DNA of 64,000 nt from Falsiroseomonas oleicola. Its GTDB lineage: Bacteria > Pseudomonadota > Alphaproteobacteria > Acetobacterales > Acetobacteraceae. Positions 1 through 64,000 of the stretch are shown here, in pieces. How positions within the stretch are numbered: the stretch's first letter is position 1; each line of letters begins with the position of its first letter. Under the pieces are notes generated by a model. The model was not told the origin of the DNA. It saw only the letters and a list, made by a program, of their open reading frames with translations, and ran no database searches. The position numbers were made by a program, and so were the translations under genes. The stretch is taken from contig NZ_JAERQM010000003.1 of NCBI RefSeq assembly GCF_019029495.1, positions 1-64,000 on the forward strand, read 5' to 3'.

Positions 1-1
1 C

Positions 2-85
2 GTGAGCGCCAAGCTTTGGGAACTGGCCGATATGGTGGTGGTTTTGGAGGAATGGGAAAAGAGTCAGGGTCAGAAATCAAACTGA
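2..85 (+). pseudogene. C-terminal fragment of a possible IS transposase
   Basis: The second forward frame is open from the left edge and ends at TGA 83-85. It encodes 27 residues with the core KLWELADMVVVLEEWE. The rest lies outside the window, so I cannot tell whether the gene is intact or broken. An 'LW..ED/AD.V..LE' ending resembles the C-termini of some IS1-like transposases as I remember them, and a short inverted repeat overlaps the stop codon, which fits the end of an insertion element. Both points are weak. It could equally be the tail of an ordinary gene. Confidence 0.3.
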
Positions 86-88
86 CCC
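67..88. repeat. Inverted repeat at end of leading fragment
   Basis: GGGTCAG (67-73) and CTGACCC (82-88) are perfect 7-base arms separated by AAATCAAA. The repeat spans the stop codon of the leading fragment. It could be a terminal structure of an insertion element or a small hairpin terminator. There is no run of T after it. Confidence 0.45.
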
Positions 89-251
89 ACTACCGCGGAG
101 CCGCGTCTTGTAACCATGCGTCCCGTTTCGGCAGGCCGGCGCGGCTTTGGGCAAAGGGGTGATGCCCGGGCCGCATCGGCCGCCCTTGCAGACCGCGAAA
201 GCCGCTGGACCCAGGCCGCGACCCGGGGGAGGATGCGGCCCAGACAGCGAG

Positions 252-1490
252 ATGGGGATCTCTGGCATGGCTGGTTTCACCTTCACCCGGCGCACCGCCC
301 TGGCCGCGGGCACTGGCCTGGTTGCCGGGCTGCGCCCCGGCATGGCACCGGCGCAGGGCGCGCCGATCAAGATCGGGGAGCTGAACTCCTATTCCCGCAT
401 GGCGGCCTTCGCGGTGCCCTATCGCAACGCCATCCAGCTCGCGGCCGATGCGATCAACCAGGCCGGCGGCGTCATGGGCGGGCGGCCGCTGGAATTCGTG
501 TTCCGCGACGACGGCTCGACCCCCGGCGACGCGGTGCGCGTGGCGGAAGACCTGCTGACGCGGGAAGGCTGCGCCTTCCTCGCCGGCACCTTCCTGTCGA
601 ATGTCGGCCTCGCCGTCTCCGACTTCGCCAATCAACGGAAAAAACTGTTCCTGGCGACGGAGCCGCTGACCGATGCGCTGACCATGGCCCAGGGCAATCG
701 CTACACCTGGCGGCTACGGCCGGGCACCTACATGCAGACCCGCATGGTGGTGGAAGCGGCGCGCGGCAAGACCGCGAAGCGCTGGGCGATCGTCGCGCCG
801 AACTATGAATACGGGCAATCGGCGGCGGCGAACTTCAAGAAGCTGATCGGCACTGCCATCCCGGGCGCCGAAATTGTGGCGGAGCAGTATCCGGCGCTCG
901 GCCGGGTGGATGCCGGCGCCACGGTGGGCGCGCTGGCCCAGGCGCGGCCGGATGGCATCTTCAACGTGCTGTTCGGACCGGACCTGACCGCCTTCGTGCG
1001 GGAGGGCAATACCCGCGGGCTGTTCGAGCGCCGCCTGGTGCTGTCCCTGCTGACCGGGGAGCCGGAATACATGCTGCCGCTGGGCGATGAATGCCCCGAT
1101 GGCTGGATCACCACCGGCTATCCCTGGGAACAGGTGGAGGAGGCGTCGCACAAGGCCTTCATCGCCGCCTATCGCGCCCGCTTCAACGACACGCCGCGCA
1201 AGGGCAGCGTGCTGGGCTATGTCACCGCCCAGGTCGTCGCCAGCCTGCTGAACAAGGCGAATTCGACGGAGACGGAGGCGCTGGTCGATGCGCTGGCCGA
1301 CCTGCCGACCCAGACCATCGTCGGCAATGTCACCATGCGCGGCCTGGACCACCAGGGCACCATGGGCACCTGGGTGGGGGAGACGGTGCTGCGCGGCCGC
1401 ACCGGCACCATGCGCAATGCGCGCTATGCCGATGGCGCCAACTACCTGTTCCCCGAGGATGAGGTGCGCGCGGCGCGCCCACGGGCCTGA
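252..1490 (+). CDS. Branched-chain/amide-type ABC transporter substrate-binding protein
   Basis: This is a periplasmic binding protein of the Leu/Ile/Val family (Peripla_BP_6) that would deliver the substrate to the LivHM-LivG-LivF transporter encoded directly downstream. I start at ATG 252, giving 412 residues; ATG 267 is also possible. The N-terminus has a twin-arginine-like signal (FTFTRRTALAAG) and a cleavage region near APAQGAP. The mature part begins KIGELNSYS and contains AAFAVPYRNAIQLA and INQAGGVMGG, typical of first-lobe sequences in this family. Because the operon continues into hydantoinase and molybdenum hydroxylase genes, the ligand is more likely a small cyclic amide or N-heterocycle than an amino acid. 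That is inference from context only. Confidence 0.88.
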   Translation: MGISGMAGFTFTRRTALAAGTGLVAGLRPGMAPAQGAPIKIGELNSYSRMAAFAVPYRNAIQLAADAINQAGGVMGGRPLEFVFRDDGSTPGDAVRVAEDLLTREGCAFLAGTFLSNVGLAVSDFANQRKKLFLATEPLTDALTMAQGNRYTWRLRPGTYMQTRMVVEAARGKTAKRWAIVAPNYEYGQSAAANFKKLIGTAIPGAEIVAEQYPALGRVDAGATVGALAQARPDGIFNVLFGPDLTAFVREGNTRGLFERRLVLSLLTGEPEYMLPLGDECPDGWITTGYPWEQVEEASHKAFIAAYRARFNDTPRKGSVLGYVTAQVVASLLNKANSTETEALVDALADLPTQTIVGNVTMRGLDHQGTMGTWVGETVLRGRTGTMRNARYADGANYLFPEDEVRAARPRA

Positions 1491-1499
1491 CCGCGGCGC

Positions 1500-3353
1500 A
1501 TGGATCTCGGCTTCCTGCTGGTCCAGTCCCTGTCGGGGCTGGCCAGCGCGTCTTCGCTGTTCGTCATCGCATCGGGGCTGACGCTGGTCTTCGGCGTCAC
1601 CCGCATCGTCAATTTCGCGCATGGCAGCTTCTACATGCTCGGTGCCTATGTGGCGGTGACGGTGGTGCCCTGGCTGCTGGATTTCGACCGATCGCCGCTG
1701 CTGTTCTTCTGCGGCGTGCTGATTTCCGCCGCCGTGGTGGGCCTGCTCGGCGTGCTGATGGAAATCCTGCTGCTGCGGCGGCTCTACAAGGTGCCCGAAC
1801 TGTTCCAGCTTCTGGCCACCTTCGGCGTGGTGCTGATGGTGCAGGATGCGGTGCTGTGGCTCTGGGGGCCGGTGGAGATCCCCGGGCCGCGCGCGCCCGG
1901 CCTGCGACATGGCGTGGAGATCCTCGGCCAGCGCTTCCCGGCCTATGAGCTGTTCCTGATCTGCGTCGGCCCCGCCGTGCTCGGGCTGTTGTGGTTGCTG
2001 ATGCACAAGACGCGCTTCGGCATCCTGATCCGCGCGGCGACGCGGGACCGGGAGATGGTGGGCGCGCTGGGCGTGAACCAGGCGCTGCTGTTCACCGGCA
2101 CGCTGTTCCTCGGCGCCTTTCTCGCCGGGCTCGGCGGCGCCCTGCAGATTCCGCGCGTCTCCGCCTCCTCCCAGATGGATCTGTCGATCATCACGGAGGC
2201 CTTCGTGGTGACGGTGATCGGCGGCATGGGCTCGGTGCCGGGCGCCTTCCTGGCGGCGGTGCTGATCGGGCAGTTGAATTCCTTCGGCGTGCTGATCTTC
2301 CCGAAGATCACGCTGGTGCTGGTCTTCCTGCTGATGGCCGTGGTGCTGGTGGTGAAGCCCTGGGGGCTGCTCGGCCGACCGGAACCGGCGGCGGGGCGCG
2401 CCGCGCTGCCGGAAGGCGTGCTGGCCATGCCGCGCTTCGGCGTGTGGGAAAAGGCGATCGCCGCCGTCGCCGTGCTCGCCACCCTCGCCGTGCCGGTCTT
2501 CGGCGACGCCTATACGGTGAAGGTGGTGACGGAGGTGCTGATCTTCGCGCTGGCCGCCTTCTCGCTGAACCTGCTGGTCGGGCATGGCGGCATCGTCTCC
2601 TTCGGCCATGCCGCCTATTTCGGGCTCGGCGCCTATGCGGCGGGGCTGCTGGTGACCAAGGGCGGGCTGCCGATGGAACCGGCGCTGATCGCCGCCCCCA
2701 TCGCCGGCGCGGCCTTCGCGGCGCTGTTCGGCTTCTTCATCGTGCGGCTGAGCGGCATCTACCTGGCAATGCTGACCCTGGCCTTCGCGCAGATCGCCTA
2801 TGCGGTCTGCTTTCAATGGGTGGAGGTGACGGGCGGCGACAATGGCGTGGTCGGCGTCTGGCCCAGCCCCTGGGCCAGGTCGCGGGAGGTGTTTCACTAC
2901 CTCGTTGCCATCTGCTGCATCCTCGGCATCATCGGCCTGCGCCGCGTGGCCTATGCGCCCTTCGGCGCGACGCTGCGCGCGGCGCGGGATTCGGAACAGC
3001 GGGCGGATGCCATCGGCGTGGATGTGCGGCGGCATCGCTGGCTGGCCTTCACGCTGGCCGGCGGGGCGGCGGGGCTGGCCGGCGGGCTCTATGCCTTCTC
3101 CAAGGGCTCCATCGACCCGACGCTGCTCTCCATCCCGATGTCCATCGACTTCCTGGCGATGATCCTGCTGGGCGGCATGCAGACTGTGATGGGCGCCGTC
3201 GCCGGTGCGGCCGCCTTCCACACCATCAAGGACTTCTTCATGCCGCTGACGGACCATTGGCGGTTCTTCCTCGGCGCCTCCATCATCGCTTTGGTGCTGA
3301 TCTTTCCGCGCGGCCTGTCCGGTGCCTATGGCGCGCTGCGGAGGCGCGCATGA
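1500..3353 (+). CDS. livHM: Fused LivH-LivM-type ABC transporter permease
   Basis: This 617-residue integral membrane protein joins the two permeases of a branched-chain amino acid type transporter in one chain. Residues 1 to about 290 are LivH-like, with the VNFAHGSFYMLGAY segment and a C-terminal VVKPWGLLG. Residues from about 305 are LivM-like, with LLVGHGGIVSFGHAAYFGLGAYAAG and a final PRGLSGAYGALRR. The two are usually separate genes of about 290 and 320 codons. It starts 9 bases after the binding-protein stop codon and overlaps livG by ATGA. Confidence 0.93.
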   Translation: MDLGFLLVQSLSGLASASSLFVIASGLTLVFGVTRIVNFAHGSFYMLGAYVAVTVVPWLLDFDRSPLLFFCGVLISAAVVGLLGVLMEILLLRRLYKVPELFQLLATFGVVLMVQDAVLWLWGPVEIPGPRAPGLRHGVEILGQRFPAYELFLICVGPAVLGLLWLLMHKTRFGILIRAATRDREMVGALGVNQALLFTGTLFLGAFLAGLGGALQIPRVSASSQMDLSIITEAFVVTVIGGMGSVPGAFLAAVLIGQLNSFGVLIFPKITLVLVFLLMAVVLVVKPWGLLGRPEPAAGRAALPEGVLAMPRFGVWEKAIAAVAVLATLAVPVFGDAYTVKVVTEVLIFALAAFSLNLLVGHGGIVSFGHAAYFGLGAYAAGLLVTKGGLPMEPALIAAPIAGAAFAALFGFFIVRLSGIYLAMLTLAFAQIAYAVCFQWVEVTGGDNGVVGVWPSPWARSREVFHYLVAICCILGIIGLRRVAYAPFGATLRAARDSEQRADAIGVDVRRHRWLAFTLAGGAAGLAGGLYAFSKGSIDPTLLSIPMSIDFLAMILLGGMQTVMGAVAGAAAFHTIKDFFMPLTDHWRFFLGASIIALVLIFPRGLSGAYGALRRRA

Positions 3354-4132
3354 CGCTGCTGTCGGTGGAAGGGCTGAACAAGCGCTTTGGCGGCGTCGTC
3401 GCCGCGAAGGACGTGTCCTTCGCGCTGGCGGCGGGGGAAATGCTGGCGATCATCGGCCCGAATGGCGCCGGCAAATCCACCACCTTCAACATGGTCGGCG
3501 GACAGTTGCGGCCGGATACCGGGCGGGTGCTGCTGGACGGCCAGGACATCACCGGCCAGCCGCCGCGCCAGGTGTGCAAGCTGGGCGTCGGCCGCACCTT
3601 CCAGGTCGCGCAGACCTTCCTGTCCATGTCCATCCTGGGCAATGTCCAGATGGCGCTGATCGCCCATCACGGCCGCACCCGCGACCTGATTTCCGACGCC
3701 GCGACGCTCTACCGAACGGAGGCGCTGGCCCTGCTGGCCCGGGTCGGGATGGAGAGCGATGCGGACCGGCCGATCGGGGAACTGGCCTATGGCGATGTGA
3801 AGCGCGTGGAACTCGCCATCGCGCTGGCCGCCGCGCCGAAACTGCTGCTGATGGATGAACCGACCGCCGGCATGGCGCCGCGCGAACGCGCCAGCCTGAT
3901 GCAGCTCACCGCCGATATCGCCCGCGGCCAGGGCATCGGCGTGCTGTTCACGGAACATGACATGGATGCGGTCTTCGCCCATGCCGACCGCATCCTGGTG
4001 CTGGTGCGGGGCGAGGTGATCGCGGAGGGTTCGCCCGAATCCGTGCGCGCCAATCCGGAAGTGCAGCGCGTCTATCTCGGCCAGTCCGGCCACAAGGCGG
4101 CGCTGCGGGCAAGGCGTGCGGCGCATGGCTGA
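3350..4132 (+). CDS. livG: Branched-chain-type ABC transporter ATP-binding protein LivG
   Basis: This 260-residue cytoplasmic ATPase is one of the two nucleotide-binding subunits of the LIV-type transporter. It has a Walker A motif GPNGAGKST, a signature region YGDVKRVELAIAL in place of the more usual YGEQR form, Walker B LLLMDEP and the H-loop TEHDMD. The ATG overlaps the permease stop codon (ATGA at 3350-3353), indicating translational coupling. The length is normal for LivG, and it is paired with LivF immediately downstream. Confidence 0.93.
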   Translation: MTLLSVEGLNKRFGGVVAAKDVSFALAAGEMLAIIGPNGAGKSTTFNMVGGQLRPDTGRVLLDGQDITGQPPRQVCKLGVGRTFQVAQTFLSMSILGNVQMALIAHHGRTRDLISDAATLYRTEALALLARVGMESDADRPIGELAYGDVKRVELAIALAAAPKLLLMDEPTAGMAPRERASLMQLTADIARGQGIGVLFTEHDMDAVFAHADRILVLVRGEVIAEGSPESVRANPEVQRVYLGQSGHKAALRARRAAHG

Positions 4133-4838
4133 GCCCGTGCTGGAAGTCTCCGGTGTCACCGCCGGCTATGGGCCGGCGGAGGTGCTGTTCGGCGTGGACA
4201 TCACCCTGGAACGCGGCGAGGTGGCGGCGCTGATGGGCCGCAACGGCGCCGGCAAATCCACCACCATGAAGGCGATCATGGGTCTGCTGCCGCCGCGCGC
4301 CGGCCAGGTTCGCTTCGCCGGCCAGGACATCACCGGCTGGGCGCCCTTTCGGATCGCGCGCGCGGGCCTCGGCTATGTGCCGGAAGACCGGCGCATCTTC
4401 ACGGACCTGACGGTGGCCGAGAATCTGGAAGTCGGGCGTCGCCCCGCGCAGGGCGGCCGCACGGCCTGGACGGTGGAACGCCTCTACGAGATTTTCCCTA
4501 ATCTCGCCGAGATGCGTGGGCGGCGCGCTGCCGCCATGTCGGGCGGGGAACAGCAGATGCTGACCATCGCGCGAACGCTCATGGGCAATCCGGAAGCCGT
4601 GCTGCTGGACGAGCCCTCCGAGGGCCTGGCGCCGGTGATCGTGGAGTTGATGGCGGAGGCCGTGCTGCGCATGAAGGCGGAGGGGATTTCCGTGCTGCTC
4701 TCCGAACAGAGCCTCGACTTCGCCGCCGCCGTCGCCGACCGCGCCTTCGTCATCGAAAAGGGCGCCATCCGCTTCGCCGGCAGCATGGCGGCGCTGGAAG
4801 CGGATGAGCAGGTCCGCACCACCTATCTGACGGTGTGA
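4125..4838 (+). CDS. livF: Branched-chain-type ABC transporter ATP-binding protein LivF
   Basis: This second ATPase of the LIV-type system has 237 residues from ATG 4125. A GTG at 4116 would add three residues. It shows Walker A GRNGAGKST, the signature MSGGEQQMLTIARTL, Walker B AVLLDEPSEGL and the LivF-typical VPEDRRIF segment. It overlaps the end of livG by 8 bases and ends just before hyuA. The uptake genes are therefore in the same operon as the catabolic genes. Confidence 0.93.
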   Translation: MAEPVLEVSGVTAGYGPAEVLFGVDITLERGEVAALMGRNGAGKSTTMKAIMGLLPPRAGQVRFAGQDITGWAPFRIARAGLGYVPEDRRIFTDLTVAENLEVGRRPAQGGRTAWTVERLYEIFPNLAEMRGRRAAAMSGGEQQMLTIARTLMGNPEAVLLDEPSEGLAPVIVELMAEAVLRMKAEGISVLLSEQSLDFAAAVADRAFVIEKGAIRFAGSMAALEADEQVRTTYLTV

Positions 4839-4843
4839 CGCGC

Positions 4844-6874
4844 ATGTCCCACATCACGGCCGGCATCGATGTCGGCGGCACCTTTACCGACCTGCTTCTG
4901 CAGGACGCGGAAGGGCGCGTGCGGCTCGCCAAAGTGCCGACCACCACAGCGAACCAGGCGGATGGCGTGCTGGCGGCGATCGCGGCGGCGGGCAGTTCGC
5001 CGGCGGAGCTGGATCTCATCATCCACGGCACCACAGCCACGACCAATGCGGTGCTGGAGCGCAAGTTATCCCGAGTTGGCCTGATCACAACTGCCGGCTT
5101 TCGCGACGTGCTGGAGCTCGGCCGCCGCACGCGCCCACACCCCTACGGCCTCAAGGGGACCTTCGAACCGCTGGTGCCGCGCGAATGGCGGCGCGAGGTG
5201 GCGGAGCGCATGGATGCGCGCGGTGCCGCTGTCACGCCACTGGATGAGGAAGCCGTGGCGCGGGAGGTGCGCGCGCTGCTGGCGGAAGGCTGCGAGGCGC
5301 TGGTCGTGCATTTCCTGCACGCCTATGCAAACCCGGCGCATGAACGGCGCGCCGGGGAGATCGCCCGCGCGATCTGGCCGAATGACTACGTCACGCTGGG
5401 CCACGAACTGCTCTCGGAATTCCGGGAATACGAACGCGGAACCACGGCCGCGGTGAACGCCGCCGTGCAGCCGATCCTGGACCGCTACATCACGCGGCTG
5501 CAGGCCCAGCTTGCCGCGCAGGGTCACAGGCGCGAGTTGCTGGTGATGAACGGCAATGGCGGCACGGTGCCGGCCCGGCTTGTCGCGCGGGAGGCCGCGA
5601 AGACGGTCATGTCCGGCCCGGCCTCCGGCGTCATGGCGGCGGCGGCGACGCTGGCCCAGAGTGGGCTGCGCAATGCCATCACCTACGACATGGGCGGCAC
5701 CTCCACCGATGTCGCGCTGATCGCCGGCGGCGTGCCGGAAGTCTCCGCCGAGCTGTCCATCGCCTATGGGCTGCCGATCCATCTGCCGATGGTGGATGTG
5801 CGGACGGTGGGCGCGGGCGGCGGTTCCATCGCCGGACTGGACCGCGCCGGCATGTTTAGGGTCGGTCCGGAAAGCGCGGGCAGCCTGCCGGGACCGATCT
5901 GCTTCGGGCGGGGCGGCACGCGGCCCACCATCACGGATGCCAATCTGGTGCTGGGGCGGCTCGACCCCGCGCGGCTGCTGGCGGTGCGGGATGCGGTGCC
6001 TGTGGAAGCCGTGCGCGCGGCCTTCGCGGCGCAGATCGGCGCGCCGCTCGGCATGAGCGTGGAACAGGCGGCGGAGGCGACGCTGCGGCTGGCCAATGTG
6101 CATATGGCTGGCGCGATCCGCATGGTCTCCCTCTCCCGCGGCCACGACCCGCGCGATTTCTGTCTGTTTGCCTTCGGCGGCGCCGGGCCGCTGCATGCGG
6201 TGGCACTGGCGCGGGAAATCGGCATCCCGATGGTGCTGGTGCCGGCACGGCCGGGGCTCACCAATGCGCTGGGCTGCCTGGTGGCGGACCTGCGGCAGGA
6301 TGCGGTGAACACGCTGAATCGCGGGTTGGACGATATTTCTGCCGAGGAGATCACGGAGACGCTGACGGCACAGCGCGATCGCGCCCTGGCCGTCGTCGCC
6401 GCCGATAGCGCGGAGATCGAGCGGACAGAAGTGCTGCACGCAGCGGACATGCAGTTTCGCGGCCAGACGCATCTGATCCGCGTCGCCCTGCCGAGGATCG
6501 ATATGACGCGCCCAGAGATCCAGGCCGCCTTTGAGGCCGCTTATTTCGCCCGCTTCCAGGTGCAGCTTCCCGAGGTCCGCGCCGTCCTGGTGAACCTGAC
6601 CACCACCGTCATCGGCCGCCGCCGCGCCTTCCCGCTCTCCGCACTGCTGGACCCGGCCGAACGTGGCGGTGAAGCGCGGGTCGGAGAGCGGGACCTCTAT
6701 GCCGAGGGCAGCTGGCACCGCGCCACGGTCTGGCAGCGCGAAAGGCTGGCAGAAGGCGCGCGCATCGCCGGCCCCGCCATCATCCAGCAGGCGGATGCGA
6801 CCACGGTGCTGGAACCGCGATCTGAAGCCGTGGTCGATGCCATCGGCAATCTCCGCATCACGGTGCTGCCATGA
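4844..6874 (+). CDS. hyuA: Hydantoinase/5-oxoprolinase family subunit A
   Basis: This is the ATP-dependent subunit of a hydantoinase, 5-oxoprolinase or caprolactamase-type enzyme that opens a cyclic amide at the cost of ATP, acting with HyuB. The 676 residues contain the N-terminal motif GIDVGGTFTDLL, the actin-like nucleotide motif YDMGGTSTDVALI in the middle, VGAGGGSIAGLD, and FGGAGPLHA. The length matches full-size HyuA. I prefer ATG 4844; GTG 4835 is an upstream alternative overlapping the livF stop. hyuB follows with an ATGA overlap. The substrate could be a hydantoin, an oxoproline-like lactam or a reduced heterocycle lactam; the family alone does not say which. Confidence 0.92.
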   Translation: MSHITAGIDVGGTFTDLLLQDAEGRVRLAKVPTTTANQADGVLAAIAAAGSSPAELDLIIHGTTATTNAVLERKLSRVGLITTAGFRDVLELGRRTRPHPYGLKGTFEPLVPREWRREVAERMDARGAAVTPLDEEAVAREVRALLAEGCEALVVHFLHAYANPAHERRAGEIARAIWPNDYVTLGHELLSEFREYERGTTAAVNAAVQPILDRYITRLQAQLAAQGHRRELLVMNGNGGTVPARLVAREAAKTVMSGPASGVMAAAATLAQSGLRNAITYDMGGTSTDVALIAGGVPEVSAELSIAYGLPIHLPMVDVRTVGAGGGSIAGLDRAGMFRVGPESAGSLPGPICFGRGGTRPTITDANLVLGRLDPARLLAVRDAVPVEAVRAAFAAQIGAPLGMSVEQAAEATLRLANVHMAGAIRMVSLSRGHDPRDFCLFAFGGAGPLHAVALAREIGIPMVLVPARPGLTNALGCLVADLRQDAVNTLNRGLDDISAEEITETLTAQRDRALAVVAADSAEIERTEVLHAADMQFRGQTHLIRVALPRIDMTRPEIQAAFEAAYFARFQVQLPEVRAVLVNLTTTVIGRRRAFPLSALLDPAERGGEARVGERDLYAEGSWHRATVWQRERLAEGARIAGPAIIQQADATTVLEPRSEAVVDAIGNLRITVLP

Positions 6875-8544
6875 TCGATGCCCTGACGCTCGCCGTGATC
6901 CAGGCCGGGTTGCAGCAGGTCTGCAACGAGATGGACGTCACCTTTTCCCGCGCCGCGTTTTCCCCGGTGATCGCGGAGGCCGATGACCGCTCGGATGGCA
7001 TCTATGCCGCGGAGGATGGCGCGCTGATCGCGCAGGGCGAGCTCGGCCTGCCGGTCTTCGTCGGCACGATGGCGCATTCGGCGGCGCATCTGGTGCGGCT
7101 GATCGGCGAAGGCGCGGTGGCGGCACCGGAGCCGGGCGATATCTACATCGTCAACGACCCCTATCTGGGCGGCACGCATCTGATGGATGTGCGGTTCGCC
7201 AGGCCCTTCTTTGTCGATGGCGAGCTGTTCTGCTGGCTTCAGAACACGGGTCACTGGCCGGATATCGGCGGCATGGTCCCTGGCGGCTTCTCCGCCCATG
7301 CCACGGAAGTCGAACAGGAAGGCCTGCGCCTGCCGCCCGTAAAACTGTTCAAGAAGGGCGTGCTGGATCGGGAGATCCTGTCGATCATCCAGTCCAATAT
7401 CCGCGTGGCCGACCAGCGCATCGGCGACATCAAGGCGCAGGCCGCGGCGCTGCTGGTGGGAGAGGCGCGGCTGGCCGAGATGGTGTCCCGATATGGCCTG
7501 GTGACCCTGCGCGAGGCCATCGCCGGCATCCGCGCGCGCGCGGCGGAGCGGATGCTGGCGGAAATCCGGCGCATCCCGGACGGCGTCTATGTCTCGGAAG
7601 CCTTCGTGGATTCGGACGGCGTGGTGGATGCACCATTGCGCATCGCGCTGACGGTGACGCGGCAGGGTGATGAGCTGGTCTTCGACCTGGGCGAATCCTC
7701 GCCGCCCTGCCAGGGGCCGATGAATTCCGTCTGGGCCACCACCTGTTCTGCCGTCTACCTCGCGATGAAGCACATTTTTCCGGATGTGCCGATCAATGCC
7801 GGCACCTTTGCGCCACTGCGCGTGATCCGGCCTGAAGGCACGTTCCTGGATGCGCGCTACCCGCGCCCGGTCTCCGGCTGCGCGGCGGAGGTCTCGCAGC
7901 GGATTGCGGAGGCGGTGTTCCTCGCCATCGCGCAGGCGCTGCCAGCGGAGGTCTGGGCGGCGCCCGCCGGCACCTCCGGCAATTTCGCGCTCGGCGGCTT
8001 CGATCCCGCGCGCAACGCCGGCTATGTGATGTACCAGATCACCGGCGGCGGCTATGGCGGCACGGCGGAAGCCGATGGGCTGACCAATGGCTGCTCCACC
8101 ATCGGCATCAGCAAGACCGCGCCGGTGGAGGTGATGGAGCAGTACTACCCCGTCCTGTTCAGGCGTTTCGCGATCCATGAGGGCTCCGGCGGCGCCGGCG
8201 CGCAGCGCGGCGGCTTCGGCGTGCACTACGAGGTGGAGCTGCTGCGCGGCGAGGCCAAGGCGAGCTTCGTGATGGACCATGGCCGCTTCGGCCCGCCGGG
8301 CGTGCTCGGCGGCGGCGAGGGTGCGAAAAATAGCGTCAAACTGCACCGCAACGGCACCACCACCATCCCGCTGCACCTGTCGAAGGACCAGGGGCTGCAG
8401 CTGCGCGCCGGCGATCGGGTGGAGGTGATGACGCCGGGCGGCGGCGGCTATGGCAACCCACGCGACCGCGACCCGGCGCTGGTCGCGCGGGATGTGCGGC
8501 GCGGCTATTACACGGCGGACCAGGCGAAGGCGCTATGGGGATGA
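6871..8544 (+). CDS. hyuB: Hydantoinase/5-oxoprolinase family subunit B
   Basis: This 557-residue protein is the HyuB partner of the preceding HyuA. It has the typical N-terminal ATFSRAAFS-like region, PGDIYIVNDPYLGGTHL, NTGHWPDIGG and the C-terminal glycine-rich MTPGGGGYGNP. The pair forms the hydrolytic enzyme; HyuB is thought to carry the amide hydrolysis site while HyuA supplies ATP-driven activation. Start and stop codons overlap hyuA and the next gene, so it is translationally coupled on both sides. Confidence 0.92.
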   Translation: MIDALTLAVIQAGLQQVCNEMDVTFSRAAFSPVIAEADDRSDGIYAAEDGALIAQGELGLPVFVGTMAHSAAHLVRLIGEGAVAAPEPGDIYIVNDPYLGGTHLMDVRFARPFFVDGELFCWLQNTGHWPDIGGMVPGGFSAHATEVEQEGLRLPPVKLFKKGVLDREILSIIQSNIRVADQRIGDIKAQAAALLVGEARLAEMVSRYGLVTLREAIAGIRARAAERMLAEIRRIPDGVYVSEAFVDSDGVVDAPLRIALTVTRQGDELVFDLGESSPPCQGPMNSVWATTCSAVYLAMKHIFPDVPINAGTFAPLRVIRPEGTFLDARYPRPVSGCAAEVSQRIAEAVFLAIAQALPAEVWAAPAGTSGNFALGGFDPARNAGYVMYQITGGGYGGTAEADGLTNGCSTIGISKTAPVEVMEQYYPVLFRRFAIHEGSGGAGAQRGGFGVHYEVELLRGEAKASFVMDHGRFGPPGVLGGGEGAKNSVKLHRNGTTTIPLHLSKDQGLQLRAGDRVEVMTPGGGGYGNPRDRDPALVARDVRRGYYTADQAKALWG

Positions 8545-9383
8545 CCGCCTATCACCGCCCGACGACGCTCCTCGATGCGCTGGCGATCCGCGCCGGGGCG
8601 GATGTGGCCGTGCTCGCCGGCGGCACGGATATCTTCCCCGCCCGCATCGCGCGCGCGGCTTGGGGCGATCCGACGCATCGGGATGTGCTGGACATCAGCG
8701 CCCTGCCCGGCCTGCGCGACATCGAGGAAACGGATGACGGCTGGCGCATCGGCTGCCTCGTCACCTGGTCCGCGTTGGCGCGCAGGACGCTGCCGCCGCT
8801 GTTCGATGGGCTGAAGGCCGCGTCGCGGGAAGTGGGCGGCATGCAGGTGCAGAATCGTGGCACGCTGGTGGGCAATCTCGTCACCGCGTCGCCGGCCGGT
8901 GATGGCATTCCCAACCTGCTGGCGCTGGACGCCGCTGTGGAGATCGCCAGCCCGCGCGGCACGCGCCTGCTGCCGGTGGCGGAATTCCTGACCGGCTATC
9001 GCGCCACCGCGCTGGCGGCGGATGAGCTGGTGCTCGCGCTTCATGTGCCGCGGCTGGAAGGCGCGCAGGGCGCCTTCCGCAAGCTGGGCGCGCGGCACTA
9101 CCTGGTGATCTCCATCGCCATGGCCGCCGGCGTGATCGCCACCGATGACACGGGGCGCATCACCGAGGCGCGCATCGCCCTCGGCGCCTGTTCGGCGGTG
9201 GCGCAACGCCTGCCGGGGCTGGAGGCCGCGCTGCTCGGCGTGGCGCGCGCACAGGCCACGCGCGTGCCGCAGCCACATCATCTGGAAGCCATCACGCCGA
9301 TCGACGACATCCGCGCCACCGCCGCCTATCGCCGCGATGCCGCGCTGGTGCTGTTGCAGGATCTGCTGGAGGCGCGCGCATGA
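8535..9383 (+). CDS. Molybdenum hydroxylase FAD-binding subunit (CoxM/XdhB type)
   Basis: This 282-residue protein is the FAD-binding subunit of a xanthine dehydrogenase-family molybdenum hydroxylase. It passes electrons from the FeS-Mo subunit to an acceptor. Visible motifs are AGGTD (about residue 28) for the FAD pyrophosphate and QNRGTLVGNL near residue 110, followed by ASPAGDGIP. ATG 8541 would give an exact ATGA overlap with hyuB, while ATG 8535 adds two residues; both are plausible. The next gene overlaps by ATGA. Confidence 0.9.
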   Translation: MGMTAYHRPTTLLDALAIRAGADVAVLAGGTDIFPARIARAAWGDPTHRDVLDISALPGLRDIEETDDGWRIGCLVTWSALARRTLPPLFDGLKAASREVGGMQVQNRGTLVGNLVTASPAGDGIPNLLALDAAVEIASPRGTRLLPVAEFLTGYRATALAADELVLALHVPRLEGAQGAFRKLGARHYLVISIAMAAGVIATDDTGRITEARIALGACSAVAQRLPGLEAALLGVARAQATRVPQPHHLEAITPIDDIRATAAYRRDAALVLLQDLLEARA

Positions 9384-12067
9384 TCGACCTCGCCTTCACC
9401 CTGAACGGCGCGCCCTGCACCGTCGCCGCGCCGCCCTTCGCGCCGCTGTCGGATACGCTGCGCGAAAGGCTCGGCCTGACCGGCACGAAGGAGGGTTGCA
9501 ACGCCGGCGATTGCGGTGCCTGCACGGTGCTCGTGGATGGCGCGCAGGCCTGCGCCTGCCTGATCCCCTCGGCCCAGGCGCAGGGCGCCGAGATCCAGAC
9601 CGTGGACGCGACGCAGGGCGCGGTGGGCGCCGTGCTGGCGCGGCTGCGCGCGTCCTTCCTGGCCCATGGCGCGGCGCAGTGCGGCATCTGCTCGCCGGGG
9701 ATGTTGATGGCCGCGGCCGACCTGCTGCTGCGCGATGCGGCGCCGGATCGTGCGGCGGTGCGTGATGCACTGGGCGGCGTGCTGTGCCGCTGCACCGGCT
9801 ATGCCAAGATCCTGGACGCCGTGCTGGATGCGGCGCCGAAGGCCGTCCCTGCGCCGCTCGCGGGCGAGGCCGTCGGCGCCAGCATCGCGCGGCTCGATGG
9901 CGTGGCAAAGCTGGATGGTACGGACCGTTTTGGTGCGGATGAGGCGCCGGCGGATGCGCTGTGGCTGCGCGTGGTGCGATCGCCGCATGCCAGCGCGCGC
10001 TTTTCGCTCGGCGATCTGGAAGCCGCAAGGCGCGAGCTGGGGCTGGAGGCCATCCTGACCGCGGCCGATGTGCCTGGCGTCAACGCCTTCGGCATCATGC
10101 CGAACCTGAAGGACCAGCCCGTGCTGGCGGATGGCCTCGTGCGCTTCCGCGGCGAGGCGGTGCTCGGCCTGGTCGGCACGCGCGAGGCCGTGGCGGCGGT
10201 GCGCGATGCGGCGCTGCCGATCACCTGGCATCCCCTGCTTGCGCTGCATGGCGCCGAAGCCGCCAGCGCGGCGGAGGCGCCGCAGTTGCATGCGCATGCG
10301 CCGAACAATCTGCTGATCGAGGGACGGCTCAATCGCGGCACGCCGGCGCGCGACGTCGCCCATGCCGAAGGCCGCTTCACCACAGCCTTCGTCGAGCACG
10401 CCTATATCGAACCCGAGGCGGGCTATGCGCAGCCCGCGCCAGATGGCTTGGGCATGGAGGTTTTTGCCTGCACCCAGGCGCCCTATATGGACCGCGAGGA
10501 GACCGCACGCGTGCTCGGCGTGGCGGAGGAACTCGTGAGAATCCGCCCCAGCGCCTGCGGTGGCGGCTTTGGTGGCAAGCTGGATGTCTCGGTGCAGCCG
10601 CTGCTGGCGGTGGCCGCGCGCAAGCTGAACCGGCCGGTGCGCATCATCTATTCGCGCGCCGAGAGCATGGCGAGCACCACCAAGCGCCACCCCGCCAGCA
10701 TCACCGCGCGCATGGCCGCCGATGCGCAGGGCCACTTCACCAGCTATGAATTCGATGCGGACTTCAACACCGGCGCCTATGCGAGCTGGGGCGCCACCGT
10801 CGCCAATCGCGTGCCCGTGCATGCGGGTGGCCCCTACCGCATCGCCAATCTCCGCAACCGCGCGCGCGCCATCTACACCAACGATACGCCCGCCGGCGCC
10901 TTTCGTGGCTTTGGTGTTCCGCAGGCGGCGATCGCGACGGAATCTCTGGTGGATGACCTGGCCGAACAGCTCGGCCTCGATCGCTGGGAGATCCGCCGCC
11001 GCAACGCCATCGGCCGCGGCGACACGACGCATAGCGGCCAGGTCCTGCACGCCTCCGCCGGGCTGCCGGAATGCCTGGATGCGCTGAAGCCGGATTGGGA
11101 GGCGATGCTGGCGCAGGTCGCCTCGCATAATGCCGATGAGCCGCGCATCAGGCTCGGCGCCGGCATTGCCTGCATGTGGTATGGCTGCGGCAATACCAGC
11201 ATGTCCAACCCCTCCCGCATGAAGCTCACGCTGGCACGCGATGGGACGCTGACGCTGTTCAACGGCGCCGTGGATATCGGCCAGGGCAGCACCACCGTCA
11301 TGGCCCAGATCTGCGCGGATGCGCTGGGACTGCCGCTGGAGAACTTCCGCTTCGTGCTGGGCGATACCTCCCGCACCTACGACGCCGGCAAGACCAGCGC
11401 CTCCCGCCAGACGTTTGTGAGTGGTCGCGCGGCGATGGAGACGGGGCTGGCGCTGCGGCGGCGGATTCTCGCCCTGGCCAATGCGGGCGACGATGCCGCG
11501 CTGCGGCTGGAAGGCACGCAACTGCATGTCGGCAGCGCGCGGGTGATCGACCTGGCGACGCTGCCCGCGGACCTCGAAGCCGAAGGCCGCTATGACCCTC
11601 CGACCACGGCGCTCGACGAGAACGGCCAGGGCACGCCCTATGCCACCTACGGCTTTGCCGCGCAGATCGCGCTGGTCTCGGTGGACACCGGGCTCGGCGT
11701 CACCAAGGTGCGGCGCATCGTGGCGGCACAGGATGTGGGCCGCGCGGTGAATCCCACGCTCGTGCTCGGCCAGATCCATGGCGGCATCGCCCAGGGCCTC
11801 GGCTTGGCGCTGATGGAGGAATTTCTTCCAGGCCGTACGGAAAACCTGCACGACTACCTGATCCCGACCGTGGGCGACGTGCCGGAGATCGCGGTGCATC
11901 TGATCGAGGATCCGGAACCCGAAGGCCCTTATGGGGCAAAAGGCGTTGGCGAGCCGGCGCTGGTGCCGACCGCGCCGGCCATCCTCTCGGCCATCCGCCA
12001 CGCCACCGGCGTCACCCTGCGCCAGGTGCCCGTGCTGCCGCACCGGCTGTGGGAGCAGATGCGATGA
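9380..12067 (+). CDS. Molybdenum hydroxylase, fused [2Fe-2S] and molybdopterin subunit
   Basis: This 895-residue xanthine oxidase-family protein hydroxylates a carbon next to a ring nitrogen or an aldehyde, using water as oxygen donor. Cys40, 45, 48 and 60 form the plant-type [2Fe-2S] site, and Cys101, 104, 136 and 138 the second cluster. The rest is the molybdopterin cytosine dinucleotide domain, with CGGGFGGKLD, GAFRGFGVPQ and the catalytic glutamate in GVGEP (about residue 858). The chain resembles a CoxS-CoxL fusion and is close in size to Mop-type aldehyde oxidoreductases, but here a separate FAD subunit is encoded just upstream. The neighbouring reductase homologue suggests a nicotinate-like or other N-heterocycle substrate; this is inference. 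Confidence 0.92.
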   Translation: MIDLAFTLNGAPCTVAAPPFAPLSDTLRERLGLTGTKEGCNAGDCGACTVLVDGAQACACLIPSAQAQGAEIQTVDATQGAVGAVLARLRASFLAHGAAQCGICSPGMLMAAADLLLRDAAPDRAAVRDALGGVLCRCTGYAKILDAVLDAAPKAVPAPLAGEAVGASIARLDGVAKLDGTDRFGADEAPADALWLRVVRSPHASARFSLGDLEAARRELGLEAILTAADVPGVNAFGIMPNLKDQPVLADGLVRFRGEAVLGLVGTREAVAAVRDAALPITWHPLLALHGAEAASAAEAPQLHAHAPNNLLIEGRLNRGTPARDVAHAEGRFTTAFVEHAYIEPEAGYAQPAPDGLGMEVFACTQAPYMDREETARVLGVAEELVRIRPSACGGGFGGKLDVSVQPLLAVAARKLNRPVRIIYSRAESMASTTKRHPASITARMAADAQGHFTSYEFDADFNTGAYASWGATVANRVPVHAGGPYRIANLRNRARAIYTNDTPAGAFRGFGVPQAAIATESLVDDLAEQLGLDRWEIRRRNAIGRGDTTHSGQVLHASAGLPECLDALKPDWEAMLAQVASHNADEPRIRLGAGIACMWYGCGNTSMSNPSRMKLTLARDGTLTLFNGAVDIGQGSTTVMAQICADALGLPLENFRFVLGDTSRTYDAGKTSASRQTFVSGRAAMETGLALRRRILALANAGDDAALRLEGTQLHVGSARVIDLATLPADLEAEGRYDPPTTALDENGQGTPYATYGFAAQIALVSVDTGLGVTKVRRIVAAQDVGRAVNPTLVLGQIHGGIAQGLGLALMEEFLPGRTENLHDYLIPTVGDVPEIAVHLIEDPEPEGPYGAKGVGEPALVPTAPAILSAIRHATGVTLRQVPVLPHRLWEQMR

Positions 12068-13560
12068 GCGACCATGGCAGCCTCGCCGCACGTTCGCAGA
12101 AATTCGGCGCGGCGGAAGGCGACCAGGGCATCGTGCGCTGCGATGCCTGCCCCGTGCTGTGCCGTATCCGTCCCGGCCGCAGTGGCGCCTGCTCGCGCTA
12201 TGCCAATGACAACGGCCAGCTTGTCCGTACCGATCCGGCGGTGACGCTGGCGCGTGCGGTGGAGAACGGCGGCCCCGTCGTGGCTTTCGCGGAGGGTGGC
12301 TGGGACGGACAGTTGCTCGATCCCTCCCACGCCTTCGTCACCGGCATCGGCGCCGGCACCACCTATCCAGACTACAAGCCCGCCCCCTTCATCGTCGGCG
12401 CCAGCCATTCGGGGGTGGATACCGTCACCATCGTGACGGAGGGAATCTTCAGCTATTGCGGCGTGAAGGTGAAGATCGACACGGATCGGCACCTCGGCGC
12501 CGAAACCGCCGCCGTGCGCGCCAATGGCGAACAGGTGGGCCATGTCACCACCGCCGAATATGGCAGCCAGATGCTGTCGCTCGGCGGCGTGCGGCACCTC
12601 ACCGGCGGTTCCAAGCGCGAAGGCACCACCACCTGCGACACGCTGCTGAAACTGTGTGCGGGTGACGCGGTGGAACTCACCATCGATGGTGGCCACGCGG
12701 TCCGCGTGCAGGCCGGCCAGGCGCCGATTGTGGATGGCAAGCCGGAGGTGCGCATGCGCGTCGGCTGCGGCAGCGCCACCATCGGCATCTTCGCGCAACA
12801 GTGGCTCGGCCAGGTGGATGAGGTGATCGTGGTGGATGACCACATCACCGGCCTGCTCTCCGAACACCAGGCGGGCAAGGTGCTCGGCATGAAGCCCACC
12901 GGCATACGGCTGCGCGGGCGGCGCTCCACGCCCGGCCGGTATTTCCAGGTGGCGAATCCGGGCCTCGGCTGGGGCGGCACGGATATCAGCGACCCGCTGG
13001 CGATCATCGAGAGCATCGACCCGAAGACCGCCTGGCCCGGGCTGCGCCTGCTGCTGACCTCCACCACCGGGGAGGATGCGCTGTGGTGCGTGCTGGACGA
13101 TGCGCTTCGCCCGGTGCCGGCGGAGATGCCGGATGGCGTCGCGAAAGTGGTTGAGCGGATCGGCGAGAATTGCGAGCCATCTCTCTGCAGCGTCATCTTC
13201 ATGGCAGGCGCCGGCGGGTCGCTGCGCGCGGGCGTTACGGAAAATCCCGTGCTGCTGACGCGCAGCGTGGCCTCGGGCGAAACCCGCGTCACCATGGGCG
13301 GCGCGCCGGTCTATCTCTGGCCCGGCGGCGGCATCACGGTGATGGCGGATGTGCTGCGGCTGCCGAAGAACGCCTTTGGCTATGTGCCGACGCCCGCCAT
13401 CGTCGCGCCCATCGAATTCACGCTGCCGCGCGCGCTGTATGAGCGCCTCGGCGGGCACATGGCCGAGATTGTGCCGGTGCAGGATCTTCTCCGGGATCTC
13501 GGCCCCTCGCTGCGCGTCGAGGACTGGCAGGCCGACAATCCCTGGCCCTTCACCGGCTGA
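12064..13560 (+). CDS. 6-hydroxynicotinate reductase homologue
   Basis: This 498-residue protein matches my recollection of the 6-hydroxynicotinate reductase family known from anaerobic nicotinate fermentation (Eubacterium barkeri Hnr), which reduces the hydroxylated pyridine ring. Near the N-terminus Cys26, 29, 33 and 43 (CX2CX3CX9C) could hold an iron-sulfur cluster. A GSATIG segment around residues 236-241, with Thr239, resembles flavin-attachment sites of ApbE substrates. ATG 12064 overlaps the hydroxylase stop codon. The order molybdenum hydroxylase then reductase mirrors the first two steps of nicotinate fermentation, but the real substrate is unknown. Confidence 0.75.
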   Translation: MSDHGSLAARSQKFGAAEGDQGIVRCDACPVLCRIRPGRSGACSRYANDNGQLVRTDPAVTLARAVENGGPVVAFAEGGWDGQLLDPSHAFVTGIGAGTTYPDYKPAPFIVGASHSGVDTVTIVTEGIFSYCGVKVKIDTDRHLGAETAAVRANGEQVGHVTTAEYGSQMLSLGGVRHLTGGSKREGTTTCDTLLKLCAGDAVELTIDGGHAVRVQAGQAPIVDGKPEVRMRVGCGSATIGIFAQQWLGQVDEVIVVDDHITGLLSEHQAGKVLGMKPTGIRLRGRRSTPGRYFQVANPGLGWGGTDISDPLAIIESIDPKTAWPGLRLLLTSTTGEDALWCVLDDALRPVPAEMPDGVAKVVERIGENCEPSLCSVIFMAGAGGSLRAGVTENPVLLTRSVASGETRVTMGGAPVYLWPGGGITVMADVLRLPKNAFGYVPTPAIVAPIEFTLPRALYERLGGHMAEIVPVQDLLRDLGPSLRVEDWQADNPWPFTG

Positions 13561-13561
13561 C

Positions 13562-14413
13562 ATGCCGAGCGTGCAGCGCCTGACCGGGGATCGGCTGCAT
13601 CTTCAGCACGGCCCGATCGACATCGTGCTGCGCGCCTGGGGGCCGCCCGATGCCGTCGCCGCGGCGGAGGCCGCCGCCATCGCGCGGTTCGACACTGCGC
13701 TGGACGAGTTGGTGGCCGAATTGCCGCTGCTGCGCCGCGCCACCGATGCCGCCACGCCGCCATGTGGCGCCATCGCGCGGACGATGCACGCCGCCTGCCT
13801 GCCCTATTCCGCGCGCGGCGTCTTCGTCACGCCGATGGCGGCGGTGGCGGGCGCGGTGGCGGATGCGTTGCTGGCGGCGATGCGCCACGCCGCGCCGGAC
13901 CTCACCCGCGCCTTCGTCAATGATGGCGGCGATATCGCCGTGCTGGCCGGGGATGGCCTGGATATCGGCATGGCCGCCAACCCCGGCGGCGCGTTCGATG
14001 GCGCGCTGCATCTGCGCGCGGTGGATGGCATTGGCGGCATCGCCACCTCCGGCCGGCATGGCCGATCCTTCTCGCTGGGCATCGCCGATGCCGTCACGGT
14101 GCTGGCCCCCACCGCCGCGGCGGCGGATGTGGCGGCGACGCTGATCGCGAATGCGGTGGATGTGGTGAGCCCCGCCATCGCCCGCCATCCCGCCTGCGCG
14201 CTCGACCTGGACAGTGACCTTGGCGCGCGGCTGGTGACGGTGGAGGTCGGCCCGCTCACCGCGATCGAGATCGACACGGCCCTCGAATCCGGCGCCGCCT
14301 TCGCCGAATCCTGCTGTCGGGCCGGCCTGATCCGCGCTGCCGCACTGCGCCTCGGCGGCCGGTTCCGCATGGCCGGCATTCCCTTCCCCCTGCTGACGGA
14401 ATCCCGCCCATGA
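13562..14413 (+). CDS. UPF0280 family protein (ApbE-related fold)
   Basis: This 283-residue protein belongs to the UPF0280 family, which is distantly related to ApbE FAD:protein FMN transferases. Recognisable segments are FVNDGGDIAVLAG, IGMAANPGG and GGIATSGRHGRSFSLGIADAVTV, the last matching the ApbE-like 'TSG' and 'ADAvTV' region. No signal peptide is visible, so it should act in the cytoplasm. It starts one base after the reductase homologue's stop and overlaps the next gene by ATGA. A role in flavinylating or otherwise maturing the neighbouring reductase is a reasonable hypothesis but is not shown by the sequence. Confidence 0.8.
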   Translation: MPSVQRLTGDRLHLQHGPIDIVLRAWGPPDAVAAAEAAAIARFDTALDELVAELPLLRRATDAATPPCGAIARTMHAACLPYSARGVFVTPMAAVAGAVADALLAAMRHAAPDLTRAFVNDGGDIAVLAGDGLDIGMAANPGGAFDGALHLRAVDGIGGIATSGRHGRSFSLGIADAVTVLAPTAAAADVAATLIANAVDVVSPAIARHPACALDLDSDLGARLVTVEVGPLTAIEIDTALESGAAFAESCCRAGLIRAAALRLGGRFRMAGIPFPLLTESRP

Positions 14414-14997
14414 CCCAGACACTCGAAATCCGGAAGACGGTGCTTTGCGTCGAGGAAGTTCGCCACGACGGCGGCCCACCGCTGACCACGCCCATCCTGA
14501 AGGGCTGGTGCGCCGTCATCCTCAAAAACCCCTTCGCCGGACGGCATGAGTCCGATCTGATGTGGATGATGGAGGCGATGAAGCCGATCGGCCTGATGGT
14601 CGCGGAAAGGCTGCTGGCCGGCCTCGGCGGCGACCCGGCGCGGATTGAGGCCTATGGCAAGGGCGGCCTGGTCGGCGCGGCCGGGGAGTTGGAGCACGGC
14701 GCGCTGTGGCATGTGGCCGGCGGCTATGCGATGCGCGGGCTGCTCGGCCAGGCGCTGTCCATCGTGCCCTCCATGACCAAGGTCGGGCCGATGGGCGCCA
14801 TGCTGGACCTGCCGATCCACCACCGCAACGCCGCCTATGTCCGCAGCCATTTCGACGGCATCACCGCGACCGTGCCGGATGCGCCGCGGCCGGACGAAAT
14901 CCTGTTCGCGCTGGCCATGACCACCGGCGGCCGCCCGCATGCGCGCGTCGGCGGGCTGACGCAGGCGGCGATCAGCGCCTGGGACGGGCAGCGGTGA
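14410..14997 (+). CDS. 'Amino acid synthesis' family protein (PF06684), function unknown
   Basis: This 195-residue protein fits the small family named 'amino acid synthesis' (PF06684). Despite the name, I know of no proven activity. Visible features are an N-terminal RKTVLCVEEVRHDGG, KGWCAVILKNPFAGRHE, a histidine-rich stretch ELEHGALWHVAGG and the C-terminal TTGGRPHARVGGL. It is the last gene of the heterocycle operon, overlapping UPF0280 by ATGA, and its 3' end overlaps the convergent regulator gene by 26 bases. Its co-occurrence with the reductase and UPF0280 genes argues for a catalytic or maturation role in the same pathway. Confidence 0.75.
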   Translation: MTQTLEIRKTVLCVEEVRHDGGPPLTTPILKGWCAVILKNPFAGRHESDLMWMMEAMKPIGLMVAERLLAGLGGDPARIEAYGKGGLVGAAGELEHGALWHVAGGYAMRGLLGQALSIVPSMTKVGPMGAMLDLPIHHRNAAYVRSHFDGITATVPDAPRPDEILFALAMTTGGRPHARVGGLTQAAISAWDGQR

Positions 14998-15943
14998 CCT
15001 CGCCACGCCGGTCCTGCCGCGGCGATCGCCCGAAGCGCGCCGCATAGGCCCGCGAGAAATGCGCCGCGCTGACGAAGCCGCAGGCCATCGCCACCTGAAG
15101 CACCGAGAGCGCGGTCTGCCGCAACAGCCGCCGCGCATGATCGAGCCGAAGGCCCAGGTAATGCGCGCCGATGGTCAGGCCCAGATGGCCGCGGAACAGC
15201 CTTTCCAACTGCCGTACCGAAAGGCCGGCGCTGGTCGCCAGCGCCTCGCGCGGCAGCGGGTCCTCGATGGCGCGCTCCATCTGTTCCAGCGCCGCCAGCA
15301 GGCTGGGGTGGTTGGTGTCGTAGCGTTCCGGCAGGCCCATCCGCTGCGGCTCGTCCCCCGCCCGCGGCCGGGTGTGCAGGAACCACTCAGCCACCGCGCG
15401 GGCCAGGGGCCGGCCCTGCGCCGCCTCGATCAGCGCCAGCATCATGTCGAGCGCCGCGGTGCCGCCGGAGCAGGTGCAACGATCCCGGTCCACCTCAAAA
15501 AGCGCGCCGGTCACGGTCAGGCCAGGGAAACGCTCGGCCATCGCCGGCACGTAGTCCCAATGCGCCGTGCAGCGGTAGCCCTGGAGCAGCCCGGCGCGCG
15601 CCAGGATATAGGCCCCGCCGGAAATGCCGCCGATGCGGATGCCGCGCGCGGCTTCCGCCCGCAGCCAGGCGAGCGTCGCGGGATGCTCGAATTCCGCGGG
15701 ATTGCCACCGGCGCAGACGAACAGCAGGTCGATCTGCCCCGGCCGCGCCAATCCCTGGTCCGCCATGATGCCCACGCCATTGGAGGCCCGCACCGGCAGC
15801 CCATCCGGCGAGATGTGCACCCATTCATAGAGTTTGGTGCCGGCCAGGTCGTTGGCGGCACGGAAGGGCTCCACCGCGCAGCCATAGGACAGCAGCGCGA
15901 AGCCGGGCAGCAGCAGGAAGCCGATGCGCAGCACGGCCGGCAT
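14972..15943 (-). CDS. GlxA family AraC-type transcriptional regulator
   Basis: This is a DNA-binding regulator with an N-terminal DJ-1/PfpI (GATase1-like) domain and a C-terminal AraC helix-turn-helix domain. The first half shows RIGFLLLPGFALLSYG and GGISGGAYILARAGLL. The C-terminal 100 residues show ALATSAGLSVRQLERLFRGHLG and ACGFVSAAHFSRAYAARFG, the two AraC helix-turn-helix units. I start at ATG 15943 (323 residues) because GGAG lies 7 bases upstream; an earlier ATG at 16042 would add a Pro/Arg-rich, unconserved-looking 33 residues. It is convergent with the heterocycle operon and may control it or another locus. Confidence 0.88.
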   Translation of the reverse strand: MPAVLRIGFLLLPGFALLSYGCAVEPFRAANDLAGTKLYEWVHISPDGLPVRASNGVGIMADQGLARPGQIDLLFVCAGGNPAEFEHPATLAWLRAEAARGIRIGGISGGAYILARAGLLQGYRCTAHWDYVPAMAERFPGLTVTGALFEVDRDRCTCSGGTAALDMMLALIEAAQGRPLARAVAEWFLHTRPRAGDEPQRMGLPERYDTNHPSLLAALEQMERAIEDPLPREALATSAGLSVRQLERLFRGHLGLTIGAHYLGLRLDHARRLLRQTALSVLQVAMACGFVSAAHFSRAYAARFGRSPRQDRRGEVTAARPRR

Positions 15944-16167
15944 GCCACGCTCCGTCCCGCGGACCAAAGCGCCCCTGCGCGGCGGTGCGACCGGGTCGTG
16001 TGGAGCGGAGGCCGGAACGCGGGAGGTGGGCTTGCTGGGCATTGGGGCACGTCATGGTGGAGCCGGAACAAGGCACTGTCCACCTTGGGCTGAACCGTTC
16101 ATTATGAGGAACCCTGGCGGAGTCATTTCGTTCCTGCCATTGCACCCCCTCCGCGAAGGATTTCTCC

Positions 16168-16977
16168 ATGCGCATCCGCGCCGGCTGCCAGATAACCTAT
16201 GACTGCCCGCAGCCGACGCCGATGCTGCTGATGGTGAACCCGCATCCCTCCCGCGCGCCGGACCTGATCGGACCGCATGAGATCAGCTTCAATCCGCCGA
16301 TCCCGCATCACGACTATCAGGACGGCTTCGGCAATACCTGCACCCGCATCGTCGCCCCCACCGGGCGGCTGGTGATCCGCACCAACTTCCTGGTGCAGGA
16401 CAGCGGGTTGACGGACCCGGTGCATCCCGAAGCACGGCAGCACCGGGTGGAGGACCTGCCCGACGACGCGCTGGTCTATCTGCTGGGCAGTCGCTACTGC
16501 GATACGGACAAGCTGGGCAATTTCGCCTGGGCGCAGTTCGGCCAGGGGCCGGAAGGCTGGGCGCGGGTGCAGGCCATCTGCGACTATGCGCACAACCACA
16601 TCAAGTTCGACTATCAGCGGGCGAGCGCCACCCGCAGCGCGCATGACGCGCATCAGGAACAGGTCGGCGTCTGCCGCGACTTCGCGCATCTCGCGGTCAC
16701 ACTGTGCCGCTGCGTCAATATCCCTGCCCGCTACTGCACCGGCTATCTGGGCGATATCGGCATGCCGCCGCCCTATGGCCCGATGGATTTCGCCGCATGG
16801 TTCGAGGTGTATCTGGACGGCGCCTGGCACACCTTCGACGCGCGCAACAACATGCCGCGCATCGGTCGCATCCTGATGGCACGCGGGCGCGATGCCACCG
16901 ATGTGGCCATCGCCACCACCTTCGGCCCCTGCACCCTGGCCGACTTCCAGGTCTTCACGGATGAGGTCACCGGCTGA
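16168..16977 (+). CDS. Transglutaminase-like family protein
   Basis: This 269-residue protein has a bacterial transglutaminase/protease-like core. GVCRDFAHLAVTLCR carries the presumed nucleophile Cys169, and DGAWHTFDARNN carries the Asp of the triad. At the position where transglutaminases usually have His (HAWFE) this protein reads AAWFE, so the classical triad looks incomplete. This may be a feature of the subfamily. There is no signal peptide, so it is probably cytoplasmic. The start has a purine-rich site (GCGAAGGA) 7 to 8 bases upstream. The N-formylglutamate amidohydrolase gene begins one base after its stop codon. Confidence 0.82.
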   Translation: MRIRAGCQITYDCPQPTPMLLMVNPHPSRAPDLIGPHEISFNPPIPHHDYQDGFGNTCTRIVAPTGRLVIRTNFLVQDSGLTDPVHPEARQHRVEDLPDDALVYLLGSRYCDTDKLGNFAWAQFGQGPEGWARVQAICDYAHNHIKFDYQRASATRSAHDAHQEQVGVCRDFAHLAVTLCRCVNIPARYCTGYLGDIGMPPPYGPMDFAAWFEVYLDGAWHTFDARNNMPRIGRILMARGRDATDVAIATTFGPCTLADFQVFTDEVTG

Positions 16978-16978
16978 G

Positions 16979-17698
16979 ATGGTGCCTGCCGTCAGCGTGG
17001 TGAATGAGGGCGGCAGCTCTCCCCTCGTGTTGGTCTGCGAACACGCCAGCAACCACATCCCGGAAGGCTTCGCGGGCCTGGGCCTGCCGCTGGAGGAATT
17101 GCGGCGGCACATCGCCTGGGACATCGGCGCGGCGGCCCTGGCCGGGCGGCTCGCCGCGCTGCTGGATGCGCCGCTGTTCCTGTCCGGCACTTCGCGCCTG
17201 CTGATCGACTGCAACCGCCCACCCGGCGTGCCCAGCAGCATCCCACGGCGCAGCGAGGCCACCGACATCCCGGGCAACCAGGGGCTGACGCCGGCGCAGG
17301 TGGCGCAGCGGCAGGACGACTACTTCTGGCCCTTCCAGCACCGCATCGCGCAGTTCCTGGATGCGCAGCCGACCCGCTTCATCCTCGGCGTGCACAGCTT
17401 CACGCCGGTATTCCATGGCATTCCCCGCCCCTGGCAGGCCGGCGTGCTGTATGGCGAGGCCACCGTCTTCGGCGCCGCCCTGATCGCAGGGCTGCGGCAG
17501 GACCCGGCACTGACCGTGGGCGACAACGAACCCTACCGGATCGAACTGGCCGAGGACTACACCGTGCCGGTGCATGGCGATGCCCGTGGCATTCCCGCCG
17601 CGCTGATCGAGGTGCGGCAGGATCTTCTGGCCGATCCGGCCGGGATCGAGGCCTGGGCGCTGCGGCTGGCCCCCGTGCTGGCCGCCGCCATCGCCTGA
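16979..17698 (+). CDS. N-formylglutamate amidohydrolase family protein
   Basis: This 239-residue cytoplasmic hydrolase belongs to the PF05013 family, which includes HutG-type deformylases of histidine degradation. The N-terminal LVCEHASNHIPEGF, the central LLIDCNRPPG and the HSFTPV segment are typical metal- and substrate-binding regions. It follows the transglutaminase gene by one base. No other hut gene is in the window, so assignment to histidine degradation is not supported; the family also acts on other N-acylated amino acids. Confidence 0.85.
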   Translation: MVPAVSVVNEGGSSPLVLVCEHASNHIPEGFAGLGLPLEELRRHIAWDIGAAALAGRLAALLDAPLFLSGTSRLLIDCNRPPGVPSSIPRRSEATDIPGNQGLTPAQVAQRQDDYFWPFQHRIAQFLDAQPTRFILGVHSFTPVFHGIPRPWQAGVLYGEATVFGAALIAGLRQDPALTVGDNEPYRIELAEDYTVPVHGDARGIPAALIEVRQDLLADPAGIEAWALRLAPVLAAAIA

Positions 17699-17736
17699 AG
17701 CCGCTGCCTGAAACCGACCGGCGGGACGGTTTCACC

Positions 17737-17765
17737 TTGCAACGGACCCCCGGCCGCCCGATATT
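17737..17765 (+). promoter_or_regulatory. Promoter of groESL
   Basis: TTGCAA (17737-17742) and GATATT (17760-17765) form a -35/-10 pair with a 17-base spacer. The CIRCE operator begins immediately after the -10 box, which is the normal arrangement for HrcA-controlled groESL promoters. Confidence 0.75.
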
Positions 17766-17794
17766 GCTGGCACTCCGAGGGGCCGAGTGCCAGC
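17766..17794. promoter_or_regulatory. CIRCE operator (HrcA binding site)
   Basis: GCTGGCACTC (17766-17775), a 9-base spacer and GAGTGCCAGC (17785-17794) form a perfect inverted repeat. This is the CIRCE element (consensus TTAGCACTC-N9-GAGTGCTAA) with GC-rich outer positions. HrcA bound here would repress groESL except under heat or folding stress. hrcA itself is not in the window. Confidence 0.9.
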
Positions 17795-17845
17795 CCGCGC
17801 GGCTGCCCCCGACCGGGGCGCGACATCCGCGAAAGAAACCCCACC

Positions 17846-19808
<1,963 letters not shown>

Positions 19809-19814
19809 GCAAAA

Positions 19815-19837
19815 GGCCGGAAGCGCTGCTTCCGGCC
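19815..19837. terminator. Bidirectional hairpin terminator between groEL and amidohydrolase
   Basis: GGCCGGAAGC (19815-19824), loop GCT and GCTTCCGGCC (19828-19837) form a perfect 10-base stem between two converging genes. AAAA lies on its left side, so read on the minus strand the hairpin is followed by TTTT, a good intrinsic terminator for the amidohydrolase. In the groEL direction the T tract is poor. Confidence 0.8.
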
Positions 19838-19844
19838 ATTCGGA

Positions 19845-21563
19845 CTACCGGGTCGCGCGCACCAGTTGTCCCGGGCGCGCGCCCGTCTCCTGCCCCCGCT
19901 CCATGATCGGCTGGCCCGACACGATCGTCATGTCGTAGCCCTCCACCCGCTGCACCAGGCGGCGGCCGCCGGCCGGCAGGTCGTAGATCATTTCCGGATG
20001 GTGCAGGCGCAGCGCGTCGAAATCGATGACGTTCACATCGGCCTTCTTGCCGACCTGAAGCCGCCCGCGATCCGTCATGCCGAAGAAATCCGCCGTCTCG
20101 CTGGTCTGCCGCTTCACCGCGAATTCCAGGGAGACGCGATCGCCGCGCGCCCGGTCGCGCACCCAATGCGTCAGCATGAAGCTGGGCATGGAGGCGTCGC
20201 AAATCACGCCGCAATGCGCGCCGCCATCGGACAGGCCGTTCACCGTATGCGGGTGCACCATCATGTCGCGCACGACGGAAAGGTCGCCGCCGACATAGTT
20301 CACCACCGGGAAATACAGCATCCGCCCGCCATCATCGGCGGTCAGGTAGTCGTAGCAGAAGGCGGCGGGGTCCTGCCCGGCCTTGGCGGCCAGCGCCGCG
20401 ATGGAACGCTCCGGCGGCGGCTCGTAATCCGGCGGATCGCCAAGGGCGAACATATTGTCCCAGCGCGTCGCGATCTGTCGGGACAGCGGCGGCACCACAT
20501 GCAGCAGCCGCTCCGAGGCCTCCTCGGCCAGAATCTTGGCCCGGATTGCCGGCTCCCGCAGCTTTGCCAACTGCTCCTTCGGCGGCAGCGCGGCCAGTTC
20601 ATGAAAGCCTTCGCGCAGGGCGAAGGGGTTCAGGGACGTCGTCAGGCCCAAAATCAGCCCGACCGGACGGCAAGCCACCTGGGCGGACAGCGGCAGGCCA
20701 TCGGCGCGCGCCGCATTCACATTGCTCATCAGCCGGCGCCAGCGCTGCGGGTCGTAGTTGCGGTCCGTCAGCAGGAACCAGACCGGGCGGCCGGAAATCG
20801 TCGAAAGCTCACGCATCCAGCGGAAATCCGCCGCCTCATCCTCGAAGTCGGACAGCATGCCGAAGGTGCCGCGGCCGGCGCGGCCCATGGCGCGGCCGAT
20901 CGCCAGCAACTCCTTCTCCTCGGCATAGCGGCCGGGCACCAGGTCGCCGGTCGGCGTCTTGTGCTGGTCGGTGCGGGAGGTGGTGAAGCCGAAGGCGCCG
21001 GCGCGGAGCGCATGCTCCGTCAGCGTCGCCATCTCCTCCATGTCCTCGGCCTTGGCGGCCTCCCGGTTCAGGCCGCGCTCGCCCATCACATAGACCCGCA
21101 GCGGGTGGTGGGCGATCTGGGCGCCGATATCGATGGTGCGCGGCATGGAGCCGAGCACGTCGAGATATTCGGGAAAACTCTCCCAGTTCCACTTCAGCCC
21201 TTCGGTCAGGGTGATGCCGGGGATGTCCTCCACCCCTTCCATCAGGTCGATCAGCGCCTTGTGGTCGCGCTTGCGGACGGGCGCGAAGCCGACGCCGCAA
21301 TTGCCGAACAGCACCGTGGTGGCGCCATGCCAGACGCTGGGGGCGAGCACCGGGTCCCAGGTGGCCTGGCCATCGTAATGCGTATGCACATCGACCCAGC
21401 CCGGCGTGACGAGGCGACCCTCGGCCGGCACGTCGCGCTTCGCCGGGCCGGCCTTGCCGCCCACCTGGGTGATGCGGTCGCCATCGATGGCGACGTCCCC
21501 GGTGAAGGCGGGCTGTCCGGTGCCGTCCACGATGGTACCGCCGCGAATGACCAGGTCGTGCAT
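19845..21563 (-). CDS. N-acyl-D-amino-acid deacylase family amidohydrolase
   Basis: This 572-residue metal-dependent hydrolase belongs to the D-aminoacylase branch of the amidohydrolase superfamily and would release D-amino acids or related products from N-acyl compounds. It starts LVIRGGTIVDGTG, has the metal motif GWVDVHTHYDGQ, GNCGVGFAPV, and the late SDGGAHCG and PVVNYVGGDL segments. Its start is preceded by AGAGGGG. It is divergent from a complete peptide-type ABC transporter, suggesting import and deacylation of N-acyl amino acids or peptides, but the exact substrate is unknown. Confidence 0.87.
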   Translation of the reverse strand: MHDLVIRGGTIVDGTGQPAFTGDVAIDGDRITQVGGKAGPAKRDVPAEGRLVTPGWVDVHTHYDGQATWDPVLAPSVWHGATTVLFGNCGVGFAPVRKRDHKALIDLMEGVEDIPGITLTEGLKWNWESFPEYLDVLGSMPRTIDIGAQIAHHPLRVYVMGERGLNREAAKAEDMEEMATLTEHALRAGAFGFTTSRTDQHKTPTGDLVPGRYAEEKELLAIGRAMGRAGRGTFGMLSDFEDEAADFRWMRELSTISGRPVWFLLTDRNYDPQRWRRLMSNVNAARADGLPLSAQVACRPVGLILGLTTSLNPFALREGFHELAALPPKEQLAKLREPAIRAKILAEEASERLLHVVPPLSRQIATRWDNMFALGDPPDYEPPPERSIAALAAKAGQDPAAFCYDYLTADDGGRMLYFPVVNYVGGDLSVVRDMMVHPHTVNGLSDGGAHCGVICDASMPSFMLTHWVRDRARGDRVSLEFAVKRQTSETADFFGMTDRGRLQVGKKADVNVIDFDALRLHHPEMIYDLPAGGRRLVQRVEGYDMTIVSGQPIMERGQETGARPGQLVRATR

Positions 21564-21672
21564 GGGGAGCCCCTCTGCCTGATGCGCCCCTGGAAGGGCA
21601 CTTGCATCCCAGGCTTGAAATCTTTGTCGAGTGCGGTGTCAATGCGCGCGGGGCGAATGAGGGACCAAATTG

Positions 21673-23256
21673 ATGACCATCGAACGGCGCGACCTTCTGC
21701 TCGGCACCGCGGCGCTCGCCGCCGGCACCACGCTCGGCGCCCCGGCGGTGCTGGCCCAGCGCGGCGGCCGCACCCTGCTGCTGGCCGCCCCCGGCGCGCC
21801 GGAGGGGTTCGAGGGCGATGCGCTGCGCCCCGGCACCCAGGAAGTCGTGGTGCAATGCTATGAGGGCCTGACCCGCTACGGCCGCACCACCCGCGACGGC
21901 CGGCCCTACCTCAACCCCGATGTCATCGAGGGCCATCTGGCGGAAAGCTGGACCAGCTCGGAGGACGGCAAGAGCTGGGTGTTCAAGCTGCGCCAGGGCG
22001 TGAAAAGCGCCTATGGCAACGAGCTGACGGCGGCGGATGTGGAATGGAGCTGGGCCAAGTCCTTCGCCCAGCGTCGCACCGGCAATTTCATCGCCAATGT
22101 CGCCAATGTCACGGCGGTGAAGGCGACATCCCGCTACGAGGTGGAGTACACGCTCTCCGCCCCCAGCCTGATCCTGCTCTCCGCCCTGACGCTGTATGTG
22201 CCGGGCATATACGACAGCACGGAGGTGAAGAAGCACGTCACCGCCGAGGACCCCTGGGGCCTGAAGTGGATGGAGACCCATACCGCAGGCTTCGGCGCCT
22301 ATCACCTGGACAGCCTGCGTTCCGGCGAACAGGCCGTCTTCGTGGCCAATCCGAACTACTTCCGCGAGGAGCCGCATTTCAACCGGGTGATCTTCCGCGC
22401 CGTGCCATCCGCCGCGTCGCGCATCACCCTGCTGCGCAGCGGCCAGGTGCATTGGATCCACCGGCCGCTGCTGCAGCAGGTGGCGGAACTGCGCGCCGAC
22501 CGGCGGGTGAAGACGCAGGACAGCTTCGGCCGCACCATCTCCTCCATCCGCATGAACCTGCGCTTCGCGCCCTTCGACAACAAGCTGGTGCGGCAGGCGC
22601 TGAACTACGCGGTGGACAAGCAGGCGCTGATCCAGGGCGTGTATTTCGGCCTCGCCGAGCAGGCACGCTCCATCATCCCGCCCATCGTCGCCGGCTACGA
22701 CCCCAGCGCCTTCAACTACGACTACAATCCGGATCGGGCGAAGGCACTTCTGGCACAGGCGAATTTCGACTTCAGCCAGGAGATCGAGATTCTCTACAGC
22801 CAGATCTTCAACTGGGAGGAGGCGCTGTCCATCCAGGTGGCCTCCCAGCTCCAGGCCATCGGTGTGAAGGCGCGGGCGGTGCGGATCAGCGACAGCGACA
22901 TGCGCGCGCGCGGCGCCCCGGCGCGGCAGGACATGCCGATGTTCGCCTTCGAGGACGGGCCGATCGTGCTCGACCCGGTCTACACCACCTTCCTGCTGGC
23001 GCATTCCCGCGGCGTGTCCAACCGCGCCCGCTTCGCCGATCCGCGCATGGATGCGCTGATCGACGAGGCGCGGCAGAGCCTGGACGTGCCACGGCGCAAC
23101 GAGCTGATGCGCCAGGCCCAGGCTCTGTGGATGGAGGAGGCACCCTGGATCGCCACCGTCTATCCCAGCGTATGGGAGGCGATGGCGCCCAATATCTCCG
23201 GCTGGTGCCCGCATCCGGACGACCACGAGCGCTGGTACGATCTGAAGGTGGGCTGA
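21673..23256 (+). CDS. Dipeptide/nickel-type ABC transporter substrate-binding protein
   Basis: This 527-residue SBP_bac_5 family protein binds peptides or similar solutes in the periplasm. The N-terminus has a twin-arginine signal (IERRDLLLGTAALAAG) ending near VLAQ. HLAESWTSSEDGKSWVFKLRQGVK and GNELTAADVEWSW are hallmark segments. ATG 21673 is preferred over TTG 21670 and is preceded by GAGGGA. It heads an operon with two permeases, two ATPases and an aldolase. Confidence 0.9.
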   Translation: MTIERRDLLLGTAALAAGTTLGAPAVLAQRGGRTLLLAAPGAPEGFEGDALRPGTQEVVVQCYEGLTRYGRTTRDGRPYLNPDVIEGHLAESWTSSEDGKSWVFKLRQGVKSAYGNELTAADVEWSWAKSFAQRRTGNFIANVANVTAVKATSRYEVEYTLSAPSLILLSALTLYVPGIYDSTEVKKHVTAEDPWGLKWMETHTAGFGAYHLDSLRSGEQAVFVANPNYFREEPHFNRVIFRAVPSAASRITLLRSGQVHWIHRPLLQQVAELRADRRVKTQDSFGRTISSIRMNLRFAPFDNKLVRQALNYAVDKQALIQGVYFGLAEQARSIIPPIVAGYDPSAFNYDYNPDRAKALLAQANFDFSQEIEILYSQIFNWEEALSIQVASQLQAIGVKARAVRISDSDMRARGAPARQDMPMFAFEDGPIVLDPVYTTFLLAHSRGVSNRARFADPRMDALIDEARQSLDVPRRNELMRQAQALWMEEAPWIATVYPSVWEAMAPNISGWCPHPDDHERWYDLKVG

Positions 23257-24266
23257 TGGCCGGGCTGCTCGCACGACGAATCATCCTCGTCGTGCCGTTG
23301 TTGGCGGTGATCCTGCTGTTCACCTTCCTGCTGGTGCGGATCAGCGGCGGCGATCCCGTGGGCCTGCTCGCCGGCCCCACCGCGACGACGGAGGAAATCG
23401 CGCTGGTCCGCGCCTCCCTCGCCCTGGACCAGCCGATCTGGGTGCAGTTCGGCGTCTATATGGGCAAGGTGCTGCAGGGGGACCTGGGCAACAGCTGGCT
23501 CAGCAACCGCCCGGTGCTGGCCGAGATCCTCGACCGCGCGCCGGCGACGATCGAGCTGATGTTCTGGGGCGTGCTGATCGGCGCCGGCATCGGCATTCCC
23601 GCCGGGCTGCGCGCCGCCTTCCGCCCCGATGGCAGCTTCGACCAGACGACGCGCTTCCTGTCGCTGCTGGGCTTTTCCGTGCCGACCTACTGGCTCGGCC
23701 TCATCATGCTGTTCGTCTTCTTCTACCTGCTCGGCTGGGCACCGCCGGGGATGGGGCGCATCGACCTGTTCCTCACGCCGCCGGACCGCATCACCGGCAG
23801 CTACCTGATCGACGGGCTGTTGGCTGCGGACTGGGAAGCGGCGGGGTCGGCCTTCAGCCAATTGGTGCTGCCGGTGCTCTGCGTGGCGATCATTTCCGCG
23901 GCGCCGATCATCAAGCAGACGCGGGCCATCGCGCTGGAGGTGCTGGCCTCCGACTACATCCGCTACGCCCGCGCGCAGGGCCTGCCGCATGGGCAGATCC
24001 GCGCCATGGCGCTGCGCAACAGCATGACGCCGGTGGTGACCTTCATCGGCACGGAAATCACCGGGCTGGTGGGCACCACCTCCCTCATCGAATACGTCTT
24101 CGCCTGGGGCGGCCTCGGGCAATATGGGCTGTCGGCCATCATCGCCGGGGATTTCGCGGTGGTGCAGGGCTATGTGCTGGTGCTGGCGCTGTTCTCCGTG
24201 CTGGTTTTCCTCGCCGTCGATGTCTTCGTGATGCTGACCGAGCCGCGTGCGGGGGCCACGCCATGA
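23256..24266 (+). CDS. ABC transporter permease, DppB type
   Basis: This 336-residue inner-membrane permease has about six hydrophobic segments and the DppB-type N-terminus LARRIILVVPLLAVILLFTFLLVRISGGDP. The EAA-like loop IRYARAQGLPHGQIRAMALRN contacts the ATPases. Its start codon overlaps the binding-protein stop by one base, and it overlaps the DppC gene by ATGA. Confidence 0.92.
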   Translation: MAGLLARRIILVVPLLAVILLFTFLLVRISGGDPVGLLAGPTATTEEIALVRASLALDQPIWVQFGVYMGKVLQGDLGNSWLSNRPVLAEILDRAPATIELMFWGVLIGAGIGIPAGLRAAFRPDGSFDQTTRFLSLLGFSVPTYWLGLIMLFVFFYLLGWAPPGMGRIDLFLTPPDRITGSYLIDGLLAADWEAAGSAFSQLVLPVLCVAIISAAPIIKQTRAIALEVLASDYIRYARAQGLPHGQIRAMALRNSMTPVVTFIGTEITGLVGTTSLIEYVFAWGGLGQYGLSAIIAGDFAVVQGYVLVLALFSVLVFLAVDVFVMLTEPRAGATP

Positions 24267-25138
24267 GCGCGACTTTGGCCCCGGCGCCGCGCTGGGCGCG
24301 CCGCCTCGCTGGCATCACCCGGCGCAGCCCCACGCTTGCCATAGGCGCGGCGATCCTGTTCGGCTTCGCGCTGATGGCCCTGCTGGCGCCCTGGATCGCG
24401 CCCTTCGACCCGGTGCAGGCGGATGCGCGCAATGTGCTGGCGGCGCCGGGTGGGGCGCATCCCTTCGGCACCGACGGCAATGGGATGGATGTGCTCTCCC
24501 GCGTCATCGCCGGCGCGGGCTGGGCTTTTGGTATTGCCATCCCCGCCGTGCTGGTCGGGCTGGTGGTGGGTGTGCCGCTCGGTTTGTACACCGGCTATCG
24601 GGGTGGCTGGCCGGATGAGATCATGATGCGCGGCTTCGACGCGCTGCGGGTTTTTCCTTCGATCATCCTGGCACTCGCCGTGGTCGCCGCTGCGGGGCCG
24701 TCGCTGCTGAACGTGGTTCTGGTCATCGGCTTCCTGGACAGCCCCGTCTTTGCCCGGGTCGTGCGGGCGGAGGTGATCGCGCTGCGGGGTTCCACCTTCG
24801 TTGAATCGGCGGTCTCCGCCGGCAATCCGACCTGGCGCATTCTGTTCGTCCACATCCTGCCCAATGCCATCCAGGGCGCCATGGCGCAGACCGCGGTGCG
24901 GGCGGCCTGGGCGGTGCGGATTTCCGCGACGCTGGCCTTCCTCGGCGTCGGCATCCAGCCGCCGACGCCGGAATGGGGTGCGATGATCCGCCAGGGCGCC
25001 GAATACCTCGTCACCGGCCAATGGTGGGTCGGCATTTTCCCGGGCGTCGCGCTGATCCTGATGGTGCTGGGGCTGAACATGCTGGGCGACGGGATGCAGG
25101 ACATGCTCGACCCGCGCCGGAAGGCGGCCACACGGTGA
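24263..25138 (+). CDS. ABC transporter permease, DppC type
   Basis: This 291-residue permease is the partner of the DppB-type protein. It contains HPFGTDGNGMDVLSRVIAG, typical of DppC, and the EAA-like loop FVESAVSAGNPTWRILFVHILPN. It has about six membrane segments. Its start overlaps dppB by ATGA and its stop overlaps the GTG start of the next gene. Confidence 0.92.
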   Translation: MSATLAPAPRWARRLAGITRRSPTLAIGAAILFGFALMALLAPWIAPFDPVQADARNVLAAPGGAHPFGTDGNGMDVLSRVIAGAGWAFGIAIPAVLVGLVVGVPLGLYTGYRGGWPDEIMMRGFDALRVFPSIILALAVVAAAGPSLLNVVLVIGFLDSPVFARVVRAEVIALRGSTFVESAVSAGNPTWRILFVHILPNAIQGAMAQTAVRAAWAVRISATLAFLGVGIQPPTPEWGAMIRQGAEYLVTGQWWVGIFPGVALILMVLGLNMLGDGMQDMLDPRRKAATR

Positions 25139-26106
25139 CACTGCTTTCGGTCGAAGACCTGCACACCCACTTCATCTCGCGTGACCTGGACAACCAGATC
25201 CGCACCGCACGCGCACTGAACGGCGTGTCCTTCTCGCTCGATGCCGGGCGCATCCTGGGGCTGGTGGGGGAAACCGGCGCCGGCAAATCGCTGACCGCCA
25301 CCTCCATCATGGGCCTGCTGCGCCCACCCGCCCGAGTCGTCGGCGGCCGCGCGCTGTTCGAGGGGCGCGACCTGCTGGCCATGCCGGAGGCCGAGATCAA
25401 CGCGTTGCGCGGCCGCGACATGGCGCTGGTGGTGCAAAGCCCGAAATCCTCGCTGGACCCGCTCAGCCGCATCGGCGACCAGCTCATCCGCATCCATCGC
25501 GCGCATCGCAAGGCCAGTGAGCGGCAGGCGCGGGAAAGGGCGGTGCAGATGCTGGCCTCGCTCGGCATTCCGGACCCGTCGCGGCGCATGCAGGCCTGGC
25601 CGCATGAACTCTCGGGCGGCATGGCGCAGCGCGTGCTGATCGCGCTGGCCCTGATGAACGAGCCTCGCCTGCTGATCGCGGATGAGCCGACGACCGGGCT
25701 GGATGTGACGGTGCAGGCGCAGATCCTGGACCTGCTGCGGGACCTGGTGCGGCGCACCGGCATCGGCGCCATCATCATCACCCATGACCTGGGCGTGGTG
25801 GCGCATTACTGCGACGAGATGGCGGTGATGTATGCCGGCACCATCGTGGAAAGCGGCCCGGTGCGGCAGGTTTTTGCCCATCCCGCCCACCCCTATACCG
25901 CGAACCTGATCGGCGCGACGCCGGAACGCCTGAAGCTCGGCGGTGCGCGCACGGTCGGCGGGCCGCCCCCGAACCTGTTCCGCCTGCCGGAGGGTTGCGC
26001 CTATCGCGACCGCTGCCCACAGGCGGGTGCCGATTGCGCCACCTCGCCGCCGGATGTGGCGCTGGGCGCGGGCCACATCGCGCGCTGCCACCGGGTGGCG
26101 GCATGA
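25135..26106 (+). CDS. Oligopeptide-type ABC transporter ATP-binding protein, DppD type
   Basis: This 323-residue ATPase has Walker A GETGAGKSL (unusual Leu instead of Thr/Ser at the end), the signature LSGGMAQRVLIALAL, Walker B LLIADEPTTGLD and a C-terminal cysteine-containing oligopeptide-transporter extension (CAYRDRCPQAGADC). The start is GTG 25135, overlapping the permease stop as GTGA. No ATG fits better. It works as a heterodimer with the next gene product. Confidence 0.92.
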   Translation: MTLLSVEDLHTHFISRDLDNQIRTARALNGVSFSLDAGRILGLVGETGAGKSLTATSIMGLLRPPARVVGGRALFEGRDLLAMPEAEINALRGRDMALVVQSPKSSLDPLSRIGDQLIRIHRAHRKASERQARERAVQMLASLGIPDPSRRMQAWPHELSGGMAQRVLIALALMNEPRLLIADEPTTGLDVTVQAQILDLLRDLVRRTGIGAIIITHDLGVVAHYCDEMAVMYAGTIVESGPVRQVFAHPAHPYTANLIGATPERLKLGGARTVGGPPPNLFRLPEGCAYRDRCPQAGADCATSPPDVALGAGHIARCHRVAA

Positions 26107-27092
26107 CGCCGGTGCTTGAGGTCGAAGGGCTGGAGAAGCGCTTCCCGGCGCAGGGCGGTCGCACCGTCCATGCCGTCAACGGCGTCTCCTTCACCATCAA
26201 TGCCGGCGAGACGCTCGGCGTCGTGGGCGAAAGCGGCTCCGGCAAGTCCACCATCGGCCGCGCCGTCATCCGGCTGCTGAAGCCCGATGGCGGCCAGGTG
26301 CGTTTCCAGGGGCGGGACATCACCCGCCTGCCCGAATCCGCCTGCCGCCCGCTGCGGTCCGAGATGCAGATGGTGTTTCAGGACCCCTGGAGCGCGCTGA
26401 ACCCGCGCATCCGCATCGGCGATCTGATCGCCGAACCCCTGCTGCTGCACACAAAGCTGCCGCGCGGCGAGCGCCAGGACCGGGCGGAACATCTGGCGCG
26501 CCGCGTGCGGCTGACAACGGAACTGCTGACGCGCTACCCCTCCGAACTCTCGGGCGGCCAGTTGCAGCGCGTCTGCATCGCACGCGCCATCGCGACCAAT
26601 CCGAAGCTGATCGTGCTGGACGAGCCGACCAGCTCGCTGGATCTGTCCGTGCGCGCCGGAATCCTGGAATTGCTGGCGGAGCTGAAGGCGGAAACCGGGG
26701 CGGCGATGATGTTCATCAGCCACGACCTGGGCACGGTGAAGCTGATTTCGGACCGCATCATGGTTCTGTATCTCGGCGGCGTCGTGGAATACGCGCCCGC
26801 CGCCCAGGTCTTTGCCGAGCCGGCGCATCCCTATTCGCAGGCGTTGATGTCCGCGCATCTGCCGGCGGACCCCATGGCGGTGCTGCGCCGGCATGTGCTG
26901 GAGGGGGAGGTCCCCTCCCCCATCAACCTGCCCCCCGGCTGCCATTTTGCGAGTCGCTGCCCGGTCGCGGTGCCGGATTGCCGACGGCATGCGCCGGAGC
27001 TGCGCCCCGTTCATGGCGACACCGCGCACCAGGCCGCCTGCCTGCGCATCGCCGAAGGCGCCAACCGCATTCCTGAGTTGCAGCATGGATGA
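26103..27092 (+). CDS. Oligopeptide-type ABC transporter ATP-binding protein, DppF type
   Basis: This 329-residue second ATPase has Walker A GESGSGKST, the signature LSGGQLQRVCIARAI, Walker B LIVLDEPTSSLDLS and the C-terminal cysteine region CHFASRCPVAVPDC. The start overlaps the DppD gene by ATGA, and its stop lies inside the first codons of the class II aldolase gene, so transporter and aldolase are co-expressed. Confidence 0.92.
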   Translation: MTPVLEVEGLEKRFPAQGGRTVHAVNGVSFTINAGETLGVVGESGSGKSTIGRAVIRLLKPDGGQVRFQGRDITRLPESACRPLRSEMQMVFQDPWSALNPRIRIGDLIAEPLLLHTKLPRGERQDRAEHLARRVRLTTELLTRYPSELSGGQLQRVCIARAIATNPKLIVLDEPTSSLDLSVRAGILELLAELKAETGAAMMFISHDLGTVKLISDRIMVLYLGGVVEYAPAAQVFAEPAHPYSQALMSAHLPADPMAVLRRHVLEGEVPSPINLPPGCHFASRCPVAVPDCRRHAPELRPVHGDTAHQAACLRIAEGANRIPELQHG

Positions 27093-27813
27093 GCTGAAGC
27101 GCGAGCTGCTCGCCGCCTATCACATCCTCGATGTGCATGGTCAGAATGCCGGGATCGCCGGCCATCTGACGGCGCGGGCGCCCGGTGGCGACAGCTTCTG
27201 GTGCCATGGCTATGGCCAGGGGTTCGAGGAGGTGCGCGCCGCCGACCTCCACAATGCCGACATGGCGCTGCGCGTCCTTTCCGGCCCCGGCCGCATCAAC
27301 CCGTCGCTCGTCATCCATACCGGCCTCTATGCCGCGCGGCCGGATGTGAACTGCGTCATCCACACCCACAGCCCGCATGCGGTGATGCTGACCGCCACCG
27401 GCCAGAACCTGCTGCCGCTGTTCCAGAGCGCGCTGATGTTCCAGGGCGACTGCACGCTGCACGCCGAATATGGCGGCATCGTCGATACCGAGGAGACCGG
27501 CGTGGAGATGGCCCAGGCGCTCGGCCCGCGCCGCGCTCTGCTGCTGGCCAATCACGGCGCGCTGCTGGTCGGCCGCAACATCCGGGAGGCTGTCCACTGC
27601 GCCATCATGCTGGACGAGGCCTGCCGCATCCAGCTCGGCGCCATGGCCGCCGCCTGCGGCCGCCCGCTGCAACAGGTGGATGACGCGACGGCGGCGGCGG
27701 AGGCCAAGCGCTTCCTGCTCTCCGACAAGGTGCTGGCGCTGCGCTGGAACCACTATCTGCGCCGCACCCTGACCGCCCGGCCCTGGCTGGCGGAGGAACT
27801 GGCGCAACTCTAG
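27085..27813 (+). CDS. Class II aldolase/adducin family protein
   Basis: This 242-residue cytoplasmic enzyme belongs to the zinc-dependent class II aldolase fold. VIHTHSPHAV (His93 and His95) and LLANHGALLVG supply the presumed metal ligands. The length is normal. Family members cleave or decarboxylate sugar phosphates and related hydroxyacids, and the substrate here is unknown. It overlaps the DppF gene by 8 bases, so the solute imported by the transporter may be processed by this enzyme; this is inference. Confidence 0.85.
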   Translation: MDELKRELLAAYHILDVHGQNAGIAGHLTARAPGGDSFWCHGYGQGFEEVRAADLHNADMALRVLSGPGRINPSLVIHTGLYAARPDVNCVIHTHSPHAVMLTATGQNLLPLFQSALMFQGDCTLHAEYGGIVDTEETGVEMAQALGPRRALLLANHGALLVGRNIREAVHCAIMLDEACRIQLGAMAAACGRPLQQVDDATAAAEAKRFLLSDKVLALRWNHYLRRTLTARPWLAEELAQL

Positions 27814-27830
27814 CCGCAAGCGCCATGAAA

Positions 27831-27844
27831 CCGTCACGTGACGG
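27831..27844. promoter_or_regulatory. 14-base palindrome upstream of phosphonate-type transporter
   Basis: CCGTCACGTGACGG is a perfect palindrome in the 81-base gap between the aldolase and the next transporter operon. It lies 51 bases before the start codon and could be the operator of a dimeric regulator. No clear promoter boxes accompany it. Confidence 0.4.
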
Positions 27845-27894
27845 CCCGTTCCGGCTGCGCCATCAAGCCGCGCGGAACGCCCGGAGCCGCCACC

Positions 27895-28926
27895 ATGTAC
27901 CGCCGCACCCTGACCGCCACCGCCGTCGCGCTGGCCTGCACCCTGCTGCCGCCCGCCGCCGAGGCGCAGCAGCGCACCCGCCTGACCGTCTACACGGCGC
28001 TGGAGAATGAGCAGCTCGCCCCCTTCAAGCGCGCCGCCGAGGCCGCGGTACCCTCCATCGAGATCGCCTGGGTGCGCGATTCCACCGGCATCATGACCGC
28101 CCGCCTGATCGCCGAGCGCGAGAATCCGCGCGCCGACATGGTCTGGGGCCTCTCGGTGTTCTCGCTGCTCCAGATGGAAGCGCAGAACATGCTGGAGCCC
28201 TATACGCCGCAGGGCGCCGAGGCGCTGCGGCCGAACTTCCGCTCCGACCGCAGCCCGATGACCTGGACCGGCATGGATGCCTTCGTCTCGGCCATCTGCT
28301 TCAACACGGTGGTGGCGCAGCAGCGCAACCTGCCGCGGCCCAGCACCTGGGCCGACCTGCTGAACCCGGTCTATCGCGGCCATGTCGTCATGCCGAACCC
28401 GGCCTCCTCCGGCACCGGCTTCCTCAGCGTCGCCGGCTGGCTCGGCGCCCAGGGCAATGACGCGGCCTGGACCTACATGACCGGGCTGCACCAGAACATC
28501 CAGGTCTACACGCACAGCGGCAGCGCCCCCTGCAACAACGCCGCGCGCGGCGAATACGGCCTGGGCATCTCCTTCGACATGCGCGCCGTGACCCTGCGCA
28601 ACCAGGGCGCGCCGATCGAGATCATCGTGCCGACCGACGGTGTCGGCTTCGATCTGGAGGCGACCGCCATCCTGCGTGGCAGCCGCAACATGGAAGCGGC
28701 GAAGCGCCTGGCCGACTTCGCCGTCAGCCGCCCGGCGATGGAGCTCTATGGCCGCTACTACGCGCTGGTCGCCCTGCCCGGCGTGCAGCCCAGCGTGCAG
28801 AACTACCCGGCCGAGTTCGAGCAGCGCCTGGTCGAGCAGAATTTCCGCGATGTGGCGCTGCGCCGCGACGCGATCCTACGCGAATGGGCCAGCCGCTTCG
28901 ACAGCAAGTCGGCGCCGCGCAACTGA
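27895..28926 (+). CDS. phnS2: 2-aminoethylphosphonate-type ABC transporter substrate-binding protein
   Basis: This 343-residue periplasmic protein matches my recollection of the putative 2-aminoethylphosphonate-binding PhnS2 family. Diagnostic segments are RLTVYTALENEQL, IAWVRDSTGIMTARLIAE, PNPASSGTGFL and LHQNIQVYTHSGSAPC. I choose ATG 27895 with GGAG 8 bases upstream; earlier in-frame starts lack a ribosome site. The signal peptide runs to about AEAQQ. An ATPase and a fused permease follow. Related family members bind ferric iron, so iron uptake is the alternative, although the motifs favour the phosphonate type. Confidence 0.82.
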   Translation: MYRRTLTATAVALACTLLPPAAEAQQRTRLTVYTALENEQLAPFKRAAEAAVPSIEIAWVRDSTGIMTARLIAERENPRADMVWGLSVFSLLQMEAQNMLEPYTPQGAEALRPNFRSDRSPMTWTGMDAFVSAICFNTVVAQQRNLPRPSTWADLLNPVYRGHVVMPNPASSGTGFLSVAGWLGAQGNDAAWTYMTGLHQNIQVYTHSGSAPCNNAARGEYGLGISFDMRAVTLRNQGAPIEIIVPTDGVGFDLEATAILRGSRNMEAAKRLADFAVSRPAMELYGRYYALVALPGVQPSVQNYPAEFEQRLVEQNFRDVALRRDAILREWASRFDSKSAPRN

Positions 28927-30032
28927 TGAGTGCGGAACTGGCCGTGGCGTCGGCCGCGGCCGCCGCGGTTGCAGCGCCGCCCTATCTGGTGGTGGAACAG
29001 GTGTCGAAGCATTTCGGCACCACCATCGCGCTGGAACGCGCCAGCCTGACGGTGGCGGCGGGGGAATTCGTCTGCTTCCTCGGCCCCTCCGGCTGCGGCA
29101 AGACCACGCTGCTGCGCGCCATCGCCGGGCTTGATCCCGCGACCAGCGGGCGCATTCTGCAGGACGGGCGGGACATCACCTTCCTGCCGCCGGCGGCGCG
29201 GGATTTCGGGATTGTCTTCCAATCCTACGCACTGTTTCCGAACCTCAGCGTGAACGAGAATGTCGGCTACGGCCTGCGCGGCCGCGCCTGGCCCACGGCG
29301 CGCCGCACGCACCGCGTGGCCGAACTGCTGAGCCTGGTCGGCCTTTCGGAACACGCAAAAAAATATCCGGCGCAGCTTTCAGGTGGCCAGCAGCAGCGCG
29401 TGGCGCTCGCCCGTGCCCTGGCCGCGGAACCCGGCCTGCTGCTGCTGGATGAGCCGCTCTCGGCCCTCGATGCCCAGGTCCGGCTGCATCTGCGGCAGGA
29501 ATTGCGCGCGCTGCAACGCCGGCTCGGCGTGACCACTGTGATGGTGACGCATGACCAGGAGGAGGCGATGGGCGTCTCCGACCGCATCGTCGTCATGTCC
29601 CGCGGCCATATCGAGCAGATCGGCACGCCGGAGACCATCTATCGCCACCCGGCCAGCGCCTTCGTCGCCGGCTTCGTCGGCCATGCCAGCCATTTCGATG
29701 CGGTGGTGGATGCCTCCCCCGGCACGCTGCTGGCGGATGGGATCACACTGCCCTGCCTCGGCGCGCGGAAGATGCTGTACGGCACACCGGTGCAGGCGTT
29801 CATCCGGCCGGAGGATGTGGCGCTCGGCCCCAGCGCCACAGCGCTGGAGGGGCATTTCGCCGCGCGCGTGATGCACCAGGAGTTCCTGGGGCCCGTCTGC
29901 CGCGTGACGCTGCAGGTCGGCCGCCTGCAACTGGAGGCGGATGTGAACCCCAGCGTGGCACCTGCCATCGGCGAGGTGCTGCTGGCCGCCCTGCCGGCTG
30001 AACGGCTGATGGTCTTCCCGCGACATGTCTGA
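28926..30032 (+). CDS. phnT2: 2-aminoethylphosphonate-type ABC transporter ATP-binding protein
   Basis: This 368-residue ATPase of the Pot/Fbp/Phn class has Walker A GPSGCGKTT, the signature LSGGQQQRVALARAL, Walker B LLLLDEPLSALD and a C-terminal TOBE-like domain after residue 250. The ATG shares one base with the binding-protein stop, and it overlaps the permease gene by 8 bases. With its neighbours it forms a complete importer. Confidence 0.87.
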   Translation: MSAELAVASAAAAAVAAPPYLVVEQVSKHFGTTIALERASLTVAAGEFVCFLGPSGCGKTTLLRAIAGLDPATSGRILQDGRDITFLPPAARDFGIVFQSYALFPNLSVNENVGYGLRGRAWPTARRTHRVAELLSLVGLSEHAKKYPAQLSGGQQQRVALARALAAEPGLLLLDEPLSALDAQVRLHLRQELRALQRRLGVTTVMVTHDQEEAMGVSDRIVVMSRGHIEQIGTPETIYRHPASAFVAGFVGHASHFDAVVDASPGTLLADGITLPCLGARKMLYGTPVQAFIRPEDVALGPSATALEGHFAARVMHQEFLGPVCRVTLQVGRLQLEADVNPSVAPAIGEVLLAALPAERLMVFPRHV

Positions 30033-31725
30033 CGCGGTCCTGCCGGCGCGCGCCCCATCCCCGGTGGTGGTGCCGCTGGAGGCACGGTTGCTGCGCTTCG
30101 GGCTGCTGCTGGCGCTGGCCGTGCTGGTGGCGGGGCTGGTGCTGCCGCTCGGCACGCTGCTGCTGCGCGCCTTCCAGGACCCGGAGGGCAGCTTCGTCGG
30201 CCTGCGCAACTTCGCCGAATACGCCACCACGCCGAGCCTGCGCCTGGCCGCCTGGAACAGCCTCTGGACCGCCGCGCTGACCACGCTGCTGGTGGTGCCG
30301 CTGGCCTTTGGCTTCGCCTATGCCCTGACGCGTGCCTGCATCCCCGCCAAGGGCTTCTTCCGCGCGGTGATGCTGCTGCCGGTGCTGGCGCCGTCGCTGC
30401 TGCCGGCACTCGCGCTGATCTATCTGTTCGGCAATCAGGGCATGCTGCGCGAACTGCTGTTCGGCAACAGCATCTATGGTCCCATCGGCATCATCGTGGC
30501 GCAGGTCTTCTACTGCTTCCCGCACGCAGCGCTGATCCTGGTGGTGGCGCTGTCCACGTCGGATGCGCGGCTGTATGAGGCGGCGACGGTGCTGCGCGCC
30601 GGCCACCTCCGCATCTTCGGCACGGTGACGCTGCCGATGGCGCGTTATGGGTTGGTCTCCGCCAGCGTCGTCGTCTTCACGCTGGTGGTCACGGATTTCG
30701 GCATTCCGAAGGTGATCGGCGGGCAGTTCCCGGTGCTGGCGACGGATGTCTACAAGCAGGTCGTCGGGCTGCAGAATTTCAACATGGGCGCGGTGGTCGG
30801 GCTGGTGCTGCTGCTGCCGGCCCTGCTCGCCTTCGCCGCGGATCGCTGGGCCAACCGGCAGCGCAGCGGCCTGCTGTCGGGCCGCGCCGTGCCCTATGTG
30901 CCCCGGCCGCGCCGGGCGCGCGACCTGCCGCTGCTGGCGCTGTGCCTGCTGGTGGCGGTGGCGCTGGTCGGATTGGTGGCGGTGGCGGTCTGGGGGTCGC
31001 TGGTCACCTTCTGGCCCTACAACCTCAACCTGACGCTGCAGAACTACGATTTCGACCGTTTCGACACCTCCGGCTGGGCGGCACTTTGGAATTCCGTGCG
31101 CATCGCCGCCACGGCCGCGATCGTCGGCACCGCGCTGATCTTCGGCACCGCCTGGCTGCTGGAACGTGGCGCGCCGGGCGGGGCCTTGGCGAGCGCCGTG
31201 CGCTTCATCGCCGGGGTGCCGCTGGCCGTGCCCGGGCTGGTGCTCGGCCTCGCCTTCATCCTGTTCTTCAACCACCCGGCCAATCCGCTCGGCTTTCTGT
31301 ACGGCACCCTGGCGATCCTGGTGCTGAACGGCGTGGTGCATTTCTACACCGTGATGCACCTGACGGCGGTCACGGCGATCCGCCAGCTCGATCCGGAATT
31401 CGAATCGGTCGGCGCCTCGCTGAAGGTGCCGGCCGTGGTGACCTTCGGGCGGGTGACGGTGCCGATCTGCCTGCCGGCGATCCTCGACATCGCCGTCTAT
31501 GCCTTCGTCAATGTCATGACCACGGTCTCCGCCGTGATCTTCCTCTACGGCCCGGACACCAAGCCGGCCTCCGTCGCCGTGGTGCACATGGATGAGGCCG
31601 GGCAGTCCAGCGCCGCGGCCGCGATGGCGGTGACCATTCTGGCCATCACGGCCTCGGTCAAGCTTGCGCAGATCGCGACGACCGGCGCGGTGAACCGGCT
31701 GACGCAGGGCTGGCGGGCGCGGTAG
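30025..31725 (+). CDS. phnU2: 2-aminoethylphosphonate-type ABC transporter permease, double-domain
   Basis: This 566-residue inner-membrane protein contains two permease halves in one chain, as in PhnU2 and iron FbpB-type transporters. Hydrophobic segments begin at LLLALAVLVAGLVLPLGTLLLRAF. Coupling loops lie near YEAATVLRAGHLRIFGTVTLP and FESVGASLKVPAVVTFGRVTVP in the two halves. It is the last gene of the operon and is convergent, by 3 bases, with the aldo/keto reductase gene. Confidence 0.88.
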   Translation: MSDAVLPARAPSPVVVPLEARLLRFGLLLALAVLVAGLVLPLGTLLLRAFQDPEGSFVGLRNFAEYATTPSLRLAAWNSLWTAALTTLLVVPLAFGFAYALTRACIPAKGFFRAVMLLPVLAPSLLPALALIYLFGNQGMLRELLFGNSIYGPIGIIVAQVFYCFPHAALILVVALSTSDARLYEAATVLRAGHLRIFGTVTLPMARYGLVSASVVVFTLVVTDFGIPKVIGGQFPVLATDVYKQVVGLQNFNMGAVVGLVLLLPALLAFAADRWANRQRSGLLSGRAVPYVPRPRRARDLPLLALCLLVAVALVGLVAVAVWGSLVTFWPYNLNLTLQNYDFDRFDTSGWAALWNSVRIAATAAIVGTALIFGTAWLLERGAPGGALASAVRFIAGVPLAVPGLVLGLAFILFFNHPANPLGFLYGTLAILVLNGVVHFYTVMHLTAVTAIRQLDPEFESVGASLKVPAVVTFGRVTVPICLPAILDIAVYAFVNVMTTVSAVIFLYGPDTKPASVAVVHMDEAGQSSAAAAMAVTILAITASVKLAQIATTGAVNRLTQGWRAR

Positions 31726-31728
31726 GCC

Positions 31729-32733
31729 TCAGCGCGGAATGCGGCCTTCCAGCGGATAGGCCGGATCGTTGTAGCCGGGCGTCGAGGGATGGCCGGCCGC
31801 GACCAGCCCATCGACCAGCGCCTCATCCTCCGTCGTGAAACGATAGTCCAACGCGCCGACATAATCCGCCCAATGCGCCTCCGTCCGCGGGCCGACGATG
31901 GCGCCGGTGACCAGCCTGTTGTTCAGCAGCCAGGCCAGCGCGAACTGGCCCGGCGAGATGCCGCGCTCCGCCGCGGCCGCCGCCATCTCCGCCGCGATAC
32001 GCAGGCTTTCCGGGCGCCACTCCGTCTCCATCATACGCTTGTCCTGGCGCGCGGCGCGCGTGCCCTCGGGCGGTGCCGCATCCAGCCTGTACTTGCCGGT
32101 CAGCACGCCACGCGCCAGCGGCGAATAGGGAAACACGCCAAGGCCGAGATGCGCGCAGGCGGGCAGATGCTCCACCTCCACCATCCGGTTCAGCGCATTG
32201 TACAGCGGCTGGCTGACCACCGGCCGGTCGATACCTGCCAGGTCACACAGCCGGCAGATCTCCGCCACGCGCCAGGCGCGGTGGTTCGACACGCCGAAAT
32301 AGCGGATCTTCCCGGCACGGATCAGGTCCGCCATGGCGTGCACAGCCTCCGCCAGCGGCGTGCCGTGATCCTCCTTGTGCCAGTAGAGGATATCGATGCA
32401 GTCGGCGCCCAGCCGCTTCAGAGAGGCATCCACGGCCAGCATGATGTGCAGCCGCGATAGCCCGCCGCCATTCGGCCCCGGCATCACCGGATTGGCGAGC
32501 TTCGTCGCCAGCACCCACCAGGCGCGATCCGCGGCGATGGCGCGGCCCACCACCTCCTCCGACGCGCCGCCGTTATAGGCGTCGGCCGTGTCGATGAAGT
32601 TGATTCCCTGGCCGCGCGCCGTGTCGATGATTCGGCGGCTGGTCGGCTCATCCGTCGCACCGCCAAACATCATGGCGCCGAGGCACAGCGGCGAGACGCG
32701 CAGGCCACTGCGGCCCAGATTGCGGTACTTCAT
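31729..32733 (-). CDS. Aldo/keto reductase
   Basis: This 334-residue cytoplasmic NADPH-dependent oxidoreductase has the complete catalytic tetrad: Asp48 and Tyr53 in FIDTADAYNGG, Lys78 in ATKLANP and His119 in YWHKED. GGLSRLHIMLAVDASLKRLG is the usual helix region. It belongs to the YajO/Tas-like group. It is the last gene of a minus-strand run that begins with the metal-dependent amidohydrolase at 35440 and the flavin monooxygenase. The substrate is unknown. Confidence 0.92.
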   Translation of the reverse strand: MKYRNLGRSGLRVSPLCLGAMMFGGATDEPTSRRIIDTARGQGINFIDTADAYNGGASEEVVGRAIAADRAWWVLATKLANPVMPGPNGGGLSRLHIMLAVDASLKRLGADCIDILYWHKEDHGTPLAEAVHAMADLIRAGKIRYFGVSNHRAWRVAEICRLCDLAGIDRPVVSQPLYNALNRMVEVEHLPACAHLGLGVFPYSPLARGVLTGKYRLDAAPPEGTRAARQDKRMMETEWRPESLRIAAEMAAAAAERGISPGQFALAWLLNNRLVTGAIVGPRTEAHWADYVGALDYRFTTEDEALVDGLVAAGHPSTPGYNDPAYPLEGRIPR

Positions 32734-32745
32734 CGATCGTGTTCC

Positions 32746-34047
32746 TCACCCGGGATTGTGCAGATTCTCCCGCAAGGTAGACCCGGCATAGGCTGTGCGG
32801 AACAGGCCACGGCGTTGCAGCTCCGGCACCACCATGGTGCCGAATTCCTCGAAGCTCGTGGGCCAGGTGGTGGGCGGCAGGATGAAGCCGTCGCAGGCGC
32901 CTGACCTGAACCAATCCTCGATGATATCGGCGATCATGCTGGGCGTGCCGGCGGTCAGGTCGCGTGGGCGGCGCACCGCCTCGGCAAAGCTGATGCCCTT
33001 GGCCTTGGCCACCTGCATCATGCGGTCGCGATGGCCCTGCACACCCTGGTTGCCGCCCTGGCCCTCGATCGCCTCCGGCGTCTCCAGCAGGCTGAGATCG
33101 GCGGCAACGGCCCAGGAACTGGCGGCGAGCACCAACTCCGGATCGGCGAGGGAGGCGTAGAGCTCCGCCTTCTCTTTCGCGATCGACTCCGTCTCCCCGA
33201 TCACAAGTTGCAGCGTGGGCAACACGGCGCATTCATCGGGGTTGCGACCGATCGCTTCCATGCGCGCACGGATATCGCTGCGATAGGCGACGGCGGCGGA
33301 TTTGGTCGCCGGGGAGCAGAAGATCATCTCCGCCCATCGCGCCGCGAAGGTTCGCCCGCGTTCGGAAGACCCGGCCTGCATGATGACGGGCCGCCCCTGC
33401 GGGCTGCGCGGAATGGAAAGCGGACCGCGGGAGGAGACGTGTTGGCCGACATAATTCGCATAGCGGATCTTCGTCGCATCGGCGAAGACACCGCTGGCCT
33501 TGTCGAGAACCAGCGCATCCTCGTCCCAGCCATCCCAGAGCGCGAAACAGGCTTCGAGAATCTCATCCGCGCGATCGTAGCGCGTGTCCTTCGGCGGCAA
33601 CGATTCCGGCCCGCAATTCTGCGCCTCGAATTCCCGCGCCGTGGTCACGACATTCCAGGCCACGCGCCCCTTGCTGAGCAGATCCAGCGAGCCCAGCGCG
33701 CGCGCCAGGTTGTAGGGATTGTGGAAGGTGGTGGAGAGCGTGGCGCCGAGGCCGAGATGCTTTGTCACCCGCGCCATCAGCGGCAGCACCACCATCGGGT
33801 CCAGCATGCTGGTCTGCCCGCCGCGCCCGGCATAATCGGCAAAGTGGTTCTTGTAGTTGTCCGGCAGGCCGAGGCCATCGGCGAAGAAGCAGGCGTCGAA
33901 ACAGGCGGCTTCCAGAACGCGGGCGATGTGCTCGTAGCGGGAGGGTTCGAACAGGTCGTGCAGCGTCGCCGTCGGGTGGCGCCAGCTTCCCGGGTAGCTG
34001 GCACTCGGCCCGGTCTTCATATAGGCGACAAGATGCATCTTCTTCAT
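32746..34047 (-). CDS. LLM-class flavin-dependent monooxygenase (NtaA/DmoA-like)
   Basis: This 433-residue protein belongs to the bacterial luciferase-like family, subgroup nitrilotriacetate monooxygenase component A, which uses reduced FMN from a separate reductase to oxygenate amines, sulfides or related compounds. HLVAYMKTGPSASYPGSWRHP, FADGLGLPDNY, SLDLLSKGRVAWNVVTT and QAGSSERGRTFAARWAE are characteristic. I start at ATG 34047, which has GAGG 8 bases upstream and leaves a 10-base gap to the amidohydrolase; ATG 34065 would overlap it. No flavin reductase gene is nearby. Confidence 0.9.
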   Translation of the reverse strand: MKKMHLVAYMKTGPSASYPGSWRHPTATLHDLFEPSRYEHIARVLEAACFDACFFADGLGLPDNYKNHFADYAGRGGQTSMLDPMVVLPLMARVTKHLGLGATLSTTFHNPYNLARALGSLDLLSKGRVAWNVVTTAREFEAQNCGPESLPPKDTRYDRADEILEACFALWDGWDEDALVLDKASGVFADATKIRYANYVGQHVSSRGPLSIPRSPQGRPVIMQAGSSERGRTFAARWAEMIFCSPATKSAAVAYRSDIRARMEAIGRNPDECAVLPTLQLVIGETESIAKEKAELYASLADPELVLAASSWAVAADLSLLETPEAIEGQGGNQGVQGHRDRMMQVAKAKGISFAEAVRRPRDLTAGTPSMIADIIEDWFRSGACDGFILPPTTWPTSFEEFGTMVVPELQRRGLFRTAYAGSTLRENLHNPG

Positions 34048-34057
34048 GGTCGCGGCC

Positions 34058-35440
34058 TCACACATCCAGCCAGTTGAGCTTGCGCGGCGGCGGCAGGTCC
34101 GGATTGTTCGCCAGCATCCGCGCCCAGACCGCCTTGGTCACCGCCTGCGCTTCCTCCAGCAGCGCCTGTTCATCCGTCACCAGCACCTTGCCGTCCCGCA
34201 GAACGAACTCGCCATCCACCATCACGGATTCGACGGTGCCCGGATGCCCGTAATGAACGATATTGCCGATCAGGTTCGTCACCGGCCGCAGCGCCGGCGT
34301 GTTCAGGTTGAGGAAGGTGAGGTCGGCCTTCTTGCCGATTTCCAGGCTGCCGATGTCGTCCAGCCGACCGATGCTGCGTGCACCGTTGCGGTTGCAACTG
34401 TCAAAAATGTCCTCCGGCTGCGGATCGGTGCCCTGCTGGTTCTCCGCACCACGATGCACGATCAGGCCGATCTTCATGGCGTGGAACATGTCCTCCGTCA
34501 TGTTGTCGGTGCCGAAGCAGATGTTGATGCCCGCGCGGCGGATGGATTTCGCCAGCACCGGATGCGGGCCGCGGCGCGACCCGTTGGCCGGGCAATGCAC
34601 CATCTGCATGCCACGCTCGCCCAGAAGGGCGATGTCGCGCTCCGTCAGATAGGTCCAATGCGCGCCGACCACATCGGGCTCCGCCCAGCCATGGCGCGCC
34701 AGATACTCCGCCGGGGTGCAATCGTACTTCTCCCGGATCACGCGGATCTCCTCCACCGACTGCGCCAGGTGGATGGTGCGCGGCATGTTGTGCTGGCGCG
34801 CGAGTTCCGTCAGCTTCTCCAGGTATTCGGGCGTGCAATTGTCCGTCGCATGCGCCGCGATCTGGATCTGCAGGCGGCCGTCATGCGTGTTGTGGAAGCG
34901 TTCGATGCCCGCCCGCGTGCGTTCGAGAAAGCCCTCGCCGAAGGCCGGATCCTTCGACCAGTCGCCATGGCGGATCTTCAGCGTGTTCACATCGGCACAA
35001 TTCTCGCTGAGCACCAGGCGCACGCGCAGGGATGCCATCGCGTCGGCATAGTCCGGCACGTGGCGGAAGGGATCGACGAAGGTGGTGGTGCCGGAACGGA
35101 TGCCCTCGACGATGCCCAGCATGCCCATCACGGCCCGCTCATGCGGCGTCATCGTGTAGGACACCGGCGACATGTAGCCGTAGACGGCGTTGCCGGACCA
35201 ATCCTCCACCGTGGCCCGCAGCACCGTCAGGATCGTATGCGTATGCGCATTGACGAAGCCCGGCAGCACCGCCTTGCCGCGGCCGGCCATGCGGGGCAGC
35301 TCCGGATGCGCGGCTTCCAGCTGGGCGGTCGGCCCGATATCGGCAATCCGGTCCCCGCGGATCGCGATCGCCGCCCGCTCATGAATCGTGCGGTCTGCAT
35401 CCTGGGTGACGATGACTGCATCGGTGACGAGCAAATCCAT
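34058..35440 (-). CDS. Metal-dependent amidohydrolase, atrazine chlorohydrolase/deaminase type
   Basis: This 460-residue enzyme belongs to the amidohydrolase branch containing AtzA, TrzN and cytosine- or S-adenosylhomocysteine-type deaminases. It has the metal motif NAHTHT (His66 and His68), further ligands His197 (AAHATDN) and His224 (IHLAQS), and FGTDN with Asp312. The start is ATG 35440 behind a strong GGGAGGAAAG site. It is divergent from the binding protein and ring-opening amidohydrolase genes. It may remove an amino or halide group from a heterocycle before ring opening; this is inference. Confidence 0.88.
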   Translation of the reverse strand: MDLLVTDAVIVTQDADRTIHERAAIAIRGDRIADIGPTAQLEAAHPELPRMAGRGKAVLPGFVNAHTHTILTVLRATVEDWSGNAVYGYMSPVSYTMTPHERAVMGMLGIVEGIRSGTTTFVDPFRHVPDYADAMASLRVRLVLSENCADVNTLKIRHGDWSKDPAFGEGFLERTRAGIERFHNTHDGRLQIQIAAHATDNCTPEYLEKLTELARQHNMPRTIHLAQSVEEIRVIREKYDCTPAEYLARHGWAEPDVVGAHWTYLTERDIALLGERGMQMVHCPANGSRRGPHPVLAKSIRRAGINICFGTDNMTEDMFHAMKIGLIVHRGAENQQGTDPQPEDIFDSCNRNGARSIGRLDDIGSLEIGKKADLTFLNLNTPALRPVTNLIGNIVHYGHPGTVESVMVDGEFVLRDGKVLVTDEQALLEEAQAVTKAVWARMLANNPDLPPPRKLNWLDV

Positions 35441-35474
35441 CGGTAACTTTCCTCCCGGGCGCATGACAAGGTGG

Positions 35475-35503
35475 TTGCAGCCGCATTGTACGGACAATAC
35501 GAT
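35475..35503 (+). promoter_or_regulatory. Promoter with palindromic operator in the spacer
   Basis: TTGCAG (35475-35480) and TACGAT (35498-35503) form a -35/-10 pair with a 17-base spacer, 32 bases before the start codon of the binding protein. ATTGT-ACGG-ACAAT (35485-35498) lies within the spacer and resembles operators of GntR-type repressors. The same site could also influence the divergent amidohydrolase gene. Confidence 0.6.
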
Positions 35504-35534
35504 GCGCGTCACGAGCATGTCCGGGGAGACATCC

Positions 35535-37100
35535 ATGCGCAAGACCCTGCTGGCCGCAACCTTTCTGGCATTGGGTGCCACAGGCGTGATGGCGCAGACG
35601 CTGACGATCGGTGTCGGCGGCGCCTTCACCTCGATGGATCCGCACTACCACACGCTGACTCCGAACAATGCGCTGAACAAGCACGTCTTCGAGCGGCTGG
35701 TCGGCACGGATGAGGATTTCCGCCTGCGCCCCGGCCTGGCGGAATCCTGGACCTCGGTCAGCCCGACCGTCTGGGAATTCAAGCTGCGCCAGGGCGTCAC
35801 CTTCCATGACGGCTCGCCCTTCACGGCGGAGGACATCGTCTCCACCTTCGCGCGCGTGCCGAATGTGCGGAACAGCCCCGGCAGCTTCACCATCTACACC
35901 CGCCAGGTGCAGCGGCTGGAGGTGGTGGATGCGCATACGATCCGCATGCACACCGCCGCCCCGAACCCGCTGCTGCCGAACCTGATGAGCGGCATTTCCA
36001 TCATCAGCCGGCAATTCGGCACGGATATCGATACGGCCGATTTCAACAACGGCCGCGCCGCGCTGGGCACCGGCCCCTATCGCCTTGTTACCTACACCCC
36101 GGGCAGCGAGGCCGTGATGGAGCGCAACGCCAATTGGTGGGGTCCGGCGCAGCCCTGGGCACGGGTGAATTACCGCATCATCGCCAATGATGCGTCCCGC
36201 ATCGCCGCGCTGCGCGCGGGCGACGTGCAGGCGATCGATGCCGTTTCCACGCGCGACGTGGACATGCTGAAGAACGACCAGAACATCCGCATCGCCAGCC
36301 GCCCCGCGCTGCGCAACATCTACCTCTATCTCGATCACCAGCGCGACGACTCGCCCGGCGTCTCCGGCCCGAATGGAGAGAAGCTGGAACGCAGCCCGCT
36401 GCGCGACAACCGCGTGCGGGAAGCGCTGTCCATCGCCATCAACCGCGACGCCATCGTCAGCCGGGTGATGGGCGGCCATGCATCGGCCTCCGGCCAATTC
36501 CTGGCGGAAGGCGTCATGGGGCATGACCCCACACTGAAGCCCGCCGCCTTCAACCCGGCCCGCGCGCAGCAATTGCTGCGGGATGCCGGCTTCCCCAATG
36601 GTTTCCGCGTGATGCTGGCGGGTCCGAACAACCGCTACGTGAATGACGAACAGATCATCCAGGCGGTGGCGCAGATGTGGGCGCGCATCGGCGTGCGGGC
36701 GGATGTGCAGGCCATGCCGTCCAACGTCTATTTCAGCCGTTCCGCCCGCAACGAATTCCCCATCGGCCTCTCCGGCTGGGGCACCGGCACCGGCGAGCCG
36801 GACAGCCCGATGGCGGCGCTGATCGCGACGCAGAACCGGGAACGCGGACGTGGCATCTCCAACCGCTCCATGTATTCCAGCGCGGAGTTCGACCGCATCC
36901 TGGAACAGGCGCTGACCACCATCGACACGCCGCAGCGGGAGGAGCTGTATCGCCAGGCGACCCGCATCGCCATGCGCGACCATGCCATCATCCCTCTGCA
37001 TCACCAGGTGAACATCTGGGCGTCCCGCCGAAACGTCGAGGTCATTGCACGCAACGACGAGGAAACCTACGCCATGTCGATGCGCCCCGCCGGCAACTGA
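35535..37100 (+). CDS. Orphan peptide/nickel-type ABC substrate-binding protein
   Basis: This 521-residue SBP_bac_5 family periplasmic protein has a signal peptide (RKTLLAATFLALGATGVMAQ). LAESWTSVSPTVWEFKLRQGVTFHDG and SPFTAEDIVSTF are family hallmarks. The ATG at 35535 is preceded by GGGGAGAC. No matching permease or ATPase is adjacent, so it may feed the Dpp-type transporter encoded elsewhere. It is followed by a ring-opening amidohydrolase one base downstream, which suggests that its ligand is the precursor or substrate of that enzyme. Confidence 0.9.
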   Translation: MRKTLLAATFLALGATGVMAQTLTIGVGGAFTSMDPHYHTLTPNNALNKHVFERLVGTDEDFRLRPGLAESWTSVSPTVWEFKLRQGVTFHDGSPFTAEDIVSTFARVPNVRNSPGSFTIYTRQVQRLEVVDAHTIRMHTAAPNPLLPNLMSGISIISRQFGTDIDTADFNNGRAALGTGPYRLVTYTPGSEAVMERNANWWGPAQPWARVNYRIIANDASRIAALRAGDVQAIDAVSTRDVDMLKNDQNIRIASRPALRNIYLYLDHQRDDSPGVSGPNGEKLERSPLRDNRVREALSIAINRDAIVSRVMGGHASASGQFLAEGVMGHDPTLKPAAFNPARAQQLLRDAGFPNGFRVMLAGPNNRYVNDEQIIQAVAQMWARIGVRADVQAMPSNVYFSRSARNEFPIGLSGWGTGTGEPDSPMAALIATQNRERGRGISNRSMYSSAEFDRILEQALTTIDTPQREELYRQATRIAMRDHAIIPLHHQVNIWASRRNVEVIARNDEETYAMSMRPAGN

Positions 37101-37101
37101 G

Positions 37102-38208
37102 ATGACGCGCCGCGCCACGGTCCATCTGGTCGCCGCCCGCCACCCGGGCGATGCGGCCGCGGTGGCGGCGCTGCTGGACAGCGGCGCGGTGAAGGCCAAC
37201 CGGATCGTCGCCATTCTCGGCAAGACCGAGGGCAATGGCTGCGTCAACGACTTCACCCGCGCCTATGCCGTTGAGGCGCTGTGCCACATGCTGGCGCCGC
37301 GCCTCGGCCTGGGCGCGGCACAGGTGGCGGAACGTGTCGCCATGGTGATGTCGGGCGGCACCGAAGGTGGTCTTTCGCCACATTTCCTGGTCTTCGCCGT
37401 GGATGAGGCGGCAGCACCGACCCCGGGCGGCGCGCTGGCTCTTGGCACCGCCTTCACCGCCGATTTCCAGGCGGAAGAACTCGGCCGCATGGCCCAACTA
37501 CGGGCCACGGCCCGCGCGGTGCGGGAGGCCATGGCGCAGGCCGGCATCGGCGACGTCGCCGATGTGCATTATGTCCAGGTCAAATGCCCGCTGCTGACCA
37601 TGGAGCGGATCACCGCCGCCCGTCGCCGCGGCGCGACCGTGGCGACGGAGGACACCTACCATTCCATGGGCCTGTCCCGCGGCGCATCCGCCCTTGGCGT
37701 CGCATTGGCGCTGGGCGAGGTGACGGAGGAGGCGCTGTCGGATGCCGTGATCGGTGCCGACTGGTCCCTGTTCTCGGCGCGCGCGAGCTGTTCCGCCGGC
37801 GTGGAGCTGCTGCGCAATGAGGTGGTGGTGATGGGCAATTCCACCGCATGGGGCGGAGAGCTGCGCATCGCCCATGCGGTGATGCCCGACGCCATCGCCT
37901 TGCCCGCCGTGCACCAGGCGCTTCGCGGCGCCGGGCTGGATCCCGGTGGCGGGCAGATCGGCGCGGCGGATGCCGCGCGGCTTGTCGCGGTGCTGGCGAA
38001 GGCGGAGCCTTCCTCCACCGGCCTGATTCGTGGCCGCCGCCACATCATGTGGGACGACAGCGACATCAACGCCACGCGCCACGCCCGCGCTCTGGTCGGC
38101 GGCGTCATCGCCGCTGCCGTGGGCCGCACCGACATCTTCGTCTCGGGCGGCGCGGAACATCAGGGTCCGGATGGCGGTGGTCCCATCGCGGTGATTGCCA
38201 GGGTTTAG
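37102..38208 (+). CDS. Ring-opening amidohydrolase (cyanuric acid hydrolase/barbiturase family)
   Basis: This 368-residue enzyme belongs to PF09663, a small family with a unique fold that hydrolyses the ring of cyanuric acid or barbituric acid. All three expected Ser-Lys sites are visible: Ser84 in MSGGTEGGLSPH with Lys41 (ILGKTEGNG), Ser229 in SARASCSAG with Lys161 (VQVKCPL), and Ser348 in VSGGAEHQGPDGGG with Lys300. The length is normal. I cannot decide between cyanurate and barbiturate from sequence. It lies directly behind the binding protein, and its 3' end overlaps the convergent permease gene by 4 bases. Confidence 0.9.
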   Translation: MTRRATVHLVAARHPGDAAAVAALLDSGAVKANRIVAILGKTEGNGCVNDFTRAYAVEALCHMLAPRLGLGAAQVAERVAMVMSGGTEGGLSPHFLVFAVDEAAAPTPGGALALGTAFTADFQAEELGRMAQLRATARAVREAMAQAGIGDVADVHYVQVKCPLLTMERITAARRRGATVATEDTYHSMGLSRGASALGVALALGEVTEEALSDAVIGADWSLFSARASCSAGVELLRNEVVVMGNSTAWGGELRIAHAVMPDAIALPAVHQALRGAGLDPGGGQIGAADAARLVAVLAKAEPSSTGLIRGRRHIMWDDSDINATRHARALVGGVIAAAVGRTDIFVSGGAEHQGPDGGGPIAVIARV

Positions 38209-38960
38209 CGCCCCATCGCGAACCACCAATGGATCGCGCGCTTCTCCAGGGTGACAAAAGCCCGGTTCAACGCATAGCCAAGTGCCGCCAGCAGAAGCAC
38301 CGTCGCATACATCTCCGGCGCGCGGCCGGCGAATTGCATGACGACGAGGTAGTTGCCGACGCCCTGCTCGCCCGCGATCATCTCCGCCACCACCGTGACC
38401 ACCAGCGCCAGGCCCAGCGCCACGCGCAGCCCGGCCAGGACATAGGGCAGGCAGGCGGGCAGCACGATGAAGGCGGCGCGGCGCCAGGGGCCGATGCCGA
38501 AGGTGCGGCCCATGGCGATGGCCTCCACCTCCACCGCGCGCACGCCCTGCATCGTATTGGTCAGCACCGGGAAGAAGACGGTTAGCGCCACCACGGTGAT
38601 CTTCATCGGATCATCGAGGCCGAGGAACAGCACCAGCGGCGGAATCACCGCCGGCACCGGGATCGGCCGCAGCGCTTCCACCACCACGCCGAACAGCCGC
38701 GCCGTGACAGGCACCAGCGCGAAGGCCAGCCCGACCACGACGCCCGCCAGCCCCCCGGCCAGCAGGCCGGAGAACATGCGCCAGAGCGAACCGCCGACGC
38801 GCAGCGGCAATTCGCCCGTGATGCTGTCGCGGATCAGCGCGGCCACCACCTCCGTCACCGGCGGCCAGTTCGGACTGTCCACCCAGCCCAGTCGCGCGGA
38901 GGCTTCCCACAGCGCGAAAAGGCCGAGCACCAGCCAGGTGCCGGAGGTGATGCGCCGCAT
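38205..38960 (-). CDS. ABC transporter permease, SsuC type (second copy)
   Basis: This 251-residue inner-membrane permease of the nitrate/sulfonate/taurine class contains RPIPVPAVIPPLVLFLGLDDPMKI and the coupling-loop region GPWRRAAFIVLPACLPYVLAGLRVALG. It is the last gene of the minus-strand Rieske operon, its start codon sharing one base with the stop of the binding-protein gene. A second, distinct permease lies upstream in the same operon, so the channel may be a heterodimer rather than the usual SsuC homodimer. Confidence 0.9.
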   Translation of the reverse strand: MRRITSGTWLVLGLFALWEASARLGWVDSPNWPPVTEVVAALIRDSITGELPLRVGGSLWRMFSGLLAGGLAGVVVGLAFALVPVTARLFGVVVEALRPIPVPAVIPPLVLFLGLDDPMKITVVALTVFFPVLTNTMQGVRAVEVEAIAMGRTFGIGPWRRAAFIVLPACLPYVLAGLRVALGLALVVTVVAEMIAGEQGVGNYLVVMQFAGRAPEMYATVLLLAALGYALNRAFVTLEKRAIHWWFAMGR

Positions 38961-39919
38961 CAGACCCGCGCGGTGCGGTGGATCAGCCCGGCGCTGGCCG
39001 GATAGGTGCCGGTCAGACCGTAGCGCTGCATCGTCGCGACCAGCTCATCCAGCTCCGCCGGCGTGACGCCCTTCGGATAGGCGGGCAGCGCCGTCTTCTG
39101 CAGACGCGCGAGTGGCACGCGGGAGAAGTTGGCGATCAGCTCCAGCAGGGCCGGCTGGCCGGCGCGTTCATTCACCCAGTCCACGCCCTTGTGCAGCGCG
39201 CGACCGAAGCGGTCGAACAGATCGGCATTCGCGGCGAGGTCCTCGGCCATCGCGACATACTGGGCATTGGTGCCGCCCGGCGCCGTCTCGCTGATCGGCC
39301 AGCCGATCCGCTCCAGCTTGTCGCCGTGGGTTTCGAGCGCCGCGGCGACGAAGGGTTCGGAGAAGATGGCGGCATCGACGCGGCCGCCGGCCAGCGCATC
39401 GGCCATCTGCGGGAAGGGCACTTCCACCGTGCTGACGCGGCGCCAGTCACCGCCGGTCTTCTCCACCCAGGCCATGCCGCGCAGCCAGACGATGTTGTTG
39501 CGGGTGTTGGAGGCCATGCGCTTGCCCTCCAGGTCGCGGCCCGTGGTGATGCCGCTGCCCTTGCGCACCAGCAGCGCCAGGATATCCGGCGGTGCGTCCT
39601 TGCCCTTGCTGGCGCCGGAGACGAAGCGGAAGGGCAGGCCCTCGCGCACGCCGAGCATGATGGAGACGACGTTGGAGAAGACCACGCGGAACTGCCCGGC
39701 GACGAGCCCCGGCAGGCCTGTGGCGCCGCCCGCGGTGGTGGAGGTGTCGATCTCGATCCCCTCCGCCGCAAAGTAGCCTTCGCGGATGGCCGCATGCAGC
39801 GGTGCCACGTCCAGCACCGGGATCACGCTGACCCGCATCTTGGTGAGGGACTGCGCGCGCAGCGACGGCGCCGCCAGTGCGGCGGGAATGGCAAGGGTGG
39901 CACGGCGGGTGATGTTCAC
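38960..39919 (-). CDS. ABC transporter substrate-binding protein, NMT1/SsuA type
   Basis: This 319-residue periplasmic protein begins with GTG 39919, which is preceded by a perfect AAGGAGG site; the ATG at 39982 lacks one. The N-terminus has a twin-arginine-like signal (NITRRATLAIPAALAAPSLRA). LHAAIREGYFAAEGIEID, SNVVSIMLGVREGLPF and DALAGGRVDAAIFSEPFV are typical of NMT1-like proteins that bind sulfonates, nitrate or aromatic acids. It sits between two permease genes. Confidence 0.9.
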   Translation of the reverse strand: MNITRRATLAIPAALAAPSLRAQSLTKMRVSVIPVLDVAPLHAAIREGYFAAEGIEIDTSTTAGGATGLPGLVAGQFRVVFSNVVSIMLGVREGLPFRFVSGASKGKDAPPDILALLVRKGSGITTGRDLEGKRMASNTRNNIVWLRGMAWVEKTGGDWRRVSTVEVPFPQMADALAGGRVDAAIFSEPFVAAALETHGDKLERIGWPISETAPGGTNAQYVAMAEDLAANADLFDRFGRALHKGVDWVNERAGQPALLELIANFSRVPLARLQKTALPAYPKGVTPAELDELVATMQRYGLTGTYPASAGLIHRTARV

Positions 39920-39932
39920 GGAAACCTCCTTG

Positions 39933-40689
39933 TTATGCGTTGCGATTCTGCCAATGCAGCGCCCGGCGTTCGAGGGCGGCAAAAATGCCGTTCAGCGCCA
40001 GGCCGAGCACGGCGAGGATGACCAGCCAGGCATACATCTGGCGGATCAGGAAGCTGCGCTGCATGTCGAGGATCAGGAAGCCCAGCCCACCCTCCCCGGC
40101 CAGCATCTCGGCCAGCACCGCCAGCACCAAAGCCAGGCCCAGGCTGATGCGCATGCCCGCCAGCACGAAGGGCAGCGCGGCCGGCAGCACCAGGTGCCAC
40201 AGCGTATGCGCCGTGCCCCAGCCATGGGTGCGCGCCGCGTCCAGCATCACCCGGTCGACGCCGCGCACGCCCTGGAGGGTGTTGAGCAGCACGGGGAAGA
40301 TCACCACCAGCGCAACGGAGGTGACCTTCATGGTGAAGCCGATGCCGAGGAACAGCATCAGCGGCGGCACCAGCGCCGATTTCGGCACCGGCCGCACCAG
40401 TTCCACCAGCGGTTCGAACAGCCGGAAGGCCGCCGGCCACCAGCCCATGGCGGTGCCGAGCACGATGCCTATCAGCGAGCCGATGGCAAAGCCGGCGAAG
40501 ACCAGCTTCAAGGTCGCCATCAGCGGTTCCACGAATTCCCCGCTGGCCAGAAGATCGAACAGCGTGGCGCCGATAACGGAGGGCGGCGGCATCAGCACGC
40601 GGCGGATCATGCCCGCCTGCACCGCCGCCTCCAGCCCCGCGATCAGCAGCGCCAGCACGGCGAGCCCCGGCAGGATGGCACGCAGCCGG

Positions 40690-40700
<11 letters not shown>
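39933..40700 (-). CDS. ABC transporter permease, SsuC type (first copy)
   Basis: This 255-residue permease has the family segments RPVPKSALVPPLMLFLGIGFTMKV and GWGTAHTLWHLVLPAALPFVLAGMRISLG. It overlaps the ATPase gene by 11 bases and precedes the binding-protein gene by 13 bases. It is clearly related to, but different from, the permease at 38205-38960. Confidence 0.9.
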
Positions 40701-41460
<760 letters not shown>

Positions 41461-41525
41461 CCGCTTCCTTTCCAGTGAGCCGTGCGGCGTTTCCGCAGGC
41501 GGGGTCGTTGCCCCGCCCGATCCCG

Positions 41526-42941
41526 TCAGAAGAGTTCGAAATACTCGCGATGTTCCCATTCCGAGACCTCGGTCTCGAAGCGGGCGATCTCCGCGCGCTT
41601 CATGCGCGCGAAATAGTCGATGAAGCCGGCACCGAAGGCATCCCGCGCCGCGTCACTGTCCTCCAGCGCCGCAATCGCCTCCGCCAGGCTGCGCGGCAGC
41701 AGCGGTGCCTCGGTGTCGTAGGGCGTGTCGGCCGGCGGGCCGGGGTCGCGCTGGGCGGCGATGCCTTCCAGCCCGTAGGCAAGTTGCGAGGCGAGGTAGA
41801 GATAGGGGTTTGCCGCCGGCTCCCCCACCCGGTTCTCCAGCCGCGTCGCCGGATCGCCCGGCGCGCCGAGTGCGCGCACCATCACGCCGCGGTTGTCGAT
41901 GCCCCAGATGGCACGGTCGGGCGCCAGCGACATCGGCCGGTAGCGCCGAAAACCGTTGATGGTGGGCGTGGAAAAGGCGGAGGCCGCGCGCGCATGGTGC
42001 AACAACCCACCGAGGAAATGCCGCGCCGTGTCCGACAGCAGCGTGTCTTCGCCGATGAAGGCGTTGCGGCCGTCGCGGACCAGCGACTGGTGCAGGTGCC
42101 AGCCGCTCGACATCACATTCGGGATGCGCGGGCGGCACATGAAGGTGGCGTGGTAGCCATGCCGCCGCGCCACCTGCTTCACCGCGCTGCGGAACAGCAC
42201 CATGGCGTCGGCGCTGGCCAGACCGGATTGCGGGCCGAAGGTGAACTCCACCTGGCTCGGCCCATATTCCACCTCCATCGAGCGCAGGGGAAGGCCCAGC
42301 GCCTGGATGTCACGGCGCAGGATTTCGAGGATGGGGTCGAGTTGGTCGTAGCGCAGCTCGGTCAGGTAGTTGTAGCCCTGCGTCAGCAGGGCGATGTCCG
42401 GCGGCGTGCCCGGCTGCCCCGCATCGCTGGGCGCCAGCTTCGGGTCGGTCAGGCGGAACAGGTGGAACTCCACCTCCAACCCGGTGACGTAGTCGAATCC
42501 CTGCTCCGCAGCCCGGGAAAGCTGTTGGCGCAGCAGGTGGCGCGTGCCGAGTGGCACCGGGCGGCCATCGGCGAAATAGGCGTCGCAGAGAATCCAGCCG
42601 GTATGCGGCGCCCAGGGCAGGATGCGGAAGGTGCCGGGGTCCGGGATCAGCAGCGCATCCGCCGCGCCCTCCATCGCCTTCTCGCCCATCGCGCCGCCCG
42701 CCGCCCACACCGGAAACACGGTGCGATGCGACGAATCCTTCAGCAGCAGCGTGGTGGTCATCGCCACGCCATTGGCCAGCGCACCCCTGGCCTCGCTGGC
42801 CATGATGGTCTTGCCGCGCAGGATGCCGTGCTGGTCGGGGAAGGCGAGGCGCAGCACGCCGAGGCCGGCGGCCTCGATCTGCCGCAGGATCTCGACGCGG
42901 TCGGCTTCGGCGTGCAGCCCGTGCCGCTGAACAAAACTCAT
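41526..42941 (-). CDS. Glutamine synthetase family ligase (gamma-glutamylamide synthetase type)
   Basis: This 471-residue ATP-dependent ligase belongs to the glutamine synthetase family, type III/PuuA-like rather than GlnA. LEVEFHLF, SMEVEYGPSQVEF, SGWHLHQSL and ENRVGEPAANPYLYLA are the metal- and glutamate-binding regions. Such enzymes join glutamate to amines (for example PuuA, or AtdA1/TdnQ in aniline degradation). Its ATG overlaps the Rieske stop codon (ATGA), a coupling that strongly links it to amine oxidation. The acceptor amine is unknown. Confidence 0.87.
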   Translation of the reverse strand: MSFVQRHGLHAEADRVEILRQIEAAGLGVLRLAFPDQHGILRGKTIMASEARGALANGVAMTTTLLLKDSSHRTVFPVWAAGGAMGEKAMEGAADALLIPDPGTFRILPWAPHTGWILCDAYFADGRPVPLGTRHLLRQQLSRAAEQGFDYVTGLEVEFHLFRLTDPKLAPSDAGQPGTPPDIALLTQGYNYLTELRYDQLDPILEILRRDIQALGLPLRSMEVEYGPSQVEFTFGPQSGLASADAMVLFRSAVKQVARRHGYHATFMCRPRIPNVMSSGWHLHQSLVRDGRNAFIGEDTLLSDTARHFLGGLLHHARAASAFSTPTINGFRRYRPMSLAPDRAIWGIDNRGVMVRALGAPGDPATRLENRVGEPAANPYLYLASQLAYGLEGIAAQRDPGPPADTPYDTEAPLLPRSLAEAIAALEDSDAARDAFGAGFIDYFARMKRAEIARFETEVSEWEHREYFELF

Positions 42942-44263
42942 TCGGCGGCGAGTGCCGGCGGGGCCCAGGGGGCGGCGCCGCGGCGGCGTGCCACCGCTTC
43001 GCGCCAGCGCGTCTGCCATTCGGCGGCGGGCGACATGGTGTCGATGGTGGCAGGCCCCACGATGCCCGATGTCGTCACGGCGTCCTGCATCAGCGCCGGC
43101 AGCTTGCCTTCCTCCATCGCCGCCATGGCGCGCATCAGCAGGCGGCGATTGGCGGCGATCGCCTTGTCGGTACTCGCCAGATTCTCCCGCGTGCGGTCCT
43201 GGATGGCACCTTGCGATTCAACGGCCCATTGGTCGTGGACGTTGATATCCTCGCCCATGCCCGTATAGGTCTCGCGCGCCTGTTCCTCCGGGTCGAAGCC
43301 GTAGTCGTTATGGGCGCCGAGTTTCGGCAGGTAGTCCGGCAGGCTGTAGGATTCCAGCCGCTGCGCGCGCATCTGCGCCTTGTCCACGGGCTTGGCGAAG
43401 CTGGTGAAGATCGCGACCCAGTAGGTATGCGTGTCATCCACCGGCATGTGCCATTGGGTGATGGTCATCTCCGCGCTCATCGGAATCACGAAGGCCTGCG
43501 GGAAGACCAGGTTGGTCACGCGCACATGGGTGGTCGCCTCGTTGATGCTGCGCAGCGCCGTCACGCGCAGGCCGTAATCGGTGTTCTCCACCTCGATCCG
43601 CGGTCGGGCATATTCGCGCAGCACATAGGTCATCGGCAGGTCGGAACCGTCGGAAGTGGCGCGGAACTGCTTGCCATAGGCCTCCGCCGCGTCGCCATCC
43701 TCGAAGAAGCGATGCAGGAAGCTGGCATGGGCGGGGTCGATGCCGACTTCCAGCGCCTGAAGCCAGTTGCAGGAGATCAGGCCCTTGAAGGCGAAGACAT
43801 GCGTGTCCGGCGCGGTGAAGCAATCCAGCGCCGGAAAGGGCGGCGCCGCACCCTCGCCCAGGAAGGCGAAGACGATGCCGCTGCGCAGCTCCACCGGATA
43901 GGAGCGCTGGCGGATACGGGTGCAGAGCGTGCTTCCCTCCGCCTCCGCCGGCGTGTCGAGGCACTTGCCCTGCACGTCGAACAGCCAGCCATGGAAGGGG
44001 CAGCGCAGCCCGCCATCCTCCAGCCGCCCGAAAGCGAGGTCGGCGTTGCGATGCGGGCAGTCGCGGTCGAGCAGGCCGAGACGCCCCTGCTCGTCGCGGA
44101 ACAGCACGAAGTCCTGCCCCAGTGCGCGCACGGCCCGCACCGGCCGCTTCGCCTCCAGCTCGTCCACCAGGGCGATCGGCTGCCAGTATTGCCGCAGCAC
44201 GCGCCCGCCCGGCGTGCCGGGACCGACGCGGGTCAGGCGTTCGTTGTGTTCGGCGGAGATCAT
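42938..44263 (-). CDS. Rieske aromatic ring-hydroxylating oxygenase, alpha subunit
   Basis: This 441-residue oxygenase activates O2 at a mononuclear iron using electrons from a Rieske [2Fe-2S] cluster. The Rieske ligands are CPHRNADL and CPFHGW (CXH...CX2H), and the iron site is EVGIDPAHASFLH (E-X3-D-X2-H-X4-H). QYWQPIALVDEL and the layout resemble phthalate 4,5-dioxygenase-like single-component alpha subunits. I start at ATG 44263; a GTG at 44290 would fall inside the palindrome and lacks a ribosome site. No ferredoxin or reductase gene is nearby. It heads the minus-strand operon, divergent from the IclR gene. Confidence 0.9.
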   Translation of the reverse strand: MISAEHNERLTRVGPGTPGGRVLRQYWQPIALVDELEAKRPVRAVRALGQDFVLFRDEQGRLGLLDRDCPHRNADLAFGRLEDGGLRCPFHGWLFDVQGKCLDTPAEAEGSTLCTRIRQRSYPVELRSGIVFAFLGEGAAPPFPALDCFTAPDTHVFAFKGLISCNWLQALEVGIDPAHASFLHRFFEDGDAAEAYGKQFRATSDGSDLPMTYVLREYARPRIEVENTDYGLRVTALRSINEATTHVRVTNLVFPQAFVIPMSAEMTITQWHMPVDDTHTYWVAIFTSFAKPVDKAQMRAQRLESYSLPDYLPKLGAHNDYGFDPEEQARETYTGMGEDINVHDQWAVESQGAIQDRTRENLASTDKAIAANRRLLMRAMAAMEEGKLPALMQDAVTTSGIVGPATIDTMSPAAEWQTRWREAVARRRGAAPWAPPALAAE

Positions 44264-44284
44264 GGCGGCGGCGGCTCCGGCAGC

Positions 44285-44305
44285 AGTGTTCACTGACCGA
44301 ACACT
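44285..44305. promoter_or_regulatory. Palindromic operator between Rieske operon and iclR-type gene
   Basis: AGTGTTC (44285-44291), a 7-base spacer and GAACACT (44299-44305) form a perfect inverted repeat in the 107-base divergent intergenic region. Its position between the oxygenase operon and an IclR regulator makes it the likely binding site of that regulator, controlling both directions. Confidence 0.65.
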
Positions 44306-44370
44306 TGTGCGATAGAGTAAACAAAGCCGCGGGCCGCCGGCAAGCGGGAGATTGAGGGAATGGGAATCCA

Positions 44371-45171
44371 ATGCCGCGCCTGAAGGCCGAGGATGCGGAA
44401 CGCCGGGAAGCCGCGGGCCATGGACCGGATTTTCTCGAGGCCCTGGCGCGTGGCCTGGCCGTACTCCAGGCCTTCGGGCCGGAGCGCCGACAGATGACGC
44501 TGGCCGAGACGGCGCGCGTTGTGGACCTGCCGCGCGCCACGGTGCGCCGCGCGCTGCACACGCTGGTCACGCTCGGCCATGTCGAAAGTGACGGGCGGCT
44601 GTTCCGGCTGACGCCGCGCGTGCTGCGGCTGGCCTCCGGCTATCTCGGCGCCAACGGCCTGTCCGCCATCCTGCAACCGCGCTGCGAGAGGCTGAGCGCC
44701 GAGGTCGGCGCGCCCTGCTCGGCCGCGGTGCTGGATGGGGGCGACATCGTCTTCATCGCCTATGGCCAGCCGGCGCGCCTGCTCAATCTCACCACCATGG
44801 TCGGCCTGCGCCTGCCCGCCTTCTGCACCGCGTTGGGCCGCGTGCTGCTGGCCGGACTGCCAGAGGCGGAGATGGACGCGGTGCTGGCACAGCACCCGCC
44901 CTTCGCCGTCACGCCGCAGACGGAACTCGACCCGCTGCGCATCCGCAAGCGCATCGCCAAGGCGCGCAGCGACGGCTTTGCATTGGTGGACCAGGAAGCC
45001 GAGCAGGGCTTTCGGTCGCTTGCCGTACCGCTGCGACGGCATGATGGGCGCGTGGTCGCCGCGCTGAACATCGGCATGCACAGCGAACGCGGCACGGCCA
45101 CGGTCTTGCGGGACAGCTACCTGCCGCTGCTGCGCGCGCAGGCCACCGACCTCGCGCCGCAATTGTTGTGA
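44371..45171 (+). CDS. IclR family transcriptional regulator
   Basis: This 266-residue regulator has an N-terminal winged helix-turn-helix (about residues 22-80: LEALARGLAVLQAF, MTLAETARVVDLPRATVRRALHTL) and a C-terminal effector-binding domain (residues 90-260, with LRLPAFCTALGRVLLAGL, typical of PcaR/PobR-like members). Such proteins usually sense an aromatic or dicarboxylic compound. It is divergent from the Rieske operon with a 21-base palindrome between them. Confidence 0.93.
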   Translation: MPRLKAEDAERREAAGHGPDFLEALARGLAVLQAFGPERRQMTLAETARVVDLPRATVRRALHTLVTLGHVESDGRLFRLTPRVLRLASGYLGANGLSAILQPRCERLSAEVGAPCSAAVLDGGDIVFIAYGQPARLLNLTTMVGLRLPAFCTALGRVLLAGLPEAEMDAVLAQHPPFAVTPQTELDPLRIRKRIAKARSDGFALVDQEAEQGFRSLAVPLRRHDGRVVAALNIGMHSERGTATVLRDSYLPLLRAQATDLAPQLL

Positions 45172-45175
45172 CCTT

Positions 45176-45194
45176 GTTGCGCGCCGCGCGCAAC
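45176..45194. repeat. 19-base palindrome after iclR-type gene
   Basis: GTTGCGCGC (45176-45184) and GCGCGCAAC (45186-45194) are perfect 9-base arms around one central C. It lies 4 bases after the regulator stop codon and 62 bases before the next start codon. It may be a terminator-like hairpin without a T run, or an operator for the following catabolic operon. Confidence 0.5.
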
Positions 45195-45256
45195 GCGGGT
45201 TAGCATTCCGCACAGCGGTTCGGTCTTCGAACACCGCCAGGCCCCAGGGACCCAGC

Positions 45257-46498
45257 ATGCGCATCGCGGTGATCGGCAATGGCATCGTCGGCACCGCCAC
45301 CGCGGCTTGGCTGCAGCGCGATGGCCACCAGGTCACGTTTGTTGATCCGCTCGGCCCGGCGGAGGCGACCTCCTTCGGCAATGCCGGCTCGCTCTCCCCC
45401 TCCGCCTGCCTGCCAGTCGGCATGCCGGGGATGTGGAAGAAGGTGCCGGGCTGGCTGCTGGATCCGCTCGGGCCGCTCGCCGTGCGCTGGTGGTACACGC
45501 CCGTGGTCGCGCCCTGGCTCGCGCGCTTCCTCAAGCATTCGTCGCGAGAGGAGGTGGTGCGTATCGCCACGGCACTGCGCGGCTTGTTGGCGCCGATCTT
45601 CGATTGCTACGAGCCACTGCTGCAACGTGCCAATGCCAGCGGTCTGATGCGCCGTTCCGGCTGCCTCTATGTCTACTCCGGACCCGAGGCCGCGCGGCAA
45701 TGGGCCTGGGGGATGAACCTGCGCCGTTCGCTCGGCGTCGAGATGCGCGACGTGGCCGAGGACGAACTCGTGGCGCTGGAGCCCGACCTGAAAGGCCGCT
45801 TCCGCTTCGGCATTCTGGCGCCCGAGAATGGCAGCACGCTCGACCCCGCCGCGATGACGCGCGCGCTGTTCGAGCAATGCGAACGCGACGGCGCCCAGGT
45901 GCATCGCGCCCGCGTCAGCGGCTTTCGCGTCAAGGGCGGTTCCGTCCATGCGCTGGAATTGGAAGGCGGGGAGACGCTGGAGACGGAAGGCGTGGTGCTG
46001 GCCGGCGGCGCCTGGTCCGCGAGGCTCGCAAACCAGCTCGGCCCACGGATCCCGTTGGAGACGCAGCGCGGCTATCACGTGACCGTCGGCAGCAACAACC
46101 TGGCGCTGCGCCACACCGTGATGGCGGTGGAGCACAACCTGATGGTGAACCCCATGCGGATGGGTCTTCGCCTCGCCGGCTCCGTTGAATTCGCCGGCCT
46201 CCACGCCGCGCCGGATTATCGCCGCGCCGCCATGCTGCTGGCCCGTGGCCGCGAGATGTTTCCGCATCTGGATACCAGCCAGACCAGCGAATGGATGGGC
46301 CATCGCCCCTGCCTGCCGGACAGCCTGCCGGTGATCGGCCGGGCGCCGCGCGTCGACAATGCCTGGTTCGCCTTCGGCCATGGCCATATCGGCATGTGCG
46401 GCGCGGCCAGCACGGGGCGCGAAGTGGCGCATCTGGTCGCCGGCCGCGATCCGGAGATCGATCTTTCGGCGTTTGCGCCGACGCGCTGGTCGTGGTGA
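45257..46498 (+). CDS. FAD-dependent D-amino-acid dehydrogenase family protein
   Basis: This 413-residue oxidoreductase has the N-terminal FAD Rossmann motif VIGNGIVGTATAAWL and the DadA-like ending GHRPCLPDSLPVIGRAP and FAFGHGHIGMCGAASTG. Family members remove the amino group of D-amino acids and pass electrons to the respiratory chain. The start ATG 45257 has AGGGA 6 bases upstream. It shares one base with the following HyuA gene, which fits a route in which a hydantoin-type compound is opened to a D-amino acid and then oxidised; this link is inference. Confidence 0.88.
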   Translation: MRIAVIGNGIVGTATAAWLQRDGHQVTFVDPLGPAEATSFGNAGSLSPSACLPVGMPGMWKKVPGWLLDPLGPLAVRWWYTPVVAPWLARFLKHSSREEVVRIATALRGLLAPIFDCYEPLLQRANASGLMRRSGCLYVYSGPEAARQWAWGMNLRRSLGVEMRDVAEDELVALEPDLKGRFRFGILAPENGSTLDPAAMTRALFEQCERDGAQVHRARVSGFRVKGGSVHALELEGGETLETEGVVLAGGAWSARLANQLGPRIPLETQRGYHVTVGSNNLALRHTVMAVEHNLMVNPMRMGLRLAGSVEFAGLHAAPDYRRAAMLLARGREMFPHLDTSQTSEWMGHRPCLPDSLPVIGRAPRVDNAWFAFGHGHIGMCGAASTGREVAHLVAGRDPEIDLSAFAPTRWSW

Positions 46499-48324
46499 TG
46501 CAGGGGTGGAGTGTCGCCATCGATCTCGGCGGCGATTTTTCCGACCTTTTTGCGAGTGCGCCGGACGGCCCACCGCGGATGCTGAAACACCCCGCTTCCA
46601 CGGCGCCACTGGCCGAAGCCATCGGCGCACTGCTGGCGGAGGCCGGCATCACGCAGATCGCGCAGCTTCGCATCGCCACCACGCTCGCGACAAACGCCCT
46701 GGTCAGCGGCCGGGCCGGGCCGGTGGCGCTGGTGGCGACGCGGGGCTTTGTCGATGTGCCGGATCTCGGCCGGCAATCGAAGCGTGACCCGATGGATGAA
46801 CGGCCACCGCCGCCCACGCCACCAACCCTGTCACCCGCGGCGCTGCGCATGGAGGTCGGCGGCCGCATCGATGCGACGGGCGCGGAGGTCGAGCCGCTCG
46901 ATGAACTGGAAGCGCTACGCGCCCAGATCGCCAAGCTGCCGGCGAACACGCCCGTCGCCATCAGCCTGCTCTTCGCGCCGCTGAATTCCGCCCATGAGCT
47001 GGCCGTGGCAGAAGCCATCGCGGCGGAGCGTCCCGACCTGCCGCTGTCGCTCTCGCACCGCGTCGATCCGGGCCTGCGCGAATTCGAACGCACGCTCGCC
47101 ACACTGGCCGATGCCGCGCTGAAGCCGCTGCTGGCCGGGCGCTTCGACGGGGTCCTGCCCGCCCCCTGGCTGCTGCGCGCGGAAGGCGGTCTGGCGCCAC
47201 TGGCGGAGGCCCTGGCGCAGCCCCTCGGCCTCGCTCTGTCCGGCCCCGCCGCCGGGGCGCGCGCCGTTGCCTTCTGGGCGCAAGGCGAGGACGCCATCGG
47301 CCTCGACATGGGCGGCACGACCACGGAGATCAGCCTGGTCCGCGCCGGCACGCCGCTGACGGCGCGGGAGATCGGCCTGGGCGCGCTGCGGCTGCGCTGC
47401 CCGGCGCTGGATGTGGAAAGCCTGGCCATGGGTGGCGGCACCACGGTCACGCTCGACGCCGGCAGGCTGCGCTTCGGCACCCCCGCGCGCCCGGCCTGCC
47501 GTGGCGGCAGCGCGGCGACGCTGACCGATGCGGCGCTGCTGGCCGGCTGGCTGCCCGGCACGGCGCCGGGACTGGCGCTGGATGCGGCGGCCGCCCGAAC
47601 CGCGCTGGTCGCGGCGCTGGGCACGGAGCAGGTCGCGCCGGTGCTGGAACTGGCGGAGGCCAGGGTGGCGGATGCGCTGCGCCGCATCGCGCTGCGCCGT
47701 GGCCTGGACCCGACCCGCGCCTTGCTGGTGGCCGGCGGCGGCGCCGGGCCGCTGCATGCCGCCGCCATCGCCGCCCGCATCGGCGCCCGCCGCGTGCTGG
47801 TGCCGCCCGCGCCCGGGTTGCTTTCCGCCTTTGGCCTGGCCCTGGCCCCGGCCGCGGCGAGCCTGGAGGCGCCCTGCGACCTGCCCTTGGCCGATATCGC
47901 CACGCTGGAGCCCCAGGCAGCCGCCCAGGCGGCGGCGCTGACCACCCGGCTCGCGGCCTGGGTCTGCCCCGCCACGCCGCACCACAGTCTCGCCATGGCC
48001 TATGCCGGCCAGTCGGAGCCCCTGACCCTGGCCTGGACCTCGGGCGAGCCGCCGGAGGCGCTAGCGGCGCGTTTCGACGCCGCCCACGCCCTGCTGCGCG
48101 GCCATGCCCCCGGCGGCGCGCGGCGCATTCTCGCTCAAAGCTGCGTCGCGCAGGCCGCGCTCGGCCTGCCACCCACGCCGCCTTCGCCACCGCCCACGAG
48201 GTCCCGCGAACTGCCGGATGGCACGATGCTGCAGGACGGGCCGGACGCCACGCTCCGCATCCCGCCCGGCTGGCGCGCCACCCCGCGCGCCGATGGCGCG
48301 CTGCTGCTGGAAGCCGCGCCATGA
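46498..48324 (+). CDS. Hydantoinase/oxoprolinase subunit A, second divergent copy
   Basis: This 608-residue HyuA homologue is about 70 residues shorter than the copy at 4844. The N-terminal motif reads IDLGGDFSD in place of the usual DVGGTFTD, so the first Thr is replaced by Asp. The central GLDMGGTTTEISLV and AGGGAGPLHAAA are intact. The C-terminal region is truncated compared with full-length HyuA and ends in a proline-rich segment. It overlaps the dehydrogenase stop by one base and the HyuB gene by ATGA. Its activity could differ from that of classical HyuA. Confidence 0.85.
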   Translation: MQGWSVAIDLGGDFSDLFASAPDGPPRMLKHPASTAPLAEAIGALLAEAGITQIAQLRIATTLATNALVSGRAGPVALVATRGFVDVPDLGRQSKRDPMDERPPPPTPPTLSPAALRMEVGGRIDATGAEVEPLDELEALRAQIAKLPANTPVAISLLFAPLNSAHELAVAEAIAAERPDLPLSLSHRVDPGLREFERTLATLADAALKPLLAGRFDGVLPAPWLLRAEGGLAPLAEALAQPLGLALSGPAAGARAVAFWAQGEDAIGLDMGGTTTEISLVRAGTPLTAREIGLGALRLRCPALDVESLAMGGGTTVTLDAGRLRFGTPARPACRGGSAATLTDAALLAGWLPGTAPGLALDAAAARTALVAALGTEQVAPVLELAEARVADALRRIALRRGLDPTRALLVAGGGAGPLHAAAIAARIGARRVLVPPAPGLLSAFGLALAPAAASLEAPCDLPLADIATLEPQAAAQAAALTTRLAAWVCPATPHHSLAMAYAGQSEPLTLAWTSGEPPEALAARFDAAHALLRGHAPGGARRILAQSCVAQAALGLPPTPPSPPPTRSRELPDGTMLQDGPDATLRIPPGWRATPRADGALLLEAAP

Positions 48325-49919
48325 GTCTCGCCGAGGCCGCCGCCCGGGAAATCCTGCATCTGGCGCTCGAAAGCGTCGCCGACCGCATGCAGGACAGCCT
48401 GCTGGCCAGCGCCCTGTCCCCGGTGGCGCGGGAGGGTATGGACTGCGCCGCCGCCCTGTTCCTGGCGGATGGCCGCGTGCTGGCCCAGGCCAATTCGCTG
48501 CCGCTGCTGCTCGGCGGCATGATCCCCGCCATCGCCGCCCTCTGCCGCGCCTTCCCGCCCGCCACGCTGGCGGAGGGCGACGGGCTGCTGCTGAACGATC
48601 CCTGGTCCGGCGGCACGCATCTGCCCGACCTGATCCTGGCGCGGCCGGTCTTCGCGCAGGGCCGCGTGGTGGCCTTCGCCGCCACCATCCTGCACCACCA
48701 GGATGTCGGCGGCATCGCCCCCGGCTCCGTCCCGCCGGATGCCCAAAGCATCTTCCAGGAGGGGCTGCGCCTGCCGCCGGTGAAGTGGCGGCATGCGGGG
48801 GTGGAGGATGCGGGCATCGCCACCATCCTCGCCGCCAATACCCGCACGCCGCACATGCTGGCCGGCGACCTGGCCGCGCAATGGGCCGCCGTGTCCCTGG
48901 CGGCGCGGGAGGTGGCGCAGCTCGCCACCGCCATGGGTACCGAGACCTTCGTCACCGGCTGCGAAGCGCTGCTGGTCGAATCCCGCGCCTTGCTGGCCGC
49001 CGCCCTGGCCGCCCTGCCGGAAGCCGAGGCCAGCGCCGAGGATGCCCTGGAAGGCGATGGCCTCAGCGCCGGCGCCGTGCCCATCCGCGTCACTCTGCGC
49101 CGCCTGCCGGGGCCGCGCCTCGCGGTCGATTTCACCGGATCGGCGCCACAGACGGCCGGGCCGGTCAACGCCGCGCCTTCCGGCCTTTTGGCCGCCTGCT
49201 TTTGCCTGCTGCGGCGGATCGCCCCGGGGGCGGCGGCGAATCATGGGTTGCTGGACTTGTTGGACCTGCACCTGCCGGAGGGCAGCCTGGTCAATCCGCG
49301 CTTCCCGGCGGCGGTGAATGCCCGCACGGCGACGGTGAAACTGGCCTGCAACGCCCTGTTCGCCGCCCATGCCCGGCTTTCGCCCGCGCCGGCCGCGGCA
49401 CCCAATGCGGGGGTGGCCGTGGTGCTCTCCATCGGCGGCACCGATGGCGCCGGCCGGCGCTGGATCTTCACGGAGATTGTCGCGGGCGGGTCCGGCGGGC
49501 GGCCGGATGGGCCGGGGCTGCCCGGCCTTTCCGCCGATGTCTCCAACGCCCGCAACCTGCCCGGCGAAATGCTGGAATCGGTGGCGCCGATCCGGGTGGA
49601 GGCGATCGAGCGCCGGCGCGGCTCCGGCGGCGCCGGGCGGCATCCCGGGGGCGATGGCGTGCGGCGGGTCTACCGCCTGCTCTCGGGCACGGCCGAAATC
49701 TCCTATCGCGGCGAGCGGCACCTGGCCGGCGCGCCGGGGGCGCAGGGCGGTGGCCCGGGCGCCCCGGCGGCGGCGCGGCTGGTCCGACTGGACGGCACAC
49801 CCCACCCCCTGCCCTCCAAGGCGCGCATCGCCTGGGCGGCCGGGGAGCGCTTCATTCTCGAAACCGCGGGCGGGGGCGGCTGGGGCCCCGCGCAACAACA
49901 GGGAAGCTTCACAAAATGA
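48321..49919 (+). CDS. Hydantoinase/oxoprolinase subunit B, second copy
   Basis: This 532-residue HyuB homologue pairs with the preceding gene product. LLLNDPWSGGTHLPDLILARPVF, HHQDVGGIAPGS and QEGLRLPPVKW are the conserved regions, and the C-terminus ends ETAGGGGWGPAQQ, matching the glycine-rich HyuB tail. Its start and stop codons overlap both neighbours, so the four genes from 45257 to 50884 form one coupled operon. Confidence 0.88.
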   Translation: MSLAEAAAREILHLALESVADRMQDSLLASALSPVAREGMDCAAALFLADGRVLAQANSLPLLLGGMIPAIAALCRAFPPATLAEGDGLLLNDPWSGGTHLPDLILARPVFAQGRVVAFAATILHHQDVGGIAPGSVPPDAQSIFQEGLRLPPVKWRHAGVEDAGIATILAANTRTPHMLAGDLAAQWAAVSLAAREVAQLATAMGTETFVTGCEALLVESRALLAAALAALPEAEASAEDALEGDGLSAGAVPIRVTLRRLPGPRLAVDFTGSAPQTAGPVNAAPSGLLAACFCLLRRIAPGAAANHGLLDLLDLHLPEGSLVNPRFPAAVNARTATVKLACNALFAAHARLSPAPAAAPNAGVAVVLSIGGTDGAGRRWIFTEIVAGGSGGRPDGPGLPGLSADVSNARNLPGEMLESVAPIRVEAIERRRGSGGAGRHPGGDGVRRVYRLLSGTAEISYRGERHLAGAPGAQGGGPGAPAAARLVRLDGTPHPLPSKARIAWAAGERFILETAGGGGWGPAQQQGSFTK

Positions 49920-50884
49920 CCCTTACCCGTCGCACTCTCGGCACGGCGCTCGCCGCCGGCCTCGCCGCGCCAGCCCTGGCGCAGTCCTGGCCGAGCCGCA
50001 CCATCCGCATCGTCGTGCCCTTCCCGCCCGGCGGCAGCACCGATGTGCTGGCGCGGCGGCTGGCGGAGAAGCTGACCGCGGCGCTCGGCCAGACCGTGGT
50101 GGTGGAAAACCGCCCCGGCGCGGGTGGCACCGTCGGCGCCGATGCCGTGGCGAAATCCGCGCCCGATGGGCACACGCTGCTGATGGGCGTCACCGGCAGC
50201 AATGCCATCGCCGGCAGCCTGTTCCGCAACCTGCCCTATGACCCGGCGACCTCCTTCGCGCCGCTGTCGCGGGTGGTCTCCGCGCCGCTGATCCTGGTGG
50301 TGAACAAGGACAGCCCCGCCCAGGACCTGGCCGGCTATATCGCGGCGGCCAAGGCGGCGAATGGCGGGCTGACCTATGCGACGCCGGGCAATGGCACCTC
50401 CATGCACCTGACCGGGGTGATGTTCGGCCAGGCGGCGAAGGTGGAGCTGACGCATGTGCCCTATCGCGGCTCCGCCGCCGCGCTGACGGACCTGATCGCC
50501 GGCCAGGTGCAGTCGAGCTTCGCGGATTTCCTGGTGGCCCTGCCGCAGGTCCGCGCCGGCGCCATCCGCCCGATCGCCGTCACATCGCCGGCCCGGCACC
50601 GCCTGCTGCCGGAGGTGCCGACGATGCAGGAGGCCGGGCTGCCGGGCTTCGCCGCCACCTCCTGGCAGGGCCTGTTTGCCCCCGCCGGCACGCCGGCCCC
50701 GGTGCTGGCCAGGCTGCATGCGGAGGTGGCGCGGGCCATGACCTCCCCCGAGATCCAGGACAGTTTCGCGGCCCAGGGCTTTACCGTGGAAGCCACCACC
50801 CCGGCCGATTTCGACGCCTTTGTCCGGGCCGAGGTCGCGAAATGGGCGGTGGTGGTGCGCGAGGGGCGCGTCAGCCTGGATTGA
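49916..50884 (+). CDS. Bug/TctC-type tripartite tricarboxylate transporter binding protein
   Basis: This 322-residue periplasmic protein belongs to the Bug/TctC family. It has a twin-arginine-like signal (LTRRTLGTALAAGLAAPALAQ) and the family start WPSRTIRIVVPFPPGGSTD, followed by VENRPGAGG and YATPGNGTS. No TctA or TctB membrane genes are nearby, which is common for these proteins. Overlapping the HyuB stop, it may bind the substrate of the HyuAB/dehydrogenase operon. Confidence 0.92.
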   Translation: MTLTRRTLGTALAAGLAAPALAQSWPSRTIRIVVPFPPGGSTDVLARRLAEKLTAALGQTVVVENRPGAGGTVGADAVAKSAPDGHTLLMGVTGSNAIAGSLFRNLPYDPATSFAPLSRVVSAPLILVVNKDSPAQDLAGYIAAAKAANGGLTYATPGNGTSMHLTGVMFGQAAKVELTHVPYRGSAAALTDLIAGQVQSSFADFLVALPQVRAGAIRPIAVTSPARHRLLPEVPTMQEAGLPGFAATSWQGLFAPAGTPAPVLARLHAEVARAMTSPEIQDSFAAQGFTVEATTPADFDAFVRAEVAKWAVVVREGRVSLD

Positions 50885-50896
50885 CGGCGGGCTGGA

Positions 50897-51208
50897 TCAC
50901 CCAGCCGGGCTCAGCACATGGATGACCCGGCTGGCGATCATGTCGCGCACCTTGGCGCCATAGGCCTTCATATGCGGCGCGGCGCCATGGGCGGCGAGCG
51001 TCGCCGGGCTGGACCACTTCTCCACCACGACGAAGCTGTCCGGCCCGATCGCGGTCTGGATCGCGCCGATGCCTTCCGCATCCACGGCCGGGCCGTATTC
51101 CAGGCAGCCTTCCTCGGCCAGGACGGCCGGCATATTGGCGCGGAATTCGGTCAGCACCGCCTCCCGCATTCCGGGCTTCGTGGTGATGAAGGCGAGCACA
51201 TGGATCAT
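50897..51208 (-). CDS. Putative quinol monooxygenase (ABM domain)
   Basis: This 103-residue protein has a single antibiotic-biosynthesis-monooxygenase (ABM) dimeric alpha-beta-barrel domain. The recognisable segments are AFITTKPGMREAVLTEF, EEGCLEYGPAVD and FVVVEKWSSPATLAAH. Small proteins of this type (YgiN-like) oxidise quinols or act as heme- or aromatic-handling enzymes without a cofactor. It is monocistronic-looking, 195 bases from the next gene. That gap holds no gene and no convincing regulatory site. Confidence 0.85.
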   Translation of the reverse strand: MIHVLAFITTKPGMREAVLTEFRANMPAVLAEEGCLEYGPAVDAEGIGAIQTAIGPDSFVVVEKWSSPATLAAHGAAPHMKAYGAKVRDMIASRVIHVLSPAG

Positions 51209-51404
51209 CCTGGCATTTCCCTCTTTGTCCCGGCAGCAAGGCAGGGCGCCGGGTCGCCGTCAATCATACCAACGACCCTTCCGCGTGACCGCGTCGGGCC
51301 GCCCTCACACGCCGGGCGGAAACCTCCGGTTTCCTTGGCTTCGCCGCATAAGCGGCGGCGGCCATTCGGCCGCTCGGACCGGTCGAGAAACCGGCCCGCT
51401 GTTA

Positions 51405-52160
51405 TCAGATCAGCCCGCCATTCACATGCAGCACCTGGCCGGTGACATAGCCGGCGCCCGGCGAGGCGAGATAGGCCACCGCCTGGGCCACATCCGTGGG
51501 CGTGCCCAGCCGGCCAAGCGGAATCCGCGCGCGCACCGCGTCCCATTGCGCCTGGGTCATGGCGCTGTGGCCGCTGGCATCCTTCTGGGTGAAGCCGGGC
51601 GCCACGGCATTCACCGTGGTGCCGCTGGCCGCCGCCTCCACCGCCAGGGCGCGCACCAGCGCCTCCACCCCCGCCTTGGCGGCCGCCGTCGCCGGGAAGA
51701 TCGTCGCATCGGTGCGGAAGACATGTGCGACGAAGGAGGAGATGGCGACCAGCCGCGGCGCCTCGCCCCGCGCCAGCACCGGCATCGCCGCCTGCGCCAG
51801 CCGCAGGAAGGCCCAGAGCACCGTGTCCATCGACCGCGCGAAGGCGGCTTCCGTCAGGCTGGCCACGGGGGTGCGGTCGGCGAAGCCGGCATTGGCCACC
51901 ACCACATCCAGCCCGCCGAAGCGTGCCTGCGCCCGTTCCACCAGCGCCGCGGGCATGGCGGGGTCGGCGATGTCGCCCAGCATCACCTCCGCCACGCCGC
52001 CCGCCGCGCGCACGGCCTGCGCCACGGCCTCCGCCCCCGCCTCGTTTTTCCGCGTATGCACCAGGATGGACGTGCCCGGCCCGGCCAGCGCCCGGCAGCA
52101 GGCGGCGCCGATGCCGCTGGCAGCGCCAGTGACCAGGATGGTGCGGGGGCGGCTGGGCAT
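51405..52160 (-). CDS. Short-chain dehydrogenase/reductase lacking the active-site Tyr
   Basis: This 251-residue Rossmann-fold protein has the cofactor motif TGAASGIG, the NAG motif VVANAGFADR and the C-terminal GYVTGQVLHVNGG of classical SDRs. The active-site region reads ISSF followed by FPATAAAKAG, so the residue four before the catalytic Lys is Thr instead of Tyr. I confirmed ACG in the DNA. It may use another residue, or have lost normal chemistry; some related SDRs have Ser or Thr there, as far as I recall. The start ATG 52160 is preferred over 52202. Confidence 0.88.
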   Translation of the reverse strand: MPSRPRTILVTGAASGIGAACCRALAGPGTSILVHTRKNEAGAEAVAQAVRAAGGVAEVMLGDIADPAMPAALVERAQARFGGLDVVVANAGFADRTPVASLTEAAFARSMDTVLWAFLRLAQAAMPVLARGEAPRLVAISSFVAHVFRTDATIFPATAAAKAGVEALVRALAVEAAASGTTVNAVAPGFTQKDASGHSAMTQAQWDAVRARIPLGRLGTPTDVAQAVAYLASPGAGYVTGQVLHVNGGLI

Positions 52161-52301
52161 GGGGGACTGGACTCCGGCGAAATATGTCGCGCAACAGGCC
52201 ATATCGCGCAGCCGATGGAAACACTGTGACCGGCCCTGCCGCTATCCCCGCCGATGCCGCTCCGTCATGCTGGCACCGACATTTCGGGAGAACCACCGCC
52301 G

Positions 52302-53285
52302 ATGCGCGGATGGGACATCGCCTTCGGCCATCCGGTGACGCAAGGGCTGGTCGCCGCTACCATCGGCATCCTGCTGCTGGCCGCCGCCGTGATTGGCGCC
52401 TTGACCGTCACCGGCCGCGCCAGCCCGGCGCTGCGCCGGGAATTGTGGCTGCGCCTTGCCTCCTGGGCCGTGCTGCTGCCGCTCATCATGGCGCCGATCC
52501 TGCTGGGACGGGAATGGGTGATCGCGGCGGTGACGTTGCTCGGCCTGGCCTGCCTGCGGGAATATGACCGCGCCACCGGCCTGTTCCGCGAGCATTGGCT
52601 GGTGGCGGTGGTGGTCCTCGGCATCCTGGCGGTGAATTTCGCCGCGCTGGATCACTGGTATGGCTTCTTCGTCGCGCTCTGGCCGCTGACGGTGACGGTG
52701 ATCGCGGTCGCCTCGATCCCGCTGGACCGGCCCGCCGGCTATATCCAGCGCACGGCGCTCGCGATCTTCGCCTATATGCTGTTCGGCGCCGGCCTCGCGC
52801 ATCTCGGCTACATGGCGAATGATCCGAACTACCGGCCGCTGCTGCTGTTGCTGGTGCTCGCGGTCGGGCTGAACGACGTGGCGGCCTTCACCAGCGGCAA
52901 GCTGATCGGCGGCCGGAAGCTGCTGCCGGCCACCAGCCCGAACAAGACCCTGTCGGGCGCGCTGGGCGCCCTGGTCTGCACCACGCTGCTGGTCGCTTAT
53001 GTCGCCGGGCTGATCTTCGAAGGCACGCCGATGGACAGCACCTGGAAGCTGCTGGCGCTGGGCGCGCTGGTCAGCATCGGCGGGCAGGCCGGCGACCTGA
53101 TGCTGTCCTCCATCAAGCGCGACATCGGCATCAAGGACATGGGCGTGCTGCTGCCCGGCCATGGCGGCATATTGGACCGCTTCAACAGCCTGCTGCTGGT
53201 GGCCCCCGCGACCTTCCACCTGATCCAGTTCTATATCGGCTGGGGCCTGGACGCGCCGACCCGCATCCTGACGGGCGGACCATGA
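52302..53285 (+). CDS. Phosphatidate cytidylyltransferase-like protein (YnbB/CdsA family)
   Basis: This 327-residue membrane protein would make CDP-activated lipid from a phosphatidic acid-like substrate. It has about eight hydrophobic segments. The C-terminal CdsA signature is recognisable as GDLMLSSIKRDIGIKDMGVLLPGHGGILDRFNS, with Asn where most CdsA have the last Asp of DRxDS. NDVAAFTSGKLIGG and SPNKTLSG are the other conserved blocks. I start at ATG 52302, with GGGAG upstream. It overlaps the acyltransferase gene by 4 bases and resembles E. coli YnbB. Confidence 0.88.
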   Translation: MRGWDIAFGHPVTQGLVAATIGILLLAAAVIGALTVTGRASPALRRELWLRLASWAVLLPLIMAPILLGREWVIAAVTLLGLACLREYDRATGLFREHWLVAVVVLGILAVNFAALDHWYGFFVALWPLTVTVIAVASIPLDRPAGYIQRTALAIFAYMLFGAGLAHLGYMANDPNYRPLLLLLVLAVGLNDVAAFTSGKLIGGRKLLPATSPNKTLSGALGALVCTTLLVAYVAGLIFEGTPMDSTWKLLALGALVSIGGQAGDLMLSSIKRDIGIKDMGVLLPGHGGILDRFNSLLLVAPATFHLIQFYIGWGLDAPTRILTGGP

Positions 53286-53998
53286 GCGACTGGAAGATCA
53301 AGCCGGCCCGCGACCTGGGCCTGCCAACGGCGGAGCGGCTGCGCAGCCATGGGCGGGAGGCCGGGCTGGTCGGCGGGCTGCTGCAAGGCGGCTGGCGGCG
53401 CCTGGTCCGCCTCTACATGGCCGTGATGCACCGCTTCGCGGTGACCGGGCGGGAACACCTGCCGCCGCCACCCTTCGTCATCGTCGCCAACCATGCCAGC
53501 CATCTGGACGCGCTGGCGGTCGGCGCCGCCTTGCGCGGCCCGGCGGCACGACGCGCCCATGCGCTGGCGGCGGGCGATACCTTCTTCACCTCCACCCCCA
53601 TGGCCGCCTTCGCCGCCTATGCCATCAACGCCCTGCCGGTCTGGCGCCGCCGCACCCGGCCGAAGGACCTCGCGACGCTGCGCGCACGGCTGGAGGAGGA
53701 TGGGCTGGTCTTCATCCTGTTCCCCGAGGGCACCCGCTCGCGCGACGGCGCCATGGCCGCCTTCCAACCCGGGCTCGGTGCCTTCGTCGCCGGCTCCCCC
53801 GTCCCGGTGGTGCCCTGCTGGCTGGAGGGCGCCCATGCCGCCTGGCCGCCGCAGCGCCGCTGGCCACGGCCCGGCCGGCTGCATCTGCATATCGGCCCAC
53901 CGCTGTCCTTCGCCGAGACGCCGCAGGACCGCGCCGGCTGGACGCAGGTCGCGGCACAATGCGAGGCCGCGGTGCGCGCGCTGGAGCCCCGACGATGA
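53282..53998 (+). CDS. Lysophospholipid acyltransferase family protein (PlsC type)
   Basis: This 238-residue acyltransferase has the HX4D motif NHASHLDAL and the glycerophosphate-binding FPEGTRS motif, so both catalytic blocks are intact. Members transfer an acyl chain to a lysophospholipid or glycerol phosphate. It lies between the CdsA-like and CDP-alcohol transferase genes with ATGA overlaps on both sides. The three encode a compact accessory phospholipid pathway. Confidence 0.92.
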   Translation: MSDWKIKPARDLGLPTAERLRSHGREAGLVGGLLQGGWRRLVRLYMAVMHRFAVTGREHLPPPPFVIVANHASHLDALAVGAALRGPAARRAHALAAGDTFFTSTPMAAFAAYAINALPVWRRRTRPKDLATLRARLEEDGLVFILFPEGTRSRDGAMAAFQPGLGAFVAGSPVPVVPCWLEGAHAAWPPQRRWPRPGRLHLHIGPPLSFAETPQDRAGWTQVAAQCEAAVRALEPRR

Positions 53999-54570
53999 GC
54001 CTCTACAGCCTGAAACCCCGCTTCCAGGCGCTGCTGCGCCCCATGGTCGGGCGCCTCGCCGCCGCCGGCGTCACCGCCAACCAGGTGACGCTGGCCGCCG
54101 CCATCGGCTCCGTCGCGCTGGGGGGCGTGCTGCTGCTGGCCTCCCCCGCCTGGTTCCTGCTGCTGCCGCTCTGGCTGCTGCTGCGCATGGGACTGAATGC
54201 CGTGGATGGCATGCTGGCGCGCGAACATGGGCAGAAAAGCCGGCTCGGCGCCTATCTGAACGAGCTGGGCGACGTGGTCTCCGACGCCGCGCTGATCGCC
54301 CCCTTCGCGCTGATCCCGCCCTTCGGCCCGGCCTGGGTCGGCCTGGTGGTGGTTCTTTCCGTCATCTCGGAATTCGCCGGCGTGCTGGGCGCGGAGCGTC
54401 GCTATGACGGGCCATTGGGCAAAAGCGACCGCGCGCTGCTGTTCGGCGCGCTCGGCCTCTGGGTCGGGTTGGCGGGCGCGCTGCCGGCGCTGGCCTATTG
54501 GATCATGCCGGTGCTGGCGGCGCTGCTGGCCGCCACCACGGTCAATCGCGTGCGCGCCGGGCTTCGGTAG
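53995..54570 (+). CDS. CDP-alcohol phosphatidyltransferase (YnbA-like)
   Basis: This 191-residue membrane protein has the CDP-alcohol transferase fold with about five helices. The signature reads NAVDGMLAR followed by GAYLNELGDVVSD. Two of the four Asp of the classical DX2DGX2AR...GX3DX3D motif are Asn here, at the first and third positions. E. coli YnbA shows the same pattern as I remember it, so this looks like a subfamily trait. The start MSLYSLKPRFQALLRP also matches YnbA. The headgroup alcohol is unknown. Confidence 0.88.
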   Translation: MSLYSLKPRFQALLRPMVGRLAAAGVTANQVTLAAAIGSVALGGVLLLASPAWFLLLPLWLLLRMGLNAVDGMLAREHGQKSRLGAYLNELGDVVSDAALIAPFALIPPFGPAWVGLVVVLSVISEFAGVLGAERRYDGPLGKSDRALLFGALGLWVGLAGALPALAYWIMPVLAALLAATTVNRVRAGLR

Positions 54571-54580
54571 TCAGACTACC
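54566..54580. terminator. Small hairpin over two convergent stop codons
   Basis: GGTAGT (54566-54571), CAG and ACTACC (54575-54580) form a perfect 6-base stem. It spans the stop codons of the CDP-alcohol transferase (plus strand) and the sensor kinase (minus strand). No T run follows, so it is weak as a terminator. Confidence 0.4.
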
Positions 54581-55733
54581 CGCCATTGCCCGCGGGCGGC
54601 GGCGCCAGTGTGGCGACGAAGCGGAAGCCACCCTCCGGCGGCCGTTCCGCCGCCAGCCCGCCGCCCCGCAGCAGCGTCGTCAGGATGCGCATGCCGAGGC
54701 CGCCCTTGGCCTGGTCGAAGCCGGGGGGCGGCCCATCGCCCTCATCCGCCACCACCAGCGTGCCGCCGCCGGTCAGGGCCGCGATCTCGAAGCGCAGCGT
54801 CACGGTGCCGCGGCCGTATTTGAAGGCGTTGGTCACCAGCTCCGTCGCCACCAGGCCGAGGGTCGTCACCCGGTCGCCGTCCCAGACCGCCTCCTCGCTC
54901 GCCGGTGTCACCTCCAGCGCCAGGGGACGGCCGCCATCGCCAACGCCGAGCGAGGCGCGCAGATCCTCCACCAGCCCGCGCAGATAGGTGGCGACCACCA
55001 CCAGCCCGATGGCCGGGCCGGAAAACAGGCGTTCATGCACCGCGCCGATGGTCATGATGCGCCGCGCGGCCTGTTCAAGCTGCCGCTTCGCCTCCGGATC
55101 CTCCACCTCCCGCAATTGCAGGCGCAGCAGGGTCTGGGCGATCTGAAGGCTGTTCTTGACGCGGTGATGCGCCTCCCGCGTCAGCAGGTCGCGGTCGCGG
55201 CGATCCCGGTCACGGTCGATGGCCAGGCCCACGACATTGGCCAGGGATTGCAGGAAGGCGACATCGCTTTCGGAGAATTCCTCCTGCGCATCGCGGCTGT
55301 CCACTTCCAGGACGCCGAAGGGTGGTGCGCCGGCCTCGCCGCGGATCAGGACGTTCACCGCGCGGCGCACGCCGTGCTCCACCATCAGTTGCGGGGTGCG
55401 GAATCGCCCCTCCCCACCCAGGTGGTTGGAGATCACCGGCGCACCGGTGCGGAGCGCGAAGCCGGCGGGGGAGGCGAGGTCGGTGCCAAAGCGCACCACC
55501 CCGATCACATCCGGCCCCCAGCCCACGCCCGCGACGATCAGCAGGCATTGCTCGCCCGGCAGGTGCTGCAGGACCTTGGCGAGATCGGTATCCAGACCTT
55601 CCGATGCGGCCCGCGCCGCATCCTGCAACAGCCCGTCCAGCCCGGCACCGCGCAGGGCTTCCCGCCCGAAGGCGGAGATGAGCTGCTGCTGATGCAACCG
55701 GCGGCGCAGTTCCCGCGCGGTCTCACTGGGCAT
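54576..55733 (-). CDS. GAF-domain sensor histidine kinase (HisKA_2 family)
   Basis: This 385-residue cytoplasmic kinase has a GAF sensor domain (about residues 20-175), then a HisKA_2-type dimerisation/phosphoacceptor helix with REAHHRVKNSLQIAQTLL (phospho-His about 190) and an HATPase_c domain with the N box LVATELVTNAFKYG and the G box KGGLGMRIL. No membrane segment is seen. This class usually regulates general stress or light responses through a stand-alone receiver. No response regulator is in the window. The start at ATG 55733 has no clear ribosome site; ATG 55808 is an alternative. Confidence 0.9.
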   Translation of the reverse strand: MPSETARELRRRLHQQQLISAFGREALRGAGLDGLLQDAARAASEGLDTDLAKVLQHLPGEQCLLIVAGVGWGPDVIGVVRFGTDLASPAGFALRTGAPVISNHLGGEGRFRTPQLMVEHGVRRAVNVLIRGEAGAPPFGVLEVDSRDAQEEFSESDVAFLQSLANVVGLAIDRDRDRRDRDLLTREAHHRVKNSLQIAQTLLRLQLREVEDPEAKRQLEQAARRIMTIGAVHERLFSGPAIGLVVVATYLRGLVEDLRASLGVGDGGRPLALEVTPASEEAVWDGDRVTTLGLVATELVTNAFKYGRGTVTLRFEIAALTGGGTLVVADEGDGPPPGFDQAKGGLGMRILTTLLRGGGLAAERPPEGGFRFVATLAPPPAGNGG

Positions 55734-55883
55734 CAGTGGAAATCCATTGCGAGAACAATCTGTCCCTGCGCCGGAACCCCATGCCCCGCTCGCGCCTGCC
55801 CTCTCCATCCCATGCGCGACGGGCGGGGTGCAAGTCGCCGTCGCGTAACGGTTTCCCGCGATGCGCGGGGCCGGCGCCGTGGT

Positions 55884-56498
55884 TCAGCGCAGCTCCCGGC
55901 CCAGCGCATCCGCCGCCGCGACGAAGCCACGGAAGGAAATGGGCAACGCCACCTCCTGCCCCGCCGCGTCGCGCCATTCCAGCCGGCCCGGCTGATCGGC
56001 CGGGCGGGCACGCAGGCGGCGCAATGCCTCCTCCCGCAGCTCGATCTCGGCGAAGCAGCCGAGGCGGTTGCAGGTCTGGAAGGGCAGGGCCAGCGGCTCC
56101 GCACCCTCCATGGCCAGCCGCGCCGGCTGGGCGACGCGGATGTTCACCGGCACCTGGGCGACCAGACGCAGCGGGGACTCCCGCGCGATCCGGCCGATGG
56201 CCAGGGCGGCGGCGAGTTGCCGCGGCGGGTCGCGCACCGCCATCACCATCTCGCAGTTCCGTGCCGGGGCACGGCCGGTGCAATTCACCGACCAGTCGCC
56301 GAACTGGGCGCTGGTCCGTTCCGGCCCCTCGGCCGCGGGGGCGGCAGGGGCTGCCGGCGCCACCGCCGGGGCGCGACCCGCCGGCTGGGCCACCGGCCCG
56401 GCCAGCGGCCAGAGAAGCACCGCGCCGAGCAGGCCGGCGAGGCCACTGGCCAGCGCCCAACGGCGCCGACCCTTCATCATGTCCTGCATGCGCATCAT
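55884..56498 (-). CDS. Invasion-associated locus B (IalB) family protein
   Basis: This 204-residue protein has an N-terminal membrane anchor or signal (WALASGLAGLLGAVLLWPLAG), an Ala/Pro linker and an IalB domain with FGDWSVNCTG, CEMVMAV and CNRLGCFAEIEL. The paired cysteines probably form disulfides, indicating a periplasmic location. The ATG at 56498 is preceded by GAGGG, 7 bases after the autotransporter stop codon, so the two are likely co-transcribed. IalB proteins are linked to surface or envelope function in Bartonella and other alphaproteobacteria. The 150-base gap to the kinase gene holds nothing I recognise. Confidence 0.87.
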   Translation of the reverse strand: MMRMQDMMKGRRRWALASGLAGLLGAVLLWPLAGPVAQPAGRAPAVAPAAPAAPAAEGPERTSAQFGDWSVNCTGRAPARNCEMVMAVRDPPRQLAAALAIGRIARESPLRLVAQVPVNIRVAQPARLAMEGAEPLALPFQTCNRLGCFAEIELREEALRRLRARPADQPGRLEWRDAAGQEVALPISFRGFVAAADALGRELR

Positions 56499-56505
56499 GC
56501 CGCCC

Positions 56506-59500
56506 TCACCACTGGTACCGCAGGCCGACGGTGCCGGCATGGTTCGACACGTGCTGCTGCACCGTGCCGCTATAGCCGCCGAACAATGTCACACCGTTCG
56601 GCAGGGTCAACTCCGCGCCCAGCCCCGCCAGCCCGGCGGTGCGGCCACGATCGGCGGTCCGCGCCACCATGGCGGCGCCCGGGGCGCCGACGAAGGCGGA
56701 AGTGGTGCTCGTTTCCGTATCGCCCATCTCCTGCGCCACATGCAGGCGCAGATGCGGCCGCAGGTGGTAGCCCTCGCCCAGCATCAGGCTGGTCTCGGCG
56801 CGGAAGCCGGCGGTGGCGCGCAGGCTGCTGGCCTGGCTGTCCTCCACCGCCAGGGACAGCACGCTGGCGCCATCCTCGGTCAGCCGGTCACGGCTCAGCG
56901 CGTCGTAGCGCAGGCCGAGGCCGGGCTGCACCTGCCAGTTGCCGAAGCGATGGCGGGTGCCGGCCTCGATCGCCGCGCTGCCACCCAGCCCGCTGGCAGA
57001 ACCCCGCGCGGTCAACCCGTTCACGCCCAGGTTGCGGCTGGCATTGACCTCCGCATGGCTCAGGCCGAGTTGCGCATCGACGTAGTAGGGACCACCGGTC
57101 CAGCCGCCATAGAGCGCGGCATGCACCATCTCGCCGGAGATGCGGGCATCGGTGGCGGAGGAGCTGATCCGCCCGCTGCTGCCGCCGAGCGCCATGCCGA
57201 CCAGCAGGCCGGCATCGAGGCGGAAGTCCACGCCCACCGCCATGCCGGTGGTGGTGTTGCGATAGCCCGTGTCGCCCGTGGCGTCGAAGCGGGCATTGCC
57301 GCCGAAGCCCGTGGCCCAGGCCGTGCGCCGCCCGTCGCCGTCGGTGGCGGCACGGCCGGTCAGGCCACGCCGGGCCGCCGCCTGGTCGGCGATGACCTCG
57401 CCGAAGCCACGGCTGCGGTCGAGGCCCACCATCAGCGCATCGCCATAGATGGTGCCGGCGAGGCGCGTCATGATCGGCGGCAGCGCCGCCGGCACCTGGC
57501 TGAACAGCGTGCCGAGCACCGCCGTCGCCTCCGCGCCGGTCCGCACGCCCGGCATCGGGCGCAGCGCGTCCAGGCCGAGGCCGACCTGCGCCTGGTTCGG
57601 CGTCAGCCCGACGCCGAAGGGGTTCAGGTTGGTGTAGCTGCTGGGCGTGACATACAGCGTCAGCGCCTGGGCGGTGTAGAGCGCATCCATGCGGCTGCCG
57701 GCCAGCAGCCCTTCCGGCTGGGTCAGGCTGGCGAAGCTGCCGAAGACGCCGCCCTCGGCCTGCACCACGGCGAAACTCTGGCCCACCGGCGGGGTGTAGC
57801 TGTTGCTGGCATCGCCGCTGATGCCGCGCAGCAGCGGCACGATGGTGCCGCCCTGGGCGGTGAAGCTGCTGCCGCTGCCGGTCAGCACCACGCGGCTGTA
57901 ATTGCCCGCGCCCGTGCCGGTGCCCGTGCCGTCGATATCCAGCCGCAGCGTGCCGCTGGGGGAGATGGTCAGCGGCGCCAGGAAGGTCAGCGTGCCGGGG
58001 CTGTTGCCGGGCGCCAGCACGCCATCGATGACGGTGCTGGTGAAGACCTCGCCGGTGCCGCGCAGGATGGCGTTGGACAGCACGGTCAGTCCGGCCGCAT
58101 CCACCGTGATCGGTCCCTCCACCGTCGCATCGCCGTTGAACAGCACGAGGTCCGGCGCATCCTCCTGCTGAAGGTTGATCGGGCCGCTGAGGCTGAGGAC
58201 GAAGCCATTGGCGTCGATCTCGCCCGCGGTATTGACCTGGATCGCGCGGGTGGAGGCGAAGCTTGCCAGCGCCAGCAGCTTGCCGTTGTCGATCACCACG
58301 GCGCCGTCCGGCGCGCCCAGCGCCGAGTCCTTGCCGACCGCGAGCGTGGTGCCGCCGATCACCAGCGTGCCGCCGGCATAGCTGTTGTCGCCGGTCAGCG
58401 TCAGCACGCCGCCGCCATCCGCCACCAGCCCACCGCTGCCGCCAATGGTGCCGGACAGGGTGATGCTTTGCGCATTGGTGTCGACCGTGCCCTGGCCACC
58501 CATGGTGAAGTTACGGGCGGAGGTGGTGTCCGCCATGAAGCGCAACCGCCCATCCTGCAAGGTGACACCGCCCGAGGCCGCGCCGAGCGCCGCATCGCTG
58601 GCCACGACCAGCGTGCCGTTGCTGACACGCGTGCCGCCGGAATAGGTGTTGAGGCCGCTCAACGTCTGCGTGCCGCCGCTGACCGCGAAGCCGCCGGTGC
58701 CGCCGATGGTGCCGGCGAAATCGGTGGAACCGTCGGTCACCGTCAGGGTGCGCGCGCCCAGCGCCACGATGCCCGCGCCGGTCAGCGTGGTGATGGAGGC
58801 GCCGGCCGTGGTGCCGGAGATGTCGAAGCGCCCGGCCAGGTCGACGCGGGAAGCCTCGGCCACGCTGCCGGTGCCCAGCAGGTCCAGCGCGCCGGCCGCG
58901 CCGATGGTCAGCGGACCCTGGAAGATGTTCTGGCCGCTGAGCTGCTGCGTGCCGCCGGTGATGGTGACGCCGCCGCTGCCGGCGATGCCGCCGGCAAAGG
59001 CCGTGCTGCCCGCCGTCACCGTCAGGTCCTGGCTGCCCAGCAGCACCACGCCATTGCCCGACAGGGTGGTGATGGCGGCGCCACTGCTCGTATTGGCCAC
59101 GGAGAACACGCCATCGCTGCGCACTTCCGACGCCGTGGCGATGCTGCCGGTGCCGGTCAGTTGCAGGGTGGCGCCGGAGTCCACCTGCACCAGACCGGTC
59201 AGGCTGTTGCCGCCGGACAGGCGCTGCGTGCCGCCGGCGACGTTCAACGTGCCGGTGCCGGAGACATCGCCGCCGAATTCCGTGCTGCCCGCCGTCACGC
59301 GCAGGGTCTGCGCGCCCAGCGTCACATCGCCCGTGCCCGCCAGGGTGCGGATCTGCACCGGGCTGGTGGCGCCGGTGATGTCGAACTGCCCATCCGCCTC
59401 CACCTGGCTGGCGCTGGCGATGCTGCCGGCGCCGAGGATGTTCAGCCGCGCGCCATCGGCCACCACGACCTGACCGGTCATGGCATTGCTGCCGGACAGG

Positions 59501-62500
59501 CCCTGCGTGCCGCCGCTGACATTCAGGTTGCCGGCGCCGAGGATGTTGCCGGCGAACACGTCGTCGCCCGCCGTCACCGACAGGGTCTGCGCGCCCAGCA
59601 CCACGAAGCCGCTGCCGGACAGGCTGCGGATGGCGCTGCCGCCGCTGGTACCGGCGATGTTGAACTCGCCATCGGCCTGCACGCGCGCGGCCTGGGCCAC
59701 GCTGCCGGTGCCGGTGATCGACAGGCCGGCGACGCTGTCCACCACGGCGGTGCCGGTGAAGCTGTTGGCGCCGCTCAGGGTCTGCGTGCCGCCGCTGACC
59801 GTCAGCCCGCCGGTGCCGGCGATGTCGCCCGCGAAGGTCGTGCTGCCATTGGTCACCGTCAGGCGCTGCGCGCCCAGCGCCACATCGCCCGTGCCCGTCA
59901 GGGTGGTGATGCTGGCGCCCGCGCTGGTGGCGGAGATGTCGAAGCTGCCATCGGCCTGCACCTGCGATGCGGCGGCGATGCTGCCCGTGCCGGTCAGGGC
60001 CAGCGTCGCGCCGTCGTTGATGGTCGCGGCGCCGGTGAAGCCGTTGCTGCCGCTCAGCGCCTGGGTGCCGCCGGAGACGGTCAGGCCACCCGTGCCGCCG
60101 ATCGCGCCGGCGAAGGTGGTGCTGCCATTCGTCGCCGTCAAAGTCTGCGCACCGAGTGCCACCGTACCGCTGCCGGACAGGGTGGTGATGCTGGCGCCCG
60201 CCGTGGTGGCGGAGATGTCGAAGCCGCCATTGGCCGCGACGCCGGACGCCGCGGCGATGCCGCCCGTGCCGGTCAGGGCCAGCACCGCGCCGCTGTCGAT
60301 GGTGACGGCGCCCGCCAAGGTATTGGTGCCGCTGAGGATCTGCGTGCCACCCGCGATGGTCAGCGCGCTGCCGGCCTCGCCCTGGATATCGCCCGCGAAG
60401 GTGGTGCTGCCATTGGTGATGCGCAGCGCCGCCGCGCCCAGCGCCACATCGCCGCTGCCGGACAGGGTGGTGACATTGGTGCTGGTATTGCCGGAGACAT
60501 CCAGCGTGCCCTCCACCTGCACCAGGCTGGCGCTGGCGATACCGGCGCTGCCACCGGACAGTGCCAGGGTGGCGCCGTCATCGACCTGCACCGTGCCGGT
60601 CAGGCCATTGCTGCCGGTCAGCGTCTGCGTGCCGCCCGCCACGGTCAGCCCGCCGGCGCCATTGATGGCGCCCGCGAAGCTGGTGGAGCCATCGGCGATG
60701 GTCAGGGTCTGCGGCCCGAGCGCCACCGTGCCGTTGCCGGACAGGGTGGCGATGGTCGCCCCCGCGCTGGTGCCGGCGATGTTGAACTGGCCATTGGCCT
60801 CGACGCCGGAGGCCGCGGCGACACTGCCGGAACCCACCAGGGCCAGCACCGCGCCGCTGTCGACGGCGACGGCGCCCGTGAAGGTATTGACGCCGGAAAG
60901 CGCCTGGGTGCCACCGGCCAGGGTGAACCCGCCCGTGCCGGAGATCACGCCACCGAAAGTGGTGCTGTTGCCATTGGTCACAGTCACCGTGCGCTCACCG
61001 AGCGCCAGGCCGCCATCACCCGCCAGGGTGACGATGCTGGCGCCGGAATCGGTGCCGCTGATGTCCAGCGTGCCGTTGCTGCCGATGGTGACGCTGCTGG
61101 ACTGCGCGATGCTGCCCGTGCCCTGCAGGGCCAGCGTGCCGCTGGTGATGGTGGTGGCACCCGCATAGGTGTTGGTGCCCGTCAGGATGAGCTGCGCGGC
61201 ATTGTTCTCCGCCGTCAGCGTCAGCCCGCCATTGGACAGCACGCCGGACATCGTCGTGGTCACATCGGTGCCGTGACCGAGATGGATGTTGCGCGCCGCG
61301 CCGGCCAGGTTGATGCCGTTCTCGAAGGTCACGTTGGCGGTGCCGGTGGCGGAGCCGAAGATCAGCGCATTGCTGCCGCTGACGAAGCCGCCCTGGCCCC
61401 AGGTCAGGGTGGTGCCGGCATTGAGGCGGACGGTCAGCCCATCCCCCACCCCGGCGAAGCCGCCAGAGCCGCTCCACTGCACACGATCGGCGAAGGTGCC
61501 GGTGAAGCGGTCGAGGACACCACTCGATTCCAGCACGCCGCCCGCCAGATTCAGGTTGCTGTTGGAAGGCAGCCCGACGCCATCCTGCGCGCGCAGCGCG
61601 CCGCCGGTGATGATGGTCTGCCCGGTATAGGTATTGGCGCCGTTGAACACCACGAGCCCGCTGCTGATGGTGACATCGGCGCCCTGCCCGTTCGGCACGC
61701 CGCCGAAGCTGATATTGGCGGAGCTGTCATCGGCGATGCCGCCATTGACGGTGATGACATTGCCCGTGCCGGCGGCGAAGTTCACTGTGGCGCCGCGCAT
61801 GATGAAGATGTCGCTGCCCGCGACCTCACCGGCCGCGCCGCCATTCAGGCTGCCGCCGGCCTGCACATTGTTCCGCCCGAAGGTGGAATTGCCGGTGACC
61901 GTCAGGCTGCCGCCATCGCGCACGAAGATCGCGCCGCCGAGGCCCGAGCCGCCGCCGCCGCCCGCCACATCCGCCGCGCCATTGCCCGAACCGCTGCTGC
62001 CGACGCCCGCGCCAAAGCCGGCCGCGCCACCATCGCCACCGCTGCCGGCCATGGCGCCAGACCCGCCGAGACCGCCGCGACCGCCACCGCCGCCGAAGCC
62101 ACCCTCGCCGCCCGTGCCGCCATCGCCGCCGAAGCCGTCCCGCGCGCCGCCGGTGCCGTCACCGCCGGCGCCGCCGCTGCCGCCCGCGCCGCCGCCGAAG
62201 CCGAAACTGCCGGCACCACCGATGCCGCCCGCGCCGCCATCGCCGCCGAGGCCGACATAGCCGTCGGAATTGGCCAGTTCCCAGGCCACGAGCTGCGCCG
62301 TCGCCTCGCCCAGCGCCGCGGTTGCCGCGACCAGCGCCGCCGCCGCCGCGGTGGCCTGCAACGGATTTGGCGGTACCTCCGCCCCCGCTGCAGAAACATC
62401 GGCTGTCGCCAGCGCCACTGCGACGGTCGCCTGGGAGACATCGTAGATCAGCTTGGGATTGGTGGACCAGCCATCGCTGCCAGCGCCACCGATGCCGCCG

Positions 62501-63030
62501 CTGCCACCGAATCCGGCGCTGGCCGCGCTGCCATTGCCGGCATTGCCACCGGCCACGCCATTGCCGTTGCCGTCGCCGAGCAGGACGATGTTGTCGACGA
62601 AGACGGACCCGTTGCTGCCGGCACTGCCATTGGCGCTGGGCGACATCAGCCCGTTCAGCACGCCGCCCTGAAGCCCGCTGCCGCCCGTGCCGCCGATGGC
62701 GGCATTGCCGCCCATGGTGACGTTGTTCAGCACCGCCGCAGCGCCGGAATTGACGAAGATCGCGCCGCCAAGGCCGGCACCGCCGCCCGAGCCCGTGCCG
62801 CCCTGGGTGATGAAATTGGTGACGGTGGCGTTGTTGATGGTCAGCGTGCCGCTCTGCACCAGGTAGCCGCTGCCGAGGCCGCCATCGATCGTGCCGGACA
62901 GGGTGCGGTTGCTGGTCAGAACCTCCCCCGCGGTGACCGGAAGGGCCATGCCGGCCAGGATAAAGACCGGAACGATGACGACGGCGCGCGGCGCGGCCGG
63001 ACGGTTCTTCCGGGGACGTTTGGACTTCAT
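56506..63030 (-). CDS. Giant type V autotransporter adhesin with glycine-rich and repeat domains
   Basis: This 2174-residue outer-membrane protein carries a long passenger and a C-terminal translocator barrel. The N-terminus has a basic signal peptide (RAVVIVPVFILAGMALPVTAG). Residues of about 90-380 include a PGRS-like stretch of Gly-Gly-X repeats (61960-62500). The central passenger (about 58640-60930) is a tandem array of 93-residue units with GGTQxLSGxN and GxGSIAxASxVxAxG consensus parts. PATR-like autotransporter repeats (NSYAGGTLVIGG) follow. The last about 300 residues are the autotransporter barrel, ending in RYQW. I start at ATG 63030; GTG 63078 is an alternative. Confidence 0.92.
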   Translation of the reverse strand: MKSKRPRKNRPAAPRAVVIVPVFILAGMALPVTAGEVLTSNRTLSGTIDGGLGSGYLVQSGTLTINNATVTNFITQGGTGSGGGAGLGGAIFVNSGAAAVLNNVTMGGNAAIGGTGGSGLQGGVLNGLMSPSANGSAGSNGSVFVDNIVLLGDGNGNGVAGGNAGNGSAASAGFGGSGGIGGAGSDGWSTNPKLIYDVSQATVAVALATADVSAAGAEVPPNPLQATAAAAALVAATAALGEATAQLVAWELANSDGYVGLGGDGGAGGIGGAGSFGFGGGAGGSGGAGGDGTGGARDGFGGDGGTGGEGGFGGGGGRGGLGGSGAMAGSGGDGGAAGFGAGVGSSGSGNGAADVAGGGGGSGLGGAIFVRDGGSLTVTGNSTFGRNNVQAGGSLNGGAAGEVAGSDIFIMRGATVNFAAGTGNVITVNGGIADDSSANISFGGVPNGQGADVTISSGLVVFNGANTYTGQTIITGGALRAQDGVGLPSNSNLNLAGGVLESSGVLDRFTGTFADRVQWSGSGGFAGVGDGLTVRLNAGTTLTWGQGGFVSGSNALIFGSATGTANVTFENGINLAGAARNIHLGHGTDVTTTMSGVLSNGGLTLTAENNAAQLILTGTNTYAGATTITSGTLALQGTGSIAQSSSVTIGSNGTLDISGTDSGASIVTLAGDGGLALGERTVTVTNGNSTTFGGVISGTGGFTLAGGTQALSGVNTFTGAVAVDSGAVLALVGSGSVAAASGVEANGQFNIAGTSAGATIATLSGNGTVALGPQTLTIADGSTSFAGAINGAGGLTVAGGTQTLTGSNGLTGTVQVDDGATLALSGGSAGIASASLVQVEGTLDVSGNTSTNVTTLSGSGDVALGAAALRITNGSTTFAGDIQGEAGSALTIAGGTQILSGTNTLAGAVTIDSGAVLALTGTGGIAAASGVAANGGFDISATTAGASITTLSGSGTVALGAQTLTATNGSTTFAGAIGGTGGLTVSGGTQALSGSNGFTGAATINDGATLALTGTGSIAAASQVQADGSFDISATSAGASITTLTGTGDVALGAQRLTVTNGSTTFAGDIAGTGGLTVSGGTQTLSGANSFTGTAVVDSVAGLSITGTGSVAQAARVQADGEFNIAGTSGGSAIRSLSGSGFVVLGAQTLSVTAGDDVFAGNILGAGNLNVSGGTQGLSGSNAMTGQVVVADGARLNILGAGSIASASQVEADGQFDITGATSPVQIRTLAGTGDVTLGAQTLRVTAGSTEFGGDVSGTGTLNVAGGTQRLSGGNSLTGLVQVDSGATLQLTGTGSIATASEVRSDGVFSVANTSSGAAITTLSGNGVVLLGSQDLTVTAGSTAFAGGIAGSGGVTITGGTQQLSGQNIFQGPLTIGAAGALDLLGTGSVAEASRVDLAGRFDISGTTAGASITTLTGAGIVALGARTLTVTDGSTDFAGTIGGTGGFAVSGGTQTLSGLNTYSGGTRVSNGTLVVASDAALGAASGGVTLQDGRLRFMADTTSARNFTMGGQGTVDTNAQSITLSGTIGGSGGLVADGGGVLTLTGDNSYAGGTLVIGGTTLAVGKDSALGAPDGAVVIDNGKLLALASFASTRAIQVNTAGEIDANGFVLSLSGPINLQQEDAPDLVLFNGDATVEGPITVDAAGLTVLSNAILRGTGEVFTSTVIDGVLAPGNSPGTLTFLAPLTISPSGTLRLDIDGTGTGTGAGNYSRVVLTGSGSSFTAQGGTIVPLLRGISGDASNSYTPPVGQSFAVVQAEGGVFGSFASLTQPEGLLAGSRMDALYTAQALTLYVTPSSYTNLNPFGVGLTPNQAQVGLGLDALRPMPGVRTGAEATAVLGTLFSQVPAALPPIMTRLAGTIYGDALMVGLDRSRGFGEVIADQAAARRGLTGRAATDGDGRRTAWATGFGGNARFDATGDTGYRNTTTGMAVGVDFRLDAGLLVGMALGGSSGRISSSATDARISGEMVHAALYGGWTGGPYYVDAQLGLSHAEVNASRNLGVNGLTARGSASGLGGSAAIEAGTRHRFGNWQVQPGLGLRYDALSRDRLTEDGASVLSLAVEDSQASSLRATAGFRAETSLMLGEGYHLRPHLRLHVAQEMGDTETSTTSAFVGAPGAAMVARTADRGRTAGLAGLGAELTLPNGVTLFGGYSGTVQQHVSNHAGTVGLRYQW
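58640..60935 (-). repeat. Tandem 93-codon repeats in autotransporter passenger
   Basis: The recurring GGTQ-L-SG segment appears at + strand anchor positions 58667, 58946, 59225, 59504, 59783, 60062, 60341, 60626 and 60905. Seven intervals are exactly 279 bases (93 codons) and one is 285. The units differ clearly at both base and residue level, so the period is protein-structural and not a recent DNA duplication. Confidence 0.85.
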
Positions 63031-63122
63031 GCGGCGGAGTCTTTCCACAAGGCCGACAGGATTTTCTGCCTGCCGCACTCCTAGCCGCCGGAAATTACCA
63101 GCAAGTTAATGCGATATCGTAT

Positions 63123-63986
63123 CTAACGAAATAGCCGGTCGGGATTTTCTACCAGGACGCGAACGCGATCCTCCGCCCGCGGTGTCCAATCCATGAACAG
63201 GTCCAGCAGCGCGCCGTCATCCGGCATCACCGCCGCGTCGATCGAGGTATGCGGCCAGTCCGTGCCCCAGAGCAGGGCATTCGGATTGGCGGCCAGCAGC
63301 GCGTCGTGGAAGGGCCGGGCATCCCGGTAGTCAGGAAAATCCTTGGAAAGGCGATAGGCGCCGGAGAGCTTCACATGCGCCTTCCCCTCCCCCACCAGCC
63401 GCAGCAGCGCCTGGAAGCCGGGGTCGGCGATGCCGCGGGCGGCCGGCACCGTCAGCATATGGTCGATCACCACCGGCATCTCCGCCGAGATGGCCGCGAG
63501 GTCCTCGGCGATGGCGGGCAGGCGGCGGTGGTCGCAGAAGACCTGCACCACCCAGCCGAGGTCGCGCATCACCGCGCGGAAATGCGGCAGCGCCTCCAGC
63601 CCCACGCCCCGGACATAGCCGGGCTTCGCCTCCGCCGCATGTTCATGGAAGCGCAGGCCCCGCATGCCCAGGCGGTGCCAGCCCCGCAGGGTCGCGGCCG
63701 GGATGCGGGTGTCGGTGATGGCCACGGCGCGGAGGCGATCCGGCGCGCGTTCCAGCGCATCCAGCAGCACCGCGTTGTCGAAGCCATGCGCATTGCCCTG
63801 CACCAGGACGCCCCGCGCCAGGCCGAGCTGGTCGAGCAGCGCCAGATAGGATTCGAGCGGCGCATCGGGCGGCGTGTAGCCACGCCCCTCCGCATAGGGG
63901 AAGCGGGCCTCGGGGCCGAAGAGATGGGCGTGGGAATCCACCGCGCCGGGCGGCGGCGCGATGCGCGGACGGCGTGGCTGCGCCAC
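63123..63986 (-). CDS. Pyrone-dicarboxylate-lactonase-like amidohydrolase
   Basis: This amidohydrolase-fold protein of at least 287 residues has the metal motif VDSHAHLFGPEARFPY, HLFG-type start, and late WGTDWPHTS, typical of the LigI (2-pyrone-4,6-dicarboxylate lactonase) and related lactone hydrolases of aromatic catabolism. The start at GTG 63986 is the best in the window; the frame stays open to the right edge, so the true start may lie beyond it. It lies 92 bases downstream of the autotransporter start, on the same strand. Confidence 0.85.
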   Translation of the reverse strand: MAQPRRPRIAPPPGAVDSHAHLFGPEARFPYAEGRGYTPPDAPLESYLALLDQLGLARGVLVQGNAHGFDNAVLLDALERAPDRLRAVAITDTRIPAATLRGWHRLGMRGLRFHEHAAEAKPGYVRGVGLEALPHFRAVMRDLGWVVQVFCDHRRLPAIAEDLAAISAEMPVVIDHMLTVPAARGIADPGFQALLRLVGEGKAHVKLSGAYRLSKDFPDYRDARPFHDALLAANPNALLWGTDWPHTSIDAAVMPDDGALLDLFMDWTPRAEDRVRVLVENPDRLFR

Positions 63987-64000
63987 AGGTCCGGCGATGC

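Follow-up and report, generated by a model that had tools for sequence, protein, structure and literature searches.

The nicotinate pathway of Eubacterium barkeri was reportedly described by Alhapel in 2006. Within it, 1,4,5,6-tetrahydro-6-oxonicotinate (THON) is an activated enamide, which enamidase opens without ATP. The product of this opening in E. barkeri is 2-formylglutarate, as given in excerpts of PMC9304392. Passages of PMC3511419 describe a conserved nicotinate cluster in Azorhizobium, Bradyrhizobium, Rhodopseudomonas and SG-6C that encodes the enzymes for the first three steps along with an ABC transporter and two conserved proteins of unknown function. The reductive cluster of Azorhizobium caulinodans and these other bacteria includes the enamidase step, whereas the locus analysed here carries the subunits HyuA and HyuB (HyuAB) instead. 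A literature search found no paper on a HyuAB form of the nicotinate cluster.

Other described systems resemble single genes of the locus. Caprolactamase (CapAB), 5-oxoprolinase and ATP-dependent N-methylhydantoinase share with its HyuAB a two-subunit make-up, ATP-site motifs and an Asp-His-Asp-His metal site. The FAD:protein FMN transferases ApbE, Ftp and FmnB have a fold and several short motifs in common with UPF0280, although UPF0280 is a separate family whose sequence relation to them is weak. BB2672 and SPO0826 (PDB 3byq and 2qtp) belong to PF06684, as does the protein of the locus, and SPO0826 also adjoins LIV transporter genes according to part of PMC2954203. Unlike these two proteins as described, the PF06684 protein found here is tied to nicotinate-type clusters.

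We analysed a stretch of 64,000 nucleotides from Falsiroseomonas oleicola, referred to as the window. Reading of the open frames places 11 genes on the forward strand between positions 252 and 14997, where neighbours either overlap or are separated by no more than about ten bases (Table 1). The original prediction of one tightly coupled operon was borne out in this arrangement, and domain searches and relatives confirmed the LIV-type uptake system, molybdenum hydroxylase, 6-hydroxynicotinate reductase (Hnr) homologue and HyuA/HyuB pair that it had named. The two proteins it called uncharacterised are both present, although that label did not hold at the family level, as they belong to UPF0280 and PF06684 (DUF1185). 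Enzymes of later pathway steps were not found within 252-14997.

Table 1. Genes of the operon and its convergent neighbour, with positions in the window.
Feature	Position	Strand	Evidence and remarks
LIV-type periplasmic substrate-binding protein	252..1490	+	ATG 252; twin-arginine-like leader; Peripla_BP_6 205 bits
Fused LivH-LivM permease	1500..3353	+	BPD_transp_2, two stretches
LivG-type ABC ATPase	3350..4132	+	ABC_tran, BCA_ABC_TP_C; start from sequence reading
LivF-type ABC ATPase	4116..4838	+	ABC_tran
HyuA-like ATPase subunit, ATP-dependent lactamase	4844..6874	+	Hydantoinase_A 297.6 bits; alternative GTG start 4835
HyuB-like metal-dependent ring-opening subunit	6871..8544	+	Hydantoinase_B 527 bits
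Mo hydroxylase FAD subunit	8535..9383	+	FAD_binding_5, CO_deh_flav_C
Mo hydroxylase fused [2Fe-2S] and molybdopterin subunit	9380..12067	+	MoCoBD_1/2, Fer2, Fer2_2
Hnr, 6-hydroxynicotinate reductase homologue	12064..13560	+	Plasmid relatives, invariant cysteines
UPF0280 protein of ApbE fold, putative flavin transferase of Hnr	13562..14413	+	NF003322 324.6 bits, cut-off 290
PF06684 (DUF1185, AA_synth) protein, type 1	14410..14997	+	PF06684 217.6 bits; PDB 3byq, 2qtp
AraC/DJ-1-type regulator, convergent	14972..16042	-	HTH_18, DJ-1_PfpI

The window starts at a contig end (C23:1), where the view of the operon's upstream side stops; the short stretch before the operon (1-250) is possibly a repeat at which the assembly broke off. 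The AraC/DJ-1-type gene, which lies where many relatives have a MarR gene and also adjoins the operon in another Falsiroseomonas (L045, 75%), is a possible regulator of the operon. Farther along, a groES-groEL pair (17846-19808) comes right after transglutaminase-like and N-formylglutamate amidohydrolase-family genes. There is a second, distant HyuA/HyuB pair at 46291-49919 (Hydantoinase_A 152 bits, Hydantoinase_B 470 bits), whose HyuB is too remote to appear beside that of the operon in the HyuB search (E 1e-150). A 2190-residue open frame on the reverse strand (56506-63078) has passenger-associated transport repeats (PATR, 44.9 bits) and possibly encodes a large autotransporter-like surface protein.

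We interpret the operon as a system for the import and reductive breakdown of nicotinate or a very close pyridine-carboxylate, with HyuAB replacing enamidase, and assign this reading a probability of roughly 0.7. The LIV-type importer would take up the substrate and the molybdenum hydroxylase would convert nicotinate to 6-hydroxynicotinate. Hnr, a putative Fe-S flavoprotein fed by reduced ferredoxin and given its flavin by UPF0280, would then reduce 6-hydroxynicotinate to THON. HyuA would phosphorylate the THON lactam with ATP, and HyuB, in place of enamidase, would open it at its metal site, yielding 2-formylglutarate and ammonia.

A molybdenum hydroxylase adjoins the reductase, as expected of the pathway, at 8535-12067, with its Pfam domains and motifs in place: in the fused subunit, a GxGE motif at 855 and the cluster cysteines are intact. 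For Hnr itself, neither Pfam nor NCBIfam yielded a match at E 0.001, a profile search returned no PDB relative, and no solved structure stood out against its predicted model. Of its 11 cysteines, eight are invariant across 60 aligned sequences, including that of the window, a pattern that would suit two Fe-S clusters. Among its plasmid relatives, 26 are 61-79% identical, and 17 of these bear the name 6-hydroxynicotinate reductase as a record annotation. For comparison, excerpts of PMC3511419 give 42% identity between the Hnr proteins of SG-6C and E. barkeri, a figure that concerns those two proteins.

To compare gene neighbourhoods we drew on the species collection, in which at least 588 stretches encode an Hnr relative. 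The best 80 were taken as named loci and joined by six plasmid loci and the window, giving 87 loci in all; many of these stretches end at contig ends, and the counts refer to genes within each stretch. Among the best 80, the closest Hnr (89% identity) is that of Falsiroseomonas selenitidurans. The original prediction had proposed looking for the same genes together in other genomes, and they do co-occur, in other Alphaproteobacteria and in some Beta- and Gammaproteobacteria. Across the 87 loci, 80 of which are the best of at least 588, Hnr is accompanied by UPF0280 in 83 and by a molybdenum hydroxylase in 77 (74 of the window kind and three of the NicAB kind). PF06684 genes occur in 62 of these loci and the fused LIV permease in 44; a MarR regulator is present in 39 and a ferredoxin--NADP reductase in 10. 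The six annotated plasmid loci all have Hnr followed by UPF0280 and then one or two PF06684 genes. In seven of 157 loci (L113, L120, L152, L158, L167, L173 and L189), a 2-oxoacid:ferredoxin oxidoreductase gene pair lies at most about 10 kb from Hnr and is a possible source of reduced ferredoxin.

The association of Hnr with UPF0280 is complete in a separate sample of 385 alphaproteobacterial genomes, the class sample. Hnr matches occur in 70 of them, of which 68 were counted; the matches in the other two (G182 and G365) cover only about 37 N-terminal residues. UPF0280 was found in the same 68 genomes, a distribution that distinguishes it from ApbE, Ftp and FmnB. Its predicted model has the ApbE flavin-transferase fold. 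The catalytic and magnesium ligands of ApbE-type enzymes are the Asp and Thr of an ADxxxT motif and a His, and UPF0280 has the motifs ADxxxT, GGD and TSG, with the position of the His unassigned. Given the shared genomes and the fold of the model, UPF0280 probably attaches the flavin of Hnr. Alternatively, it could be a structural partner of Hnr or another enzyme of the same step, with no transferase activity. Likeness in fold to ApbE shows no function, and UPF0280 aligns only weakly by profile with Ftp of E. coli (29.7% probability, E 5.6e-4). We consider this alternative the less likely one.

Some Hnr clusters lack HyuAB and encode an amidohydrolase instead, while their Hnr, UPF0280, molybdenum hydroxylase and LIV importer are those of the HyuAB kind. 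The amidohydrolase of one such cluster (L039) is a true enamidase relative, matching PDB 2vun (ENAMIDASE) at 360 bits, with the next best match at 32. In the 87 loci (80 being the best of at least 588), HyuAB occurs in 32, enamidase in 19, both in none and neither in 36; 25 of these 36 end at a contig end and 11 do not.

At the genome level the pattern sharpens. In the class sample, enamidase at 64-76% identity occurs in 30 genomes, 29 with Hnr and one (G082) without, a count that leaves out seven genomes with relatives at 41% or less and second copies at 35-45%. HyuB at 66% identity or more occurs in 39 of the 69 genomes searched (the 68 with Hnr plus G082), leaving out one genome at 46%. Both cut-offs were set in visible gaps after the data had been seen. 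Thus HyuB alone is present in 39 and enamidase alone in 29 of the 68 genomes with Hnr, and none has both or neither (Fisher p 7e-20, with kinship ignored). On the tree of the 68 Hnr sequences the label changes at least eight times, four of these changes being forced by well-supported (starred) branches, although the independent-pairs sign test on those branches has only four pairs and gives p 0.125. The two kinds can be close in Hnr, as that of Bosea sp. Leaf344 (L057), an enamidase-type locus, is 78% identical to the window Hnr. Moreover, in several genomes, such as G105, G066 and G380, HyuAB lies far from Hnr, so the pattern reflects more than inherited gene order. Among 80 sampled genomes, of the 317 without Hnr, none has HyuB at 66% or more, and four have it at 50-59%. 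A search of the window's own genome for enamidase returned just two matches, a relative at 36% that lies on a different contig and a piece at 31%, as compared with 64-76% for class-sample orthologues.

Beyond the class, in a phylum-wide sample of 274 genomes, enamidase at 61% or more occurs in nine, and HyuB at 67% or more in 11, among them that of the window; five of the 18 genomes with either enzyme overlap the class sample. Two of the 18 (G489 and G554, of one genus) have both enzymes, at separate loci. Their enamidase lies beside PF06684 genes with no Hnr within about 9 kb, and a ferredoxin--NADP reductase accompanies their HyuAB at its separate site. We interpret this to indicate that exclusion between HyuAB and enamidase is strong, but not absolute. 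Taken from the sequence evidence, HyuAB very probably does the job of enamidase in opening THON.

The complementarity could also arise if the two kinds of cluster handled different rings, the enamidase clusters serving nicotinate and the HyuAB clusters another pyridine, such as picolinate, isonicotinate or an N-methylated pyridine carboxylate, whose unactivated lactam needs ATP. That enamidase opens THON without ATP counts against the nicotinate reading, in which HyuAB would spend ATP on the same compound. Arguing for another ring, caprolactam is an example of the unactivated lactams that ATP-dependent lactamases take as substrates (excerpts of PMC8453981). The two kinds also differ in other genes. 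A second type of PF06684 occurs in 30 of 30 enamidase genomes versus three of 39 HyuAB genomes and, by locus, in 19 of 19 versus four of 32 (best 80 of at least 588, plus seven), so more than one enzyme may set the two routes apart. Rieske oxygenase genes are found with both kinds and are commoner with enamidase (11 of 29 versus one of 38 HyuAB genomes). Counter to this, the two kinds are alike in Hnr, molybdenum hydroxylase and LIV importer, each of the 68 Hnr genomes has exactly one of the two enzymes, and the label has switched repeatedly on the Hnr tree. In addition, two HyuAB clusters carry hydroxylase genes annotated as nicotinate dehydrogenase nicA/nicB, and the end of the large subunit there weakly matches cytochrome c. 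Weighing both sides, we regard a different ring as improbable. Enamidase and the second PF06684 type also occur together without Hnr, in G082 (genome-wide) and in L198 and L200 (within about 9 kb), and this pair may serve another ring too.

A regulator offers a further view of the substrate. For the MarR protein encoded within a HyuAB cluster from Chthonobacter (L060), the closest matches are 2nnn (115 bits) and BpsR (76 bits), with the next at 47. BpsR binds 6-hydroxynicotinate, and the Chthonobacter protein keeps two of its four ligand residues, Tyr15 and Arg26. The NicR of P. putida is likewise without conserved BpsR ligand residues, as noted in the BpsR paper.

The HyuAB of the window has the features of an ATP-dependent lactamase. 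HyuA contains the ATP-site motifs DVGGTFTD, DMGGTSTD and GxxPGP, the roles of which in such enzymes are treated in passages of PMC8453981, and its PDB matches are N-methylhydantoinase (442 bits) and 6yra_A (416 bits). In HyuB, all four CapB metal ligands (Asp-His-Asp-His) are conserved in the alignment with 6yra_B. The caprolactamase equivalog models (NCBIfam NF050156/7) gave 496 and 308 bits, far below the cut-off of 1000. HyuAB thus differs from CapAB in these scores and in its genetic tie to Hnr, and this tie leads us to expect a lactam other than that of CapAB, 5-oxoprolinase or N-methylhydantoinase. That the operon serves lactams, hydantoins or 5-oxoproline, with HyuAB at its centre and side steps by Hnr and the hydroxylase, is very improbable, as the resemblance of HyuA and HyuB to caprolactamase, 5-oxoprolinase and hydantoinase is outweighed by the low equivalog scores and by the distribution of this HyuB at 66% or more, which 39 of the 68 genomes with Hnr have and none of the 80 sampled without it.

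Returning to nicotinate breakdown with HyuAB in the place of enamidase, the order hydroxylate, reduce, open the lactam, with an ATP-dependent hydrolase for enamidase, had been predicted from the window alone and is supported by the complementarity in 68 of 68 Hnr genomes. The suggestion of a new degradation route would hold for the ring-opening step; the route as a whole is not new, but would be a published pathway with one step swapped (passages of PMC3511419). A fuller proposal has two parts. HyuAB would be a hydrolase that uses ATP to open the enamide of a de-aromatised pyridine, and in many bacteria it would take the place of enamidase and, mostly, of the PF06684 partner of enamidase as well. 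UPF0280 would be a cytoplasmic enzyme that serves Hnr specifically by transferring flavin to it. This combination we hold tentatively, at slightly less than even odds.

If HyuAB does open THON, 39 of the 68 Hnr-bearing Alphaproteobacteria sampled would degrade nicotinate with a ring opener other than the described one, and labels such as "hydantoinase" or "acetophenone carboxylase" in such clusters would mislead. Two orphan families would gain testable roles, UPF0280 in attaching flavin to Hnr and the second PF06684 type as a partner of enamidase. According to excerpts of PMC3511419, 6-chloronicotinate was met in a study of imidacloprid-contaminated soil. Nicotinate and 6-chloronicotinate are common pyridines, and thus the route would matter for the turnover of carbon and nitrogen.
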